The notes under the pieces: model-generated
Told to the model about the DNA's origin: nothing
What the model saw: the letters and a program-made list of their open reading frames with translations, nothing else
Databases searched by the model: none
Program-made: the position numbers and the translations under genes
In this document: piece by piece, positions 1 through 64,000 of the stretch
Layout: each line of letters starts with the position of its first letter
Position numbering within the stretch: position 1 is the first letter of the stretch
NCBI GenBank assembly: GCA_031285625.1
Contig: JAITVV010000084.1
Span: 1-64,000, forward strand
DNA length: 64,000 nucleotides
From: Prevotella sp.
Lineage (GTDB): Bacteria; Bacteroidota; Bacteroidia; Bacteroidales; Dysgonomonadaceae
Direction of reading: 5' to 3'

Positions 1-25
1 GCAATACAATTCGGGACAAATTTAA

Positions 26-42
26 GGTACTAAATCGGTACC
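26..42. repeat. GGTAC-N7-GTACC repeat, copy 1
   Basis: GGTACTAAATCGGTACC is an inverted repeat with 5-base arms and a 7-base centre. A second copy at 245-261 matches at 15 of 17 bases. The two copies flank the tRNA-end fragment, which suggests recombinase or arm-type binding sites; this role is inference. Confidence 0.45.
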
Positions 43-91
43 CATTTTTTTAAGAAAGTCTGAAATGTATTTGTTTATAAGCATATAGAGA

Positions 92-119
92 GCGGGGTTC
101 GAATCCCGTCTTTCGCTCA
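92..119 (+). other. tRNA 3'-end fragment, probable integration (att) site
   Basis: The stretch contains a T-loop consensus (GGTTCGAATCC) followed by an acceptor-like end, as in the 3' end of a tRNA gene. The 5' part of the T stem does not pair fully and no D or anticodon arm lies upstream, so this is not a complete tRNA. A lone tRNA 3' end is the usual scar left at the far border of an element integrated into a tRNA gene by a tyrosine recombinase. If so, the element (or its remains) lies to the left, outside the window. Integrase remains at 389-693 fit this reading. Confidence 0.5.
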
Positions 120-154
120 ACCTCTGAAAGATATCAGAGAGAAAAATGAAGATG

Positions 155-192
155 ATAGCTTCCAAATCAACAGATTGGAAGCTATTTTTTTT
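155..192 (+). terminator. Intrinsic terminator after the tRNA-end fragment
   Basis: An 11-base perfect stem (155-165 with 175-185) with a 9-base loop is followed directly by a T run. It would have ended transcription of the tRNA gene whose 3' end lies just upstream. Confidence 0.75.
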
Positions 193-244
193 ACTATTAA
201 TTCCACTTGAAAGCCATAAAAAAGCCACAAACGGAGAACTAAAC

Positions 245-261
245 GGTACTAAAACAGTACC
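245..261. repeat. GGTAC-N7-GTACC repeat, copy 2
   Basis: GGTACTAAAACAGTACC is the partner of the repeat at 26-42, with the same arms and spacer length. It lies between the tRNA-end fragment and the integrase relic. Confidence 0.45.
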
Positions 262-388
262 TGTTTTAATCTCTTAAAATTGGCACCGATTTCCTATATA
301 AATCACTGATATGTCGCATATTATCTTCTAGATTGTTCTTCTTCCGAAGCACGTTAAAACTATTTTTATTACTTATAAAATTATGTAT

Positions 389-696
389 ATGAGACGAAGT
401 ACTTTCAGGATACTCTTTTACATTAAAAGGGGGAATCGAAGAAAAATGGTGATGTTGTAATAATGGGCCGGATCACTATAGACGGAGAACGTTCGAAGTT
501 CAGTACTAAGCTGGAAATTACTCCCTCCGGGTGGGATAATAAGACTGGAAAAGCGAAAGGAAACAGTGTAAATGCAGCTAACATTAACTGTATGCTTAAT
601 AATATCCGTGGAAAAGTAACCCTCCATTATAACAGACTAATGGATATCAATGGATATGCCAATCCGGATACACTTAAAAATGCACTATTCGGGGAA
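389..696 (+). pseudogene. Tyrosine recombinase (integrase) N-terminal relic
   Basis: From the ATG at 389 the frame reads MRRSTFRILFYIKR, a typical start of Bacteroidota site-specific integrases. Near the AAAAGGGGG run (425-433) the homologous reading moves to another frame: GESKKNGDVVIMGRITIDG and onward, the arm-type DNA-binding domain and the start of the SAM-like core-binding domain. One extra G in the run would restore a single frame, so a one-base deletion is the likely cause. Similarity stops at about 693 (NALFG) and the catalytic domain with the R/H/R/Y residues is absent. The gene is therefore both frameshifted and cut off, ending against another broken gene on the opposite strand. 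It cannot encode a working recombinase. Confidence 0.8.
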
Positions 697-1038
697 TGTA
701 TCATCACATAATCCCCTTCTGCCTGTAAATATATTACCTCCGAAATCATTACCACATCGATTTTTTGACCATTCTTGATTGCAATACGCTCTAATATTTC
801 TGTTTTTTCAGCAACTTCTGCCGATTCCGAATTATCAACAAGTTCTTCTTCATCTATTAAATCTATTTCTTTTACAGTATAAATATTATTATAAACGAGA
901 ACAGCAAGCACATAGGTTAATATGGCTAGAAGAATACGCACTCCAAACACCAAGAATTATAAGGAAAACGGCAAGCCCATAACCTCCATTATTTTTCCCT
1001 CTCTTAAAAAGATATTTATCATTCGAATTTGCTTCCAT
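697..1038 (-). pseudogene. LytTR-domain regulator, broken N-terminal part
   Basis: From the ATG at 1036-1038 the reading starts MEANSNDKYLFKRGKNNGGYGLAVFL. A hydrophobic membrane segment follows in a different frame (ILLAILTYVLAVLVYNN), so a frameshift lies near 940-950. Next comes a linker and the first part of a LytTR DNA-binding domain (RIAIKNGQKIDVVMISEVIYLQ, then AEGDYVMIHS). At about 697 the homologous sequence stops where the integrase relic on the other strand ends, and the C-terminal half of the domain is missing. Membrane-anchored LytTR regulators are common in Bacteroidales. It is a pseudogene by both frameshift and truncation, most likely damaged by the same insertion or deletion that cut the integrase. 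Confidence 0.7.
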
Positions 1039-1321
1039 AAAATTGATTTTATTGATTTTAGTATAAAAGTAAATCTATAACTGGCTTAAGACAAGTAAAA
1101 ATCGATGAACTACCATTATTTCCCGATAAACGAATGATAAAAAACTTTAAAAGTATACGAATTTAAGGTCATTAAAAAGCAGAAATTTTAAACCTTTATA
1201 AGGTATTCTTGTTGTATTGTTATATAACTAAAAAATTAACAATAAAAAGAGAGTCATTTAAACCTTTGCTTTTTTATTCAGTCATAAACCGAAACAAATA
1301 TCAATTAAAATAAATAAGAAA

Positions 1322-1813
1322 ATGAAACAATTTACAAAAACGACATTAGCCTTATTCGCTATGAGCATATTAATATCATTCACAGGAATGGTACAGGCAC
1401 AAAGTAAACAAGATATAGAGAAAGCACTGGAACCATTTCCTAAAGCTGCCGAAGGCATGGTCAGACATGTAATCCAGTTGGGTAAGAAATCAGACGAGTC
1501 TATGTATAAAGTAGAAATTATACCTGGCAAAGTGATGAGCGTAGACTGTAACCACCATTCACTTATGGGTAATCTGGAAGAAAAAGACTTACAAGGATGG
1601 GGATACAACTATTATGAATTTACATCAAACGGTCAGACCAGATCTACGATGATGGCTTGCAACAAACCCAATGAAAACAAATTTGTAATGGGCCAAACGA
1701 TACTAATCAGATATAATAGCAAGTTACCGATTGTTGTATATGCTCCACAAGGATATGAAATTAAATACCGAATTTGGAAAGCAGGGAAGAATCAATCATC
1801 TGCATTAAAGTAA
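1322..1813 (+). CDS. eco: Ecotin, periplasmic serine protease inhibitor
   Basis: This 163-residue protein matches ecotin, the dimeric periplasmic inhibitor of trypsin-fold serine proteases. A signal peptide covers about residues 1-26 (cleavage near VQA-Q). The family landmarks are present: the VIQL strand, VDCN (Cys76), GWGYNYYEF, STMMACN (Cys113), and the C-terminal RYNSKLPIVVYAPQGYEIKYRIWKA. Cys76 and Cys113 correspond to the disulfide that holds the primary reactive loop. By alignment the P1 residue is Met110, as in E. coli ecotin, which gives broad inhibition. The gene stands alone with its own terminator at 1834-1874. A 7 of 8 match to the Bacteroidota -7 box lies at 1261-1268; the remaining leader (1039-1260) shows nothing recognisable. 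Protection against host or competitor proteases is the likely role. Confidence 0.95.
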   Translation: MKQFTKTTLALFAMSILISFTGMVQAQSKQDIEKALEPFPKAAEGMVRHVIQLGKKSDESMYKVEIIPGKVMSVDCNHHSLMGNLEEKDLQGWGYNYYEFTSNGQTRSTMMACNKPNENKFVMGQTILIRYNSKLPIVVYAPQGYEIKYRIWKAGKNQSSALK

Positions 1814-1833
1814 TACATTAAGCTATATAATAT

Positions 1834-1874
1834 ATTAAGGAGGTAACGAGTTTTTGTTTACCTCCTTAATTTTT
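1834..1874 (+). terminator. Terminator after ecotin
   Basis: A 13-base perfect stem (1834-1846 with 1858-1870) is followed by TTTTT. Confidence 0.85.
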
Positions 1875-1947
1875 GCCTATTGGCAATGATGCCTAAAGTA
1901 TCAAATGGAAAAGTGCTGGTTTGAATAACAAATTCTTAAAATATTTA

Positions 1948-1955
1948 TAACTTTG
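1948..1955 (+). promoter_or_regulatory. -7 box of the serS promoter
   Basis: TAACTTTG matches TAnnTTTG, 23 bases before the start codon. A TTTG at 1920-1923 lies slightly too far upstream (24 bases) to be an ideal -33 element. Confidence 0.5.
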
Positions 1956-1978
1956 CATCTTAAATAAAAATCAGATAT

Positions 1979-3250
1979 ATGTTGACGCTGAAAACCATTA
2001 GTGAAAATCCGGAGTTAGTTATAAAAAAATTAGCTAAGAAACACTTCGACGGAAAAGAGATTATAGGTAGGGTGCTGGAGATAGACCAGACCAGAAAAAA
2101 GACACAAACAACCCTTGATGCGAGCCTTGCTGAATCCAACAGCCTGTCTAAACATATAGGCCAACTAATGAAAGAAGGCAAAAAAACGGAAGCTGAAGCT
2201 GCTAAAAACAGAGTAGCCGAAATAAAAGGAGAAAATAAGATTCTGGAAGATGCATTACGTCAGGCAGAGCAAGATCTTCAGGAATTACTCGTTCTTATAC
2301 CTAACCTTCCTTCTGATGAAGTACCCGAAGGTAGAACAGCGGAAGATAATGTAGTTGAAAAAACAGGGGGTATCCTTCCTGATTTGGGAGAAGATGCGCT
2401 GCCACACTGGGATCTGGCAAAAAAATATGATTTAATAGACTTCGAACTTGGAGTAAAGATATCAGGAGCAGGTTTTCCTGTCTATAAGGGAAAAGGAGCC
2501 AGATTACAACGTGCTTTAATCAATTTCTTTTTGGATAAAGCAAGAGAAGCCGGTTATCTGGAAGTACAACCACCATATGTAGTAAATGCCGCATCTGGCT
2601 ATGGAACAGGGAATTTGCCTGACAAAGAGGGCCAGATGTATCATGCTACTGTAGATGATCTATACCTAATACCTACGGCAGAAATTCCTGTGACAAATAT
2701 ATATAGGGACGTAATCCTTGAAGAAAAAGATTTACCGGTAATGAATACGGCGTATTCTGCCTGTTTCCGTCGTGAGGCCGGATCTTACGGAAAAGATGTA
2801 CGCGGACTAAACCGTTTACACCAATTTGATAAGGTAGAAATTGTACGTATAGATAAACCTGAACATTCTTATATCTCCCTGAAAGAGATGGTTGCTCATG
2901 TGCAATCCCTTGTGGAAGAACTGGAATTGCCTTGGCGGATACTTCGTTTATGTGGAGGGGATATGAGCTTCACTTCAGCGCTGACATTTGATTTCGAAGT
3001 ATTTTCCGCAGCTCAAAAACGCTGGTTGGAAGTAAGTTCTGTTTCGAATTTCGAAAATTTTCAGGCTAACCGTCTAAAATGTCGTTATCGTGATGCAGAT
3101 AAAAAAATACAGCTAGTTCACACATTAAACGGAAGTGCCTTAGCTCTACCCCGCATTGTAGCGGCGCTTTTGGAAAATAACCAAACTGCCGATGGTATAC
3201 GCATACCGAAAGCACTCGTGCCATATACAGGTTTTGAATTTATTAATTAA
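1979..3250 (+). CDS. serS: Serine--tRNA ligase
   Basis: This 423-residue cytoplasmic class II aminoacyl-tRNA synthetase charges tRNA-Ser (and tRNA-Sec where present) with serine. Residues about 1-105 form the antiparallel coiled-coil arm that holds the long variable arm of tRNA-Ser. Motif 2 is visible near residues 263-285 (CFRREAGSYGKDVRGLNRLHQF) and motif 3 near 383-400 (GSALALPRIVAALLENNQ). Length and start are usual for bacterial SerRS. It is transcribed alone from a promoter just upstream. Confidence 0.98.
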   Translation: MLTLKTISENPELVIKKLAKKHFDGKEIIGRVLEIDQTRKKTQTTLDASLAESNSLSKHIGQLMKEGKKTEAEAAKNRVAEIKGENKILEDALRQAEQDLQELLVLIPNLPSDEVPEGRTAEDNVVEKTGGILPDLGEDALPHWDLAKKYDLIDFELGVKISGAGFPVYKGKGARLQRALINFFLDKAREAGYLEVQPPYVVNAASGYGTGNLPDKEGQMYHATVDDLYLIPTAEIPVTNIYRDVILEEKDLPVMNTAYSACFRREAGSYGKDVRGLNRLHQFDKVEIVRIDKPEHSYISLKEMVAHVQSLVEELELPWRILRLCGGDMSFTSALTFDFEVFSAAQKRWLEVSSVSNFENFQANRLKCRYRDADKKIQLVHTLNGSALALPRIVAALLENNQTADGIRIPKALVPYTGFEFIN

Positions 3251-3304
3251 AGTGAAAATCAAACTATTTGACAAAAAAAAGCGTTATTTTAATTGTTAAT
3301 GTAT

Positions 3305-3312
3305 TAATTTTG
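3305..3312 (+). promoter_or_regulatory. -7 box upstream of the first SPOR lipoprotein
   Basis: TAATTTTG matches TAnnTTTG 37 bases before the start codon. No clear -33 element was found at the usual spacing. Confidence 0.4.
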
Positions 3313-3349
3313 CGTTAAGTGTTAAAATGAACATAATTAATAAAAAGAT

Positions 3350-3874
3350 ATGAATAAGAAATTAATGGGAATCGGATTGGCCCTGGCTTTAATTATAGGG
3401 TTCGGGTCTTGTAAGCCAAAACAAAGTGCTTATAAATCGGTATATGAAGCAGCAAAAGAAAGAGAAATGGAAGAAAATACAGTTTCTTCAACTCCTGTTT
3501 CTAAACCTGCAGAAACTACACCTACTTATACCAGTTCAACAGAATCTGTTAGAAAAGAAAAAGTAACTCCTGTATATGAAAGTGATGCCAATGGTTTAAA
3601 AGCATATAGCGTAGTTATAGCTGCTATGGCTATGAAACCTGGAGCAGAATCATTAAAAGAAAGATTTGGTAACGAAGGCTACAATGTAATATTAGCCCGT
3701 AACGATCAAGGTATGTATCGTGTAATCATTGCCAGCTATGATTCTAAGGAACAAGCTGTAGCTAAGAAGAACGAAATTCTTGAAAAATACAATGCATTAG
3801 GCGATGCTTCTACATTAAGAAGTAAATATGGTATCCCGTTCAATGATTGGTGGATACTACAAAGAGAATATTAA
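3350..3874 (+). CDS. SPOR-domain lipoprotein
   Basis: The 174-residue product begins with a lipoprotein signal (lipobox GSC, Cys at about residue 21). A Thr/Ser/Pro-rich linker follows, then a C-terminal SPOR-like domain from about residue 85 (YSVVIAAMAMKPGAESLKERF ... YRVIIASYDSKEQAVAKKNEI). SPOR domains bind peptidoglycan stripped of stem peptides, typically at division sites. It should be anchored in a membrane, facing the periplasm. The next gene is a longer paralogue, so the pair looks like a tandem duplication. The exact role is unknown. Confidence 0.8.
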   Translation: MNKKLMGIGLALALIIGFGSCKPKQSAYKSVYEAAKEREMEENTVSSTPVSKPAETTPTYTSSTESVRKEKVTPVYESDANGLKAYSVVIAAMAMKPGAESLKERFGNEGYNVILARNDQGMYRVIIASYDSKEQAVAKKNEILEKYNALGDASTLRSKYGIPFNDWWILQREY

Positions 3875-3892
3875 TAAGTACATCTAAATAAT

Positions 3893-3922
3893 AGAGGAGA
3901 GCTATCGTTCTCCTCTTATTTT
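3893..3922 (+). terminator. Terminator after the first SPOR lipoprotein
   Basis: An 8-base stem (3893-3900 with 3909-3916) is followed by a T-rich stretch, so the two SPOR genes are probably separate transcription units. Confidence 0.65.
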
Positions 3923-4006
3923 GTATACTATCTCAGCACAAAGACCTATCAAAACCTTAACAGTTCATTTTTAACCTTTATAATATTAAATACACTTCTT
4001 TTTTTT

Positions 4007-4014
4007 TATCTTTG
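4007..4014 (+). promoter_or_regulatory. -7 box upstream of the second SPOR lipoprotein
   Basis: TATCTTTG is a full match to TAnnTTTG, 45 bases before the start codon. It supports independent transcription of this gene. Confidence 0.5.
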
Positions 4015-4059
4015 TGCAATATACTAGGTAGAATATCCTCTAAACAAACTTATTGAAAT

Positions 4060-4860
4060 ATGAAAGTATTACACACAACTTTGCTACTTGCTATAATTAT
4101 TGTTATTTCGTCTTGTAAGTCACAAGATCAGGCGCTTAAAGACTTCTATCGAAATACAAATAATCAAATGAAAAGAGAATCTTTCCTGATAAAATCAAGT
4201 CCTGCAACGCCTGCGCAACAATACGAGGAAAGATCGATCAACAGTTCTGCTGAGTCAGCTTACATGGCGCAAGTAAAAGCAAAATCCGAGCAGTTTCATG
4301 TAATCTATGATGAGTCGGAATATGCCAATGGAGATGTTTATCTTGAAGCAGCAAAACACAGACAAGCTTTGATCGAAAAAGCTAACAAAGATTGTCCTGA
4401 TTGTCCAAAAACAACATCTGTTACTACAACGACAACCATAAGCCAGCCTACAACAAGTACCGGAGTATCGGCTAATACGCAATCAACAAGTGGAACACCG
4501 GATTTCTTTGCTCACTTACTTAATACTGATAAGAAACTAATAAGAACAGAAGGTGTTTCATATACAAATACAGATGATAAGGCGAAACTGAAAAAGTACA
4601 ATGTAGTTATTGCTGCTCTATCTAAATATGAAGGAACAGAACGTCTAAAAAATGCTTTTGCCGGTTCAGGAGAATCCCTTACTATTCTCAAAAACGATTC
4701 AGGATTATATTACGTTATCATTGGCAGTTTTGATACAGAAGGGCAGGCAATGGACAAAATAAAGAGTATTGAAAGGGAATATAACAGCCGTTATACAGCA
4801 GCACAGTTGCAGAGCAAATACGGTATTACATTTACCAATTTGTGGATTCTAAGAAAATAA
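4060..4860 (+). CDS. SPOR-domain lipoprotein, longer paralogue
   Basis: This 266-residue protein has a lipoprotein signal (lipobox SSC, Cys19), a charged helical region, a Thr/Ser-rich linker at about residues 120-150 and a C-terminal SPOR-like domain from about residue 175. The SPOR part ends SKYGITFTNLWILRK, closely parallel to SKYGIPFNDWWILQREY of the preceding gene. The N-terminal region is longer and unlike it. A cell-envelope role with peptidoglycan binding is likely from the domain; no specific function can be named. Confidence 0.8.
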   Translation: MKVLHTTLLLAIIIVISSCKSQDQALKDFYRNTNNQMKRESFLIKSSPATPAQQYEERSINSSAESAYMAQVKAKSEQFHVIYDESEYANGDVYLEAAKHRQALIEKANKDCPDCPKTTSVTTTTTISQPTTSTGVSANTQSTSGTPDFFAHLLNTDKKLIRTEGVSYTNTDDKAKLKKYNVVIAALSKYEGTERLKNAFAGSGESLTILKNDSGLYYVIIGSFDTEGQAMDKIKSIEREYNSRYTAAQLQSKYGITFTNLWILRK

Positions 4861-4967
4861 GGTTACAGACCTATTTATTGACGACTCAGGTATAGCTACT
4901 AACAGACAGCTATTACTTATAAAATGTGATGTTAATTATTAGTGTTTAATAAAGATATTTGATAAGA

Positions 4968-5726
4968 ATGAAAGTAAAGTTCTTGGGAACAGGAACATCG
5001 ACAGGAGTCCCTGAAATAGGTTGCCAATGTGAGGTATGTACCTCTGACGATATAAAAAACAGACGCTTGCGAGCGTCTGTTTTGGTAAGTATAGGAGACA
5101 AAAGAATTCTTATAGATTGTGGACCTGATTTCAGGCAGCAGATCTTAAACGAAGAGTTCTCCCCAATTCATGGGGTATTACTTACCCATGAGCATTATGA
5201 TCATGTGGGAGGACTGGATGATCTTCGTCCTTTTTGTAAATTTGATGATGTGGATATATATTCCAACAGTATTACTTTAGAGGCTCTAAGGATACGTATA
5301 CCCTACTCTTTCAGAGAAAATAAATATCCGGGTGTGCCATCATTCAGATTACATGAAATAGAGAATAACACGACATTTAATATAGCAGATATTAAAATCC
5401 AACCGATAAGGGTAATGCATTACATGCTACCTATATTCGGATATAGGATTGGTAACTTTGCTTATCTTACAGATGTAAAACATATCCCTGAAGAGGAATA
5501 CGCAAAATTGAAGAACCTGGACACCCTGGTAATCAGTGCACTAAGGATCGAGGAACATATTTCTCATCTTACATTGGAAGAAGCACTGGAAGAAGTAAGG
5601 AAAATAGCTCCGAGAAAGGCTTATTTTATACATATGTCCCATCACATGGGCTTACATGAAGAAGTGCAAAAAAGGCTCCCTGAAAATATATATTTATCAT
5701 ATGACGGACTAGAGATAGAAGTATAG
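4968..5726 (+). CDS. Metallo-beta-lactamase-fold hydrolase, PhnP-like
   Basis: The 252-residue cytoplasmic protein begins MKVKFLGTGTSTGVPEIGC and has the metal motif THEHYDHVGG (HxHxDH) near residue 76, further conserved His residues (MHY, HMSHHMG) and an Asp in LTDVKH. The pattern Cys-x-Cys-xx-Cys near the start and overall length resemble PhnP, a phosphodiesterase acting on cyclic phosphoribose; a general PhnP-like phosphodiesterase is the safest call. An in-frame TTG lies nine bases upstream, but the ATG at 4968 gives the usual family start. No phn genes are nearby, so the substrate is unknown. Confidence 0.85.
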   Translation: MKVKFLGTGTSTGVPEIGCQCEVCTSDDIKNRRLRASVLVSIGDKRILIDCGPDFRQQILNEEFSPIHGVLLTHEHYDHVGGLDDLRPFCKFDDVDIYSNSITLEALRIRIPYSFRENKYPGVPSFRLHEIENNTTFNIADIKIQPIRVMHYMLPIFGYRIGNFAYLTDVKHIPEEEYAKLKNLDTLVISALRIEEHISHLTLEEALEEVRKIAPRKAYFIHMSHHMGLHEEVQKRLPENIYLSYDGLEIEV

Positions 5727-5742
5727 CAAAACCTTATATTTA

Positions 5743-5780
5743 TTAAAAGGGTTATATCCATATGGATATAACCCTTTTAA
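5743..5780. terminator. Perfect 38-base palindrome, bidirectional terminator
   Basis: A 19 + 19 base perfect inverted repeat with TTAAAAGGG/CCCTTTTAA ends lies between convergent genes. It should stop transcription from both sides. Confidence 0.8.
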
Positions 5781-5803
5781 TTGTCTATCAAGAAGCACTA
5801 TAC

Positions 5804-8800
5804 TTATTTCGAAATCTTTGTGGTCACATTCTTATTAGTTATAATATGTGTTATCGCAGAATACGGAATCAGTTTATTACCTTGTAATCCTCTTATGGCT
5901 GTTTGCAAACATGGATCATCCATATCCGACATGAAATCATAAGTGATATCCAAATCAACTTTCTTTCCTGTAGGTAGATCGTTGTCATCCAGTTCGTCCA
6001 CCAGATCAGCTAGAGCCGGAGCTTTCACTTTGAATTTAATCTGCATCACACCCGTCGGCAATACAAAACCACCCGAACCATCTGATGCACCGGCAATAAT
6101 CAATGTATTAGGAGCATCACCTGCTTCTTGTGTCATAAAGACTGGAACAGGAGGAGTGGAGCTACCTGAGGTCTGTGTATATGCAAAGCTACCCGGCACA
6201 TAAGTAAATTCCTCATTGAAATCTACATTCAGGTACATATCTGTAATATTAGCATTGGTATTAGTAACAGTATACACAACTTCAATCTCATCATCTGATT
6301 TATAGGCCGCATGACTATATGTAGGATTCATTACCACTTCATCCTGACGCTGCTGCCACACTGCAGTAAAAGAGGTATAAGGATCTTTCGTTTCTCTGTC
6401 TTCACTATAAAGAGACTTCTGTACAGTAGCATTACTTTCAATAATTTCATAAGCTATATTCCCTCTATTATTATATACTGCACTTGGTGCATCTTCGTCA
6501 AGCAGAGCGGTTGCCCTCAAAATCAAAGTTGTTTGCCCGGGAACAACCAGTCCGTCAATCTTCAATTCTTCACCGTTACCGGATGTTGCAGGATTAATTT
6601 GAGGATCGAATGCAGGATTGTGGTCACTACTGATAGCATCTAATCCGAATGAGCCAATTTCCCATTTCATCTTTTCAGGTAAAATATCACTAAAATTGAC
6701 TGTTACCGGATCACAATTCACATTTCCAATATAGAATGAATATTCCACCGGATCACAAGTAGTGACTTCGCGCTCCTTTACCTGTTTTCCAAATGATAAA
6801 CCATCTTCATTAATTGTAGGTGGAGGCGGTACCGGACGCAGAGTGATCGGAGAAATATATATTTCTTGTGTTGACGATGTTGCTCTACCTGTAGTCCTGT
6901 ACTTAATAGTTACACTTGTCACTCCCCCTTTAAAGGAAACATTTACCATACCGTTCTTGTTACTAGCAGACACGCCTCCTCTTTTGGTTACAGTAGCTCT
7001 ATTTCCCGATATTTTGTATCTCGCCTGATTGGGTTTACCTGCAAAGCTCAGTGTAGGTACATAATTTCCGTTCGAACATCCTCCGATTATCTCAACTTCT
7101 TCAAAAGATCTGGATGAGCAATCAAGATCGGAAATCGAAAATTCAGGAATTACAGGATGATTAAATGTAATTGTAACAACGACATCCTGATTGATATTTC
7201 CACCTCTACGTTGAACACGTAAACTTCCTTTAGCCGGTGTATTTACCGAACGTGGATATCTACGGTTCGCTCTTACATTAGTAGGGTATGCAACCTTCGT
7301 TTCGGTAACCTGAATATTATCACCCAGATTTACAGGAGTATTAACTGTAAGGGTTAGCCCTGTAGCCGTCGAAGTGTTGGTATTGGACGTCCATTGCGTC
7401 CATGAGAATTGTTTCGAGCCTGTAAACTGCGCATCTTCGTCAGCAGCACAACCATCCGAATTGGCCTTGTAGCCAAAAGTAACATAGGTACCCTCAGCAG
7501 ACAAAGTATAAGCGCATTGAGGTTCGCCATTCAGCCAATTCATTGGAATTACCGCTTTAAAATTACCATAATTGGGATTACCCGGGATAAGAGCTGTTGA
7601 GTCGTCGGCAATTATCATAACAAAATCATTGCCTTTATTGATCACGTTATACAGATCTCCAGTAGCAGGGTCCCCTGAAGGTTCCTGTCCAAGGTTATTT
7701 GTCGAGTTGTCTTGCAATCCGATAAGTACTGAAATTGGGCGGTCATTGTTTGACACTTTATGCAAAAACCATCGTCTGTTAAAGATCGACTCAAAGTCAC
7801 CACAAATATCAGCATCTGCAACAACTGTTGTACCTTTTCCGTGATTATCGCCCCATATAACAGCTTCTCTGTCATTATCAAAAGTACCTACCTTACTACT
7901 ACCATCAAAATTCAACGATTCTCCCGCAACACCAACATGAAGTATAGAACCTACTTCGGTAGAGTGCGACTGAGTATTATTTAAAAGAGCTATATCGTCA
8001 CGTATAATTGCTGCAATATTATGATAGTAACGATAAGGAGAACCTACTGGCGAAGACAGTCCGGGCCATAAAGATGTACCATTAGACAATTTGTAATCGA
8101 ATCGCGGAGCAGAATAATCTGAGGAGTTAGGATTTAATGTAAGTCCGTATTTAAGAGCATAGTAGGAGTTTACCATTGCTCTTTCGTCATCAGTCAATGC
8201 CTTTTCATACATCACTACTTCCGATACAAGTCCTCTCAACGAACGGGTATGGTAACGGCTACCTCCTAGAGATCCGTTCCCATTCATATACCAAGTACCG
8301 GCTCTAACGCTACTACCATATACACCATATGCCATATTAAAACCTACAACAATATTGTTTGCCGGTATAGTACTACCAACATTTGTAAATTGATAAGACG
8401 AAATCGTAGTTGAACCGGGATTGAATAATTTTGCATCTATATTAACAGCAACATTCGTCCTTAAACGTGGCCGGCCATCTCCATTACGAGACTGAATACC
8501 AAATGTCGGCAAATATTGAGTATAACCAGTCAATACCTCAGGATTATGAAAAGATATCATATAAGTATTATCACCATCACTCGGACGCAAAGCACTATTC
8601 ATTACCATAAAAGTAGTACTATTAACAGGTTTTCCGGTGCTCATAGGACCTTTGGTTGTAGATAAGAATGCTGAAAATCGGTTTGAACTAGAATTCGTAC
8701 CCCAGTCAGTATAAAAATCAATTGCAGGATGATAGTTCATTAAGTAGTGTATAGGAATATAAACCGGTGTACGTATATCAGCATTGGAATTATTTTTACT

Positions 8801-10369
8801 ATAGACTGTCGTTCTGGCAGGGTCTGTATCCCTCCATTGTGTAACTCCGGTTTGTGTTGCAGATGGTGCATTCAAACCATCCCATGCAATTGAATAGCTT
8901 TTATTATAATCAGGGAGAGTCATTCCCTGAACCAATGTCAATGAATTAGGGTCATCGGCCCTCAGCCACATTTTCAGACCGATAGGCACACCACCGGGAC
9001 CTACTTTCATACCTGCAAACCTAACATACTTGTAGGTATCAGTTATTTCCACATCATGAAAATAACCATCGCTACCCACAGGATAGGCTTTAGTTGTCGA
9101 CGGATCAAAATCGGATGTAGTAGATACAAAACAATATGAAAAACCACTCGCTGAAAAATTCACTTTCATTGTTGTTGCATTTGTCAGCTGCGCTTTATAT
9201 TTAGCCCCTACTACATTCAAATCATTAGGGGCTATCAGTGGATCAATAAAAGTTCCTTCTGCATATACAGTACCTGTAGCGATTGTATGAGCTGTTTCGC
9301 TGGCACCATCTGAACCGAAAACGAGAAACTGTTTGTCGTTCAATTCATTTGTCGTAAAAGCCGGATTTTGGTCATTCAAGTCAGCAAGGTTACCTACAAA
9401 AACTATAATACCAGCATCTGAAACACTGCTACTTTGTACCTGATTAAGCATACTGGCATCATCACGCCCTATACCAAAAATATTTTTATCAAAGGCACTG
9501 TCCCTATTCCAAAGAGTGAGAAGCGATGAGCCATCTGTATCATAAAGCTCATAGTTATCGTTATTATCCAGATGAATTCCGTATTTTATAGCAAGATAAG
9601 TATGGATTTTACGTAGGTCGGCAGCATCAATATGGTTATTTGTACCTCCGGTTGCATTCAGTATTATTATCTCCTGAACATTACCTTCAAAACCGTAACC
9701 GGACGAAGCACTACTACCGTTTGCTCCAATTGTCCATTTAGAACTAATACCACTGGAACTCAGATAGCCACCTGTAGTTGATTGACTAAGACCATCTACA
9801 TATCCCAGCACTGTTGCAGAAGAGGAATTATTAGCAATACTGACGGCAACTATTCCTTTTCCCTGGGTACTTGCAACAGTACTCCTACTGGTACCCGGCC
9901 AATATAACCTCAAATCATTATTGTCATTTTCATAAAATACAAGGTCACAGTCTGCATTACCATCATTAAATGAAAACAGGTAATCATAACGTTGATCGTC
10001 CTCTCTTTCATATACTATAATTGCTGTTACATTATCACCTCGGCTTAAACTCATCGTATTAGCACTTACCAGCCTGTTAAAGGCATTTGTATTATCTTCT
10101 TTGGCAAAATATGCAGACTGATGATAATTGAATCCTTTTACTTTATTGGGTGCAGCGTGATTAGTTACGCTCGATTCAAAAAAACTACCAGCAGAAAGAG
10201 CTCCTGTGATATTATTAACCCAGGTACCGTTGCTATAGTTATTGGGTGTTAGCCAGGCCCTATAGTTGGCAGTTACCCCACCCGGACTTGGTTGAGCCTG
10301 AGCCTGTATGGGTAAGACGAGGGATAGGAATATCACCCCCAATATTAATTTTAAATATTTAGTATTCAT
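5804..10369 (-). CDS. Large secreted surface protein, 1521 residues
   Basis: A signal peptide (about residues 1-25, AQAQA region) is followed by a LamG/concanavalin-like region (about 30-250). A segment about 256-320 (YLAIKYGIHLDNNDNYELYD ... NIFGIGRDDASMLNQVQSSS) is repeated at about 735-810 (YYALKYGLTLNPNSSDYSAP ... HNIAAIIRDDIALLNNTQSHS), each after a LamG-like block. These modules are common in large Bacteroidota exported proteins. The C-terminal third looks like beta-sandwich modules related to DUF11-type domains (about 1190-1490). No transmembrane anchor, LPXTG motif or clear type IX secretion tail is seen. It stands alone on the minus strand. Adhesion or surface-layer function is plausible, but no activity can be named. 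Confidence 0.75.
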   Translation of the reverse strand: MNTKYLKLILGVIFLSLVLPIQAQAQPSPGGVTANYRAWLTPNNYSNGTWVNNITGALSAGSFFESSVTNHAAPNKVKGFNYHQSAYFAKEDNTNAFNRLVSANTMSLSRGDNVTAIIVYEREDDQRYDYLFSFNDGNADCDLVFYENDNNDLRLYWPGTSRSTVASTQGKGIVAVSIANNSSSATVLGYVDGLSQSTTGGYLSSSGISSKWTIGANGSSASSGYGFEGNVQEIIILNATGGTNNHIDAADLRKIHTYLAIKYGIHLDNNDNYELYDTDGSSLLTLWNRDSAFDKNIFGIGRDDASMLNQVQSSSVSDAGIIVFVGNLADLNDQNPAFTTNELNDKQFLVFGSDGASETAHTIATGTVYAEGTFIDPLIAPNDLNVVGAKYKAQLTNATTMKVNFSASGFSYCFVSTTSDFDPSTTKAYPVGSDGYFHDVEITDTYKYVRFAGMKVGPGGVPIGLKMWLRADDPNSLTLVQGMTLPDYNKSYSIAWDGLNAPSATQTGVTQWRDTDPARTTVYSKNNSNADIRTPVYIPIHYLMNYHPAIDFYTDWGTNSSSNRFSAFLSTTKGPMSTGKPVNSTTFMVMNSALRPSDGDNTYMISFHNPEVLTGYTQYLPTFGIQSRNGDGRPRLRTNVAVNIDAKLFNPGSTTISSYQFTNVGSTIPANNIVVGFNMAYGVYGSSVRAGTWYMNGNGSLGGSRYHTRSLRGLVSEVVMYEKALTDDERAMVNSYYALKYGLTLNPNSSDYSAPRFDYKLSNGTSLWPGLSSPVGSPYRYYHNIAAIIRDDIALLNNTQSHSTEVGSILHVGVAGESLNFDGSSKVGTFDNDREAVIWGDNHGKGTTVVADADICGDFESIFNRRWFLHKVSNNDRPISVLIGLQDNSTNNLGQEPSGDPATGDLYNVINKGNDFVMIIADDSTALIPGNPNYGNFKAVIPMNWLNGEPQCAYTLSAEGTYVTFGYKANSDGCAADEDAQFTGSKQFSWTQWTSNTNTSTATGLTLTVNTPVNLGDNIQVTETKVAYPTNVRANRRYPRSVNTPAKGSLRVQRRGGNINQDVVVTITFNHPVIPEFSISDLDCSSRSFEEVEIIGGCSNGNYVPTLSFAGKPNQARYKISGNRATVTKRGGVSASNKNGMVNVSFKGGVTSVTIKYRTTGRATSSTQEIYISPITLRPVPPPPTINEDGLSFGKQVKEREVTTCDPVEYSFYIGNVNCDPVTVNFSDILPEKMKWEIGSFGLDAISSDHNPAFDPQINPATSGNGEELKIDGLVVPGQTTLILRATALLDEDAPSAVYNNRGNIAYEIIESNATVQKSLYSEDRETKDPYTSFTAVWQQRQDEVVMNPTYSHAAYKSDDEIEVVYTVTNTNANITDMYLNVDFNEEFTYVPGSFAYTQTSGSSTPPVPVFMTQEAGDAPNTLIIAGASDGSGGFVLPTGVMQIKFKVKAPALADLVDELDDNDLPTGKKVDLDITYDFMSDMDDPCLQTAIRGLQGNKLIPYSAITHIITNKNVTTKISK

Positions 10370-10532
10370 AGGAATTTAAATTATAATAGGACTGAAAATA
10401 CTTTTAATCCTATAAATGATGTAATTAATTATTTTTCTACAAATACAATATTCATATAAATATCTATATTACAAAAACTTACATGTAATATAAATATTAG
10501 AAATAACACTATTAAAAGTTGAACTGTTAAAT

Positions 10533-11093
10533 TTATTTCAAACTTTTCCTAAAAATATATGCCCAAATTAATCCGGCTATTGCACCAGACAAATGTCCTT
10601 CCCATGAGATTCGGGTATCTCCCGGAAATATGCCCCATACAAGGCTGGAGTAGAGGATAAGAACAATGACAGAAACAATTATCAACTTGAAATTTTTACT
10701 AAAAAAACCGGCGAAAACAAGAAATGAAGCCAGTCCGTATATAACAGAACTGGCTCCTATATGCCATGAAGGACGTCCTATAATCCATGTAAGAAGCCCT
10801 GCCGTAATCCAAATAAGGCTGTATATAAGAAATACTTTCTTTTTGTAAAAGAAGAAAACCAAAGTGGTCAACACCACCATGGGTATAGAATTAGCTATTA
10901 AATGCTGAAAATCACCATGAATGAAAGGCGACGTAATGATACCTAAAAGCCCGTCAACAGAACGAGGAAAAACTCCTAATGAGTAAAACTCAAGCCCAAA
11001 AAGCCATTGTACTATATGAACTACCCAAAAGACAAGTACAATAGACAGGGCATACTCCAATGATTTTTTTATCTCTCTGACGGATTCTTTCAT
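10533..11093 (-). CDS. Rhomboid-family intramembrane serine protease
   Basis: The 186-residue membrane protein shows rhomboid hallmarks: HGDFQHLIANS (Asn68 of the HxxxN oxyanion motif) in the second helix, HIGASS with catalytic Ser115 (GxSx), and WEGHLSGAIAG with catalytic His167. About six hydrophobic helices can be counted. Rhomboids cut transmembrane proteins inside the membrane. Its ATG directly follows the TAG stop of the ABC ATPase gene, so the two are translationally coupled and it is the last gene of the six-gene operon. A natural hypothesis is that it processes a membrane-anchored partner from the same operon, such as the substrate-binding/OmpA protein; this is inference. Confidence 0.92.
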   Translation of the reverse strand: MKESVREIKKSLEYALSIVLVFWVVHIVQWLFGLEFYSLGVFPRSVDGLLGIITSPFIHGDFQHLIANSIPMVVLTTLVFFFYKKKVFLIYSLIWITAGLLTWIIGRPSWHIGASSVIYGLASFLVFAGFFSKNFKLIIVSVIVLILYSSLVWGIFPGDTRISWEGHLSGAIAGLIWAYIFRKSLK

Positions 11094-12044
11094 CTAATAA
11101 TCGTCACCTGCCATTTGAGTCATTATTCCGTCAATATAATTGACATACTCATTCAGCTTTTCAGACTTCTTGAGTGAAGTATCTCTAACTAAAGGTAAAT
11201 CAATATCGACAACGGTATGTATTCTTCCCGGATTAGCGGCCATAATATATATGCGGTTACTCAAAAGAACAGCCTCGCTAATATCATGTGTCACGAATAT
11301 AACAGTAGGATCTAGTGTTGCACTGTTATATATATTCAGTAATATATGCTGCATGCTCGATCTGGTAGCAATGTCCAATGCTCCAAACGGCTCATCCATC
11401 AGAAGAATCTGAGGAGAAGCAATCAGACTACGTGCAATAGCTACACGTTGCAATTGACCTCCTGAAAGTAAAGGATATTTTGCCCACTTCTGTCCATGCC
11501 CTTCCAGACCAACAGTCTTAAGCATTTCGTTTGCCCTCTCATAACTTTCTTCTTTAGATACTCCACGCATCTTAAGAGGCAAAGCAATATTATCAAGAAC
11601 AGACATCCACGGAAAGGAAGAATATTGCTGAAAAACCATTGGAATGGTGTCTTTTTCAGTTTTCTCTTTTCCATATATCATTATCTTCCCGCTTGTGGGT
11701 TGCTGTAATCCGGATATATAGCGTAATAACGTAGATTTACCACAACCTGATTCACCTAATATAGATATAAATTGCCCCTGCCCCTTAAAGTCTTTAATAT
11801 CCATATTCAGATCTTCGAATAAAACAAAATCTGATTTCTTACCGGGATAGACCTGTCTTATATTTTGCAGGTTTATTACATCTGTTTCTTCATATATGTC
11901 GCTTGACGGAGATGCTGGTGTGGAAACAAAAACAGAAGTAGTCGCAATTTTTATTTCCTCCGGTTGAACTTGCTCTATATTATTATTCGTTTCCTCTTCG
12001 TTACTCTGATTAAATATATCTGATATTGAGTTTCTTTCTTCCAT
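11094..12044 (-). CDS. ABC transporter ATP-binding protein (nitrate/sulfonate/taurine type)
   Basis: This 316-residue ATPase carries Walker A GESGCGKST (about 97-105), Q-loop Gln139, signature LSGGQ (193-197), Walker B ILLMDE (213-218) and switch His253. The body resembles SsuB/TauB/NrtD ATPases that pair with BPD-type permeases. Unusually, about 60 residues of acidic, Ser/Thr/Pro-rich sequence precede the domain, which has no counterpart in the usual family members and may contact other operon products. It sits 7 bases after the permease gene and abuts the rhomboid gene. The transported substrate is unknown. Confidence 0.93.
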   Translation of the reverse strand: MEERNSISDIFNQSNEEETNNNIEQVQPEEIKIATTSVFVSTPASPSSDIYEETDVINLQNIRQVYPGKKSDFVLFEDLNMDIKDFKGQGQFISILGESGCGKSTLLRYISGLQQPTSGKIMIYGKEKTEKDTIPMVFQQYSSFPWMSVLDNIALPLKMRGVSKEESYERANEMLKTVGLEGHGQKWAKYPLLSGGQLQRVAIARSLIASPQILLMDEPFGALDIATRSSMQHILLNIYNSATLDPTVIFVTHDISEAVLLSNRIYIMAANPGRIHTVVDIDLPLVRDTSLKKSEKLNEYVNYIDGIMTQMAGDDY

Positions 12045-12051
12045 TTCTTCT

Positions 12052-12909
12052 TTATTTTGATGATTTAAAGAACAGACCTTTCAGTATACTATCTTTATTG
12101 TATTTTGACGGAAATAAAAGAATATCCAGATATTTGAACAAACGGTCTTGTAAAAAACCAATAAGTATAATCAAAAACAATAAAGCAAAAACTTCAGGAG
12201 TTCTGGACTGACGCCCTAATGTATAAATCATAGCTCCTATTCCACCTTCCTTATTCAACAACTCCGCTACAATGATATATGTCCACGATATAGCAGTGAT
12301 TACACGTATATCTTCAGAAATTTTCTCAGTTACATACGGGAAATAAACATGGCGAAATTTCTGCCAGTTTGTAGCGCCAAGAGTCTGTATTGTCTGCAAA
12401 TAGACATAGTCTTTACTATTTGACGGATTCTGTAATTCATTTATTCGTTGAACGATGATTGGCAACAGATAAATAAGGATACCAAAAGAAAGGAAGTATA
12501 CTTTCATATCAAAACCGATTCCAAACCAGGCTATAAAGATACCTGTAATAGCTGTTAAAGGAAGGAAACGGATAGCATCGATATACTGGCTGAATAAACT
12601 TTTGGCAATAGGGAACATACCTATAAGAAAGCCAAGCGGCAAGGCTAATACAATAGCTGTGATATATCCTAAAATATTGAGCTGTATAGAATACCATGTA
12701 TTTCCCGCTAAATCATAATCAGTAAAAAGCTCTCCATATGATGTAACAACCGCAAGTGGATTAGGTAAAATTTTGCTTGGAATAATATCTCCTGTCAGTG
12801 TAAGCAAATACCATACTACTAACAAAATAACTAACCCGACTAAAGCAATAATGGTGGAAGTAAGCTTATTTATACTTCCACCCATTTTAAATAATTCTTT
12901 TATATTCAT
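12052..12909 (-). CDS. ABC transporter permease (nitrate/sulfonate/taurine type)
   Basis: The 285-residue inner-membrane protein has about six helices and the BPD_transp_1 fold. The EAA-like loop that docks the ATPase is visible late in the protein (around AELLNKEGGIGAMIYTLGRQ). It resembles SsuC/TauC. It lies between the ATPase (7-base gap) and the substrate-binding/OmpA gene (18-base gap). The three together form a complete importer, so import of a small anion or organic solute is likely. Confidence 0.93.
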   Translation of the reverse strand: MNIKELFKMGGSINKLTSTIIALVGLVILLVVWYLLTLTGDIIPSKILPNPLAVVTSYGELFTDYDLAGNTWYSIQLNILGYITAIVLALPLGFLIGMFPIAKSLFSQYIDAIRFLPLTAITGIFIAWFGIGFDMKVYFLSFGILIYLLPIIVQRINELQNPSNSKDYVYLQTIQTLGATNWQKFRHVYFPYVTEKISEDIRVITAISWTYIIVAELLNKEGGIGAMIYTLGRQSRTPEVFALLFLIILIGFLQDRLFKYLDILLFPSKYNKDSILKGLFFKSSK

Positions 12910-12927
12910 GATTTGAATTACACGTTA

Positions 12928-14457
12928 TCAATCAGTAACAAGTTGAAAATCTGTAGTTCTGTAATTAATATCAGATCCCACTACTCCGTTATCTACAGCA
13001 TGCTTAGGTCCATTACCTACCACAATAAAACGGTTGCGATCAAACTGATATTCACGTACAAGATAATCTACGACAGATTGGGCACGTTGTTTTGACAAAG
13101 CCACATTTGAATTGTAGTTACCTGTATTATCCGTATTTCCTTCAACACGGATACGGGCTCCGCTAAATTGTTTTGCAATAGACACAAATTCCTGGTCGAT
13201 AAGACCTTTTGCATCATTAGATAATCCAGATTGAGCAACAGCAAAGTTGATTGTTAATTTCTTATTAGAGATTGCCTCTTTACGTTCAACCTCAGCAGAG
13301 GCTTTACTGAATGTTGCAGCAGCTTCAGCTGACTGATCTCCTTTTATATTACCTTGTTGTTCCAGTTTTTCTATAATCTTAGGATAAGAAACCCGCCTCC
13401 AGGCCATAGGCTTCTTAGTTAATTTCAAAGATTCATACACACGTGCCATTTTACTGTAAAGATCATCACCTTTAACACCTGTATAATTTGTATTCAGACC
13501 ATAAAAGTTAAGCTCATCCCCTAAAGTAGCAAAACGAATATTCTTCACACCTTCAATACAGAATGCTTCATCTGTACCAAAGCCTTTAGCAAAATATCCG
13601 GCAGCCTCTTTTACGGCAGATGGATCATCATTCATCTTAGAATTTGCATAAAGAATTGCGCTTACAATTTTTGCTACATCATCCTGATTTTTATCAAGGA
13701 AATCTTCTTTGGCTATCAAACCGTCACAAATAATGTTTGTTGCCTGTTTTGTACTAAGCAAAACTTTAGCACCTTTCACAGCTTCGACGCAATCGATATC
13801 ATCCGGCGACCATGTAACACAAGCATCTACCTGAAGAGCCTTAAACATCTGAGCTGCTTCAACTCCATTCTCGACTTTTACAAGTGTAATTTCATCCGGA
13901 TTGATTTCATTTGTCTCCAAAGTGTTGATTAACAAAGTGTGTGCTGCAGTTCCTTCTGCTACTGCTATTTTCTTACCTTTAAGGTCAGCAACTGTATTGA
14001 TAAATCTGTTCACAACAATTGCATCAGCACCACGAGACCAGTTCAACAACATGAAGTGACGTACATCTGTCATATCTCCACTCTCAGACATTTCTGTAGG
14101 CAAAGCATCTGCCGTACAGTATATCATATCGACTTCACCTTTCTTCAAACCGTTACGGCCGGCAATAAAATCATCCTGAATTACTATATTCAGCATAATT
14201 CCATATTCTTTTGCTATAACAGATTCTTCGTTTGGTTTTAATCCACCATTCAACCATATGATAGGAGTAAATCCGGCATAAGTATTTACACCAACTGTGT
14301 ATGTAGGCATTTTATTGCCAAACAATCCACCTTTTTTACCCGAATCCGAGCTACCGCCCATTATACCACTATCACGTAAATAAATGATAGCTCCAGCAAT
14401 TATTGCTACTACTAATACGGTTAAAGCAACTTTAACCCAAGGTCTAACATTACCCAT
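12928..14457 (-). CDS. ABC substrate-binding protein fused to an OmpA-like domain
   Basis: The 509-residue protein starts with an uncleaved-looking membrane anchor (about 8-27), then a type 2 periplasmic-binding fold related to NrtA/SsuA/TauA proteins (about 50-390: YTVGVNTYAGFTPIIW ... GEVDMIYCTADALP ... VNRFINTVADLKGKKIAVAEG). The C-terminal part (399-509) is an OmpA/MotB-type peptidoglycan-binding domain with the key Asp443 (NTDNTG) and Arg458 (LSKQRA). The architecture would tie the solute receptor both to the inner membrane and to the cell wall, which ordinary binding proteins do not do. It belongs to the six-gene operon, upstream of its permease and ATPase. Ligand unknown. Confidence 0.9.
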   Translation of the reverse strand: MGNVRPWVKVALTVLVVAIIAGAIIYLRDSGIMGGSSDSGKKGGLFGNKMPTYTVGVNTYAGFTPIIWLNGGLKPNEESVIAKEYGIMLNIVIQDDFIAGRNGLKKGEVDMIYCTADALPTEMSESGDMTDVRHFMLLNWSRGADAIVVNRFINTVADLKGKKIAVAEGTAAHTLLINTLETNEINPDEITLVKVENGVEAAQMFKALQVDACVTWSPDDIDCVEAVKGAKVLLSTKQATNIICDGLIAKEDFLDKNQDDVAKIVSAILYANSKMNDDPSAVKEAAGYFAKGFGTDEAFCIEGVKNIRFATLGDELNFYGLNTNYTGVKGDDLYSKMARVYESLKLTKKPMAWRRVSYPKIIEKLEQQGNIKGDQSAEAAATFSKASAEVERKEAISNKKLTINFAVAQSGLSNDAKGLIDQEFVSIAKQFSGARIRVEGNTDNTGNYNSNVALSKQRAQSVVDYLVREYQFDRNRFIVVGNGPKHAVDNGVVGSDINYRTTDFQLVTD

Positions 14458-14491
14458 ATTTTAATGTATTTCAATTAAGTTAAACTTATTT

Positions 14492-15532
14492 TTATTTGTC
14501 GAAGTATTTCACATCAGAATCAGGATTCTGTGTCATACTTTTGCTCTCGATTGTTTTATATTCATTCGGTGAAAGATAAACAGTTTTTTTACTTTCATTT
14601 ATCTTTACATTATTTTCAAATGTCTTGAAAATACCTTCAATACCCAGTTCATTATACTTATCTATCAGCTCGCTACCTTTAAATGAAGCCACTTCATTAT
14701 CTGCCTCAAACTGGTCTATCAGACCTCCAGTGCTACTGATAACACGTTCCATTTCACCCAGTTTCATTTCAATATCGGTACGCATTGCTTCCAAAGCCTC
14801 ATTAAATAAGGCTAATTCATCAGGATCGCCTTCCATAACAGACATTACAGACTTGAATAGTTTATGTTGACTCTTAGCCATTTCATACTCTTCTTTCTGC
14901 ATATTCACCTCATTACGTGTGTCCAAAACAGTTAGCTTTGCCATCTGACTCAGTTTATCCAATGACTCATACCAACGTTTCGAATCCTTAAGTAATCCAA
15001 GAAGCTTATTAATATATTTTTCGAGACGTGCAATCTGGCGTTCATCAATTACCGCTGCATCTTTATTTCCTTTAGCACGATATACCTGTGCACGTTGGAG
15101 AAGCTTTTCCATCTCTTCCTTCTTCGAGTCAATAGATCCTTCAAGCTTGCGTATTTGCCCCAACAGACGTCCCATGCTTTCATTCATCTTTTGGATAGAT
15201 CTTTCCATCATGCCCAAACGACGTTCGATTATGGCTATAGGATCGATATTCACAAACCAGGAAGTTATTTTACGCATAAGGATAAAATATCCCACACTTA
15301 TAACTTGTCGGAATTTTTTATCGAAAAGTAAAAATATGATGAGCCCGATGATTAACAGCAAAATACCAAAATACAATGTATTTTCAGCGAGTTCAATCAG
15401 ATAAGGCAATATTTTGTATAAGAATATAAGAAACCCGACTCCAAGCCCTGCCAAGACCGCAAGACCTAATTTTCCACCGGGCTGCTCCCATAATTTCTTC
15501 TTTGGAGCCTGACTTCCATCTAATTGTAGCAT
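14492..15532 (-). CDS. Membrane-anchored coiled-coil protein, PspA-like in character
   Basis: In this 346-residue protein two closely spaced hydrophobic segments (about 23-45 and 52-72) are followed by a third partly hydrophobic stretch and then a long charged coiled coil (about 100-285). Motifs such as RAQVYRAKGNKDAAVIDERQ resemble PspA/IM30 helices, but I cannot show homology. The tail (about 290-346) is not coiled. It lies between the soluble coiled-coil gene (3-base gap) and the binding-protein/OmpA gene. I do not recognise a named family; a structural or membrane-stress role next to the transporter is inference. Confidence 0.7.
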   Translation of the reverse strand: MLQLDGSQAPKKKLWEQPGGKLGLAVLAGLGVGFLIFLYKILPYLIELAENTLYFGILLLIIGLIIFLLFDKKFRQVISVGYFILMRKITSWFVNIDPIAIIERRLGMMERSIQKMNESMGRLLGQIRKLEGSIDSKKEEMEKLLQRAQVYRAKGNKDAAVIDERQIARLEKYINKLLGLLKDSKRWYESLDKLSQMAKLTVLDTRNEVNMQKEEYEMAKSQHKLFKSVMSVMEGDPDELALFNEALEAMRTDIEMKLGEMERVISSTGGLIDQFEADNEVASFKGSELIDKYNELGIEGIFKTFENNVKINESKKTVYLSPNEYKTIESKSMTQNPDSDVKYFDK

Positions 15533-15535
15533 TTT

Positions 15536-16267
15536 CTAGTTCGTTTTAATTATAGTTTCTATTTTCACTTTATCTCCATTTAGTTGATTTACAATTTTAT
15601 CAACTGTTGCATTGAAATTAGCTTCACGTAAGGCATAGTCATTTTTTTTCTCAACTATTTCCATATTGGTCTCGGTAACAAAAGCAGTTAACTTTTGTAT
15701 TTCAGCTTTCATTTTTTCGATATTACCAATAGCCTTATTTATTTCAATTTCTTTCTTATCTACATTTTGCTTACGTAGATTATTAAGTTCGTTCAGTCCC
15801 TTCTTTCTTTCTTGCTCCATTAAATCAATATACTGATCTATGGTTTGACTGAGACTTTCTACAGTCAGAGAAGGAAATGTGGCTTTCAATGTAAGATAAG
15901 CCGTAGTGAAACGGATCGTTTCATCAGGCTGTATACCTTTCAATGAATCTACAGACCGTTTAAACTTCACATAGTCTATGCCATCAGCCATTTGCCGGCC
16001 TAGAACATCATTACACAGTTTATCCATCAACTCCTGATCAGCCTTGCCTGTTATTTGGGAGGGATCGAGGGGTTCCGTCATTGACAATTCTGATAGACCT
16101 GCCATATTTGGCATACTAGACACTGGAGATTTAGGCAAAGGAGGAGGCGTTGCCGGAGCATCTTTGCGCAAATTTGAAATTCTTTCAGGCTGTTTCGCCG
16201 GTTCTTCTTGCTCATTAGAACCTTCGTCAACGAAAATAAGTTTCTTCAGCCAATTGGATTTACTCAT
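15536..16267 (-). CDS. Soluble coiled-coil protein of unknown function
   Basis: This 243-residue protein has no signal peptide or membrane segment. Residues about 15-70 are Pro/Ser-rich and likely disordered (contains TPPPLPKSP). Residues about 75-140 are helical, and about 145-240 form a coiled coil rich in Lys, Glu and Asn. It is the first gene of the operon, after a well-formed promoter, and ends 3 bases before the membrane coiled-coil gene. The pairing suggests the two coiled-coil proteins interact. Function unknown. Confidence 0.7.
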   Translation of the reverse strand: MSKSNWLKKLIFVDEGSNEQEEPAKQPERISNLRKDAPATPPPLPKSPVSSMPNMAGLSELSMTEPLDPSQITGKADQELMDKLCNDVLGRQMADGIDYVKFKRSVDSLKGIQPDETIRFTTAYLTLKATFPSLTVESLSQTIDQYIDLMEQERKKGLNELNNLRKQNVDKKEIEINKAIGNIEKMKAEIQKLTAFVTETNMEIVEKKNDYALREANFNATVDKIVNQLNGDKVKIETIIKTN

Positions 16268-16301
16268 TCTTTATAACTGTATAATCAGTATGTTTATGAA
16301 T

Positions 16302-16331
16302 CAAAAGTATTAATCTCTATGTCGCACCAAG
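16302..16331 (-). promoter_or_regulatory. Promoter of the six-gene transporter operon
   Basis: On the minus strand TACTTTTG (16302-16309) fits the -7 pattern and CTTG (16328-16331) fits -33, with an 18-base gap. It lies about 35 bases before the first start codon of the operon. Confidence 0.6.
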
Positions 16332-16780
16332 TGTAGCTTTATCTTGAGTCCTGTAAGCTTGTAACTCCTCTAGCTTTAAATAACAAGGAGGTTGTGTTTC
16401 TCAGTATGACAAAAAGAATGACCTAAACAGTCATGGTAGCAAAAATAATAAATATAATGCAATTATCTAAAAACTGCATAAAAATATTTCATATTCAAGC
16501 TATAAGTTATCTTTTACAAATACAGATTTTAACAAATCATTCATTAAATTGTCCTAAATGATAATTCATTCACCAAATTCTTAAATAGTTTTTTCATTCT
16601 AAATATATTCTTATTTTTGTATCAAGGGGCATTCCTTAAATCAAAGACAATTACAGGATAGCTAAGCCAGAACTACACCACAGCATTAATATATACTAAT
16701 CTGGCAGGAAATTGAATAATTTTCATCATCCAGTAATGTCAAATAAAGAAAAAAATAACGAAATTTGAGAATTCATATCT
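16332..16780. other. Intergenic region between divergent operon and HTCS gene
   Basis: Apart from the operon promoter to the left and a TATTTTTG -7 match at 16612-16619 facing the HTCS gene, this AT-rich stretch shows no gene, repeat or strong hairpin. If that promoter is used, the HTCS transcript has a leader of about 160 bases. Confidence 0.5.
16612..16619 (+). promoter_or_regulatory. -7 box upstream of the hybrid two-component gene
   Basis: TATTTTTG matches TAnnTTTG. A T-rich stretch at 16589-16595 is a poor -33 candidate. Confidence 0.35.
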
Positions 16781-19700
16781 ATGAGACACCAATCTTTCGG
16801 TTTAATGAGAACATATAAACTCTTCTTAATTTGCTTACTATTTATTTTTTCTGCAAAAACATCGCTTGCAGTATATACTGTACATAAAGCATATAAGCTA
16901 GACCTGTCAAACAATGCTATTTTATGTATGTATCAGGACAACAACGGTTACATGTGGTTTGGTACATATGATGGACTAAATTTGTACAATGGCAAAAGCA
17001 TGTTTGTATACAGGTTTGAGATGGATAATAAAAACTCTCTGTGCAGTAATATAATTCACAAAATATCTCAGGCAGATGAAGACAATCTATGGATATCCAC
17101 TTTTTTAGGTCTTAATAAATTTTCGTTGAAAGAGAGGAAAGTAACAGAATCGCATACAGAATGCCCTGAGGCCAGGCTATTAGCTTCTGATAGTAAAGGA
17201 AATACATGGGTTATATCAAAAAAAAATTACATATCATACTATACACCTAAGGTTAAAAAATTCAGAGACATTCATTTGCCGGGAGTTAGCACAGAAAATG
17301 TTATAGAATTATTTACTGACAACGATGGTAAGCTTTATTTGATAATGACTGATGGAAGCATTAAGAATATAAAGATCTCAAATAAATCAGGCAATGATCT
17401 GGAACTGGATGTTAGCGACACAAAATTTCATAACAAAAGTATAATCAGTGCTTTTTACCAAAGTAATGAAATGTATTTTGTCGACAATGAGAGGAAACTA
17501 CATTTATTTAATCCCTCTCAAAAAACAAAAATATTTCTTGCTGACCTATCTAAGTTGCCTAATAATGGACGTATCTCCAATATTCTCTCTTTTAATGACA
17601 ATCTCTTCATTTCATTTAATAGCGGTGCAATTATCAAGCTGAATGTACAGAAAGATTCATATGAGGAAATTACCAGCTCCGGCGTTGGTATATATTGTAC
17701 GATTAAGGACAAGAAACAAGATTTACTGTGGATAGGGACAGATGGCCAGGGTGTGCAATTATACCATCAAAGCCACGAAATGTTTAAAAATATAACACAC
17801 GAATATTTACCAATAAAAACACAAAAACCGATAAGATCAATTTATACCGACGAATATGACAATCTTTGGATAGGGACAAAAGGTGATGGTTTTATACAAA
17901 TCAAAAATTATAATGACATAAATGCTCATCCTCTGTATAATCGTTATACAACCGACAATGGACTATCCAACAATTCCGTTTTTTGTTTTCTACGAAGTAA
18001 ATTCCACAATGTAATATGGATTGGTACCGAAGGACCCGGATTATCATTTTACTCCTACCGGGACAATAAAGTGAAAACCTTATCCAGCGACCAGATTGGT
18101 AAAGTTCATTCTATATGTGAAGTTAATTCGTCAACCTTATGGCTAGCCACAGCAGGAAATGGCCTCCTGGAGGTCTCTTTAAAAGAAGAGAATGGGACGC
18201 TCTCTGTTAAATCTGTCAACGAATTTTTCCCCAAAAAAGGAGATAGAATATGTAATGAGTTTCATTCTATGTATTATGATGGCAAGTCTACCATATTTGT
18301 AGGTAGCAGAGGAGGATATGGCGTTGTCCGCTTCAATATAGAAAGTAAGCAATACGATTTTATTCAAATGAATAAGAACGAAAACTCGGCTATTGGTGAC
18401 GTGCTTAGCGTTCATTTCAGTAAAGATTCCATATTTTATATTGGAGCCAGTTCCGGGCTGACAAAAATGCAACTACTTCCTAATGGTAATAACCAGATTA
18501 AACAATTTGACAGAAGAAGTGGAATAGCTAATGATATGATCCATGGAATTCTTGAAGATGAAGATGGGTGTATATGGTTAAGTACAAACAAAGGTTTAAC
18601 AAAATATAATCCCCATAACGATTTCTTTCACAACTACTCTCACCCAGAATTATTAGTAACCGAATTTTCGGACGACGCTTACTGGAAGAGTCCTCAAACA
18701 AACAGATTATTTTTTGGAGGAATAAATGGATTGGTCTGGGTAGATCCGAATGAAGATTATCCGGCAAACAGCTATGCTCCTGAATTATTATTCTTCGATC
18801 TTAAAATATCGGGAGAGAGTCATACCTTAGATAATTATATGAATAAAGAAGGGTCTGTTGAAATCCCATCTAATACATCGTCATTCACTATATCGTTTGT
18901 TGCACTGGATTATATTAATGGGGATAACTATGAATATTCTTATATTTTGGAAGACTATAATACGACATGGACTGAATTGCAAAAAACGAATGAAGTAACA
19001 TTTACAAACCTTCCTTACGGTGACTATGTACTAAAGGTAAGATATAAGAATGACGTATTTGGATCGGATGAGAAATATTACTCATTACATATAAGTAAAT
19101 TAGCTCCCTGGTATCTCACAAAATGGGCCATTCTGGGCTATATTTTACTTTTCTTGTTTATCTGCACATATATCATATATCTGATTCGAAAAAAGATAAT
19201 AAACAAGCAAATACTCATTGCCCGGAAAATAAAAGAAGAACAAAAAGAAAAACTATTAGAAGCCAAGTTGAATTTTTTCACAAATATTACCCATGAGTTT
19301 TGCACCCCTCTTACGGTTATAAATGGAGTAACTGAGCATATAGACAAGACGTTGGAGACAAATGACTTGAGAAAATATACAGATGTGCTTCGTAATAATG
19401 TGAATGATCTCAACGAACTGATACAGGAGATACTGGATTTTCGAAAAATTGAAGAATCGAAATTTGAGGCTGGCAACATAAAAAAAGTCTCTATCTCAGA
19501 TATAATGACACGTCATTTAGAATCCTTCATCCCAATTGCAGAACAAAACAATGTAGAACTGAATGCATCCATTCCTAAAAACTTAGAATGGAATACAGAT
19601 ATTTCATGCTTCAACCGTATATTTATTAATCTTATATCAAATGCTTTTAAGTATACAAAAGAAGGTGGCAAAGTAAATGTTTCTGTAGATATTGAAAATG

Positions 19701-20818
19701 AAAAATTAATACTGAAAGTACGAAATACAGGAAAAGGCATAGAGGAATCAAAGATACCCAACATATTTGATCGTTATCGTATCCTTGAAAATATGGAAAA
19801 CAATAGCCTTTACTCTCAAATGACATCACGCAATGGTATAGGATTATCCATATGCCATAGTATGGTAAAGTTGCTACAAGGAGAGATTGAAGTAAAAAGT
19901 GAAATAGATCAATTCGCTGAATTCATAGTCTACTTACCAGTCCTAGAAGCCACAAAACAAACGAATCCCGAAATCCAACAGAGAGAAAATAGCGGAAACG
20001 GAGTTGATACACTTTCCCCTAAACGACCTGAAGATGCTTCCAAACAAACTATTCTGATAGTAGATGATAATAAGGACATTGTATGGTTAATTACAGATAT
20101 ATTATCCGACCGATATATTATAAGAGGGGCCAATACTGTAGAAGAAGCATTAAAGATACTGGAGATGCAAACTCCAGCACTAATTATTACAGATATAATG
20201 ATGCCTAATATTGATGGATTGGAATTTATAAATCGAATAAAAGCCAACAAGTTCACAAAACATATCCCTCTGATTATTATTTCAGCTAAGATCAGCGATA
20301 AAGAACAGGCTGAGGGGCTCAATACAGGAGCTGACGCATATCTTACAAAACCTTTCTCACCAATAGTATTACAGTCACTGGTAAACCGTCTGCTAATAAC
20401 AAAAGAAGAATTGAAAGATTATTATTATTCACCGGAAAGTGCTTATGAATATACAGATGGACAACTCATACATCAGGAAGATAAGGATTTCATGGATTCG
20501 GTCATATCTATAATTGATGAAAATATAGAAGAAGAAAACCTTCGTCCGGAATTAATCGCTGATAAATTAGGAATAAATACACGAAACCTATATCGTAGAT
20601 TTAAGAAAATAACATCACTTCCACCAAACGACTTTATCAAAGATTACAGATTTACGTTAGCTGCCAGACTACTTGTAACAACAAGCCTCACTATTCAGGA
20701 AATCATATACAAGGTAGGTATCACCAACAAATCTTATTTCTACAGGGAGTTCTTTAAAAAATACAATATGACTCCCAAGGAATACCGTTCAGCTGATTCA
20801 GCGAGCAAACCCCAATAG
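16781..20818 (+). CDS. Hybrid two-component system sensor/regulator (HTCS)
   Basis: This 1345-residue one-protein signalling system senses a glycan fragment in the periplasm and activates the neighbouring utilization locus. The order is signal peptide, two-part beta-propeller sensor (repeats of the type NGYMWFGTYDGLN and LWIGTDGQGV), Y_Y_Y domain, membrane helix (about 787-808), HisKA with phospho-acceptor His838 (ITHEFCTPLT), HATPase (NLISNAFKY, GKGIEESKIPNIFDRY, GIGLSICHSM), receiver with Asp1138 (ITDIMMPNIDG) and Lys in LTKPF, and an AraC-type helix-turn-helix at the end. A better start may be Met9 (16805), where the signal peptide begins. It is followed by a strong terminator, then susC in the same direction, so this is the likely local regulator. 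Confidence 0.96.
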   Translation: MRHQSFGLMRTYKLFLICLLFIFSAKTSLAVYTVHKAYKLDLSNNAILCMYQDNNGYMWFGTYDGLNLYNGKSMFVYRFEMDNKNSLCSNIIHKISQADEDNLWISTFLGLNKFSLKERKVTESHTECPEARLLASDSKGNTWVISKKNYISYYTPKVKKFRDIHLPGVSTENVIELFTDNDGKLYLIMTDGSIKNIKISNKSGNDLELDVSDTKFHNKSIISAFYQSNEMYFVDNERKLHLFNPSQKTKIFLADLSKLPNNGRISNILSFNDNLFISFNSGAIIKLNVQKDSYEEITSSGVGIYCTIKDKKQDLLWIGTDGQGVQLYHQSHEMFKNITHEYLPIKTQKPIRSIYTDEYDNLWIGTKGDGFIQIKNYNDINAHPLYNRYTTDNGLSNNSVFCFLRSKFHNVIWIGTEGPGLSFYSYRDNKVKTLSSDQIGKVHSICEVNSSTLWLATAGNGLLEVSLKEENGTLSVKSVNEFFPKKGDRICNEFHSMYYDGKSTIFVGSRGGYGVVRFNIESKQYDFIQMNKNENSAIGDVLSVHFSKDSIFYIGASSGLTKMQLLPNGNNQIKQFDRRSGIANDMIHGILEDEDGCIWLSTNKGLTKYNPHNDFFHNYSHPELLVTEFSDDAYWKSPQTNRLFFGGINGLVWVDPNEDYPANSYAPELLFFDLKISGESHTLDNYMNKEGSVEIPSNTSSFTISFVALDYINGDNYEYSYILEDYNTTWTELQKTNEVTFTNLPYGDYVLKVRYKNDVFGSDEKYYSLHISKLAPWYLTKWAILGYILLFLFICTYIIYLIRKKIINKQILIARKIKEEQKEKLLEAKLNFFTNITHEFCTPLTVINGVTEHIDKTLETNDLRKYTDVLRNNVNDLNELIQEILDFRKIEESKFEAGNIKKVSISDIMTRHLESFIPIAEQNNVELNASIPKNLEWNTDISCFNRIFINLISNAFKYTKEGGKVNVSVDIENEKLILKVRNTGKGIEESKIPNIFDRYRILENMENNSLYSQMTSRNGIGLSICHSMVKLLQGEIEVKSEIDQFAEFIVYLPVLEATKQTNPEIQQRENSGNGVDTLSPKRPEDASKQTILIVDDNKDIVWLITDILSDRYIIRGANTVEEALKILEMQTPALIITDIMMPNIDGLEFINRIKANKFTKHIPLIIISAKISDKEQAEGLNTGADAYLTKPFSPIVLQSLVNRLLITKEELKDYYYSPESAYEYTDGQLIHQEDKDFMDSVISIIDENIEEENLRPELIADKLGINTRNLYRRFKKITSLPPNDFIKDYRFTLAARLLVTTSLTIQEIIYKVGITNKSYFYREFFKKYNMTPKEYRSADSASKPQ

Positions 20819-20831
20819 TATCCCAAAAAAC

Positions 20832-20878
20832 AAAAAGAGTATCCTGATTTACCACACGTAGATCAGGATACTCTTTTT
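20832..20878 (+). terminator. Terminator after the HTCS gene
   Basis: A 17-base stem (20832-20848 with 20862-20878) with A-rich and T-rich ends separates the regulator from the susC transcript. Confidence 0.85.
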
Positions 20879-21040
20879 GTCAATTAGAATATATAAAGAT
20901 ATATTTATATTTATTAACATTGCATTAATGAAAAAATAGTGCCACATCTTACTTTTTTTAATCTTATATACTATGCAAAACATTTCAACTCAAAAGATAT
21001 TTTTATCATCTGATAATTTGGATGTTAGCTGTATTTTATT

Positions 21041-21113
<73 letters not shown>

Positions 21114-21148
21114 CAATTTAGCAATTCTTTTCTTAATATACAAAAACA

Positions 21149-21174
21149 AATCAGAACAGAGATCTGCTCTGATT
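21149..21174 (+). promoter_or_regulatory. Leader hairpin 1 upstream of susC
   Basis: AATCAGA pairs with TCTGATT and an inner CAGA with TCTG, with one mismatch between them and a 2-base centre. No T run follows. It may be an RNA structure of the susC leader. Confidence 0.5.
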
Positions 21175-21187
21175 CGTCAATAATTAT

Positions 21188-21230
21188 AAGGCCTTGCTTC
21201 GGATAACTTCCGAGGCAGGGCTTTGCTTAT
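21188..21230 (+). terminator. Leader hairpin 2, terminator-like attenuator upstream of susC
   Basis: A 16-base stem with one or two G-T pairs (21188-21203 with 21209-21224) and a 5-base loop is followed by a U-rich stretch. It sits about 120 bases before the susC start, inside the presumed leader, and could reduce read-through until relieved. Confidence 0.55.
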
Positions 21231-21344
21231 TTATTAACCTTTAAAAACCATATTTATGTAAACATCGAAAAATCATCCCACAATCAAATCAAAAAGAGTA
21301 ATCTCTTAAATAACTAATTCAAGTTAACTAAAAAAAATCATATT

Positions 21345-24300
21345 ATGAGAAAAAAATCTGCAAGTAAAGCTTCGGGTAAAGAATATGGAAGAAGGGTACT
21401 TTTCTTATTCCTTTCTCTGATTTTCTTTCAATATTCATTTGCATCGTCACCAACAATAACGAAAGATGTGAATGAAGACCTGAGCATCGAACAAAGTAAC
21501 ATAACCGTAAAAGGTACAGTAAAAGATGATACAGGAGAGCCGTTAAGCGGGGTCAGCGTTGTAGTCAAAGGAACTACAACAGGAACAATCACTGACCTTG
21601 ACGGCGCATATACTATAAATGTACCGAATGCGAGTTCTACACTTGTATTTTCGTTCATCGGATTCCATAAACAAGAAATTACTGTAGGTGGAAGAGCTGA
21701 TATCAATGTGGTATTAGTAGAAGATGCTAAAGCCTTAGATGAAGTAGTAGTCGTAGGTTATGGTACTATGCGTAAATCAGACGTAACAGGCTCTATTGCT
21801 ACAGCTAAAGGTAGCGATATCATCAAGGGGCAAACCTTTAATGCTCTTGACGGATTAAAAGGTAAAGCTGCCGGTGTAAACATTTTCTCTAACACAGGAC
21901 AACCAGGAGGGGAAATGCGTGTTATTATCCGTGGTATTTCAACTATCCAAGCTTCAGCAAATCCATTATATGTAGTTGACGGAGTAGTAATGGACAACTT
22001 CCAATTCCTGAACCCAAATGATATAGAATCAATCGAAGTGCTGAAAGATGCCTCTTCTGCAGCCATTTATGGTGCACGTGGTGCCAATGGTGTTATCCTG
22101 GTATCAACCAAACGTGGTGGTAATACAGGTAAAAAAGCACAGATTTCCTATGCCGGATCTATGTCTGTAGGCACTATGGCTAGATATATGGATATGATGG
22201 ATGCCAATCAATGGATGGCGGCCTTTAAGCAAGGGCTCGAAAACTCCAACGCTTGGCGGGGAACTAACTATACGACAGATTTATCTCAGATATTTACTGA
22301 CGAACGTCTCTTCAATGCTGATGGTTCACCTAAATATAATACCGATTGGCAAAAAGAGGCTACACGTACTTCTTTCTCACACAATCATCAGGTTAACATT
22401 CAGCATGGTGATGAAAACTCATCTGTAGGAGCTTTCCTTAACTACACCGATCAACAAGGTATTGCACTCAATTCTTACATGAAGCGTGTGAATGCTAAGA
22501 TGGCCTATGATGCCAAACCAACAAAATGGTTATCAACAGCCGTTAATTTAATGGTAAATCACACCTGGGGTAACCGTACATCAGACAACCCATACGGACA
22601 AGGTGTATTGCGTACCATGATAGAACAATTACCGTGGCTGCCGGTACAATTGGATGGTGAATATATGCAAACAAATTCTTATAAAACAACCTCAATTCCC
22701 GTTGATCAAAATAACCCAGGTGGCAAAACTCAAGGATTCGCTCCGGAAGCAATGGGTAATCCGGTGGAGATGCTGAAACGAACTGTGAATATGCAATACA
22801 GAACTCAGATTTTCGGTAATGCAGCTCTTACATTCCATCTGGCAGAAGGTCTTGACCTGAAAACACAGTTTGGTGTTGACTATCAAAACCAGCGTGAAAA
22901 GAAGTACGAACCATCCACTCCGCGCCCTATACTTGGTCTAAATTCTCTCGGAAGGGCTGAGGCTAACAATGGTAATACCCTTTATTGGCAGGAAGAAACT
23001 TACCTGACTTATACTAAAACATTAGGTAAAAATTACATAAACGCTATGGCGGGTATGTCTTGGCAAGAACGCGACTATACTTATTTCAAAGGTATTGGTA
23101 CAGGATTCGGTGATGACTTTTATGAATACTATAACATTGGTAACGGAACAGAGCGTCCATCACTTGAGAGCAAACATGAGAGATGGACTATGAACTCATA
23201 TTTCATGCGTATAGCCTATTCACACGATAATAAATACATGGTTACAGCAACAGGTCGTGTCGATGGTTCATCCAAGTTCGGACCAAATAATAAATATGGT
23301 TTCTTCCCTTCTATTGGTTTGGGATGGATGGCTTCTAACGAAAATTTCCTGAAAGATAATACAATTATCAGTAAACTGAAACCTCATGCATCTTTTGGAG
23401 TCACAGGTAACTCAGAAATAGGAGTATACGCTTCTTTACCAACACTAAGTCAAAGCAAAGTAATTATTGGTAATCAATTGCAGATAGTATCCTATCTGGA
23501 CAAGATGGCCAACCCCAACCTGAAGTGGGAAAGAACCAACCAATGGGATTTCGGTGTAGATCTTGGTTTGTTTAACAACCGTCTTAACATAGAAGCTTCG
23601 TATTACTATAAATATACTACCGATTTGCTTCTTGAGCGCCCATTACCTAAATCAACAGGTTTCGCTAATGTGACAACGAATGTAGGAGAGGTTTCTAACC
23701 GTGGACTTGATTTATTGATCAATGCATACCCAATAGATAACGCTTCTCTAAATTGGAACACTACTCTTAATTTAAGTTTTAATAAAAACCGGGTTGAAAA
23801 ACTAGATCCAAGCTCGTCTGTTGACCCTCTTACAGGCAAACGCCAGATACTTAAGGATGGTTTTACAAATTACGAAATGCTAATCCGCGAAGGAGAAGAA
23901 CTGTCTACATTCTACGGATATAAAAGAGCTGGAATTTATGATGGTAACCCTGCCAATTGGGATGCTGAGACAATGAATATACCATCAACTATAGGTGAAA
24001 AGGTAACATACAAAGAACGTCAAATTCTGGGTAATGGTTTGCCTGATTGGATGGGATCATTTATCAATACTGTCAGCTATAAAAATTTCGACCTTACACT
24101 CGATCTTCAATTTTCATGGGGAGCCGATATAATGCAAGAGTTTTTCCACTCTACCGAAGGACGCTTCCTAACAAATGGACTTGATGGTCTATACACAAAT
24201 GCATGGCATCCGACGTTAAACCCTGGTGGTACTTCACAAGCCATACGCTTACAGAATTTCGGTATGGGTAGTAATGCGGACGCAGATGACACATGGGTTT

Positions 24301-24560
24301 GTGATGGTTCTTACCTGCGTGCTAATCTGATCCAATTAGGTTATACATTCAATTCTAACACTATCAAAAAAATAGGCCTTTCTTCACTACGTGTCTATGG
24401 AAGTGTCAGCAATGCATTCCTGATTACTGCATCAGATTATAAGGGATTAGATCCGGACAACTCGTCACGCTTAGACAACAATAAATGGGGAGCCAATCGT
24501 CAGTTCTTTACTTATCCGCGTCCAAGAACATTTACACTAGGTCTCAATGTAGCATTTTAG
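21345..24560 (+). CDS. SusC-like TonB-dependent outer-membrane transporter
   Basis: The 1071-residue protein has an extended signal region, a CarbopepD-regulatory domain (about 54-130: VKGTVKDDTGEPLSGVSVVVKG), a TonB-box-like stretch (LDEVVVVGYGT), a plug domain, and a C-terminal 22-strand barrel ending in FTLGLNVAF. SusC proteins import oligosaccharides across the outer membrane with a SusD lid, powered by TonB. The susD gene follows 31 bases later. Neighbouring GH92 genes point to mannose-rich glycans as cargo. Confidence 0.96.
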   Translation: MRKKSASKASGKEYGRRVLFLFLSLIFFQYSFASSPTITKDVNEDLSIEQSNITVKGTVKDDTGEPLSGVSVVVKGTTTGTITDLDGAYTINVPNASSTLVFSFIGFHKQEITVGGRADINVVLVEDAKALDEVVVVGYGTMRKSDVTGSIATAKGSDIIKGQTFNALDGLKGKAAGVNIFSNTGQPGGEMRVIIRGISTIQASANPLYVVDGVVMDNFQFLNPNDIESIEVLKDASSAAIYGARGANGVILVSTKRGGNTGKKAQISYAGSMSVGTMARYMDMMDANQWMAAFKQGLENSNAWRGTNYTTDLSQIFTDERLFNADGSPKYNTDWQKEATRTSFSHNHQVNIQHGDENSSVGAFLNYTDQQGIALNSYMKRVNAKMAYDAKPTKWLSTAVNLMVNHTWGNRTSDNPYGQGVLRTMIEQLPWLPVQLDGEYMQTNSYKTTSIPVDQNNPGGKTQGFAPEAMGNPVEMLKRTVNMQYRTQIFGNAALTFHLAEGLDLKTQFGVDYQNQREKKYEPSTPRPILGLNSLGRAEANNGNTLYWQEETYLTYTKTLGKNYINAMAGMSWQERDYTYFKGIGTGFGDDFYEYYNIGNGTERPSLESKHERWTMNSYFMRIAYSHDNKYMVTATGRVDGSSKFGPNNKYGFFPSIGLGWMASNENFLKDNTIISKLKPHASFGVTGNSEIGVYASLPTLSQSKVIIGNQLQIVSYLDKMANPNLKWERTNQWDFGVDLGLFNNRLNIEASYYYKYTTDLLLERPLPKSTGFANVTTNVGEVSNRGLDLLINAYPIDNASLNWNTTLNLSFNKNRVEKLDPSSSVDPLTGKRQILKDGFTNYEMLIREGEELSTFYGYKRAGIYDGNPANWDAETMNIPSTIGEKVTYKERQILGNGLPDWMGSFINTVSYKNFDLTLDLQFSWGADIMQEFFHSTEGRFLTNGLDGLYTNAWHPTLNPGGTSQAIRLQNFGMGSNADADDTWVCDGSYLRANLIQLGYTFNSNTIKKIGLSSLRVYGSVSNAFLITASDYKGLDPDNSSRLDNNKWGANRQFFTYPRPRTFTLGLNVAF

Positions 24561-24591
24561 TCTGTAATAATAAATATAAAATCATAATCAT

Positions 24592-26211
24592 ATGAAATTA
24601 CATAAAATATATATATCCGTCTTTTGCATGATTATATTCTCATTATTAATGAGTTCATGTGATAGTTTTTTGGAAGAAGAACCGGAAGACAAAAAAAGTG
24701 CAGATCAGCACTGGAAGACAGAAACTGATGCAAAATCAGGGGTAAACGCGCTTTACTTCGGTGGTGTTCCATACCTTCATAACACCGATGTAGACGGTGG
24801 TTGGACACCTAAGGCAACCATGTGGGGAGGTATTATGTCGGGGCTTTTTGTTGACAAACGCAAAGACAGAACATTTACCAGTGCTTCCGAAAACTCTAAC
24901 TTTAATATTGAAGCATTTAACTCTACTGCAGACAAACTTTGGAATGAGTTTTACAAAGGTAGTTCACGCTCAAACTTTGTTATTGCCAACATTCCTAATA
25001 TGACAGGTGTGTTAAGTGAAAGTCAGATAAAAAATTTCCTTGCTCAAGGTAAATTTTTCAGAGCATACAGCTATTTTTATCTGGCAAAGGAATTTGGAGA
25101 TGTTCCATATATAGATTTCCCTTATTTATCATTGGATGATATATATAAGGAGCCTATGTCTGCTGCTGAAATCTATAAAAAGGTAGAGCAAGACTTACTT
25201 GATGCTCTGGCAGGCGACGCATTACCAAATAAAGCATTCTACGACAATGGTTGTTATGTAACAAAACCAATGGCGCAAACATTATTGGCGCAAGTTTATT
25301 TGCAATGGGCAGGTGCACCTCTTAATGGCGGTAGTGAATATTATGCTAAAGCCGCAGCTATGGCTGAAGAAGTAATAAAAGGTAAGGTTCATGCGCTTAT
25401 TCAGGCTGACGGAAGTAGCGACGACCTAAACTCTGCATTCAACGTGATCAAGACTACAAAAACGTCTAATGAAATTATCTTTGCAAAAGAGTTTAACAAA
25501 ACAACACTTGATATAGGTAATTCATACTATCATCGTGCCATAGAAACAGATGCAGCCCAGTGGGGGATTTTTTCTGCGGGGGGCTTATACAATGCCTATC
25601 TTCCATGCGATATGTTGATAGACAGTTACGATCCGGCAGATATTCGCGGACACGAAAAACAATTCTTCTTCTGGGAATATACTTACACTCTTAATGATGA
25701 AGTAATCACCAGAAAACTAGGCAGCACAGGCAACTGGGCATGGTTTGATGAGGAAGCTACGATAAAAGGACGCGATGGAGATTATAATATGCCAACAATG
25801 CGTTATGCCGAAGTATTACTGATTGCTGCCGAAGGACTTGCACGTACAGGAAAAGAAGCTGAAGCGAAAGCATATCTTAACCAGGTACGTAAACGTGCAG
25901 GATTAGGAAACGAAACAGCTACGGGAGATGCCTTGATACAATCTATCTTAACTGAACGCTTCCATGAGTTTCCTTTAGAATTCAAGATTTGGGACGATAT
26001 CCGCCGTACACGCCTATATCCGGAAGCAAATGGTTCGAAGTCAGGTAAACTAAAATGGGTTCCGCTTGGAACAGCAGTAATTCAGAATAAACCTGAAAGA
26101 TTTACTAAAGTTGGTGGAATTCCTGAACATGCATTATTATGGCCAATACCATTAGCTGAAATGCAAGCAAACCCTTCTCTGGAAGGACATCAGAACCCAG
26201 GATGGAATTAA
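24592..26211 (+). CDS. SusD-like surface glycan-binding lipoprotein
   Basis: This 539-residue lipoprotein (lipobox SSC, Cys at about 23) of the SusD/RagB family has the N-terminal TPR-like region (NFLAQGKFFRAYSYFYLAKEFGDVPY) and the C-terminal RagB part (LNQVRKRAGL, LTERFHEFPLEFKIWDDIRRT, ending NPSLEGHQNPGWN). It forms the lid of the SusC barrel. Its gene is followed by a hairpin terminator, so susCD may be more strongly expressed than the enzymes downstream. Confidence 0.96.
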   Translation: MKLHKIYISVFCMIIFSLLMSSCDSFLEEEPEDKKSADQHWKTETDAKSGVNALYFGGVPYLHNTDVDGGWTPKATMWGGIMSGLFVDKRKDRTFTSASENSNFNIEAFNSTADKLWNEFYKGSSRSNFVIANIPNMTGVLSESQIKNFLAQGKFFRAYSYFYLAKEFGDVPYIDFPYLSLDDIYKEPMSAAEIYKKVEQDLLDALAGDALPNKAFYDNGCYVTKPMAQTLLAQVYLQWAGAPLNGGSEYYAKAAAMAEEVIKGKVHALIQADGSSDDLNSAFNVIKTTKTSNEIIFAKEFNKTTLDIGNSYYHRAIETDAAQWGIFSAGGLYNAYLPCDMLIDSYDPADIRGHEKQFFFWEYTYTLNDEVITRKLGSTGNWAWFDEEATIKGRDGDYNMPTMRYAEVLLIAAEGLARTGKEAEAKAYLNQVRKRAGLGNETATGDALIQSILTERFHEFPLEFKIWDDIRRTRLYPEANGSKSGKLKWVPLGTAVIQNKPERFTKVGGIPEHALLWPIPLAEMQANPSLEGHQNPGWN

Positions 26212-26254
26212 GATAAGTAATAGATTCAATTAATCTATTTAGCAATAAATAATG

Positions 26255-26290
26255 ACCTGCAATTCCCGTTATATCGGAATTGCAGGTTAT
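26255..26290 (+). terminator. Hairpin after susD
   Basis: A 12-base stem (26255-26266 with 26276-26287) followed by TTATTTAT can end or weaken the susCD transcript before the enzyme genes. Confidence 0.6.
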
Positions 26291-26427
26291 TTATCCCAAA
26301 TCTTTGAATAAATGAAAGAAAAGATACTCTTATTGCAAAACAGGATACCTTAATTTCTCTTGATAAAAACTATAATTGTACTTCTTTTATAACATATACA
26401 TCGCATTCTTGAAACTGAAAAAACACC

Positions 26428-27543
26428 ATGAAAAAACTTTTCTTATCTATTCTGCTTATTCCCATATTAGCTTGTCAAAACCAGACTATACCGACAAACA
26501 TTCCTGAACTTTTGGATAATAATCCAACGACTACTTATACTGGAAGTACCGGAAACAATCAACTATTGTTTGATGTTTCATACAATACTCCTGTATTAAG
26601 TTATAAAATCTACTCTACAGGGGAGCTCCCTGCAAATGATCCTGCCAACTGGACACTAAAAGGATCGAACGACGGAAAAGAATGGACGATTGTAGATGAA
26701 AGAAAAGACCAGCTTTTTTGTTCCCGCTACCAGGAAATACTTTGCGTGGTACAAAATCCTGAAAAATTTAAGCAATATATACTTGAAGCTGCGACAATAA
26801 ATAATGACACACTAAAAATTGCAGATGTCATTCTATCTGATAAAAACATGAAAGCCGGATGGGAGAACTTCAAATATCCAAAAGTGAATTTCAAATCACT
26901 TGACCCGGATACAGAAGGAAGTAAGATATACCATGAATTGGTACAGAATCCCGATGAATATGTAAAATATCATACACAGAAGGTTGCCGAAATACTTTAT
27001 TTTTCAACTGCAGATTCAATCGTAGATGTTCAGCAGATAGATTATACATTGAAAGACTATGATGGAGTTTCTGCGAAAGGAGGTGGTTCTCCTAACATTA
27101 ATATAGTATACAGCACTCAACATATAGAGAAATCTGCAAAAGAGTCTTTGTATAAATTAGATTTCGAAACTCGTGGCGTACTTTATCATGAATTAACACA
27201 CGGTTACCAATATGAACCAAAAGGTATAGGTAATTATGGAAATAATAAAACATTCTGGGCATGCATCGAAGGTATTGCCGATGCTGTAAGGGCAGAAGCC
27301 GGACTATTCGATATGAGTACCCGCAAGCCTGGTGGTAACTGGATGGATGGTTATCGTACTACAGGTTTCTTCCTGCAATGGCTTACAACAAAAGATCCGG
27401 ATGCTATCCGTAAATTCCACCGCACAGCCAAAGAACTGGATGTATGGAGTTTCGATGGTGCCATCAAGATAGTTTTCGGACCGGAAGCCAGTATAGAAGG
27501 CATGTGGAACGAATATCAGGAATATCTGAAAAGTCAACAATAA
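26428..27543 (+). CDS. BSP-family metallopeptidase lipoprotein
   Basis: The 371-residue lipoprotein (lipobox LAC, Cys16) has an N-terminal F5/8-type-C-like beta-sandwich (about 25-130: DNNPTTTYTGSTGNNQLLFD ... WTLKGSNDGKEWTIVDER) and a C-terminal domain of the plant basic secretory protein (BSP) family with zinc motif HELTHGYQ (His254, Glu255, His258). BSP-family proteins are zincin-fold putative peptidases. It lies between susD and the GH92 genes in the same direction. A peptidase in an alpha-mannosidase locus fits degradation of mannoproteins or N-glycoproteins; the substrate is inferred. Confidence 0.88.
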   Translation: MKKLFLSILLIPILACQNQTIPTNIPELLDNNPTTTYTGSTGNNQLLFDVSYNTPVLSYKIYSTGELPANDPANWTLKGSNDGKEWTIVDERKDQLFCSRYQEILCVVQNPEKFKQYILEAATINNDTLKIADVILSDKNMKAGWENFKYPKVNFKSLDPDTEGSKIYHELVQNPDEYVKYHTQKVAEILYFSTADSIVDVQQIDYTLKDYDGVSAKGGGSPNINIVYSTQHIEKSAKESLYKLDFETRGVLYHELTHGYQYEPKGIGNYGNNKTFWACIEGIADAVRAEAGLFDMSTRKPGGNWMDGYRTTGFFLQWLTTKDPDAIRKFHRTAKELDVWSFDGAIKIVFGPEASIEGMWNEYQEYLKSQQ

Positions 27544-27591
27544 ATAATTAGTTACGAGCTGTGAATTACTTACAGCTGAATATAAAAAAAT

Positions 27592-29919
27592 ATGCTATTT
27601 AATAAGATTACACTCACTCTTTCACTATTGTTTATGAGCGGGATAGTATCTGCACAAGATAAGGCAAGATACGTCAATCCAATGATTGGAACAGTAAAAA
27701 TGGGCCATACCTTTCCGGGAGCATGCGTTCCCCATGGTATAGTCCAGCTGAGTCCTGATACAGATACTATCCCTCATAACGTCAATGGTGTATATCAGAA
27801 AGATACTTATAAGTACTGTGCAGGTTATCAACATGATGATAAAACCATAGTCGGATTCAGCCATACCCATCTCAGTGGTACAGGCCATTCCGATCTGGGT
27901 GATATTCTGATAATGCCAGCTACAGGGACTTTAAAGTTCAATCCGGGAACAGCCAGTAATCCTGATGCGGGCTATCGTTCACGCTTTTCGCATGATACAG
28001 AATCAGCACGTCCTGGCTTTTACGAAGTTACACTGGATGACTATAAAGTAAAAGCACAACTGACTGCAACCGAAAGAGTAGGTATCCATAAATATACATA
28101 TCCAAATAATGAGGTACAAAAAATACTTCTCGACCTTACCCATGGTATCTACAACTATGATGGAAAAGTTCTATGGGCAAGCCTGAGAGTGGAAAATGAC
28201 ACCTTAATTACAGGCTATCGCATCACAAACGGATGGGCGCGGGAGAATTACACCTATTTTGCTATTTCTTTATCCAAGCCTATTAAAAACTATGGTTATG
28301 TAGATAAGGAAAAGCCTAAATATACCGGCTTTTGGAGAAAATTCAACCTACATAAAAATTTTCCGGAAATAGCAGGACAGAAAATTGTTTCTTATTTCGA
28401 ATTTGATTCAGATGCTTCCACTCCGCTAATAATGAAGGTAGCTTTATCTGGAGTCAGTACACAAGGAGCCGTAAAAAATCTGGAAGCGGAAACAAAAGGA
28501 AAATCATTTGATCAGATTGTAGCCGAAGCATTCTCTAAATGGGAAAAAGAACTTGAGGTAATCGATGTGCAGGGTAATGAGGATCATAAAACGATGTTCT
28601 ACACTTCACTTTATCATACTATGATAAACCCGTCTGTATATATGGACGTAGATGGACAATATAGAGGGATAGATCATAACATTCATCAGGCTGAAGGATT
28701 CACTAATTATACTATCTTTTCTGTATGGGATACATACAGAGCTCTACACCCTCTATTCAACCTGATCAACAGGGATCGTAGTGTAGATATTGTAAATTCT
28801 ATGCTTGCCCACTATGAGCAGAGTGTACATAAGGCTCTGCCTGTTTGGTCACATATGGGAAATGAAAACTGGTGCATGATTGGTTATCATTCTGTTTCGG
28901 TACTTGCCGATGCTATCGACAAAGGGCTGAACATTGATAAGAAAAAAGCACTCGAGGCTATGGTAAACAGTTCTAATGTAGATTACTATGATGGCACAGG
29001 TGAATATAAGAGACTGGGCTATGTCCCCGTTGATAAAAGTGGAAGCGGATCTTCCATCACCCTCGAATATTCATACGATGACTGGACAATCTACAATACA
29101 GCTTTGAGCATGAATGACCAAAAAGTGGCTGATACATATAAGAAAAGAGCTCTCAACTATCATAATGTATTTGACCCTCAACTCGAATTTGTACGTGCCC
29201 GTATGAGTGATGGCAGTTGGAAAACTCCATTCAACCTATTGGATACCCATGGACAAGGCTTTATAGAAGGTAATTCATGGAATTACTCATTCTATGTGCC
29301 CCATGATGTGAAGGGACTGATAAACCAGATGGGAGGAGACAAACAGTTTGTACAGCGTCTCGACTCTCTTTTTACAATGCACTTGCCAGATGAATTCTTT
29401 GCCGACACAGAAGATGTTACACGCGAAGGAGTTATGGGAAATTATGTTCACGGAAACGAGCCAAGTCATCATATAGCCTATTTGTATGCATGGACATCAC
29501 AACCATGGAGAACCCAGTATTGGGTACGCGAAATAATGAACCGCATGTATCGTAATAGTATAGACGGACTTTGCGGAAATGACGATTGCGGGCAAATGTC
29601 TGCATGGTATATTTTCTCAGCTATGGGCTTCTATCCTGTTTGTCCGGGTTCAAACCAGTATATTCTGGGAGCACCTTACTTCCCATATATGAAAGTAAAA
29701 GTAGGCAATGGAAAATATCTTGAAATAAAAGCAAATAATGTGAGTGACAAAATGCGATACGTAAAATCGGTAAAACTAAATGACAAGCCGTATACGAAAG
29801 CATATATAACTTATGATGATATAAAGAATGGAGCTGAACTAACTTTTGAAATGTCAGCCTCGCCAAACAAAAAAAGGGTATATAGTGAAGAAGACAAACC
29901 TTATTCATTATCCCGATAA
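27592..29919 (+). CDS. GH92 alpha-mannosidase, first of three
   Basis: This 775-residue exported enzyme (signal peptide cleaved near VSAQ) belongs to GH92, calcium-dependent inverting exo-alpha-mannosidases. Signature stretches include HTHLSGTGHSDLGDI, the catalytic-acid region HGNEPSHHIAYLY with Glu623, and GNDDCGQMSAWYIFSAMGFYPVCPG, which holds the catalytic-base Asp region. It lies 48 bases after the peptidase gene. Which linkage it cuts (1,2, 1,3, 1,4 or 1,6) cannot be read from sequence by eye. Confidence 0.95.
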   Translation: MLFNKITLTLSLLFMSGIVSAQDKARYVNPMIGTVKMGHTFPGACVPHGIVQLSPDTDTIPHNVNGVYQKDTYKYCAGYQHDDKTIVGFSHTHLSGTGHSDLGDILIMPATGTLKFNPGTASNPDAGYRSRFSHDTESARPGFYEVTLDDYKVKAQLTATERVGIHKYTYPNNEVQKILLDLTHGIYNYDGKVLWASLRVENDTLITGYRITNGWARENYTYFAISLSKPIKNYGYVDKEKPKYTGFWRKFNLHKNFPEIAGQKIVSYFEFDSDASTPLIMKVALSGVSTQGAVKNLEAETKGKSFDQIVAEAFSKWEKELEVIDVQGNEDHKTMFYTSLYHTMINPSVYMDVDGQYRGIDHNIHQAEGFTNYTIFSVWDTYRALHPLFNLINRDRSVDIVNSMLAHYEQSVHKALPVWSHMGNENWCMIGYHSVSVLADAIDKGLNIDKKKALEAMVNSSNVDYYDGTGEYKRLGYVPVDKSGSGSSITLEYSYDDWTIYNTALSMNDQKVADTYKKRALNYHNVFDPQLEFVRARMSDGSWKTPFNLLDTHGQGFIEGNSWNYSFYVPHDVKGLINQMGGDKQFVQRLDSLFTMHLPDEFFADTEDVTREGVMGNYVHGNEPSHHIAYLYAWTSQPWRTQYWVREIMNRMYRNSIDGLCGNDDCGQMSAWYIFSAMGFYPVCPGSNQYILGAPYFPYMKVKVGNGKYLEIKANNVSDKMRYVKSVKLNDKPYTKAYITYDDIKNGAELTFEMSASPNKKRVYSEEDKPYSLSR

Positions 29920-29986
29920 CCGGCTACTTTAATTCATAAAGTTTATCATTATTATAGTTATTTGAATAGAATAAAAGTTCAAAAAA

Positions 29987-30028
29987 GGTAACAATTAAAA
30001 ACGATAAAAAAACTGTCACTTTTGTTAC
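29987..30028 (+). repeat. Short dispersed repeat, copy 1
   Basis: Starts GGTAACAAT, is A-rich, and ends in ACTGTCACTTTTGTTAC; GTAACAA and TTGTTAC form inverted ends. The same layout occurs in the opposite orientation at 47239-47282. Confidence 0.5.
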
Positions 30029-30056
30029 TTTTTATTAGAGATCCATTTTATAAAAA

Positions 30057-32414
30057 ATGAGCAACATGTATAAGTATCTTAAAATAATCATACTAGCTAC
30101 TACACTACTATCTGCATGTACAGAAAAAAAAGAGAGTGATACATCTGTAGATATGTCGTTAAATGCCTATGTAAATCCTTTCGTTGGAACATCCGGTTTT
30201 GGAAATGTATATCCCGGTTCACAAATCCCTTTTGGCGGTATACAAATGAGTCCCGACACGGACAAAGATTATTATGATGCGGCTTCGGGATATAAGTATA
30301 ACCACATGACTATAATGGGATTCAGCCTGACTCACCTTAGTGGTACCGGTATTCCTGATTTAGGAGATTTCCTCTTTATACCGGGTACAGGAACAAAAAA
30401 GTTTATTTCCGGAACTCATGAAAACCCGGATGAAGGCTATCGTTCACGCTATACACATGATAGAGAGTGGGCATCACCTAACTACTATGGTGTCGATCTG
30501 TTGGACTATAATGTAAAAGCAGAAATGACATCAGGTATGCACTCAGGAATATTCAAGTTTACTTTTCCAAAAACAGACAGCTCATTTGTAATGATTGATA
30601 TGGATCATGTGCAATGGTTCAAAACTGCATGGTCACAATTAAGGATCGAGAATGACTCTACTATTTGCGGTTTCAAACTGGTTAACGGATGGGGACCTGA
30701 GCGATATGTATATTTTGTGGCGCAATTCTCTAAGCCTTTTGCCAGGTCAGGCATTATGCAAGACGGTAAACCTGTTATTTACGACACCAAGCGTTTCCGC
30801 AGCGACCGCGTAGCATATGGAAATAAAATCATGGGATGGTTTGACTTCCAGACATCCGAGAACGAGGAAATAGAAGTTAAAGTGGCCATATCATCTACAG
30901 GTACATCCGGCGCGTATACAAACCTTAAAGAAATAAAATCTCAAAATTTTGATAGCCTGAAGAAAGGCGGTGAAAAATTGTGGGCAAAAGAACTGGCTAA
31001 ATTCAAGGTAAAAGGTACAAAGGAACAAATGGAAACATTTTATACTTCTGTCTACCATGCTTCCCTTCACCCTTTTGTATACGAGGATGCAGACGGCAAG
31101 TATAGAGGTCATGATTCGAACATACATCAAAAGAACAAATTTACCAATTATACTGTATTCTCGCTATGGGATACCTATCGTGCGCATCATCCATTACTTA
31201 ATCTGATCAATCCCGGGAGAAATGCAGATATGATCAATTCTATGCTGGCACACTACGACCAAAGCGTGGAACATATGCTACCTATCTGGTCATTCTATGG
31301 CAATGAAACATGGTGTATGATTGGCTATCATGGGGTATCGGTTATAGCGGATGCTATTGTAAAAGATATAAAAGGTTTCGATAAAGAACGGGCGTATGCT
31401 GCAATAAGAGAAACGGCGATGAACCCTAATTATGACTGTCTTCCGGAATATACGGAAATGGGATGGGTGCCTTTTGACAAAGAACGCGAATCTGTATCTA
31501 AAACACTGGAATATGCATATGATGATTATTGCATTGCTATGGCAGCAAAGAAATTGGGGAAAGAAGAGGACTATCAATATTTCCTAAATCGCTCACTTGC
31601 ATACCAAAATATAATTGACCCTGAATCCAAATTTATGCGTGGACGCGACTCTGAAGGCAACTGGCGTACACCATTTGATGCTGTAGCCTATACAGGCCCT
31701 GGCTCTGTACATGGTTGGGGAGATATTACCGAAGGATTTACTTATCAATATACATGGTATGTACCACAAGATGTTCAAGGATATATTAACGAAATGGGTA
31801 AAGAAACTTTTATACAACGTCTTGATGATATGTTTACGATGGAACTACCGGAAGATATACCCGGCGCACACGATATACAAGGACGTATTGGGGCATACTG
31901 GCATGGCAATGAACCTTGTCATCAGATAATTTACTTGTATAACTATGTGAAACAACCATGGAAAGCTCAGGAAAAAATCCGCTACGTATTGGATACATTT
32001 TATGGTAACAAGCCCGATGCACTCAGTGGGAACGATGATTGCGGACAAATGTCTGCCTGGTATATATTCAATTGTATGGGCTTCTACCCTACTTGTCCGT
32101 CCAGTAATATTTATGCTATAGGCTCTCCGGGAATGGAATCTGTAGAGATGACCTTAGGCAATGGTAAAAAAGTATCTGTAACAACAGAAAATTACAGTAA
32201 GCAAAATGTATACATACAAGCTATGTACCTGAATGGAAAAGAGTATAACAAAACATACATCACTTATGACGATATAAAAAACGGTGCTGATATAAAATTC
32301 GTACTGGGTACTAACCCTAATATGTCGTGGGGGGTAGCTGACGAATCTGTAGCGCCTTCGTTATCAAAACCGGGAGAAACATTACAATATATTAAAAATA
32401 AAAAAATCGAATAA
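30057..32414 (+). CDS. GH92 alpha-mannosidase lipoprotein, second of three
   Basis: This 785-residue GH92 enzyme has a lipobox (LSAC, Cys at about 21), so unlike its two neighbours it is probably membrane-anchored, likely on the cell surface. The motifs HLSGTGIPDLGDF, HGNEPCHQIIYLYNY (catalytic-acid Glu619) and GNDDCGQMSAWYIF are complete. Translation may start at Met4 (30066). Its stop overlaps the ATG of the next gene, so these two are translationally coupled. Confidence 0.95.
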   Translation: MSNMYKYLKIIILATTLLSACTEKKESDTSVDMSLNAYVNPFVGTSGFGNVYPGSQIPFGGIQMSPDTDKDYYDAASGYKYNHMTIMGFSLTHLSGTGIPDLGDFLFIPGTGTKKFISGTHENPDEGYRSRYTHDREWASPNYYGVDLLDYNVKAEMTSGMHSGIFKFTFPKTDSSFVMIDMDHVQWFKTAWSQLRIENDSTICGFKLVNGWGPERYVYFVAQFSKPFARSGIMQDGKPVIYDTKRFRSDRVAYGNKIMGWFDFQTSENEEIEVKVAISSTGTSGAYTNLKEIKSQNFDSLKKGGEKLWAKELAKFKVKGTKEQMETFYTSVYHASLHPFVYEDADGKYRGHDSNIHQKNKFTNYTVFSLWDTYRAHHPLLNLINPGRNADMINSMLAHYDQSVEHMLPIWSFYGNETWCMIGYHGVSVIADAIVKDIKGFDKERAYAAIRETAMNPNYDCLPEYTEMGWVPFDKERESVSKTLEYAYDDYCIAMAAKKLGKEEDYQYFLNRSLAYQNIIDPESKFMRGRDSEGNWRTPFDAVAYTGPGSVHGWGDITEGFTYQYTWYVPQDVQGYINEMGKETFIQRLDDMFTMELPEDIPGAHDIQGRIGAYWHGNEPCHQIIYLYNYVKQPWKAQEKIRYVLDTFYGNKPDALSGNDDCGQMSAWYIFNCMGFYPTCPSSNIYAIGSPGMESVEMTLGNGKKVSVTTENYSKQNVYIQAMYLNGKEYNKTYITYDDIKNGADIKFVLGTNPNMSWGVADESVAPSLSKPGETLQYIKNKKIE

Positions 32415-34702
32415 TGAAACATTTACAGCTTATATTATTGGGGTGCCTTATCAGCATACTCAGTATGAATGCTCAAAAAGGAGAACTCGTTGATTATGTA
32501 AACCCTTTGGTTGGAACTCAATCAAAACTTTCATTGTCCACCGGTAATACTTATCCTGCCATAGCTATGCCCTGGGGCATGAATTTCTGGATGCCACAAA
32601 CAGGTAAGATGGGCGACGGATGGGCATATACATATGATGCAGATAAAATCCGTGGATTTAAGCAAACACATCAGCCAAGCCCATGGATCAATGATTATGG
32701 TCAATTTGCGATCATGCCTGTTACAGGAAAAGTAGTATTTGATCAGGATAAACGCGCCAGCTGGTTCTCACATAAAGCAGAAGTTGCCAAACCATACTAC
32801 TACAGAGTATATCTGGCTGATCATGATGTAGTGACAGAAATTGCACCTACAGAACGTGCTGCTATGTTCCGTTTTACATTTCCGGAAAATGATAACTCAT
32901 ATGTAATTGTAGATGCTTTCGACAGAGGATCGTATATCAAAATCATACCCGAAGAAAACAAGATAATAGGTTATACTACCCGCAACAGTGGAGGTGTACC
33001 CGATAACTTCAAGAACTACTTTGTTGTAACATTTGATAAGCCATTTACATATAAAGCAACAGTCGGTGATAATGAGATAAGGAAGGGAGAAACAGAAGCG
33101 AAGGAAAATCATACCGGAGCTATTATCGGTTTCTCTACAAGAAAAGGAGAGATAGTACATGCCCGTGTAGCATCATCATTTATTAGCCCTGAGCAGGCTG
33201 AACTCAATCTAAAGGAATTAGGCAATAACACATTTGAAGAGGTTAAAGAGAGAGGACGAAGAACATGGAACGAAGTTTTAGGCCGGATTGTAGTCGAAGA
33301 TGATAACATCGACAATCTGCGTACATTCTACTCATGTTTGTACCGTTCGGTCTTATTCCCACGCAGTTTCTTCGAAATAGACGCTCAGGGCAAGGTGATG
33401 CACTACAGTCCATACAACGGAGAAGTACGTCCGGGATATATGTTTACGGATACAGGTTTTTGGGATACATTCCGCTGTCTGTTCCCATTCCTGAATCTGA
33501 TGTATCCGGATATGAATGTGAAAATGCAGGAAGGTTTGGTCAATACTTACAAGGAAAGCGGTTTCCTTCCTGAATGGGCCAGCCCGGGTCACCGTGGTTG
33601 TATGGTAGGTAACAACTCGGCATCGGTAGTCGCAGATGCTTACCTTAAAGGTCTTCGTGGATATGATATAGAAACACTTTGGGAGGCTGTTGTACATGGC
33701 GCTAATGCCGTACATCCTAAAGTAAAATCAACCGGCCGTTATGGTTGGGATTACTATAACAAACTCGGTTATGTGCCTTATGATGTAAAGATAAACGAAA
33801 GTGCAGCCCGCACATTGGAATATGCTTATGATGACTGGACTATCTATAAGCTGGGACAAGCATTAGGTAAACCACAGAGTGAAATTGAGATATTTGCCAA
33901 GCATGCCATGAATTATAAAAATCTTTATGATCCTGAGCATAAACTAATGCGTGGCAAAAACGAAGATGGTAAATTCCAGTCTCCATTCAATCCGTTGAAA
34001 TGGGGAGATGCATTCACTGAAGGTAATAGCTGGCACTATACGTGGTCGGTATTCCACGACCCACAAGGACTAATAGACTTAATGGGCGGAAAACAAGGAT
34101 TCAACCAAATGATGGATTCGGTATTCAATGTACCACCATTATTCGATGATAGTTATTATGGAGGTGTAATACACGAAATCCGCGAAATGCAGATTATGAA
34201 TATGGGTAACTATGCACATGGAAATCAGCCTATACAACACATGATATATATGTACAACTATTCTGCTGAACCTTGGAAGGCTCAATACTGGATTCGTGAG
34301 GTAATGGATAAATTATATACTGCAGCTCCTGACGGATATTGCGGAGATGAAGACAATGGACAAACATCAGCATGGTATGTATTCTCTGCATTAGGCTTCT
34401 ATCCAGTTTGTCCGGGTACTGACGAATATATTATAGGTTCTCCACTGTTTAAGAGTGTAACACTGAATCTGAACAACGGGAAGAAAGTGGTTATTAAAGC
34501 AGATAATGACAAATCTAAGAGATACGTATCATCTATGACAGTGAATGGTAAAAACCACACGAAGAATTACTTAACACACGATATATTAATGAAAGGGGTA
34601 AACATAAATTATAAGATGTCACAAACCCCTAATACCCAAAGAGGTATTCAAGACACTGATCTTCCATATTCATTTTCGAATGAATTGAAAGCAGGCAAAT
34701 AA
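32414..34702 (+). CDS. GH92 enzyme with Gln in place of the catalytic-acid Glu
   Basis: This 762-residue exported GH92 protein (signal peptide near MNAQ) starts at the ATG overlapping the stop of the second GH92 gene. The region matching HGNEPxH in its neighbours reads HGNQPIQHM, so the general acid Glu is Gln605. The base region reads GDEDNGQTSAWYVF. In characterised GH92 enzymes that cut mannose-alpha-1-phospho-6-mannose (CcGH92_5 type) the acid Glu is likewise Gln, because phosphate is a good leaving group. The N-terminal loops also differ from the other two copies (TGNTYPAIAMPWGMNFWMPQ). A phosphomannan-active enzyme is therefore likely; a non-catalytic GH92 is the alternative. Confidence 0.92.
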   Translation: MKHLQLILLGCLISILSMNAQKGELVDYVNPLVGTQSKLSLSTGNTYPAIAMPWGMNFWMPQTGKMGDGWAYTYDADKIRGFKQTHQPSPWINDYGQFAIMPVTGKVVFDQDKRASWFSHKAEVAKPYYYRVYLADHDVVTEIAPTERAAMFRFTFPENDNSYVIVDAFDRGSYIKIIPEENKIIGYTTRNSGGVPDNFKNYFVVTFDKPFTYKATVGDNEIRKGETEAKENHTGAIIGFSTRKGEIVHARVASSFISPEQAELNLKELGNNTFEEVKERGRRTWNEVLGRIVVEDDNIDNLRTFYSCLYRSVLFPRSFFEIDAQGKVMHYSPYNGEVRPGYMFTDTGFWDTFRCLFPFLNLMYPDMNVKMQEGLVNTYKESGFLPEWASPGHRGCMVGNNSASVVADAYLKGLRGYDIETLWEAVVHGANAVHPKVKSTGRYGWDYYNKLGYVPYDVKINESAARTLEYAYDDWTIYKLGQALGKPQSEIEIFAKHAMNYKNLYDPEHKLMRGKNEDGKFQSPFNPLKWGDAFTEGNSWHYTWSVFHDPQGLIDLMGGKQGFNQMMDSVFNVPPLFDDSYYGGVIHEIREMQIMNMGNYAHGNQPIQHMIYMYNYSAEPWKAQYWIREVMDKLYTAAPDGYCGDEDNGQTSAWYVFSALGFYPVCPGTDEYIIGSPLFKSVTLNLNNGKKVVIKADNDKSKRYVSSMTVNGKNHTKNYLTHDILMKGVNINYKMSQTPNTQRGIQDTDLPYSFSNELKAGK

Positions 34703-34756
34703 TGGATTTAATGGTAGTATTTTAGTTACACTTTGTTGATTTATGGATCACAAAGT

Positions 34757-34790
34757 AATAAACCCGGTTAATAGCCGGGTTTATTTTATT
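34757..34790. terminator. Terminator between convergent GH92 and GH3 genes
   Basis: An 11-base stem (34757-34767 with 34775-34785) with A-rich and T-rich sides can act in both directions. Confidence 0.8.
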
Positions 34791-34807
34791 ATCTAATGTT
34801 AATACGT

Positions 34808-37234
34808 TTATCTTCTCATATCGTTAAACTCAACTATCTTGTCCATCACATTGTTTACTCTTTCTACTACACTAGTTGATGATAAGCTAAAGGCCTCAGT
34901 ATGTTTTATCTTCTGGGAAGAAGCTCCCACTTCGACTCTATATACTCCTTTATCGGCAATCCATGCAGACTGTTGTTCATTAAATGAAGCCAGATCTTTA
35001 GGTGTGATCCTAAAAACTAAAGTCTGGGCTTCGCCTGGTTGCAACAGCTTTGTCTTGGCAAAAGCTTTCAACTCTTTTACTGGCTTATCAATACTTCCCT
35101 GAGGAGCTGATAAATAAAGTTGTACAACTTCTTTTCCTGCTACACTTCCGGAATTCTTTATATCTATACTTACATATAATTCTTTATCAAAATCCCTGTC
35201 ATTCAATCTTATATTTGAATAGTCAAATTTAGTATAGGACAAACCATATCCAAATTCATATGCAGGTTTCACCCCGAATGAATCAAAGTAGCGATATCCT
35301 ACATAGACACCTTCTTTATACATCACATCGGTTGGTTTATCAGCAGGTAATCCCTGAAAATTATCAGCAGAAGAAACATCTTCATATCTCACAGGGAAAG
35401 TCATAGTTAATTTACCCGACGGATTTACTTTTCCGGTTAGTATATCTGCAACCGCATTTCCGCCTTCCTGCCCCGGTAACCAAGCCTGAAGAAGCGCATC
35501 AGTCTTGCCTTTCCAACTCTCGGTTTCAACCTGTCCTCCAACATTTATTACTACAACCACTTTTTTACCTAGTGCATGATATTGAGTCGACACCTTTTCT
35601 ATCAGGTCTTGCTCTTCTTTAGTCAGATAAAAGTCATCCTCAATTTTTCGGTCATCCATCTCCCCAGAACTTCTGCCTATTGTGATAATCGCCAGATCGT
35701 TATTCACAGCGCTTTCCCTGATCAATGATTCTTTCAGTTGAGGTTGAGGCATCAATGGGACTAAAGCTAAAGGGTTAGACTTCATCTGCTCTTTTACTCT
35801 GGCAGTTTCTTTTTCGACAAATGGTACATACAGATTGCTAAGCTTTTGATCTATTACATAACCTGCATTAGTCAATCCTTCAGTAAGAGATATCACATAC
35901 GCCTTATTAACATCACCACTGCCTGTACCTCCTGCTATAAAGCTATATGAGAGACTACCAAATACAGCTAGTTTATTCACGTTTGATGCTAAAGGCAATA
36001 CCCTATTGTTTTCCAATAATACCATTCCTTCGGCGGCAACCTGTCTTGCAACTAAAGCATGTGCTTTCAGGTCAGGTTTATTAGAAAATTTATAACCACG
36101 CATTGTATTAGAGGCAAATATCATATTCAATATCCGCTCAACACAAATATCCAAATCCTTTTCCGTTAAGCTCCCGGATTGTAGATCTTTTATAATATCT
36201 TGCTTTTGGGCAGGTATACCCGGCATCAACAAATCATTTCCGGCTTTAAGCTGTTGAGATGTATTATGTTCTACTGTCTTATTTTGTAAAGCCTTAAGAG
36301 CATCGCTATATCCGCCAAACCAGTCAGTCATCACTAATCCTCTAAACCCCCATTCGTCTCTCAGAATAGTTGTCAACAAATCATAATCGGCAAATGTATA
36401 TTTACCATTAATCTTATTATATGATGACATTATTGTAGCCGGATTAGATTCCTTAACTGCGATCTCAAAACCTCGCAAATATATTTCTCTCAAGGCTCTT
36501 TGTGATACATGAACGTTAAGATCCATTCTGTTTTTTTCGCTATTATTTGCAGCATAGTGCTTTAAAGATACACCCGAACCATTAGCTTGAATACCGTTGG
36601 TCATTGCTACCGCAATCTTACCTGAAACTACAGGATCCTCCGAATAGTACTCATAATTTCTACCACATAGAGGATTACGCATAATATTCAGTGCCGGAGC
36701 TAACTGAATATCCGAACCATACTCTAGGACTTCATTTCCTAAAGCTTCTCCCACTCTTTCTATCAACTTCGTATCCCATGTAGATGCGAGTAATGTTCCA
36801 ACAGGAAAGCCTGTTGCATAAAATGTATCTGATGTATTTTTACGGGTTGGGCTAATACGTACACCTGCAGGGCCATCAGTCATAACAATAGCCGGAATAC
36901 CATATTTTTCCAATGGGAAAGTTGTTCCCGCAGCACCCGGAACTAAGTATTCTGTTCCCCCGACAACCATACCCTGAATAAGCCCTTCAAAACCTTTCAT
37001 CCCGGTTCCCATTACAAGATCTATTTTCTCATCTATTGTCAAACGAGACATTAAATCAGCCGTACGCTTACTATCCGGCAAACGGATATCTTCATATGGT
37101 TGAAGCTTTCCATCCTTATTCAGATCTACGATCCGTACTCCATCTACTGTTATACATGACTTGGTTTGCGCTTGAGTATAAGATACAGAACTGAGCCCCA
37201 GTAAAAGCGAAAGAGCAATAGTATTTCTTTTCAT
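34808..37234 (-). CDS. GH3 beta-glycosidase, Fn3-type C-terminus
   Basis: This 808-residue exported GH3 enzyme acts on beta-glucosides or related beta-glycosides by retaining hydrolysis. Present are KHYAANNSEKNRM (substrate-binding Lys-His), SSYNKING and the nucleophile motif GLVMTDWFGG (Asp), then the (alpha/beta)6 domain and a C-terminal Fn3-like domain (KEVVQLYLSAPQGSIDKPVKELKAF). The start at 37234 (MKRNTIALSLLLGLSSV) begins a proper signal peptide; further upstream starts would run through a terminator hairpin. Near the start, DLNKDGKLQPYED looks like a calcium-binding loop. It is the last gene of the operon read from 43827, behind a hairpin that should lower its expression. Confidence 0.94.
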   Translation of the reverse strand: MKRNTIALSLLLGLSSVSYTQAQTKSCITVDGVRIVDLNKDGKLQPYEDIRLPDSKRTADLMSRLTIDEKIDLVMGTGMKGFEGLIQGMVVGGTEYLVPGAAGTTFPLEKYGIPAIVMTDGPAGVRISPTRKNTSDTFYATGFPVGTLLASTWDTKLIERVGEALGNEVLEYGSDIQLAPALNIMRNPLCGRNYEYYSEDPVVSGKIAVAMTNGIQANGSGVSLKHYAANNSEKNRMDLNVHVSQRALREIYLRGFEIAVKESNPATIMSSYNKINGKYTFADYDLLTTILRDEWGFRGLVMTDWFGGYSDALKALQNKTVEHNTSQQLKAGNDLLMPGIPAQKQDIIKDLQSGSLTEKDLDICVERILNMIFASNTMRGYKFSNKPDLKAHALVARQVAAEGMVLLENNRVLPLASNVNKLAVFGSLSYSFIAGGTGSGDVNKAYVISLTEGLTNAGYVIDQKLSNLYVPFVEKETARVKEQMKSNPLALVPLMPQPQLKESLIRESAVNNDLAIITIGRSSGEMDDRKIEDDFYLTKEEQDLIEKVSTQYHALGKKVVVVINVGGQVETESWKGKTDALLQAWLPGQEGGNAVADILTGKVNPSGKLTMTFPVRYEDVSSADNFQGLPADKPTDVMYKEGVYVGYRYFDSFGVKPAYEFGYGLSYTKFDYSNIRLNDRDFDKELYVSIDIKNSGSVAGKEVVQLYLSAPQGSIDKPVKELKAFAKTKLLQPGEAQTLVFRITPKDLASFNEQQSAWIADKGVYRVEVGASSQKIKHTEAFSLSSTSVVERVNNVMDKIVEFNDMRR

Positions 37235-37249
37235 TACAAATTCATTTAT

Positions 37250-37293
37250 AAAAAAATGTTGGGATAGCGCCATTAACGTGTATCCCAACATTT
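37250..37293 (-). terminator. Internal terminator before the distal GH3 gene
   Basis: A 13-base perfect stem (37254-37266 with 37281-37293) is followed on the minus strand by a T run. It lies between the histidine phosphatase and the last GH3 gene. Confidence 0.75.
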
Positions 37294-37305
37294 CCCTGCG
37301 TTTAA

Positions 37306-38100
37306 TTACTTACCTGAAACCAATTTACCCTTCTCTATATAGCTCATATCACCAAACGATTCCAACTTGAATTTGCCATCTTTATACGTTACCTTACATA
37401 CTGCAGCATTACCCATATGTCCTGCATCCGGTTTTTTACCATAACTATCCAGATCCGAAAGGAAAATTCCGATAGACATACCATGACCTACAAGCAGAAT
37501 ATTTCCACCTCCATTGGCGGCTTCTTTTTCTGCTATTTCACGAATAGCCTTTTGTCCTCTGGCCTTTACCTCATTGTAGTCTTCTCCGATTCCCAATGTT
37601 TCCAGAGCCTTGAATGAATCTACCATATCTTTTAACAACGCCGGATTCTTCTCCATAGCTGCCATCATCTCTTTATATGATTTATAATGAAGATACAGTG
37701 CTGCATCATTCCACATTTTGGGATTGAATTCGCCTTCATAACTACCGAAGTTAGTTTCGCGTACCCCTGGCACTTCTATCACAGCCATATTACCCTGTCC
37801 TTTTTTATCTAATACGATACGGGCTGTTTGGCGGGCACGTCCCAGATCACTGGAATATGCAGCTTTAAACTGTATACCGAGTTCTTTTAATCCTACACCT
37901 AGGTATTCAGCCACTTCTACTCCGGCTGGTGTAAGTGGTGTATCAGCCCATCCTTGTACACGATCCATTGTATTCAATATAGTTTTACCATGACGGGTAA
38001 AATAAAATGTAACAGTATTATCTTTAGAACCCTTTTGTGCAAAAGAGTATGGCATAATACCTAATAAAGCGACCAATAGTAATAATTTATATTTTTTCAT
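37306..38100 (-). CDS. Exported histidine phosphatase, clade 1
   Basis: The 264-residue protein has a signal peptide (cleaved near SFAQ) and the clade-1 (phosphoglycerate-mutase-like) pattern: FTRHGKT (Arg36, catalytic His37), VQGWADTPLTPAG, SSDLGRARQTA, and a second His206 in LVGHGMS. Export argues against a glycolytic mutase and for a phosphatase acting on a periplasmic ester. It sits between the EEP-fold enzyme and a GH3 gene in one direction, so it may strip phosphate from sugars freed by those enzymes. Substrate unknown. Confidence 0.9.
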   Translation of the reverse strand: MKKYKLLLLVALLGIMPYSFAQKGSKDNTVTFYFTRHGKTILNTMDRVQGWADTPLTPAGVEVAEYLGVGLKELGIQFKAAYSSDLGRARQTARIVLDKKGQGNMAVIEVPGVRETNFGSYEGEFNPKMWNDAALYLHYKSYKEMMAAMEKNPALLKDMVDSFKALETLGIGEDYNEVKARGQKAIREIAEKEAANGGGNILLVGHGMSIGIFLSDLDSYGKKPDAGHMGNAAVCKVTYKDGKFKLESFGDMSYIEKGKLVSGK

Positions 38101-38135
38101 GTCTTATATTTTTAATTATTCTCTTAATGATTTTA

Positions 38136-38166
38136 AATGGCAGGTTATATAAATTACCCTGCCATT
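38136..38166. terminator. Hairpin between the EEP and histidine phosphatase genes
   Basis: A 9-base stem (38136-38144 with 38158-38166). The T run on the minus side is weak, so it may be a processing or stabilising structure rather than a full terminator. Confidence 0.4.
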
Positions 38167-38224
38167 ATTATAGAGTTGTTTTGTGTATTGCTGCATTGCA
38201 GCTATAAGGTTTAAGAGAGTCCTT

Positions 38225-39154
38225 TTATTTTTTAAATATCAATAATACAGGATAATGATCAGAATAAACATCAGTAAAATCATCTTTTATTATCTCACAT
38301 TTTACGATATCATTCTTCATATTCGCACTCACATAGAGATAGTCGTAGCGAAGAGGAAATTTCGACTGATCATAGAACAGCTTGGTGGGAGCCGATGGTA
38401 CAAATTGCGGATGGGATACCTTGAACGCATCAATAAATCCGAAATCTAAAATCTTCTGTTGTATAGTATAGTCCAATTCATCATCCTTCCCTAAGTTTTT
38501 ATTATGCGGCCTTTTCTTTCTGTCTTCCCTGATAAAATCACGCAACAGATTATTATCATACTCACTCTTATCTAGTGGAGACACTGAATTCAAATCACCC
38601 ATAAATAACCATTTCCAATCAGCTGGCTTTGATTTTACAGTAGCCAGTATCTGATCAATTTCATAGCCCCTTTTTTCGGATGAAAAAGGATGGAAATGTG
38701 TTACTACAAAATGATGTCCTCCGATTTCGGCTGTAAGAAAACCATGGGAAGCATTTTCTACAACACGGGTTACATTTACAATCGGATATTTGGAAGTAAT
38801 AGCAACAGGAAAGCTGATAGAACCATCAGGAGCCGGTTCTCTTACTATAAATACATAAGGATGTCCATAGCTCTCAGCTAGCTTTTGCAGGTTATTAGGA
38901 TTTGAACCCTTCGGAGCAAACTCCGGATTTTGTTGAGTAAATCCATTCATTTCCTGCAATGCCAATATATCGGGATCCTGTTGTTTTATCCATTTCGCAA
39001 ATTGAGATTTATTTTCAGTGCTATCCTGTCTCATTCCCCAATAAACATTATAACTTATAAGTTTTAATGTTTTACTTTCCTGAGCTAGTGTATTTAAGGA
39101 AATCAAAACTCCTATTGACAAAAGCATCAGCATTTTTATTATTATCTTTTTCAT
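38225..39154 (-). CDS. Exported endonuclease/exonuclease/phosphatase-fold enzyme
   Basis: This 309-residue protein has a signal peptide (about 1-24) and the EEP fold: SYNVYWG, LALQEMN (metal-binding Glu), VTHFHPF, MGDLNSVSPL (Asp/Asn), YDYLYVS and the final SDHYPVLL (catalytic His). The superfamily includes nucleases, sphingomyelinases and inositol phosphatases. Export and the glycosidase neighbours favour phosphodiester or phosphomonoester cleavage of a glycoconjugate over DNA repair. It is 20 bases after the TonB-dependent receptor gene. Confidence 0.9.
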   Translation of the reverse strand: MKKIIIKMLMLLSIGVLISLNTLAQESKTLKLISYNVYWGMRQDSTENKSQFAKWIKQQDPDILALQEMNGFTQQNPEFAPKGSNPNNLQKLAESYGHPYVFIVREPAPDGSISFPVAITSKYPIVNVTRVVENASHGFLTAEIGGHHFVVTHFHPFSSEKRGYEIDQILATVKSKPADWKWLFMGDLNSVSPLDKSEYDNNLLRDFIREDRKKRPHNKNLGKDDELDYTIQQKILDFGFIDAFKVSHPQFVPSAPTKLFYDQSKFPLRYDYLYVSANMKNDIVKCEIIKDDFTDVYSDHYPVLLIFKK

Positions 39155-39174
39155 AATATTCTATTTAGGAGTAT

Positions 39175-41484
39175 TTAGAATTTAATTTTCGTCTTGAACT
39201 CGATAGTAAACGGACGTATGTATGTTCCCACTAACGGTTTGTCATAAAGAGCTGTTGCTTGTTCTGCTGTTGTTGTGTTTGTTCCAGAAATAGAACCTTG
39301 TGCGCCACTCTGATTCAACAAGTTAACTGCACTAATAGAGAAATCTACATTCTTATCATATTTATAGTTCAACCCGGCGAATGTTTCCCAGCGTTCAGCA
39401 AATACCAGTGTATTAGGATAGTTTGCATATTCTTTGCTGAAATAACGAGCACTTGCCCATAGTCTGAATTTACCCCAAGAATAACTAGGGTCGATCTCTA
39501 TCAAAGTCTTGGATACGCTACGTGCTACATTACCATTGTTACTGAATTGCTCTCCAAATACTTCAAACTCATAGTTCTCATATTTAGGATTCTGGAGTGT
39601 CAACAATGCATGTAATTGGAATCCTTTAAAGGGTTTGAATAAAATATCCGTAGTCCATCCGATAGTATTTACATCATAGCTGATAGTTTGTTTTTCAGTT
39701 ACAGTTTCACCTGCTATTACTTTGTTAAATGTCGAATTATTCTTGAAGTTTGTTCGCTTAATCTTCGTCATTTTGGATACTATATTAATCATCGGATGAT
39801 TAAAGTACACACCTGCAGAGAAGCCCGGAATTTCACATTTTTCGATACCCGGATCATCTGCACCAGCATACATACTAAGTTTTCCGGCTTGTTGTATATA
39901 CATAACGTCTGCAAGGAATCCCAGATTCATAGGTTTGTCCGGTGTACCTAAATTAGGAAATGCTTTCCATGTAGCACTGGCAGTACCAGTTATGTTAAAC
40001 CAGTCTTTCTTTACATCCGTAGTTTTGCCAGATACCCAATTTGTTCCGCCAGCAGCGCGATCTTCAGCAGAATACCAGTCTCCATCTATTCTTTGCCATT
40101 CTAATCTTGTACCCAAGTCGAAAGTAAGCCTGTCATTAACAGTCCATTTCTCTGTACCTACAATAGCCATTTTATTATCTACCCCATTGTAATATTGCAT
40201 AGCAACATTATGATTTCTGTTACCATACTGATCTGTTTTAGACACCCAGTTTGTTCCATCGAATTGCTCATAAACCAATGCTCTTGGGTTTGGAGCAGCT
40301 TCAAACTGATAGCTATATGTGGCCATATTCACTTTGTCTGCATTATAATACCAGTTGTGAAATCCCACCATCCAATGATGCTTTTCCGATTTTTTGCTTA
40401 ATTCGAAACGAGCCATTACCGTATTCTTTACAGTACTTGGAGCAGCAATCATCATACCATTCTGCACAAGCCCGGTATAAGGTTGATCCGGATGATCAGC
40501 ATAGAAATACCTCTTATCACCTTCTTTAGGAGTAGCACTTGGTTGCTCTGCATTACTAATATTAGATAAATATGGGTTATACATACCTGAATTTGCATAA
40601 TGATAACGCAACGTATAATCCAACATCATACCATTATCAAATTTATGATCTCCCATCAGGTCTATAACATGCGAAGTACTTGACAAATCTTTCATAGCAT
40701 CCCATGCTTTTGCTTCTCCTGTTATAGGATCTATCACATTCAAGATACCGGATTGCTCCAGATATGAATCCCTCCCTATTCTAAATCCAGGAATTTTGTC
40801 AACTGTTCCATCCTTATGATAAATATATGGACTATTTTTAGTAGATATAGCTTCACTATATGCAAATTTATATTGTAATCCGATCTGCCCTCTACTGTAT
40901 TTCTTATTGATAACACCTTTATATATCTGAGTCTTATCCATAAATGTAGATATATTGGAACGGAAAGTTCCCGGATCCATATTTATAAATGCTGTAAGTG
41001 AGTAATAAAATCCATTCTTCATCGGGCCACTGATTCCAACATCCCCTCTTAGTAATCCAAAAGAGTTAGTTGTAAATCCTGCCGACCCTTTAAATTTTTC
41101 AGTACCCCTGTTTGTCCATGTACTAACAGATACACCAACATCACTTGCAAAAAGAGCTGTTTCGGAAACATTCAGTACTCCGAATTTTGCAATTCCTGCA
41201 TCCTGCCTCCACAAGAGAGTAGGCATCTGTCCCATATAATCGTACGTTACAGGCAATCCATTCTCTAAAATAACAGTACCTCCTACACTTGCAGGTAACC
41301 CGATATTTACAGCACGCGGTCCATTATCTGCCGATGCATTTAACATCACATTTGCAGTTCCTCCGGCTTTAGGATCCGCAACTTTTGTAGTATCTGTCGG
41401 TGTCTTCGTTTGTGCTATAGCAGAAACACCCATTGTAGAAACCAGAGCCAATAGTAAAGCTCGAGAATAAATTCTTTTTTTCAT
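39175..41484 (-). CDS. TonB-dependent receptor-like outer-membrane protein
   Basis: The 769-residue protein has a signal peptide (SAIAQ), a plug-like region (GLPASVGGTVILENGLPVTYDY ... FKGSAGFTTNSFGLLRGDVGISGP) and a long beta-barrel ending in FTIEFKTKIKF. It lacks the CarbopepD-regulatory domain and the size of SusC, and no susD lies beside it. It is therefore a different class of transporter from the two SusC proteins in the window. Its operon partners suggest it imports a product of the GH3, EEP and phosphatase enzymes. Confidence 0.85.
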   Translation of the reverse strand: MKKRIYSRALLLALVSTMGVSAIAQTKTPTDTTKVADPKAGGTANVMLNASADNGPRAVNIGLPASVGGTVILENGLPVTYDYMGQMPTLLWRQDAGIAKFGVLNVSETALFASDVGVSVSTWTNRGTEKFKGSAGFTTNSFGLLRGDVGISGPMKNGFYYSLTAFINMDPGTFRSNISTFMDKTQIYKGVINKKYSRGQIGLQYKFAYSEAISTKNSPYIYHKDGTVDKIPGFRIGRDSYLEQSGILNVIDPITGEAKAWDAMKDLSSTSHVIDLMGDHKFDNGMMLDYTLRYHYANSGMYNPYLSNISNAEQPSATPKEGDKRYFYADHPDQPYTGLVQNGMMIAAPSTVKNTVMARFELSKKSEKHHWMVGFHNWYYNADKVNMATYSYQFEAAPNPRALVYEQFDGTNWVSKTDQYGNRNHNVAMQYYNGVDNKMAIVGTEKWTVNDRLTFDLGTRLEWQRIDGDWYSAEDRAAGGTNWVSGKTTDVKKDWFNITGTASATWKAFPNLGTPDKPMNLGFLADVMYIQQAGKLSMYAGADDPGIEKCEIPGFSAGVYFNHPMINIVSKMTKIKRTNFKNNSTFNKVIAGETVTEKQTISYDVNTIGWTTDILFKPFKGFQLHALLTLQNPKYENYEFEVFGEQFSNNGNVARSVSKTLIEIDPSYSWGKFRLWASARYFSKEYANYPNTLVFAERWETFAGLNYKYDKNVDFSISAVNLLNQSGAQGSISGTNTTTAEQATALYDKPLVGTYIRPFTIEFKTKIKF

Positions 41485-41526
41485 TGTTTAAAGTATTAAA
41501 TAGGGTTAAAAAGGTTTTTTCTGAAT

Positions 41527-43827
41527 TTAAGGCTTAGCGTATTTACTAGTGCGACTATCTTTTATCACACCTTTCCAGTTCAATCCAAAGGCAAAATCAT
41601 ATACATTACCCTCAGTATCTTTGTGGCATTCCATATCATATGGAACATCTTCAAATTGTTTTTCTACAGTAGACATATTAGCCGGCATTTGTACCGGAAG
41701 CAATCCTGATGGTTCATATTTACCAGAAACAATATCCAATATCGATTGAGCCGAGCTTCCAAAATTTATAATTATGCCATCCATATATTTTTCAAATTCA
41801 TTAAATATCATAGGATTGGAGACGTCAATAACTGCAATAACAGGTTTATCATCCAACATCTCTCTTGTTTTTAATAAAACGTCCAGATCATTAGAATTGC
41901 TTGTCCGTGTAGATTTTCCATTATAAGAACGGTTTGTAATAGTAGGATCTATCACAGGGTCACCCGCAGCAATGCTATTTTCTCGGGCCCCGGTAGCCGT
42001 ATAAGGATCGTACTGAAGAGAAATTGGTATATATCCATTCCCGCCAGACTTACGATCTATCAGAGAATAACCACCATGTTCACTTTTCGGATTACTTACA
42101 AAAACCAATGCAAAATCTGCTTCTGACGGGTTTGTAGTAACATCATAATATTTTTTTACAATATTTAGATTTACCGGATAGTCTAATTTTGTTTCTGTCC
42201 AAATGCCCCACCAATTTTTAGTCGAAGGAGTATATACTTTTGGTATGAATACGGTTTTTCGATCTTTAACAGGAAGAATATTATCTTTATTCTTTAATAA
42301 GACTGTAGATTTTAGTTGAGCTTCATAGCCAGCTTTCATAAACTCAGGATTACCAACTAATCGAGAACTTTCCTGCGTATTCAGATATGGATTTTCAAAT
42401 AGTCCAAGACGGAATATATTTTTAAGCAAGCGCACAGCTGATTTTTCAAAGCGATTTCTCATATAAGATTTACCAAATTCTTTTTCTCCCATCTTATAAG
42501 CTTCAAGTACCGGACCTTTTTCGTTATTTCCTCCAAACTGATCTACTCCAGCCTTGATAGCCAGATAATGTCTTTCTGCTATAGACCGATCTTCTACGCC
42601 CCATGGCTTTCCGGCAAAAACATCCGGTGTAGGCCCTTCATTAGCTGTAATTAACCAATCGGTACAAACGACTCCATCATAACCGTATTTTTCACGTAAA
42701 AGATCTGTAACTATATATTTATTAAAACCATTTGCATAATTGGAACCATCTTTAGACTGATTATACGATATTGTATAATAAGGCATTACAGCCGATGCCA
42801 TTTGAGTTTTTCCATCAAGCTTGAATGCACCCTCTGTAAAAGGTTTTAAATGTTCTTCAAAATTATTTCCAGGATATACAGCAAACTTACCAAATGCCCA
42901 ATGCCCGTCACGACCACCCTCTTCCGGTCCTCCACTTGGCCAGTGTTTAACCATTGCATTTACACTCTTATATCCCCATCCATCAGCAATTTCATCCTTA
43001 CCTGCAGATGTTTGGAAGCCATCAATATAGGCACGTCCCATATCTGTAACCAGCTTTGTTCCTTCTCCAAAAGTCATACCCATCCGAAACCAACGAGGCT
43101 CAGAAGCCAAATCTATTTGCGGGGATAGGGCTGTTCCAATACCTAACGCTCTATATTCAACAGATGCTATTTCTCCAAATTGTTTCACTAACTCAGGATC
43201 AAATGTTGCCGCCAGTCCTAATTCGCGCGGCCACATGGATATTGCTCCGCCACCTGCATTAAATTCGGCATCGCTTGTGGTTGCATGACGTGGGTCTGAA
43301 CTATTATTTCCAGGAATGCCCAAATCTATGCCTTCCAGGAATGCCTGCATTTCATTGTTCCATTTAGCTGCTATTTCCGGGCTTTGTACAGTCATTATTA
43401 ATACATGTCGGAGGTTATCATCTTTCAGAAATTGCTTCTGATCATCTGTCAGTTCCCATGGCTTAGCTCCGCTTTGAGAAAAAGGCTTGCCATTATATGT
43501 ACTTGACCCAAAGCCAAAATCCTGAGCAGGAATAGTCTGATGTATACTATAAAGCATTAAGCCTGCAATCTGCTCAACTGTCATTTTTTTTGCTAAATCT
43601 TTAGCTCTTTGATCAACAGGTAAGCGCCAGTCCTCATATTTATCAAGTTTTCCATTCTTATTCAAATCTTTAAACTTAAGGCCATTCACCGTAATAATTT
43701 TCACACCTGAATTCGGAGAATAACCAAGCGTAGCTCCATTCTTATTTTCTACAATTAAAAAATTTTCTTGAGTTTGGCCATATAATGTAATCAATATAGC
43801 TCCGATTAATAATAATGTCTTTCTCAT
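41527..43827 (-). CDS. GH3 beta-glycosidase, first gene of the NUDIX-controlled operon
   Basis: This 766-residue exported GH3 enzyme has a signal peptide (TLYGQ), a calcium-loop-like DLNKNGKLDKYEDWR, the substrate-binding VKHWPSGGPEEGGRDGHW and the nucleophile region GVVCTDWL (Asp in TDW). The VKHWPSGG loop differs from the usual KHFPGHG, as in a subgroup of GH3 proteins, so specificity may differ from the distal GH3. Its promoter overlaps an operator of the divergent NUDIX-type regulator. The following TonB-dependent receptor is 42 bases downstream. Confidence 0.93.
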   Translation of the reverse strand: MRKTLLLIGAILITLYGQTQENFLIVENKNGATLGYSPNSGVKIITVNGLKFKDLNKNGKLDKYEDWRLPVDQRAKDLAKKMTVEQIAGLMLYSIHQTIPAQDFGFGSSTYNGKPFSQSGAKPWELTDDQKQFLKDDNLRHVLIMTVQSPEIAAKWNNEMQAFLEGIDLGIPGNNSSDPRHATTSDAEFNAGGGAISMWPRELGLAATFDPELVKQFGEIASVEYRALGIGTALSPQIDLASEPRWFRMGMTFGEGTKLVTDMGRAYIDGFQTSAGKDEIADGWGYKSVNAMVKHWPSGGPEEGGRDGHWAFGKFAVYPGNNFEEHLKPFTEGAFKLDGKTQMASAVMPYYTISYNQSKDGSNYANGFNKYIVTDLLREKYGYDGVVCTDWLITANEGPTPDVFAGKPWGVEDRSIAERHYLAIKAGVDQFGGNNEKGPVLEAYKMGEKEFGKSYMRNRFEKSAVRLLKNIFRLGLFENPYLNTQESSRLVGNPEFMKAGYEAQLKSTVLLKNKDNILPVKDRKTVFIPKVYTPSTKNWWGIWTETKLDYPVNLNIVKKYYDVTTNPSEADFALVFVSNPKSEHGGYSLIDRKSGGNGYIPISLQYDPYTATGARENSIAAGDPVIDPTITNRSYNGKSTRTSNSNDLDVLLKTREMLDDKPVIAVIDVSNPMIFNEFEKYMDGIIINFGSSAQSILDIVSGKYEPSGLLPVQMPANMSTVEKQFEDVPYDMECHKDTEGNVYDFAFGLNWKGVIKDSRTSKYAKP

Positions 43828-43851
43828 GATTTCTTAGTTTATCGCTTAAAG

Positions 43852-43868
43852 TGCGTTATCATGACGCA
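43852..43868. promoter_or_regulatory. Operator 1, TGCGT-N7-ACGCA
   Basis: TGCGTTATCATGACGCA, a 17-base inverted repeat that overlaps the -7 box of the GH3 promoter. Binding here would block that promoter. Confidence 0.75.
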
Positions 43869-43896
43869 AATATATTTTTAATATTTGGATTTCAAA
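43867..43896 (-). promoter_or_regulatory. Promoter of the GH3/receptor operon
   Basis: On the minus strand TTTG (43893-43896), 18 bases, TATATTTG (43867-43874) is a near-ideal Bacteroidota promoter. Operator 1 overlaps the -7 box and operator 2 lies just upstream of -33. Confidence 0.75.
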
Positions 43897-43904
43897 CTAC
43901 AAAG

Positions 43905-43921
43905 TGCGTCTAAATAACGCA
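43905..43921. promoter_or_regulatory. Operator 2, TGCGT-N7-ACGCA
   Basis: TGCGTCTAAATAACGCA, same architecture as the other two sites, 8 bases upstream of the GH3 -33 element. Confidence 0.75.
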
Positions 43922-43944
43922 GATATGTTTTAAAACATATTATG

Positions 43945-43961
43945 TGCGTCACAATAACGCA
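43945..43961. promoter_or_regulatory. Operator 3, TGCGT-N7-ACGCA
   Basis: TGCGTCACAATAACGCA lies where the -33 region of the NUDIX-regulator promoter would be, suggesting autoregulation. Confidence 0.75.
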
Positions 43962-43982
43962 CTTTTGATGTTTTTTAATTAT

Positions 43983-43990
43983 TACCTTTG
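43983..43990 (+). promoter_or_regulatory. -7 box of the NUDIX-type regulator gene
   Basis: TACCTTTG fits TAnnTTTG, 34 bases before the start codon. TTTG at 43964-43967 is the nearest -33 candidate but the 15-base gap is short. Confidence 0.55.
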
Positions 43991-44024
43991 CACTTATAAT
44001 AAGTAATTTAAGTTCTAACAAAAG

Positions 44025-44771
44025 ATGAGTACAAATAAGTTTTGGCCATATAACGAAGAGAATATTCACCCCGGATTCTCGGTCGATTGTGTCATTCTTA
44101 GTTTTCACAAAGGGAAACTGAAGGTTTTATTAAATAAATTCAGTCTGAAAGATTACTGGTCTCTCCCCGGAGGATTCATGTTCAATAATGAGGCAGCTGA
44201 TGAAGCGGCTTATCGGATACTAAAAACACGAACTGGATTGACTGACATATTTTTGAAACAATTTTATCTTTTTAGTGACCCTAAAAGGACAATAATGAAG
44301 CAAAACATAGACTTCGTAGAGAGAAATGAGACTACAAAAGGCGAAGGACAATGGCTTTTAAGAAGATTTGTATCTCTGGGTTTTTATGCTCTTGTAAAAT
44401 ATGAGGAAGTAAAATTAACTACTGTAGACGGAGAATTATCTAAGTGGTATGATATAAATACTCTACCGAGCCTATATTCTGATCATGAGAATATAATAAA
44501 AATGGCACTTGAAACAATCCGGACAATGCTACCTGTAATACCGATAGGGAATGAACTATTACCCGAAAAGTTTACAATGACCGAACTACGTAAGATATAT
44601 GAAATCATTCTTGGTAAAACTTTAGATCGCCGTAACTTTCAAAGAAAGATTCTTTCTGAAGGCTATGTTGTACAATTGGATGAGAGAAAAAGCTCTCAAG
44701 TGTATAATGCCCCCATACTATATTCATTCAGCTTGCAAAACAGGGATGAGAATTTTTTAGGTAGGTTCTAA
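44025..44771 (+). CDS. NrtR/AraR-type transcriptional regulator with degenerate NUDIX domain
   Basis: This 248-residue cytoplasmic protein has an N-terminal NUDIX fold (about 15-150) and a C-terminal winged helix (about 165-240: PEKFTMTELRKIYEIILGK, LDRRNFQRKILSEGYV). This is the architecture of NrtR and of the Bacteroidota arabinose regulator AraR. The NUDIX box reads G50-x5-E56-x7-RILKTRTGL instead of REUxEExGU, so the three catalytic Glu positions (65, 68, 69) are Ile, Thr and Arg. Hydrolase activity is not expected; the pocket probably binds an effector such as a sugar. It is divergent from the GH3 operon with three operators between them, and is its likely repressor as well as its own. 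Confidence 0.9.
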   Translation: MSTNKFWPYNEENIHPGFSVDCVILSFHKGKLKVLLNKFSLKDYWSLPGGFMFNNEAADEAAYRILKTRTGLTDIFLKQFYLFSDPKRTIMKQNIDFVERNETTKGEGQWLLRRFVSLGFYALVKYEEVKLTTVDGELSKWYDINTLPSLYSDHENIIKMALETIRTMLPVIPIGNELLPEKFTMTELRKIYEIILGKTLDRRNFQRKILSEGYVVQLDERKSSQVYNAPILYSFSLQNRDENFLGRF

Positions 44772-44789
44772 TAAAAATCAGAATAAACA

Positions 44790-44817
44790 AAAGAGATACC
44801 AACTGGTATCTCTTTTT
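44790..44817. terminator. Bidirectional terminator between the NUDIX regulator and ahpF
   Basis: An 11-base perfect stem (44790-44800 with 44805-44815) with A-rich left and T-rich right sides between convergent genes. Confidence 0.8.
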
Positions 44818-44833
44818 ATATAAGCTAACAGAG

Positions 44834-46381
44834 TTAAATATTACCCCGAATACGATCTTCAAAAGCTGACAATGAAGCTTTAGCCCCTTCTCCCATCGCA
44901 ATAATAATCTGCTTATATGGAACGGTGGTAACATCTCCAGCTGCATAAACACCCGGAACATTCGTCCTACAGTGACTATCAATTTCTATTTCGCCAAAGC
45001 GATTTACATTTATCACATCTTTGAATATTGAACTATTTGCAGCCAATCCGATCTGTACAAAAATTCCATCAAGACCCACTACCTGCTCCTCTCTGGTAGC
45101 TCTATCTTTCACCTTTATACCTTTTACTTTATCATCACCCACAACTTCAATAGTTTGAGTATTGAGTATTATCTCTACATTAGGAAGGCTTTTTGCTTTT
45201 TCCTGCAATACCTTATCCGCTTTAAGTTCTTCCATAAACTCAAAAACAGTTACCTTAGAGCATATTCCGGCAAGATCTATTGCCGCCTCTATACCAGAAT
45301 TACCGCCCCCAACTACTGCAACATGTTTATTCTTATAAAACGGTCCATCGCAATGCGGACAGAAGGCAACTCCTTTACCTATATATTCAGATTCACCAGG
45401 TACATTCAACTTACGCCAACTAGCACCGGTAGCAATAATAAGTGCCGGAGTTATTATCTTTTCCCCACCATTTATATAGAGTACTTTTTCCCCATCTTCA
45501 ATTTCTACCTTGTCAACTTTACGATGTTCAAGTATATCAACAGGGTAATCGTGAAGATGCATTTTTAAGTTATTAGAAAGTTCTTCTCCCGTTGTTTTAG
45601 GAACAGAAATAAGATTTTCTATACCAACCGTTTCCTTAACCTGTCCCCCAATTCGTTCTGCAAGCAGCGCCACATTCAACCCTTTACGAGCTGAATAAAT
45701 AGCTGCTGCAACACCAGCAGGTCCTCCTCCAACTACAGCTACATCGTAGCTCCTGGCAATCACAGATGTGACTGTTTCCTGACTTCCATACTGAGCCTCA
45801 AGTTTTGATAATAATTCACCAAACTCACCTCTACCAACATGAATAAGTTTTCCATCTGCAAAAACAGCCGGAACACCCTGAAGCTTCAAAGCATCAACTT
45901 CTTCCTGGTTTATAGCACCATCAACCATTTCATGCGAGATATCCGGGTTAAGGATAGCCATTATATTCAATGCCTGAACAATATCAGGGCAGTTGGTACA
46001 GGTTAGAGAGACATAGGTTGCTAAATGAATTGGTCCCTTTAGTGCCTTAACCCTGTTTATCACAAAGTCATCCGGTATATTTTTGCCTTTGCCATCATTA
46101 TTCAAAACAGCTAATAATAATGATGTAAATTCATGACCATTAGGAACACCACGGAATTTGATTCCTGTATTTTCTCCATTCTTTAATATAGAGAATTCTA
46201 AACTATTCCCACTGCTGACTCTCGTCGATATTTTATCAGAGCATGAGGCAACATCAGTAAGTAGTTCAACTAATTCATTGTAACATTCATGTTGATCAGA
46301 AACAGTAATATCGAATATATATTGATTAGTCAGACCGGAGAATACAGTGAGCAATTGCTCTTTTAAAGATGTATCTAACAT
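44834..46381 (-). CDS. ahpF: Alkyl hydroperoxide reductase subunit F
   Basis: This 515-residue flavoprotein uses NADH to re-reduce AhpC. The N-terminal double thioredoxin-like domain holds Cys128-x-x-Cys131 (CTNC), and the thioredoxin-reductase-like part has the FAD motif VVGGGPAGVAAA, the CPHC disulfide (Cys341/Cys344), the NADH motif VVGGGNSGIEAA and the C-terminal YAAGDVTT. Cysteine positions nearly equal those of E. coli AhpF. It follows ahpC by 70 bases across a terminator hairpin, so it is probably made at a lower level than AhpC. Confidence 0.97.
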   Translation of the reverse strand: MLDTSLKEQLLTVFSGLTNQYIFDITVSDQHECYNELVELLTDVASCSDKISTRVSSGNSLEFSILKNGENTGIKFRGVPNGHEFTSLLLAVLNNDGKGKNIPDDFVINRVKALKGPIHLATYVSLTCTNCPDIVQALNIMAILNPDISHEMVDGAINQEEVDALKLQGVPAVFADGKLIHVGRGEFGELLSKLEAQYGSQETVTSVIARSYDVAVVGGGPAGVAAAIYSARKGLNVALLAERIGGQVKETVGIENLISVPKTTGEELSNNLKMHLHDYPVDILEHRKVDKVEIEDGEKVLYINGGEKIITPALIIATGASWRKLNVPGESEYIGKGVAFCPHCDGPFYKNKHVAVVGGGNSGIEAAIDLAGICSKVTVFEFMEELKADKVLQEKAKSLPNVEIILNTQTIEVVGDDKVKGIKVKDRATREEQVVGLDGIFVQIGLAANSSIFKDVINVNRFGEIEIDSHCRTNVPGVYAAGDVTTVPYKQIIIAMGEGAKASLSAFEDRIRGNI

Positions 46382-46410
46382 ATTTTGTTTTACCTTTAGT
46401 GTTATTCATA

Positions 46411-46434
46411 AAAAAACCGGCAATTACTTGCCGG
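46411..46434 (-). terminator. Hairpin with T run between ahpC and ahpF
   Basis: CCGGCAA (46417-46423) pairs with TTGCCGG (46428-46434), and on the minus strand a run of six T follows. It should act as a partial terminator that sets the ahpC to ahpF ratio. Confidence 0.75.
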
Positions 46435-46451
46435 CTTATAAGTTCTAGTAA

Positions 46452-47018
46452 TTAAATCTTTCCGACAAGATCTATACTTGGCTTCAATGTTTCTTCACCT
46501 TTTTTCCATTTAGCAGGGCATACTTCTCCGTCATGAGTTGCAACAAACTGAGCAGCCTCAACTTTGCGTACAAGCTCATCTGCATTACGTCCAATACCAT
46601 TGTCATGGATCTCAGCAATTTTAACCTGCCCTTCAGGGTTTAACAAGAATGTACCTCTATATGCCATTCCTTCTTCTTCAATCATCACTCCAAATGCACG
46701 GCTCAATACACCAACTGTATCAGCTAACATTGGATATTTGATTTTACGGATACTATCTGATGCGTCATGCCATGCTTTGTGTACAAAGTGTGAATCTGTA
46801 CTTACAGAATAAACTTCTACACCCATTGCTTTCAATTGGTCATATTTGTCTGCAATATCAACAAGCTCCGTTGGACAGACAAATGTAAAATCTGCCGGAT
46901 AAAAGAAGAAAATTGCCCATTTGCCTTTTACATCTTCATGTGATACTGTTTTGAAAGCTCCGTTGTGGTAAGCCTGTACTTTGAACTCTGGTAATTGTAA
47001 ATTAATAATTGGCTGCAT
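46452..47018 (-). CDS. ahpC: Alkyl hydroperoxide reductase subunit C (peroxiredoxin)
   Basis: This 188-residue typical 2-Cys peroxiredoxin reduces hydrogen peroxide and organic peroxides in the cytoplasm. Peroxidatic Cys48 is in DFTFVCPTEL and resolving Cys167 in GEVCPAKW. The start is the ATG at 47018 (MQPIINLQLPEFK): a start at 47099 would add 27 residues and lies upstream of the promoter -7 box at 47070-47077. OxyR control is usual in the order, but no OxyR gene or site was identified here. Confidence 0.97.
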   Translation of the reverse strand: MQPIINLQLPEFKVQAYHNGAFKTVSHEDVKGKWAIFFFYPADFTFVCPTELVDIADKYDQLKAMGVEVYSVSTDSHFVHKAWHDASDSIRKIKYPMLADTVGVLSRAFGVMIEEEGMAYRGTFLLNPEGQVKIAEIHDNGIGRNADELVRKVEAAQFVATHDGEVCPAKWKKGEETLKPSIDLVGKI

Positions 47019-47069
47019 AATTAATGTTTTTATATTTATATTAAACTCATAAATTTCATTTATACCCTG

Positions 47070-47100
47070 CAAAGATATATAGTTTTTATTTATACGCAAA
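47070..47100 (-). promoter_or_regulatory. ahpC promoter
   Basis: On the minus strand TTTG (47097-47100), 19 bases, TATCTTTG (47070-47077): a full match to the Bacteroidota consensus. It fixes the ahpC start downstream at 47018. Confidence 0.8.
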
Positions 47101-47238
47101 CTATCAATTATAAACTTTATCTATCACAAAATATCCTACCTAATTACTATTTTTGAGAAAAATATAGAATTATCCTATTTTCGAAACAGCACATATACAA
47201 CTAATATACAGATAGTTATTACACAGATAAAAACAAAA

Positions 47239-47282
47239 GGTGACAAAAGTGACAGTTTTCTCCTTACTTTTTTATTGTTACC
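47239..47282 (-). repeat. Short dispersed repeat, copy 2
   Basis: Read on the minus strand this begins GGTAACAATAAAAAA and ends ACTGTCACTTTTGTCACC, matching the copy at 29987-30028 in order and spacing. Both lie between genes. Confidence 0.5.
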
Positions 47283-47372
47283 TTATTCTTTTCTTGATAC
47301 AAAGAACTATCCATAATAAGATAATTTTATATAATTATCCGGATTGTAATCCATATAAATAATTTAAAATTG

Positions 47373-47380
47373 TAAATTTG
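47373..47380 (+). promoter_or_regulatory. -7 box abutting the GNAT start codon
   Basis: TAAATTTG fits TAnnTTTG and ends only 6 bases before the ATG at 47387, so a transcript from it would be leaderless or nearly so. No good -33 element was seen. Confidence 0.35.
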
Positions 47381-47386
47381 AATATT

Positions 47387-47941
47387 ATGGAAATACCTAA
47401 AGGAAATATAGAGATAAGAAAGATTAGCCGACCCGATATCGGGTCATTAATAGAAATCGGGAAGCAAACATTCATTGAAACCTTTGCTGATAAAAATAGC
47501 GAAGAGAATATGAGAATTTATTTGGAGGAAGGTTTCAATAAAGAGAAATTATTAGAGGAGATCAATAATCCTGAAACCATTTTTTTCTTTGTATCTGCTA
47601 ATAATAAAGATGCAGGATACCTGAAACTCAATTGGGGGCAAGCACAAACAGAATTGAAAGATACTCGTTCTCTTGAGATAGAACGTATCTATATTTTAAA
47701 AGAATTTCAGGGAAGAGGAATAGGGCAAATTTTATTAAATCAGGCTTTAGATATAGCTAGACAGTCAGAGTTAGACTATATCTGGCTAGGGGTTTGGGAA
47801 AAGAATCATCAAGCTATTCAGTTTTATAAGAAAAACGGTTTCATCGAGTTTCATGAACACATCTTTAAATTAGGCGACGAAGAGCAAACAGATATAATGA
47901 TGAGACTTGATCTGAACGAAAGAGAACTTATGCTTTCCTGA
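47387..47941 (+). CDS. GNAT-family N-acetyltransferase, PaiA-like
   Basis: This 184-residue cytoplasmic acetyltransferase shows motif A for acetyl-CoA binding (IERIYILKEFQGRGIGQILLNQAL) and a C-terminal YKKNGF element. The opening (IGKQTFIETFADKNSEENM) and layout resemble PaiA-type polyamine acetyltransferases, but the substrate is not certain. The ATG at 47387 is preferred over a TTG nine bases upstream because that TTG lies within the likely -7 box. The 3' end overlaps a small ORF on the other strand by 14 bases. Confidence 0.87.
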   Translation: MEIPKGNIEIRKISRPDIGSLIEIGKQTFIETFADKNSEENMRIYLEEGFNKEKLLEEINNPETIFFFVSANNKDAGYLKLNWGQAQTELKDTRSLEIERIYILKEFQGRGIGQILLNQALDIARQSELDYIWLGVWEKNHQAIQFYKKNGFIEFHEHIFKLGDEEQTDIMMRLDLNERELMLS

Positions 47942-48095
47942 TTATCTTATTAATATCTATAAGACTAAACGCTTCTCTGAAAATTTTCAAAATTTCTGAA
48001 TAAGTCGAGCATTCCATATTCTGCTGCTGAACATCAAATGAATATTCTCTGATTTTTGAATCCTGATTAACTTCAATACTATAATTCTTTGTCAT
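47928..48095 (-). CDS. Candidate 55-residue small protein
   Basis: The frame starts MTKNYSIEVNQDSKIREYSF and ends INKIIRKA. The C-terminal half looks helical (YSEILKIFREAFSLIDINKI). It has no signal peptide or membrane segment. A promoter-like pair lies upstream on the same strand (CTTG at 48205-48208, 20 bases, TATATTTG at 48177-48184). Its end overlaps the GNAT gene tail by 14 bases. I recognise no family, so coding is probable but not proven. Confidence 0.5.
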   Translation of the reverse strand: MTKNYSIEVNQDSKIREYSFDVQQQNMECSTYSEILKIFREAFSLIDINKIIRKA

Positions 48096-48176
48096 AACCT
48101 ATAATTTTATAATTTCTAAAACTACTAAATAACCTTAATTGAAACTCTAATAACTACTTTTAGACCCTGTTTCTAA

Positions 48177-48208
48177 CAAATATAACTAAAATAAATATCT
48201 TCTTCAAG
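48177..48208 (-). promoter_or_regulatory. Candidate promoter of the 55-residue ORF
   Basis: Minus-strand CTTG (48205-48208), 20 bases, TATATTTG (48177-48184). It would give a leader of about 75 bases. Confidence 0.45.
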
Positions 48209-48421
48209 TTTAAATCTTCCAAAATATTTTCTTTCTGTCTAAAAACGAAACTTATTAATACTTTAATCATATATATCTATATACCAATATCTTAAATAGA
48301 CATCTATAAATTCGTCTTTTTAGAAAAATCGACTTTTATCCGATCATTTACCAAATCAGATATTTCACAATGAAAGTTTATTACAAAAGGATCGAAACTT
48401 TATTCGTAACTATCTTAAAAA
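48209..48421. other. AT-rich region downstream of glpC
   Basis: No gene is visible. A TCGAAA motif like those at the glp promoters occurs at 48392-48397, but it lies beyond the end of glpC and may be chance. No clear terminator for glpABC was found. Confidence 0.4.
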
Positions 48422-49636
48422 TCAGGCTAAAGCCTTTGCTAAAATAGAAATCGGATGTTCACAACGTTTTGTTGTTGACATTTCTATCTGCCATTTGCAT
48501 GTCTCACAGTCGGTGACAACATAATCGATATCTGATGCTTCTATCTGTTGGAATAATGATTCACCTATATCCTGTGATGTTTTATAGTTTTCTTTTTTGA
48601 ATCCATACGTTCCGGCTATACCACAACACTGCGAATCAAGGACTTTCAACTCAATATTAGGAATCAATTTAAGCAGCTCTAAAGAATAATATGACCAACC
48701 TAGTTTTTCCATATGGCATGGTGTGTGATACGCAACCTTAATCTTATCTTTTTTCAGTTTTAACGGGATATCCGAAAGACTCAATAACCTGTATATATAA
48801 CGTGTAGCCAATTCTACCTGGTCTCTGACTTCGCGGGTATCTATGCCTAACAAATGAGGATATTCGTCGCGAATAGTAAATGTACATGTTGAAGAAGTGG
48901 CCACAACTGGTATATTTTTCTCAAGGATCGATTCTTTGATGGAAGCGACATTTACATTCGCCTGTTTACGAGCCTGATTAATAAACCCATTGGATATTAA
49001 GGCAACCCCGCAACATTTTTCCTTGCGTAACAACTGCACCCCAATACCAAGTGCATTAAAGACTTTTACCAGATCTTTACCCAATTGGGGGTTATTATAA
49101 TTAGCATAGCATCCATGAAAATAACTAACCTGCTTTGGAAAAGCTTTTTGCTCCTTAGCATGCTTTTTATACCAGCCTTCGAATGTCCCGAATGAATATT
49201 TAGGAAAATTACGATGATGATCTATTTGTAGCACTTTATCCAAAACAACTTTTGTTGGTTTTAGTGCCAAAGCAGTGTTTACTATAGGCGCAAAGGGTGT
49301 GGCGAGTGTTCCCACCAAATCTGTATTAGCTAAAATAAAGTCCCTGACCTTAGGTTTCTTCTTACTGTACTTGATACGGGCTGATTGAATAATATCGCCT
49401 ATCTTAACATTTGAAGGACAGGCAACTTCACATCTTTTGCAATTAATACAATATTTCAGAGCCTCATCATAAAAGTTCGATCTTTTCAAACGCAAGCGCT
49501 CACCATCAGGACCAGCCTGTTTAGGTCCCGGATAATCAGGATTTACCGCTGCGACAGGACAATATACAGTGCAAACTGTACATTTAATGCACTGTTCAAA
49601 ATTATTTTCGCTAACACTATGTTGTTGTAAGTTCAT
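48422..49636 (-). CDS. glpC: Anaerobic glycerol-3-phosphate dehydrogenase subunit C
   Basis: The 404-residue iron-sulfur subunit passes electrons from GlpAB toward the menaquinone pool at the membrane. Two ferredoxin-type 4Fe-4S motifs lie near the start (CIKCTVCTVYCP and CINCKRCEVACP), followed by two CCG domains (KCCGVALIS; CH ... SQCCGIAGTYGF). It is last in glpABC, 12 bases after glpB. Confidence 0.96.
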   Translation of the reverse strand: MNLQQHSVSENNFEQCIKCTVCTVYCPVAAVNPDYPGPKQAGPDGERLRLKRSNFYDEALKYCINCKRCEVACPSNVKIGDIIQSARIKYSKKKPKVRDFILANTDLVGTLATPFAPIVNTALALKPTKVVLDKVLQIDHHRNFPKYSFGTFEGWYKKHAKEQKAFPKQVSYFHGCYANYNNPQLGKDLVKVFNALGIGVQLLRKEKCCGVALISNGFINQARKQANVNVASIKESILEKNIPVVATSSTCTFTIRDEYPHLLGIDTREVRDQVELATRYIYRLLSLSDIPLKLKKDKIKVAYHTPCHMEKLGWSYYSLELLKLIPNIELKVLDSQCCGIAGTYGFKKENYKTSQDIGESLFQQIEASDIDYVVTDCETCKWQIEMSTTKRCEHPISILAKALA

Positions 49637-49648
49637 CTCAGTTCAATA

Positions 49649-50896
49649 TTATTTGCTTAATATACTTTCGGCGATTGCCAATGCACTTAATATAGATACA
49701 CCCGCACCACAACCTTCTTTAATAGGATTAAATCCTTCGAGAATAGCTCCTGAAACATATAGGTTATCAATAGCCTGCCCCTGCAATAATCCCCGGAACG
49801 AACGATCTGTTTTCACACCAAACTTCTGATAACCTTGTGATTCAAATATCTTAGTATTATACCACTCTTTCCTGTCGGGTGCATAAGATACATCCAAATT
49901 GAAAACAGGCTCATAGATACGATCGGAAGTAGCAATCAATCCCTGACTAAAGTAACTGCCTGTAGCCAGAACCACATCTTTACCCGTGAATGGAATATCC
50001 CCATGATTGTAAGAATAAAGCCTCACCACTTTATTGCCCTCTATATCAGCTTTCTTCACACTATCACCTAACATATACACACCACCCAATTTCAGAAAAT
50101 AGTCATGCAGATATTGTTGTGTATGAATTCCCACTATCGAAGGGGGCATCGTAGGTATCAGAAAAATCGGTTTTTCTACCGCTTCTTCCAGTTTATGCAA
50201 TGCATCAGACTCCAGACCAATACAGGCGGGGAAAATGATTGCATCACAACCGTTACTTTTCGCATTCAATATTTCAGCCAATTCACTTATTTTCTTATCC
50301 AGAACCCGTGCAATATTAGTAGATCGCAATTCACTGGGATTCCTGCGTAAATGCTCAATATCCGGTAAATCGAATAAGTGAATATCACTTTCTGTTCCTA
50401 ATTTCAAAAACTCATCCGCTATAAATTGAGGGTAGAAATCGAGAAAGCCAATAAGATTGAATATCGCTACTTTTTTCCAAGGCAATGACTCATTGATGTT
50501 ACTGGATGCAAATCCCTGAGTGGACAGCCATGTCGGTTTAAGCAATCCCATCGGGGTAACTCTATAGTGATTTTGCTTCGCATTACCTTTCAATGAAATG
50601 TTTACACCTTTGAAGAATTGCTCCGCTGTAAATGCCATATCTAAGAATTTATCCTTACCTAGTTTTGCATAAGGATGCTCCGGTGCCTGTCGTATTAATT
50701 CATCGATAGATGCAAGCGGGTTGCTAACCTCTGTCCCATCAGGTAAAACATTTAATAAATCAAAAGAGCCGGATGAAAAATGCAATGCGCTTTGCCCGGA
50801 TGAGATGATTACACAACGCTGTCCCTGCTGAGACAAACGTATTCCGCAAATCAGTCCGGATAATCCTCCACCTATTATAACTGTATCAAATTTCAT
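49649..50896 (-). CDS. glpB: Anaerobic glycerol-3-phosphate dehydrogenase subunit B
   Basis: This 415-residue flavoprotein subunit begins with a dinucleotide-binding motif (VIIGGGLSGLICGIRLSQQG) and ends with a second conserved FAD segment (LYVSGAILEGFNPIKEGCGAG). With GlpA it oxidises glycerol-3-phosphate to dihydroxyacetone phosphate when oxygen is low. It lies 7 bases after glpA and 12 before glpC. Confidence 0.95.
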   Translation of the reverse strand: MKFDTVIIGGGLSGLICGIRLSQQGQRCVIISSGQSALHFSSGSFDLLNVLPDGTEVSNPLASIDELIRQAPEHPYAKLGKDKFLDMAFTAEQFFKGVNISLKGNAKQNHYRVTPMGLLKPTWLSTQGFASSNINESLPWKKVAIFNLIGFLDFYPQFIADEFLKLGTESDIHLFDLPDIEHLRRNPSELRSTNIARVLDKKISELAEILNAKSNGCDAIIFPACIGLESDALHKLEEAVEKPIFLIPTMPPSIVGIHTQQYLHDYFLKLGGVYMLGDSVKKADIEGNKVVRLYSYNHGDIPFTGKDVVLATGSYFSQGLIATSDRIYEPVFNLDVSYAPDRKEWYNTKIFESQGYQKFGVKTDRSFRGLLQGQAIDNLYVSGAILEGFNPIKEGCGAGVSILSALAIAESILSK

Positions 50897-50903
50897 TTCA
50901 GTC

Positions 50904-52523
50904 TCATTTTTTTGTTGACGTTAGACCACAAATACTCTCATAAACCCAAGCAGTATATTCGCTTTCGCGCAGAGTATCTCCCCATGCAATAGGATAAACG
51001 CCTTTCCATCGTTCATTCAGGAATGAGGATAATTCTTCTTTGGCACGCTTGCTGCAAAACTTATCAGTACTACTCATGATACCTGCCGCTCTACAGGCAC
51101 ATAATTCTCCTTGACAAGTACCCATTCCTACACGGGTTCTGCGCCTCAGATCGACCAGGCTTTTTACATTTAATTCATCCAGTGCAAACTTAACCTCTCC
51201 AACAGAAACTTCTTCACATTCGCATACAAGGCTATTATCCAACTCTGTATTATCAGATAATTTTTCTGCCATATCTCCATGACGATAGATAGCCGATTTT
51301 CGCTGTGCTAATGGAAGTGAAACTATTTTTCGATTAATCTCTTCCAACTTCTCGCGTGAGCCCGGAAGATTTTCTTCTGCAGTAGTACAAGCAGCCGATA
51401 CATTTAGTTTTTCACATACGAGGTCGGTAGCCCATTCGGCCATCAGTCTGTAAGTCATAAGCTTTCCTCCGGTAATAGTTATATATCCCTGCAAGCCATC
51501 CCGTTTGGCATGATCCAACAATACTATACCGCGACTGACATTACGCCCTGTAGGATCATCGTCTGATGCAACCAGAGGACGTACTCCTGCATAAGCCCGC
51601 AAAATACGTGTTTTAGCTAAACGAGGAGATAGTTTTTCACCCTCACGTATCAGTATATCAACCTCCTCCGGTGTTACAATCATATTATCAATCTGATCGT
51701 AGGGTATATTTGTCGATGTTGTTCCTATCAACGATATTGTATCACCGGGTACCAGGATATCTGCATCGGCCGGTTTACGGCATCTGTTAAGAACCAGGTT
51801 ATTCACCCTGTGTCCAAAAATCAACAGGGAGCCTTTAGCCGGCAACATATTTACAGTGACACCTGCAAGTTGCGATATATGTTGTCCCCATATACCTCCT
51901 GCATTAACGACAATAGATCCATATATTTGTTTTGTTTCTTTTGCTTTGTGATCAAATACCTCAACCCCAGTCACACGATCTTGCTCTTTAAGCAATCCTA
52001 TAACTTCATGATAAGTTAATACTGAGGCTCCGTGATCTTTCGCATCTATCATATTTGAAGCGGTTAGCCGGAACGGGTCGACTGAACCATCAGGAACCTT
52101 TACTGCTCCAATAATATCAGGATTAGCGGAGGGTTCGAGAAGTAATGCTGCTTTAGGGTCGATCACCTCTGCTCTAATTCCGGCAGAAATGCAGGCCTCC
52201 ACAAATTTGGCCTGATAATTTATATCATCTTCCGGCAGGCTTAGAAATAAGCCATTTGTTTCTTCCACGCAATGGCTGGCTATTCTTTTCAGAATCATAT
52301 TTTCTTTGATGCATTCTTCAGCCGACTCTCTGTCAGTTACAGCATAACGGGCACCACTATGCAACAAACCATGATTACGGCCGGTTGCACCTGTAGCAAT
52401 ATCATACCGCTCAAGCAACAAAGCCTTTAATCCTCTACGGGAACAATCACGGGCTACCCCTGCTCCTGTTGCACCCCCACCAATGATTATAACATCAAAT
52501 ATTTTTGTAGATTCCATATTCAT
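50904..52523 (-). CDS. glpA: Anaerobic glycerol-3-phosphate dehydrogenase subunit A
   Basis: This catalytic FAD subunit carries VIIIGGGATGAGVARDCSRR near the start, GRNHGLLHSGARYA, and a C-terminal BFD-like 2Fe-2S part (CECEEVSVGEV and TCQGELCACR). The frame is open further upstream, but the first ATG downstream of the promoter is at 52523 (MNMESTKIFDV); 52517 is an equally possible start. It leads the glpABC operon. TCGAAA motifs, also found at the glpD/regulator promoter, lie just upstream. Confidence 0.96.
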   Translation of the reverse strand: MNMESTKIFDVIIIGGGATGAGVARDCSRRGLKALLLERYDIATGATGRNHGLLHSGARYAVTDRESAEECIKENMILKRIASHCVEETNGLFLSLPEDDINYQAKFVEACISAGIRAEVIDPKAALLLEPSANPDIIGAVKVPDGSVDPFRLTASNMIDAKDHGASVLTYHEVIGLLKEQDRVTGVEVFDHKAKETKQIYGSIVVNAGGIWGQHISQLAGVTVNMLPAKGSLLIFGHRVNNLVLNRCRKPADADILVPGDTISLIGTTSTNIPYDQIDNMIVTPEEVDILIREGEKLSPRLAKTRILRAYAGVRPLVASDDDPTGRNVSRGIVLLDHAKRDGLQGYITITGGKLMTYRLMAEWATDLVCEKLNVSAACTTAEENLPGSREKLEEINRKIVSLPLAQRKSAIYRHGDMAEKLSDNTELDNSLVCECEEVSVGEVKFALDELNVKSLVDLRRRTRVGMGTCQGELCACRAAGIMSSTDKFCSKRAKEELSSFLNERWKGVYPIAWGDTLRESEYTAWVYESICGLTSTKK

Positions 52524-52538
52524 TTTATTAAGCCTATA

Positions 52539-52569
52539 CAAATAAACGAATAAAACGGAAGATATCAAA
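52539..52569 (-). promoter_or_regulatory. glpABC promoter
   Basis: Minus-strand TTTG (52566-52569), 19 bases, TTTATTTG (52539-52546; one mismatch to TAnnTTTG). Confidence 0.55.
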
Positions 52570-52584
52570 ACAAAATAAAGTTTA

Positions 52585-52602
52585 TTTCGAAAGATATCGA
52601 AA
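52585..52602. promoter_or_regulatory. Candidate GlpR operator upstream of glpA
   Basis: TTTCGAAA (52585-52592, a palindrome) is followed by a second TCGAAA (52597-52602), ten bases on. The same TCGAAA word is arrayed at the glpD/regulator intergenic region. Confidence 0.5.
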
Positions 52603-52617
52603 CTTTTATTATAAAGA

Positions 52618-52644
52618 AAAGGGAAACCGATTTGGCTTCCCTTT
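52618..52644 (-). terminator. Terminator after the porin gene
   Basis: A stem of AAAGGGAA and CC paired with GG and TTCCCTTT (52618-52628 with 52634-52644, one mismatch) is followed by a T-rich stretch on the minus strand. It separates the glpDKF-HAD-porin unit from glpABC. Confidence 0.7.
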
Positions 52645-52668
52645 CAAACATCAGACTGATTTCAACTA

Positions 52669-53841
52669 TTAGAATACGACTTGCACCCTAGCCTGTATAG
52701 CATTAATATTTTCTCCTGCAGCAAGAGGATTATTACGTCCTAAAGCTACATTTGAATAATCTAATCTGAACATTACATATTTATTCAGATAATAGTTACC
52801 TGCAAATGACCAGTCACTCATACGACCGCCTTTTATACCAGAATGGGCATTATCCAGGTCAGTATAGTTATATCTCAATGCAAACTCCAAAGACTTAGGC
52901 TTAGGAGTTCCCATTCTGGCCCATGATGCAGAGTAAGTATAATTTCCTCCGATAGCCAGAAAACCTATCTGAGCATATGCTCCACTAGCTTTATATGCAG
53001 GAAGATCATCTTTACGTTCTACATTACTATGGAAATATTCCGCCTGAAGATGTACCGGTCCATAGGCGCCGATCAGTTCCACTGCATATTTTGCCTGATA
53101 ATCAGCATTGGCTATACTCGCATTTATAAATTTACGTTTCTCTACGTTTGTTATCAATGAGCTTCCATAACCAATTGTCTTAGGTTTCTGCACGCCATCA
53201 GCATCAAATCCATTCGCATCAGCTTTACGATACGAGCCAGCCAGACCGATATGAAATATTTTACCTTCCTGTTGGAGCGGATTAAATACGACACGCCCGG
53301 TTGCTGCATAGCCATCATCACCTTCAATAGAGTTATTCATAGAATCCCCATCAGCAAAAGCACCGATACCTACCCACATATATTTATTCCATCCAATATA
53401 TTCAACTCCTAGCTTTCTTCCCGGAGAAAAAGCAAAAGAAGAAGCATTAGCCGTGATGAACTTAATATTTGCCGAACTTTCCATATGATCAATACCAAAA
53501 GGCTCTGCAAAATGTCCTCCTCTGACATATGATGTCTTATTCAGATTATATTGCAGGAAAATATCTTTATAACCTACTTTTCCTCCGGCAAATCCGATAT
53601 CGACTTTCACATCAAAACTTTTATACTTGGCTTTCAGTCCCAGACGGACATCGGTCAAGGCTACCCCATTACTCAGATCGGTTTCATCTTCAAGGTATGT
53701 AGCTCCATCAAAGTAGAAACGTCCCATCGGAGTGATCTTGATAGTTTCCTCTCCTACTTTCACATCTACCGATTGTGCCGAAAGTGATGCAAATCCAAGT
53801 ATTAGCAGGACAATAACTATATTTAATCTGTGACTAAACAT
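52669..53841 (-). CDS. OprP/OprO-type outer-membrane porin
   Basis: This 390-residue exported barrel protein (signal peptide near SLSAQ) resembles phosphate-selective porins O and P: the early GRFYFDGATYLED, the VRLGLKAKY and GGHFAEPFGIDHMESS strands, and a final barrel strand ending QARVQVVF. Such porins favour anions. It starts 2 bases after the HAD gene, so the two are coupled. In the glp unit it could admit glycerol phosphates or glycerophosphodiesters to the periplasm; the cargo is inferred. Confidence 0.88.
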   Translation of the reverse strand: MFSHRLNIVIVLLILGFASLSAQSVDVKVGEETIKITPMGRFYFDGATYLEDETDLSNGVALTDVRLGLKAKYKSFDVKVDIGFAGGKVGYKDIFLQYNLNKTSYVRGGHFAEPFGIDHMESSANIKFITANASSFAFSPGRKLGVEYIGWNKYMWVGIGAFADGDSMNNSIEGDDGYAATGRVVFNPLQQEGKIFHIGLAGSYRKADANGFDADGVQKPKTIGYGSSLITNVEKRKFINASIANADYQAKYAVELIGAYGPVHLQAEYFHSNVERKDDLPAYKASGAYAQIGFLAIGGNYTYSASWARMGTPKPKSLEFALRYNYTDLDNAHSGIKGGRMSDWSFAGNYYLNKYVMFRLDYSNVALGRNNPLAAGENINAIQARVQVVF

Positions 53842-53843
53842 AA

Positions 53844-54797
53844 CTATGGTTTTTTATTGGTTTTATTAGCCTTCATACCCATTTCTTTTGTTACGTAAGT
53901 ATGATTTCCTTCAGGAACGTCGTTACAATAAACGATTACCGCATTTGGGTCTTTATCCCAATATTGTTTCACTGTCATACCTTCCATATTTCCGGCATGT
54001 TCTTTTTCAATCTTAACATTATCAGGATTAACCATCAATTTCATACCTACCGATTCATCCATCATTTCCATGTCGCCACGGCTGTTACCACCTACGATAA
54101 TAGGACGCGCCTTAATAAATGTATGGATAGTTTCACCTTTACCCCAGTCTTGAGGAACAGGAGTCACCATTTCATCTGTAGTTTTTCCATCCCTTACAGT
54201 AGATTTTACACCAATAATGCGATCTACAGGAATACCAAGTTGTTCGTGAACGAAACGTTGATAAAGAAATTCGGGAGAAGCTGTAAGCACCCATATTTCA
54301 ATACCGTATTCTTGCAGATTAGCTAAAAATTCTTTCATCTCAGGATACATTTTACCTTGAAATTTTTCATGGAAAGAATTATTCCCAATTGTAGCAATTT
54401 CGTCCGGAGTAAGACCTGCAAAATATTTAATACGTTTCTGTACATAAGCTATACCCACGTTGTCAGGTCCGTTTACCATATCATCCACAATTGCCATTTT
54501 TTCTTTGGAATATTTGTCGTTTTTACCTGCATATGTCTTTTTTGCATGGTCTAAAAGAGCCTCATCCGCCAGATAATAGGGAACTTGACCGAATAAAGTT
54601 CCGTCGCAGTCAAATATAGCGACTTTACGTTCTTTCATGGTGATTGTAGAATTCAAAAAGCTTTCTATACGATCATTTGCCTCCTTAGGCCATCCTTTAA
54701 TATAACGGTACGTTTGAGCGGTTAAAGCAAACGAAGAGGATAATAACATCACCGCTACAAGGCATAACGCCTTGCGCATAAAATTCATTTTTTTCAT
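53844..54797 (-). CDS. Periplasmic HAD-family phosphatase
   Basis: The 317-residue protein has a signal peptide (about 1-28, ALTAQ) and the HAD motifs: FDCDGTLFG (nucleophile Asp63, acid Asp65), LTAS (motif II), a Lys and GGNSRGDMEMM (motif III/IV Asp). It looks like a phosphoserine-phosphatase-type enzyme moved to the periplasm. Placed between glpF and an anion porin, it may hydrolyse glycerol phosphates so that glycerol can enter through GlpF. That role is inference; other phosphomonoesters are possible. Confidence 0.9.
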   Translation of the reverse strand: MKKMNFMRKALCLVAVMLLSSSFALTAQTYRYIKGWPKEANDRIESFLNSTITMKERKVAIFDCDGTLFGQVPYYLADEALLDHAKKTYAGKNDKYSKEKMAIVDDMVNGPDNVGIAYVQKRIKYFAGLTPDEIATIGNNSFHEKFQGKMYPEMKEFLANLQEYGIEIWVLTASPEFLYQRFVHEQLGIPVDRIIGVKSTVRDGKTTDEMVTPVPQDWGKGETIHTFIKARPIIVGGNSRGDMEMMDESVGMKLMVNPDNVKIEKEHAGNMEGMTVKQYWDKDPNAVIVYCNDVPEGNHTYVTKEMGMKANKTNKKP

Positions 54798-54855
54798 AAT
54801 AAGAAAATTTACAGATTAATAACTACTTGATTTTTAGTATTCTTTTTGATTAGAT

Positions 54856-55551
54856 TTAACTTACGATCATAAATAATCCGGCAGCAAGGACTGCTCCCAC
54901 AGAAGGACCTAATACAGGAATCCAGGAATACCCCCAATCACTATCCCTTTTTCCTTTTATAGGCAATATGGCATGGGCTATACGAGGCCCTAAGTCACGT
55001 GCCGGGTTAATGGCGTATCCTGTGGTTCCTCCTAATGACATACCAATTGCAACAATTAGTAAAGAAACCGGTAGAGGCCCGGCAATCTCAGCTCCACGAA
55101 CCATCAATATACCAAATACGAGTATAAATGTTCCGATTACTTCACTCATAAAATTATAGAAGTACGCCCTTATGGCAGGACCTGTACAAAACACACCTTT
55201 CTTAGCATCAGGGTTTTCCTCTGCATCAAAGTGAGGTTTATACATAAGAAACACCAAACTGGCACCTAAAATAGCACCGAGTATTTGTGCTACAATATAA
55301 CCAACAACGCTACCTTCAAAACTCCCAGCCAATGCAAGTCCTATAGTAACTGCAGGATTCAGATGGGCCCCCGAATAAGGCGCAGAAATAAAGGCGGCAA
55401 CAAAAACGGCAAAACCCCAGCCAAATGCAATCACACCCCAGCCGGCGCCATTACCCAATGTCTTTTTCAGAGAAACATTCGCACATACCCCTGCCCCAAA
55501 GAGTATTAAAATTGCTGTTCCGATGAATTCGAATATTATATCTTTTCCCAT
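54856..55551 (-). CDS. glpF: Glycerol facilitator (aquaglyceroporin)
   Basis: This 231-residue inner-membrane channel of the MIP family has both NPA motifs: AHLNPAVTIG (Asn65) and AINPARDLGPR (Asn182), where the Asp after NPAR is typical of glycerol-conducting members. About six helices are visible. It is beside glpK, which traps the glycerol by phosphorylation. Confidence 0.95.
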   Translation of the reverse strand: MGKDIIFEFIGTAILILFGAGVCANVSLKKTLGNGAGWGVIAFGWGFAVFVAAFISAPYSGAHLNPAVTIGLALAGSFEGSVVGYIVAQILGAILGASLVFLMYKPHFDAEENPDAKKGVFCTGPAIRAYFYNFMSEVIGTFILVFGILMVRGAEIAGPLPVSLLIVAIGMSLGGTTGYAINPARDLGPRIAHAILPIKGKRDSDWGYSWIPVLGPSVGAVLAAGLFMIVS

Positions 55552-55608
55552 GGTATTATATTACTTTTACAAGTATAGATTTAGTACAGTTAGTTTTATA
55601 TAGGGGTA

Positions 55609-57099
55609 TTATTTAACCCAGGAACGTGAGCGATAAACGGCATCACTCCATTTCCTTTTGGCCAGCTGCATATCAAGACTTTTATCCGGTTCGAAACGAG
55701 ACTCAACATGCCATTGTTTCTGTACTTCTTCTATATTTTCCCAATAGCCGACAGCCAGACCTGCCAGATAGGCGGCACCAAGCGCTGTGGTTTCTGTGGT
55801 TTGAGGACGTATCACTGTTTGCCCAAGTACATCAGACTGGAATTGCATTAGCAGATCATTTTTAGCAGCACCACCATCAACGCGAAGCTCTTTCAATCCG
55901 ACACCTGCATCCAGAATCATAGCATTAATAACATCCATTGTCTGATATGCAATACCTTCCAAAGCAGCCCTTGCTATATGTGCTGCGGTTGTTCCCCTGG
56001 ATATTCCTACAATAGTACCACGCGCATACTGATCCCAATATGGAGCACCTAACCCTGTAAGGGCAGGTACAAAATATACATCCCCACTATCAGGAACCTT
56101 CATAGCCAGTTGTTCGATTTCAGCCGAGGATTCTATTATATTCAATCCGTCTCTCAACCATTGTACAATAGCTCCTCCCATAAAAATACTGCCTTCCAAT
56201 GCATATGCTGTCTTACCACCTACCTGCCATGCAATAGTAGTAATAAGATTATTTTTAGAAAAAACAGGTTCTTCACCAGTATTCATCAAGATAAAGCAGC
56301 CTGTACCGTAGGTATTTTTCACCATACCTTTTTCTATACACATTTGCCCAAACAAAGCGGCCTGTTGGTCTCCGGCAATTCCGGCAATAGGTACTTTAGA
56401 TGCAAAAATTGTAGTTTTGGTATGCCCATAGATTTCGCTCGAAGCACAAACCCGTGGCATCATACTTTTAGGTATATTGAAGAGTTTCAATAGATCTTCA
56501 TCCCATTCCAAAGAGCTGATATTAAACAACATGGTACGTGATGCATTCGTCACATCGGTTACATGCATTTCACCTCTTGTTAGCTGCCATACAATCCAGG
56601 AATCGACAGTTCCAAAAACCAGATCTCCTTTTTCGGCTTTTTCCCTTGCCCCGTCTACATTATCCAATATCCATTTTATCTTAGTAGCACTAAAATAGGC
56701 GTCTATTATCAGCCCGGTTTTATCTTTTATACAAGGTAAATATCCTTCATTTTTAAGCTTATCACAATAATCGGAAGTCCGCCTGTCTTGCCATACAATA
56801 GCGTTATACACCGGTTCTCCGGTTTTTCTATCCCAAACAATTGTAGTTTCGCGCTGGTTTGTAATTCCTATAGCGGCAATATTGCTCCCGTTTATTCCAA
56901 TTTTTGTAATTGCCTCTGCAGCAACTGCAGCTTGCGACGACCATATTTCATGAGGATCGTGCTCTACCCAGCCACTTTGCGGGAAAATTTGCGTAAATTC
57001 CTTCTGTGCAACAGAACAAATTTCGCCTTTGCGGTTAAATACTATTGCCCTGGAACTGGTGGTTCCTGCATCAAATGATAAAATATATTGCTCTTCCAT
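55609..57099 (-). CDS. glpK: Glycerol kinase
   Basis: This FGGY-family enzyme phosphorylates glycerol with ATP. The N-terminal ATP-binding segment reads [15 protein letters not shown] (most family members have DQGTTSSR), followed by WQDRRT, the [21 protein letters not shown] signature and the late [13 protein letters not shown]-like segment ([16 protein letters not shown]). The ATG at 57099 gives [12 protein letters not shown], in line with E. coli GlpK; an upstream GTG would add 15 residues that touch the glpD stop. It follows glpD by 45 bases. Confidence 0.97.
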
Positions 57100-57144
57100 G
57101 GTATAATTAGGTATTTTAGATTCATGTAATTTGCTCATCAACAC

Positions 57145-58728
57145 TTACGGTCGATAAGGTACTAATAAATAATGTTGTGCCAAGTCTACAAATTCATTTA
57201 TTTGAGTATTTTGCCACTCTGCATCTTTACCCATTTCCTTAGCCATAACAGCAGCAACTTTCGGAGCCATATCAATAGCTGCCCGGGCATCAAGAAATAA
57301 AATCCTAAGCCTTCTTGCCAAAACATCTTCTACAGTTAAAGCCATTTCCTCCCTTACAGCCCAAACGACTTCAGATGCTGTATAATCATAGTCGGGATGC
57401 AGCTTTTCAGCTAAACTAATATCTTCCTTTTGCAGCCGTTGAATATTATCAATATCACATCCATATACATAGTTAAAGTTAGATCTATCTACATTTTCCT
57501 TATAACCATGTATCTGTAGCTCTCTTGTTCTACACTCTTTATGCTCCAGCTTGCCCACAGCAATTGCTTTATTTATCACATCCTCAGCCATATCACGGTA
57601 TGTAGTCCATTTTCCGCCTGTAATAGTCATTAGCCCACTGTCAGAAATAACGATTTTATGACTGCGTGATATCTCTTTCGTTTTTGTACCATCAGCATTA
57701 TTTTTTGGTGCAGCAAGCGGCCTAAGCCCTGCAAACACAGAAAGCACATCTTCCCGTTTTGGTTTTTTAGCAAGGTATTGCCCGGCAGTTGTAAGAATAA
57801 ATTCTATTTCTTCCTCTAACGCCTGCGGCTCCAATACAAATTCTTTAAGAGGAGTATCGGTTGTCCCCAATACAACTTTATCATGCCACGGAACGCCAAA
57901 CATCACTCGACCGTCACTGGTTTTGGGCACCATTATAGCAGTATCACCTCCCAGGAATGATTTATCAACAACAAGATGCACACCCTGACTCGGACGTACA
58001 ATATTATCCTTTTCGGGAGCATCCATCTTCATCAGGTCATCCACAAATATACCTGTTGCGTTGATAACCATTTTCGCATGAAGAGTATAATTCTTCCCAC
58101 TCAGTTCATCATAAACTTTTGCCCCAGATATTTTACCCGATTCATCTTTAGTAAGACTTGTTACTTTCACATAATTAGCAACAACCGCCCCTTGCTCTAC
58201 AGCCGTTTGCATCAGATTAATACCCATACGGGAATCATCAAACTGTCCATCATGATAGACAACACCACCCCTCAATTTATCAAGAGCTATCTGGGGAATT
58301 TCTTTTATCACCGCCTTCTTACTCATAGGCAAAGACCTCCCTAGACCTCGTTTACCTGCAAGAATATCGTAAATAGTTAATCCAATGGTATAAAATGGCT
58401 TTTCCCACCATTTATAGTTACCTATAATAAATCGTTGATCTTTTACTAAATGAGGAGCATTCTTTTTCATTAATCCCCTTTCTCTAAGAGCTTCAATAAC
58501 CAAGCCAACATCTCCCTGAGCCAGATAGCGCACACCTCCATGCACCAACTTTGTACTACGACTGGAAGTTGCCTTTGTAAAGTCAGCCTGCTCCACAAGC
58601 ACCACCTTAAAGCCGCGCGACGCAGCATCAACGGCAGCGCCTAAACCTGTAGCTCCACCACCGACAACAACAAAGTCCCAAATTACAGATTCATCGGCTA
58701 TTTTATTTATATAATCTTCCCTTTTCAT
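57145..58728 (-). CDS. glpD: Glycerol-3-phosphate dehydrogenase, GlpD type
   Basis: The 527-residue single-subunit flavoprotein oxidises glycerol-3-phosphate to dihydroxyacetone phosphate. Motifs: VVVGGGATGLGAAVDAASRG, SSRSTKLVHGGVRYL, and VVLGTTDTPL, with a C-terminal helical domain (MALTVEDVLARRLRILFLDARAA). Unlike E. coli GlpD it lies in one window with a full GlpABC set. It is the first gene of the unit glpD-glpK-glpF-HAD-porin and divergent from the DeoR-type regulator. Confidence 0.95.
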   Translation of the reverse strand: MKREDYINKIADESVIWDFVVVGGGATGLGAAVDAASRGFKVVLVEQADFTKATSSRSTKLVHGGVRYLAQGDVGLVIEALRERGLMKKNAPHLVKDQRFIIGNYKWWEKPFYTIGLTIYDILAGKRGLGRSLPMSKKAVIKEIPQIALDKLRGGVVYHDGQFDDSRMGINLMQTAVEQGAVVANYVKVTSLTKDESGKISGAKVYDELSGKNYTLHAKMVINATGIFVDDLMKMDAPEKDNIVRPSQGVHLVVDKSFLGGDTAIMVPKTSDGRVMFGVPWHDKVVLGTTDTPLKEFVLEPQALEEEIEFILTTAGQYLAKKPKREDVLSVFAGLRPLAAPKNNADGTKTKEISRSHKIVISDSGLMTITGGKWTTYRDMAEDVINKAIAVGKLEHKECRTRELQIHGYKENVDRSNFNYVYGCDIDNIQRLQKEDISLAEKLHPDYDYTASEVVWAVREEMALTVEDVLARRLRILFLDARAAIDMAPKVAAVMAKEMGKDAEWQNTQINEFVDLAQHYLLVPYRP

Positions 58729-58751
58729 GAATATTCTTAATTTGATTACTA

Positions 58752-58759
58752 CAAATATA
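58752..58759 (-). promoter_or_regulatory. -7 box of the glpD unit
   Basis: Minus-strand TATATTTG fits TAnnTTTG, 24 bases before the glpD start. No consensus -33 was seen; the TCGAAA array begins about 30 bases upstream. Confidence 0.5.
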
Positions 58760-58786
58760 AATTACTTTTTCAATAAAAAAAATAAA

Positions 58787-58857
58787 ATTCGAAACTTTTT
58801 TAAACAATATCGAAATTATATAAAATAAATTCAAAATAATTCAAAGCAAATTCGAAA
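58787..58857. promoter_or_regulatory. Helically phased TTCGAAA array, candidate GlpR operators
   Basis: TCGAAA occurs at 58789, 58810 and 58852, with a one-base variant TCAAAA at 58831: four sites spaced exactly 21 bases apart, or two helical turns. The array lies between glpD and the DeoR-type regulator; TCGAAA also occurs twice upstream of glpA. Direct repeats on one face of the helix suit cooperative binding by a multimeric regulator. Confidence 0.55.
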
Positions 58858-58971
58858 TATAAAACAAGATAAATCACTCAATAACAAACAACTACAATAT
58901 CCGAATTACAATTCCTATAAATACATAAACCCTATACCATAAGAATTAGTTCATTTAAACTAGATTTTTTA

Positions 58972-58979
58972 TATCTTTG
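58972..58979 (+). promoter_or_regulatory. -7 box of the DeoR-type regulator
   Basis: TATCTTTG fits TAnnTTTG, 27 bases before the ATG at 59007. Confidence 0.55.
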
Positions 58980-59006
58980 TGTATATGATCATTAATAATA
59001 TTGGGT

Positions 59007-59771
59007 ATGGGTAATATAGCTAAACGCCATAAGTATATTCTGGAACAGCTCAAAAGAGATGGCTATGTAAAGGTTCAGGAGCTAAGTTTAAAGCTGGGAG
59101 TATCCGAAGTTACGATTCGAAAGGATTTAAAACAACTCGAAAGTAAAAAGATGCTATATCGCAATCACGGTAGTGCAAGCAGCCTAAGTTCTATCATATC
59201 TGACAAGCACATTGATGTGAAAGAAAAAATGCATACTGATGAAAAACTACGCATAGCCAAAGAAGCAAATCGCCTGTTGGAACCGAATGATAAAATAATC
59301 ATAGCATCAGGCACAACTCTATTTGCTTTTGCAAATGAAATAAATACGAATGATAATCTTACTGTAATTACATCTTCTGTAAAAGTTTCGCTTGCATTAT
59401 GTTACAATCCGAACATCGAAATAATACAGCTAGGAGGTAGTATGAGGAAAAATTCCGTATCAGTAATAGGTCACTATGCCGAAAATATATTAGACAGCCT
59501 ATCATGTAATAAACTCTTTTTGGGGGTAGACGGCATTGACCTGGATTACGGATTGACTACTAGTGACATGAGCGAAGCGCGCATCAACCAACAAATGATA
59601 GATGCTGCCCAAAAAATAATTGTATTAACAGACTCCTCAAAGTTTGGCAAAAGAGGTTTTTGCAAGATATGTGATATTAATAAGATACATCATATAATAA
59701 CAGATTCAAATGCACCAAGCCATATAATAGATATGCTGCGCGAGAGGGAAATAGAAGTCACCCTTGTATAA
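59007..59771 (+). CDS. glpR: DeoR-family transcriptional regulator, probable GlpR
   Basis: This 254-residue cytoplasmic repressor has an N-terminal DeoR helix-turn-helix (about 1-55: ILEQLKRDGYVKVQELSLKLGVSEVTIRKDLKQLE) and a C-terminal effector-binding DeoRC domain (about 75-235; IIASGTTLFAFANEI, LFLGVDGIDLDYGLTTSDMSEARINQ). Family members sense phosphorylated sugars or glycerol-3-phosphate. The ATG at 59007 is preferred to a TTG six bases upstream. The divergent position to glpD and the shared TCGAAA motifs make a GlpR role likely. Confidence 0.88.
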   Translation: MGNIAKRHKYILEQLKRDGYVKVQELSLKLGVSEVTIRKDLKQLESKKMLYRNHGSASSLSSIISDKHIDVKEKMHTDEKLRIAKEANRLLEPNDKIIIASGTTLFAFANEINTNDNLTVITSSVKVSLALCYNPNIEIIQLGGSMRKNSVSVIGHYAENILDSLSCNKLFLGVDGIDLDYGLTTSDMSEARINQQMIDAAQKIIVLTDSSKFGKRGFCKICDINKIHHIITDSNAPSHIIDMLREREIEVTLV

Positions 59772-59793
59772 TATTTAATAAAGAATATAGTTA

Positions 59794-59831
59794 AATCCTG
59801 ACTTGATCCGATCCTGGTCAGGATTTTTTTT
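59794..59831 (+). terminator. Terminator after the DeoR-type regulator
   Basis: A 9-base stem (59794-59802 with 59817-59825) is followed by a run of T. Confidence 0.85.
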
Positions 59832-59919
59832 AAATAATGAAGGATATCCCTTACGGAATACCCTTCATTTCTCAATATTAATGTTAATCAAGGCTTCACA
59901 GCTTTTTCTTATATATCTA

Positions 59920-61197
59920 TTATTTATCCAATAGCGATTTATAGAAAGTTTCAATATCGCTCCATCTATAATAAGGCAAGATATCACTCCTGACAGGAGG
60001 TACTAGTATTTCTTTTTCATGAAGGAGAAATTTTACAATAATATCATCCGGATTCTTTTTATTCCGGAAAAATACAATCTGTATATTACCTGCCATTGGA
60101 GCCACTTTAAAGTCGCTCCATACTTTATAGAATTCTGATGGTTCGGAAACACTATTATAGCAATCTTTGAGATGAAGCAACATAGCTAATGGTATAATAT
60201 TTCCATCATGGGCAAAACGTAATGTAACTCCTTTACCTCTATTCTGAATAACGACATTAGCCGAGTCCAGAATGTTTTTTAATAAGGGTTTACAGTTTTC
60301 AAACATAAGCCCATTGTTTAATGCAGAGTTGGCGTCATTCACATATAAACGGTAATTTCTGCATTGCCACAGATCGAACAATTCTTCTTTTTCGAAAATA
60401 TCATAAAAAGATAAATCTGTCTCTATATTTTGCATACCTCCTGCAATACCATACAGACCGAGCATGAACGATTTTGGATTTACTTTTTTTAGAACGTATA
60501 TACTATCTGAAAACAAAGACGAAACTAACCGCTGAGGATGTATATGGCTTTCTTCAAACTTCAGATATTCTTCACGCCATGTATCTTTTGCTGACCGGAA
60601 AGCAATAGCTTCCTTTGTATGATGATTCAAGTAACGCTGATGCTTTATGCTCGATTCGCGTGTTATCTGCAATGTAGGATTAAGCTCTTTAAGTCGTTCA
60701 CTAAAAGCGTCCATACTCAACGCGCAGCGTACTATAGTTGTAGAACTGGCAGAAATTTTTACGTTATTACTAAATACTTCCGGAAATGCCCGATACATGC
60801 GCTCTGCAATTCCCCTATGCTCGCGAATCCCTAAAGGAGACAGATCTCCTCCACGCCATTCTACTTCTTGCCAGACTTTAGTCAAACGATTATATACATC
60901 TAACCCTAATGGAGATAATGCATTCTTCATACGCGCATCATCCAAAAGGTCAAGAATATTTTTATAATCACTATCACTTATAAGATAACGTGACCCATGA
61001 CGTCCAAAATGACTTATATAAAACGGTTCGTATCCCTTTGGAACCGGAGTATATGGGACAATATCCCGATCCGGATATGCATAGTAAACTCCTCCTGTTT
61101 TTTCAGGTGTTTCAAATATTTCCTGTTTTGAGGTTTGCCCTACTGTTATACAAATATTCAAAAACAAAAAGAATAATAGAAAGCAAATAGTCTTCAT
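59920..61197 (-). CDS. Exported histidine phosphatase, clade 2 (acid phosphatase/MINPP-like)
   Basis: This 425-residue protein starts at 61197, where a signal peptide begins (MKTICFLLFFLFLNICITVG); an earlier in-frame start would add 20 residues upstream of it. The clade-2 motif HFGRHGSRY carries Arg66, catalytic His67 and Arg70, and a proton-donor HD pair lies in RFAHDGNIIPLAML. The family contains phytases and multiple inositol polyphosphate phosphatases. The gene follows susD in the same direction, so the locus may handle a phosphorylated ligand. Which one cannot be told from sequence. Confidence 0.9.
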   Translation of the reverse strand: MKTICFLLFFLFLNICITVGQTSKQEIFETPEKTGGVYYAYPDRDIVPYTPVPKGYEPFYISHFGRHGSRYLISDSDYKNILDLLDDARMKNALSPLGLDVYNRLTKVWQEVEWRGGDLSPLGIREHRGIAERMYRAFPEVFSNNVKISASSTTIVRCALSMDAFSERLKELNPTLQITRESSIKHQRYLNHHTKEAIAFRSAKDTWREEYLKFEESHIHPQRLVSSLFSDSIYVLKKVNPKSFMLGLYGIAGGMQNIETDLSFYDIFEKEELFDLWQCRNYRLYVNDANSALNNGLMFENCKPLLKNILDSANVVIQNRGKGVTLRFAHDGNIIPLAMLLHLKDCYNSVSEPSEFYKVWSDFKVAPMAGNIQIVFFRNKKNPDDIIVKFLLHEKEILVPPVRSDILPYYRWSDIETFYKSLLDK

Positions 61198-61215
61198 TAA
61201 TTCTGCATTTTTTAA

Positions 61216-61250
61216 CTCATAGTGCATTTTATGTAACAATGCACTATGAG
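61216..61250. other. Hairpin between susD and the clade-2 phosphatase gene
   Basis: A 13-base perfect stem (61216-61228 with 61238-61250). No T run follows on the minus strand, so it may be an mRNA processing or stability element rather than a terminator. Confidence 0.45.
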
Positions 61251-61279
61251 AAATCAATATATTAATTTTGTGATAAGAT

Positions 61280-62956
61280 TTATTTATAATCCGGATTTTG
61301 AGTTAAGTAAGGGTTTACGGTAAACTCATCCTGAGGAATAGGATATAATTTATATTTATTATTCACATTCTTACCTATATAATTTCCGGCATTTCCATCA
61401 CTACCCTTCCAATCCCAGTTATATCCTTCAGTAAACTTATTAAAACGGATCAGGTCGGTACGGCGCACAAGTTCTGTATGTAATTCACGGGCACGTTCAT
61501 CAAGTATAAAATCTAACGTTAATTGATTATCAGCGATACGTCCTGATGATGCATTTCCATATTTACCCGACAGATATGCCCTGTCGCGAACCTCGTTTAC
61601 ATAACCTAAAGCTTCGTTTTTGCTACCGCCGCCACCTCTGAGTATAGCCTCAGCTGCCATCAAATAAGCATCAGCAGTACGGAACATAGGATAATCTATT
61701 GAGGTATATGTTGCATCTGGGTCTGTCCCATCTTTCATTACATTACGCCATTTGATGCAAGCGTATCCGTTATCAAAATCTTTCTGAAATGCTTTTCCTT
61801 CCACCCATGTTTCTTTTGTATGATCTATTGTAAAGAACTGAGCACGTTTATCTTTCTTTTTATCTCCCCAGGTATCAGCAATATCAAAAGTCTGGTCTGA
61901 AATATCGAACATATCCACCAATTGAGTCTTGACACGGGCATTGCCCCAGCCTCTTCCACCAATACCGGTGGCATAATATTTACTCATAACTCCGTTTACC
62001 AACGCTTTCACCAGGAAGTTTGTTCCTGCATGCCCCGGTGAATGTACTTCGTCCTGAACCAGTGGCCAGATTATTTCAGAGCAAGTATTATTATCTGCTA
62101 AAAAAATATGGCGGTAATCTGAAGCCAAAGGATATTTACCACTATCAATCACTTTCTTTGCATACTGATATGCTTTGTCATACTGGCCATCTCCTACCCA
62201 AGCCTCAGAATTCAAATATATACGGGATAAAAGAAACCAGCCTGCAACCTGATCAACCCGAGCATAGACATTTGTTCCCGGAGCTTTCATATCTGCAGCA
62301 GCAGCCTCTGCTTCAGCCACAACAAAATCATATATCTCACGCCTTGTTTTCTGTTGCGGAATTGTTCCGGTTTCCATTGTTTCATCTACAAAAGGGCCTG
62401 ACCCATAAAGATCACATATCATAGAATAGCAATACGCCCGGATGAAACGTGCTTCAGCACGATAGTACTCATATTCATCTTTAAGTTTGTCATACACTCC
62501 TCTATCCTTTAACTTCGATTCTGTCGTCTCACGTAAAAGTTCATTACAGTAATTGATAGCCATGTAGAGACGGTAATACGGATAACTAACCACCTTAGTA
62601 GACGCATCCCAGTTCAGGTATAATATATCGAGTGTACCATGGCTGCTACCTGCATGAAGAGCAATCTCATCAGTAGGGCATTCCTGAAGATAGAACAAGG
62701 CCCTTGTAAATCCACTATATCCTTCATCAATATTAGGTACATCCTTATTGCCATCAGGCCCGATCTGCCCTGTCATGATTAGTGAACCATAACACTTCGC
62801 TAATACTCCTTCGTATCCTTCGGCTGTACTATAAACATCTTCTGCAACAAGCCGGTTATCATCCAAAGGCATTGTATCCAAATCATTGAGACACGACGAG
62901 AACAGAAAAATTGATGTGACAGCTATTATTATATTTTTTATTAATCGTATTTTCAT
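61280..62956 (-). CDS. SusD-like outer-membrane lipoprotein
   Basis: This 558-residue RagB/SusD protein has a lipobox (FSSC, Cys at about 22), N-terminal TPR-like helices (AEARFIRAYCYSMICDLYGSGPF) and the C-terminal RagB part (NEVRDRAYL, LDFILDERARELHTELVRRTDLIRFN, ending NPYLTQNPDYK). It is 19 bases downstream of the susC gene and forms the lid of that transporter. Confidence 0.96.
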   Translation of the reverse strand: MKIRLIKNIIIAVTSIFLFSSCLNDLDTMPLDDNRLVAEDVYSTAEGYEGVLAKCYGSLIMTGQIGPDGNKDVPNIDEGYSGFTRALFYLQECPTDEIALHAGSSHGTLDILYLNWDASTKVVSYPYYRLYMAINYCNELLRETTESKLKDRGVYDKLKDEYEYYRAEARFIRAYCYSMICDLYGSGPFVDETMETGTIPQQKTRREIYDFVVAEAEAAAADMKAPGTNVYARVDQVAGWFLLSRIYLNSEAWVGDGQYDKAYQYAKKVIDSGKYPLASDYRHIFLADNNTCSEIIWPLVQDEVHSPGHAGTNFLVKALVNGVMSKYYATGIGGRGWGNARVKTQLVDMFDISDQTFDIADTWGDKKKDKRAQFFTIDHTKETWVEGKAFQKDFDNGYACIKWRNVMKDGTDPDATYTSIDYPMFRTADAYLMAAEAILRGGGGSKNEALGYVNEVRDRAYLSGKYGNASSGRIADNQLTLDFILDERARELHTELVRRTDLIRFNKFTEGYNWDWKGSDGNAGNYIGKNVNNKYKLYPIPQDEFTVNPYLTQNPDYK

Positions 62957-62975
62957 AATCTGATTCCTCCAACAC

Positions 62976-64000
62976 TTAAAAATTAAGATTTAATGATAAT
63001 GTGTAAATTCTGGGACGCTGATAGGTATTTTTATCAATACCACTATATACTTCCGGATCAACTCCCGAATAATTTGTAATAGTACATACATTCTGAGCAC
63101 TAAAAGCCATACGCAAAGAACTGGAATTATTCCACAGCTTATTGAAAGTATAGCCTAATGTGATATTATCAATTTTGAAGAATGAGCCACTTTCCAGATA
63201 ATAGTCAGAGTAGATGCGTTGCTGTACAAACTCGTCTTTCAATGTCTTATGTGATATATTGCTGGATACTTTATTTGCGCTGAACAGGTCGTCGAGAGAC
63301 TCAGATGCCTGCTGATAGTTATATACATAATTACCAAAGCTACCATGTCCATTCATTCCCAAATCCCAGTTCTTGTATGTCAGACGAGTTGACAGACCAT
63401 AGTAATATGGAACTCTGGAACTCTTATCCGTGATATATTTATTTGCATCACTCTCACTGGTAGTAATAGAACCATCTTTAGCAATGTATTGCCCATCCAG
63501 CGGTTTCCCGTTATCATCATATGCTTGCTTGAGCAGATAGAATGTATTCGGAGTCTGATCTACCATATATACCTGCAGATATTTTCCTGTACCTCCGGCA
63601 TTTCCGGTAGGAACATAATTATCATCTGTATCTATTGTATTCAGTTTAGTTATTTTAGAGTTTCCATAAGTAAAATTACCTCCTATCGACCATTCCCAAT
63701 CGCTATTCTTAACAGGTATAGCATTCAGTGCCAATTCAACACCATTACTTTTCATATCCCCGATATTTGTACTGATAACGCTTGTGAAATTACTTCCTGC
63801 AGGAACAAATATTGTATTCAACAAATCTTTTGTTCTGCGTGTATAGACATCGACACTACCGTATATACGATTATTCAGGAATCCGTAGTCTAGCCCGAAG
63901 TTATATGTGCTTGTTGTTTCCCATTTGATATTAGGATCCGATCCATTCGGACGGTACATAGTTACCCATCTGTCTCCAAACTGGTATTGTGCATTATCAT
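62976..64000 (-). CDS. SusC-like TonB-dependent transporter, C-terminal part (runs off the window)
   Basis: The open frame reaches the window edge without a stop (coding FGDRWVTMYRPNGSDPNIKW at the edge), so only the C-terminal about 340 residues are seen. They match the barrel end of SusC proteins: NFGLDYGFLNNRIYGSVDVY, SNGVELALNAIPV, NLGMNGHGSFGNYVYN, and a final YTLSLNLNF strand. The missing N-terminal part lies beyond 64000; there is no sign that the gene is broken. Confidence 0.93.
   Translation of the reverse strand, partial: DNAQYQFGDRWVTMYRPNGSDPNIKWETTSTYNFGLDYGFLNNRIYGSVDVYTRRTKDLLNTIFVPAGSNFTSVISTNIGDMKSNGVELALNAIPVKNSDWEWSIGGNFTYGNSKITKLNTIDTDDNYVPTGNAGGTGKYLQVYMVDQTPNTFYLLKQAYDDNGKPLDGQYIAKDGSITTSESDANKYITDKSSRVPYYYGLSTRLTYKNWDLGMNGHGSFGNYVYNYQQASESLDDLFSANKVSSNISHKTLKDEFVQQRIYSDYYLESGSFFKIDNITLGYTFNKLWNNSSSLRMAFSAQNVCTITNYSGVDPEVYSGIDKNTYQRPRIYTLSLNLNF

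Follow-up and report, generated by a model that had tools for sequence, protein, structure and literature searches.

Six genes packed on the minus strand of one Bacteroidota contig raise the question of whether they form a single device of the cell envelope and, if so, what such a device would do. According to the ORF list of the window (the whole stretch of DNA analysed, 64,000 nucleotides), the six ORFs occupy 10533..16267 with intergenic gaps of 0, 7, 18, 34 and 3 bases, in exact agreement with the layout of gaps of 0-34 bases given in the initial annotation. The features are collected in Table 1.

Table 1. Features of the locus, with coordinates in the window
Feature	Position	Strand	Basis
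CC1, 243 aa	15536..16267	-	ORF; first gene of conserved unit
PspA-like protein, 346 aa	14492..15532	-	PF04012 under cut-off, commonest among relatives; profile comparison; two TM
SBP-OmpA, 509 aa, anchored substrate-binding and peptidoglycan-binding fusion	12928..14457	-	Pfam NMT1 and OmpA; phage and bacterial conservation
SBP-OmpA N-terminal TM anchor, residues 7-25	14383..14439	-	Hydropathy
SBP-OmpA NMT1/TauA-like solute-binding domain, residues ~52-345	13423..14304	-	Pfam; TauA alignment
SBP-OmpA OmpA-like peptidoglycan-binding domain, residues 405-490	12988..13245	-	PF00691; conserved D443, R458
ABC permease, 285 aa	12052..12909	-	PF00528; EAA-loop region conserved
ABC ATPase, 316 aa, lineage-specific N-terminal extension of ~50 residues	11094..12044	-	PF00005; motif residues conserved
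Rhomboid protease, 186 aa	10533..11093	-	PF01694; outside conserved unit
Promoter-like site TTG-N18-TACTTTTG	16302..16330	-	Motif match

A single promoter had been placed ahead of the six genes. A TTG-N18-TACTTTTG site, in the form of the Bacteroidota-type promoter consensus, is present and ends at 16302, with the start codon 34 bases downstream. The window contains 9 matches to this motif where 6.35 are expected, so that the motif by itself is little proof. No Rfam match to an RNA element was obtained within the window. The G+C content of the operon (0.367 vs 0.374 for the window) shows no sign of a recent transfer into this genome, and dN values of 0.035-0.23 in three Dysgonomonas speak for selection.

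The family names first given to the rhomboid, ATPase, permease and binding protein were borne out by Pfam, for which matches are reported as bits against the curated cut-off. The rhomboid scored 80.7 with PF01694 (cut-off 22.6) and carries the serine motif GASSVIYG and a later histidine in its sequence, the ATPase scored 103.7 with ABC_tran (25) and the permease 48.8 with BPD_transp_1 (26.4). In the ATPase, Walker A K103 is kept in 55/56 aligned rows, and signature S194, Walker B E218 and H-loop H253 are each kept in all 55 rows with letters; the EAA-loop region of the permease is conserved as well. Judged by these residues, both proteins keep their working motifs. The disordered extension of 60 residues described for the ATPase proved real in part: the domain match starts near residue 56, leaving about 50 extra N-terminal residues, but these are lineage-specific, many relatives having only 259-270 aa. 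None of the three ABC parts reached an NCBIfam equivalog cut-off (Tau, Ssu, Ntr, Sao), the best scores being 200.9/360 for the ATPase, 107.8/295 for the permease and 77.2/333.9 for the binding protein.

The binding protein, SBP-OmpA, combines in one chain an NMT1 domain (45.4 bits, cut-off 20.5) and an OmpA domain (50.6 bits, cut-off 27.2) behind a single N-terminal hydrophobic segment at residues 7-25, as expected from the membrane anchor and peptidoglycan-binding domain already noticed in it. In the OmpA domain, D443 (64/65 rows with letters) and R458 (65/65) are the conserved aspartate and arginine of the OmpA wall-binding site. By its sequence the protein is anchored in the inner membrane and has an intact peptidoglycan-binding domain at its other end. 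In the solute domain, D145 (65/66 rows) and D245 (66/66) align with Glu106 and Asp205 of TauA, and a passage of the TauA paper describes these two residues as holding the amine of taurine, with Thr132 as third ligand. Because the acids are conserved at both positions, SBP-OmpA probably binds a small solute that bears an amine. There is no indication that this is taurine itself, since Thr132 aligns with Ala171 (alanine or proline in 47/49 rows) and the NCBIfam cut-offs were unreached.

The two coiled-coil proteins leading the operon had been described as belonging to no recognised family. This holds for CC1, for which no significant Pfam family was found; it is predicted to be cytosolic, without a TM segment by hydropathy, and has a disordered N-terminus followed by a small helical part and a C-terminal coiled coil. 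It does not hold in the same way for its neighbour, in which two N-terminal TM segments (24-42 and 52-70) precede a PspA/IM30-like coiled-coil region (97-232). The best Pfam family of this PspA-like protein is PspA_IM30 (PF04012), at 25.5 bits under the cut-off of 33.9, and the same family is the commonest among its relatives (19/33 at E<=0.1). Profile comparison with true PspA gave an E of 4.7e-6 and a probability of 86 over only 63 columns, CC1 as control giving a probability of 3.5. In a PDB search, designed coiled coils ranked above Vipp1/PspA. Taken with the score under the cut-off and the short match, this ranking means that the kinship to PspA could partly be coiled-coil likeness.

Gene order separates the rhomboid from the other five genes. 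CC1, the PspA-like protein, SBP-OmpA, permease and ATPase stand in the same order in 20/30 other bacterial loci. Among 25 loci, the five families were present in 25, 24, 23, 22 and 19, with the next-best neighbour families in 3. No sixth conserved neighbour emerged from these 25 loci, and the operon of the window also holds no AAA+ gene; neither a conserved enzyme gene that would name a pathway nor a conserved regulator or sigma factor was found beside the unit in them. The rhomboid lies beside the five genes on the same strand in 2/30 other bacterial loci and 0/40 viral loci, and adjoins them only in Dysgonomonas (the window, L001 and L002). Relatives of it occur in 17/41 genomes, 13 of these 17 being without a match to the binding protein, and in one genome (G040) rhomboid and operon are on different contigs. 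We therefore rejected the rhomboid as a fixed part of the device, against the initial annotation, and its distribution marks it as a later, Dysgonomonas-specific partner of the operon. By the same evidence the other five genes constitute a conserved unit. Without the protease the set is still conserved and still spans the envelope, by way of its permease, its TM-bearing coiled-coil protein and the anchor, binding and OmpA domains of SBP-OmpA.

By the test named in the initial annotation, a chance grouping would show itself if the coiled-coil genes and the rhomboid did not accompany the ABC set in other genera; both coiled-coil genes do so across Bacteroidota families and in phages, and the rhomboid does not. 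Exceptions were seen, with the binding protein alone at L063 and L067 and the ABC genes lacking both coiled-coil partners at L071 and L073, so that the scaffold may be dispensable. The surroundings of L067 are unusual, and this locus may stem from contamination.

In bacteria, which were sampled within Bacteroidota only, with genome groups centred on the phylum of the window, the unit is patchy (3/25 genomes of the genus, 26/393 of the order). Two phylum-wide searches each matched only the window's own genome (1/395); both used the same sample, in whose list the order of the window is represented by just five further genomes, and scored at most 3 candidates per genome. Terminase was found in 5/27 operon-bearing genomes and never on the contig of the operon; by this test the bacterial copies are not prophage contigs. 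Several other settings were set aside. A prophage in the genome of the window was rejected because G000, G005 and G018 gave no terminase match, and a plasmid-borne unit because none of the 167 matching plasmid records matched over 80% of the protein. As a defence system, the set gave PADLOC matches to generic ATPase and MotB-type models only. For a TelA/tellurite-type operon, considered as a candidate identity, no such gene is among the conserved neighbours, and a literature search gave it no relevant support.

The unit is also carried by viruses, namely Lak megaphages, the 735-kb phage LR756501, IMG/VR contigs and, in rearranged form, Bacillus phage G. The five-gene order is present in 27/35 viral loci after removal of five near-copies (30/40 before), including the two Lak records examined and LR756501; binding protein, PspA-like protein and permease are found in 15/15 Lak records among those listed. 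Terminase was detected in 12/39 distinct viral records, 8 of the 12 holding the full five genes in order, and the 27/39 without a terminase match include many fragments. Tail sheath, taken as a second hallmark, was matched in 3/19 records, and no match exceeded the cut-off. The five genes of two Lak phages contain 0 TAG among 60 and 64 glutamine positions, vs 63 and 66 TAG in the other ORFs of the stretch, so the five genes can be read in the host's own code; but the TAG-free stretch reaches beyond the operon, and there are further TAG-free genes in the vicinity.

Phage G carries the order permease, ATPase, gp246, gp247 and two SBP-OmpA genes, and its depositors annotated gp243 as permease, gp245 as ABC transporter and gp249/gp250 as OmpA/MotB domain. 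The layouts of gp246 and gp247 resemble those of CC1 and of the TM-bearing PspA-like protein, and each has the expected partner as its best, non-significant fit (E 0.0038 and 0.0063; probability 9 and 6); no Pfam PspA match was obtained for either. As a guess, they may be the counterparts of these two proteins. MT835556 was rejected as a phage carrier, at 23% identity and with none of the other unit genes found.

In the binding-protein tree, which was midpoint-rooted, phages and bacteria are interleaved with 7 label changes, all forced, and seven separate bacterial groups lie among the viral ones. The permease tree is interleaved too, with 7 label changes of which 5 are forced. When only terminase-bearing phages were kept, 6 changes were forced and a single phage clade was rejected (p-AU 6.9e-41). 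The gene order common to both suggests that an entire envelope device passes between viruses and bacteria. On the reading favoured below, which draws on these trees, the module would have moved more than once between huge phages and chromosomes of Bacteroidota, the copy in the window being an old, selected and chromosomal one.

The reading we favour, at slightly under even odds (about 0.45), is that the unit encodes a functional importer of the TauABC kind that is tethered to the wall, probably takes up a solute bearing an amine, is linked to a membrane scaffold resembling PspA and has been exchanged between huge phages and Bacteroidota. An active TauABC/SsuABC-like importer would have its binding protein held between inner membrane and wall, so that it does not diffuse and is kept over its permease. 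The two-TM PspA-like protein, with cytosolic CC1 as adaptor, may act as a membrane scaffold, either gathering importers into clusters or protecting the membrane that surrounds them, and phages might use the module during infection to take up a solute as food or to stabilise the envelope of the host. Alternatively, as the initial annotation had it, the parts could make up a sensor, in which the anchored binding and OmpA domains read solute or wall state and the ABC core signals to the coiled-coil proteins with little net import. We regard this as unlikely: the doubly tethered binding protein, the PspA-like partner and the lack of a conserved metabolic gene nearby suit it, but the ABC motifs show the conservation expected of pumps and no conserved regulator or sigma factor accompanies the genes. 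A plain nutrient importer, with CC1 and the PspA-like protein as passengers, would fit the ABC genes standing alone at L071 and L073; it seems quite improbable to us, as most loci of both bacteria and viruses have the two genes immediately upstream. Chance assembly in this genome, which describes the rhomboid as a local neighbour, is next to impossible for the other five genes given their conserved order in bacteria and phages.

Carriage by huge phages admits a further reading, in which the unit is a device for host takeover or superinfection exclusion, captured several times by bacteria and kept as phage protection, import being secondary to a change of the envelope. The seven bacterial groups among viral ones, the standard-code reading in Lak and the patchy presence in bacteria argue for it. 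We nevertheless find it doubtful, since PADLOC returned no defence model beyond the generic matches, a conserved solute pocket is needless for exclusion, and a midpoint-rooted tree sampled from Bacteroidota does not fix the direction of transfer. A related view, which we hold just as tentatively, is that the complete import-and-scaffold machine of the envelope is as much a phage device, in huge phages, as a bacterial one, is installed in the host envelope early in infection, and was captured from phages by Bacteroidota, including the Dysgonomonas of the window, on about seven occasions, perhaps because it protects against such phages. An entire ABC importer whose binding protein is bound to the wall and which has a PspA-like membrane partner, kept in one order in Lak and in the 735-kb phage, points to the host envelope being engineered deliberately. 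The presence of the same module on Bacteroidota chromosomes makes its substrate, its complex and its effect on infection testable in bacteria that can be grown, outside uncultured phages.

The initial annotation knew of no described system of this composition, yet one passage of Ravi et al. (2024, mSystems, PMC11237479) reports operons in which PspA/Snf7 proteins bearing a TM segment accompany an ABC ATPase, a permease and a PBPB-OmpA protein, with OGG56892.1 as an example; it names an AAA+ ATPase as a partner that may occur and proposes a link between membrane remodelling and solute transport. The operon type is, on that passage, already published for bacteria. Our set shares with it the TM-bearing PspA-type protein, ATPase, permease and PBPB-OmpA in one operon, as judged by the description of the parts, and differs in that no AAA+ is conserved in our 25 loci. 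The words virus, bacteriophage and prophage are absent from its main text. Transporter, OmpA and permease are likewise absent from the main texts of two Lak/huge-phage papers and a Jug-phage preprint; 'Clades of huge phages' places membrane and surface proteins in its supplement. No paper on phage carriage of the operon was found in the literature searched, which lay mostly outside subscription journals.

Compared with TauABC/SsuABC/NtrABC, the unit has the same Pfam families for all three ABC parts and acids matching TauA Glu106 and Asp205, whereas its binding protein is membrane-anchored and OmpA-fused, its scores stay below the NCBIfam cut-offs, and it has one permease gene together with PspA-like and coiled-coil partners. 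PspA/Vipp1 (IM30, ESCRT-III superfamily) is the best family for the coiled-coil region, residue 97 aligning to profile position 23; unlike it, the PspA-like protein has two N-terminal TM segments, a Pfam score under the cut-off and the ABC set always alongside. Phages are known to carry single uptake genes, such as PstS in cyanophages. The unit resembles these in giving a phage a nutrient-uptake part, but it comprises an entire importer together with its envelope partners, and the phages concerned measure hundreds of kb.

The six minus-strand genes of the operon lie at the positions first given for them, separated by 0 to 34 bases, and all domains named in the initial annotation exceed their Pfam cut-offs. 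That the ABC genes keep the coiled-coil genes beside them beyond the genus was borne out as well: in blastp with all six proteins, neighbours and gene order stay constant as far as Saprospiraceae (24-59% identity). Seven relatives of the binding protein (39-92% identity) came from a scan of genome contigs. When all ORFs of 25 bacterial and viral loci were clustered, five families occurred in 25, 24, 23, 22 and 19 loci, and no sixth conserved neighbour was found, every other family being present in at most 3 of the 25. The conserved unit is thus five genes, encoding the cytosolic coiled-coil protein CC1, a PspA-like protein, the binding protein SBP-OmpA, the permease and the ATPase. In a profile search, 20 of 30 bacterial loci and 30 of 40 viral ones show the five genes arranged in this way (27 of 35 viral loci without five near-copies, some near-copies remaining); these counts leave out the window, short duplicates (L008-L011, L033-L057), L016 and L032 (a second phage G copy). 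Among the ten bacterial exceptions, four (L006, L065, L069, L080) run out of contig on the side where genes are missing, L063 and L067 carry the binding protein alone, and L071 and L073 have the three ABC genes and lack the coiled-coil genes. Among the viral loci, phage G and its kind are exceptions too, with a different gene order. Permeases of one bacterial branch (L004-L007, L060-L062, L064 and others) measure 355-446 aa against about 260-290 aa, and therefore carry an extra segment.

The rhomboid, proposed earlier as a part of the device, did not keep that place. With a 12-row rhomboid profile, the two Dysgonomonas loci L001 and L002 are the only ones to have it beside the five genes on the operon strand (2/30 bacterial, 0/40 viral). 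Of 41 genomes, 17 contain relatives of the window rhomboid, and 13 of these 17 gave no match in the scan for the binding protein. The six-gene block is unbroken in three Dysgonomonas while its flanks vary: L001 has its downstream neighbours in common with the window except a gene for a 1521-aa protein, and L002 has none. Purifying selection acts on each of the six genes in these three (dN 0.035-0.23; of 12 comparisons, 5 gave a dS above 2 and 7 allowed no estimate of dS). The rhomboid thus truly belongs to the operon in this genus but not to the device. A carbohydrate-use locus is divergent from the operon; besides a hybrid two-component regulator it encodes a TonB-dependent SusC-like receptor, a SusD-like protein and a GH92 glycosidase.

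Features in the window and in related loci
Feature	Locus	Position	Remark
Six-gene operon	window	10533-16267	minus strand
1521-aa protein	window	5804-10369	operon strand, directly downstream; no Pfam match at E<=1e-5; missing from corresponding place in L001
Carbohydrate-use locus	window	16781-29919	divergent from operon
Hybrid two-component regulator	window	16781-20818	divergent from operon; in carbohydrate-use locus
PspA-like gene in two frames	L003 (Tannerellaceae MAG)	743-1809	real break or sequencing error
gp246, gp247	L014 (phage G)	9571-10920	apparent rearranged CC1 and PspA-like counterparts; profile likeness not significant
Relatives of gp246, gp247	L030	6476-7757	as for L014
Second short ORF, like ATPase end	L015 (Lak-B4)	18012-18317	downstream of operon

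The second gene had been described as a coiled-coil protein of no family. Its best Pfam family is PspA_IM30 (PF04012), though the score of 25.5 bits falls short of the cut-off (33.9), and PF04012 is the commonest family match of its relatives (19/33 at E<=0.1). Two transmembrane segments (24-42 and 52-70) precede the PspA_IM30 region. Its profile matched true Bacteroidota PspA (E 4.7e-6, probability 86, 63 columns), the CC1 control giving a probability of 3.5. Against this kinship, a PDB search placed designed coiled coils on top and Vipp1 behind them (E 0.03). The protein is a probable, not proven, PspA/ESCRT-III relative.

ATPase motif residues are retained in 55/56 or 55/55 rows and the conserved permease loop in nearly all, so we regard the ABC core as active. 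SBP-OmpA has an N-terminal transmembrane anchor and a C-terminal OmpA domain, in which D443 (64/65 rows) and R458 (65/65) are the counterparts of the wall-binding Asp/Arg pair of OmpA. Aligned with TauA (by our own count the published numbering is shifted by 21 from that of the chain; Glu106, Thr132, Trp176, Leu204 and Asp205 then fit the letters, Ser109 does not), D145 falls on Glu106, W216 on Trp176 and D245 on Asp205. TauA binds the taurine amine through Glu106, Thr132 and Asp205, and without these residues binding is abolished or much weaker. Asp is kept at D145 in 65/66 rows and at D245 in 66/66, and W216 is aromatic in 66/66. Thr132 falls on Ala171, a position with Ala or Pro in 47/49 rows, so these data do not point to taurine itself; our best guess is a solute that bears an amine or is cationic.

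By tblastn, the binding protein matches 26 of 50,697 phage records, with 80% or more of the protein covered in 20 of them. Fifteen of the 20 are Lak megaphage records, whose proteins (56-59% identity) are closer to that of the window than those of Saprospiraceae (39-45%); the others are a 735-kb phage (two entries, 44%), Bacillus phage G (two entries, 29%) and MT835556 (23%). The PspA-like protein has matches in the 15 Lak records, and the permease in Lak, the 735-kb phage, phage G and some other records. All five genes stand in order in Lak-A2, Lak-B4 (the two of 15 Lak records examined for order) and the 735-kb phage LR756501. Two IMG/VR scans gave 16 and 35 loci, 37 combined, on contigs of up to 452 kb, phage G aside. 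Terminase_6N was found in 12 distinct records of 39 searched, and 8 of those 12 carry the full five.

In Lak phages TAG stands for Gln. Of the Gln codons in the five genes, 60 in Lak-A2 (L012) and 64 in Lak-B4 (L015), none is TAG, and the genes are therefore translatable in an unaltered host; across the remaining ORFs of these 25-kb stretches, TAG occurs 63 times among 6,015 codons in Lak-A2 and 66 times among 5,756 in Lak-B4. The TAG-free stretch extends beyond the operon in both phages. It is flanked by strongly TAG-recoded genes, terminase included (L012, L015). Taken with the published idea that recoded genes are expressed late, the TAG pattern fits early use of the five genes in infection.

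In bacteria, the binding protein occurs in 3 of 25 genomes of the genus (G000, G005, G018) and in 26 of 393 of the order sample (17/206 genera). Two phylum-wide searches, which drew the same sample, each returned only the window's own genome (1/395), with only five other genomes of its order listed and at most three candidates scored per genome. The bacterial copies are chromosomal by context: neighbours in L074 and L058, judged by eye, are SecA and TruA-like or RelA- and ParE-like genes, the L005 operon lies on a 1.26-Mb contig, and no terminase was found on the operon's contig in 27 genomes.

The binding-protein tree (65 rows) requires seven phage/bacterium changes, all forced by well-supported branches. 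For the permease (57 rows, quick method) the number is also seven, and five of these are forced. The window's bacterial group (five rows, support 100/100) is nested in a group with Lak and other phages. Limiting the phages to the 12 that bear a terminase leaves six forced changes, and the test rejects one common clade of phages (p-AU 6.9e-41, with a program warning of long branches). The seven separate bacterial groups of the binding-protein tree would fit capture from phages, a direction that we only infer because the root is a midpoint and the bacterial sampling covers Bacteroidota only.

A passage in Ravi et al. (2024; PMC11237479) covers the bacterial operon type and suggests that membrane remodelling and solute transport are linked; the main text mentions no virus, bacteriophage or prophage. 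Within the literature searched, it is new that huge phages carry the genes, that the conserved unit consists of exactly these five and leaves out the rhomboid, and that the unit has been exchanged repeatedly; the residues of the amine site are new as well.
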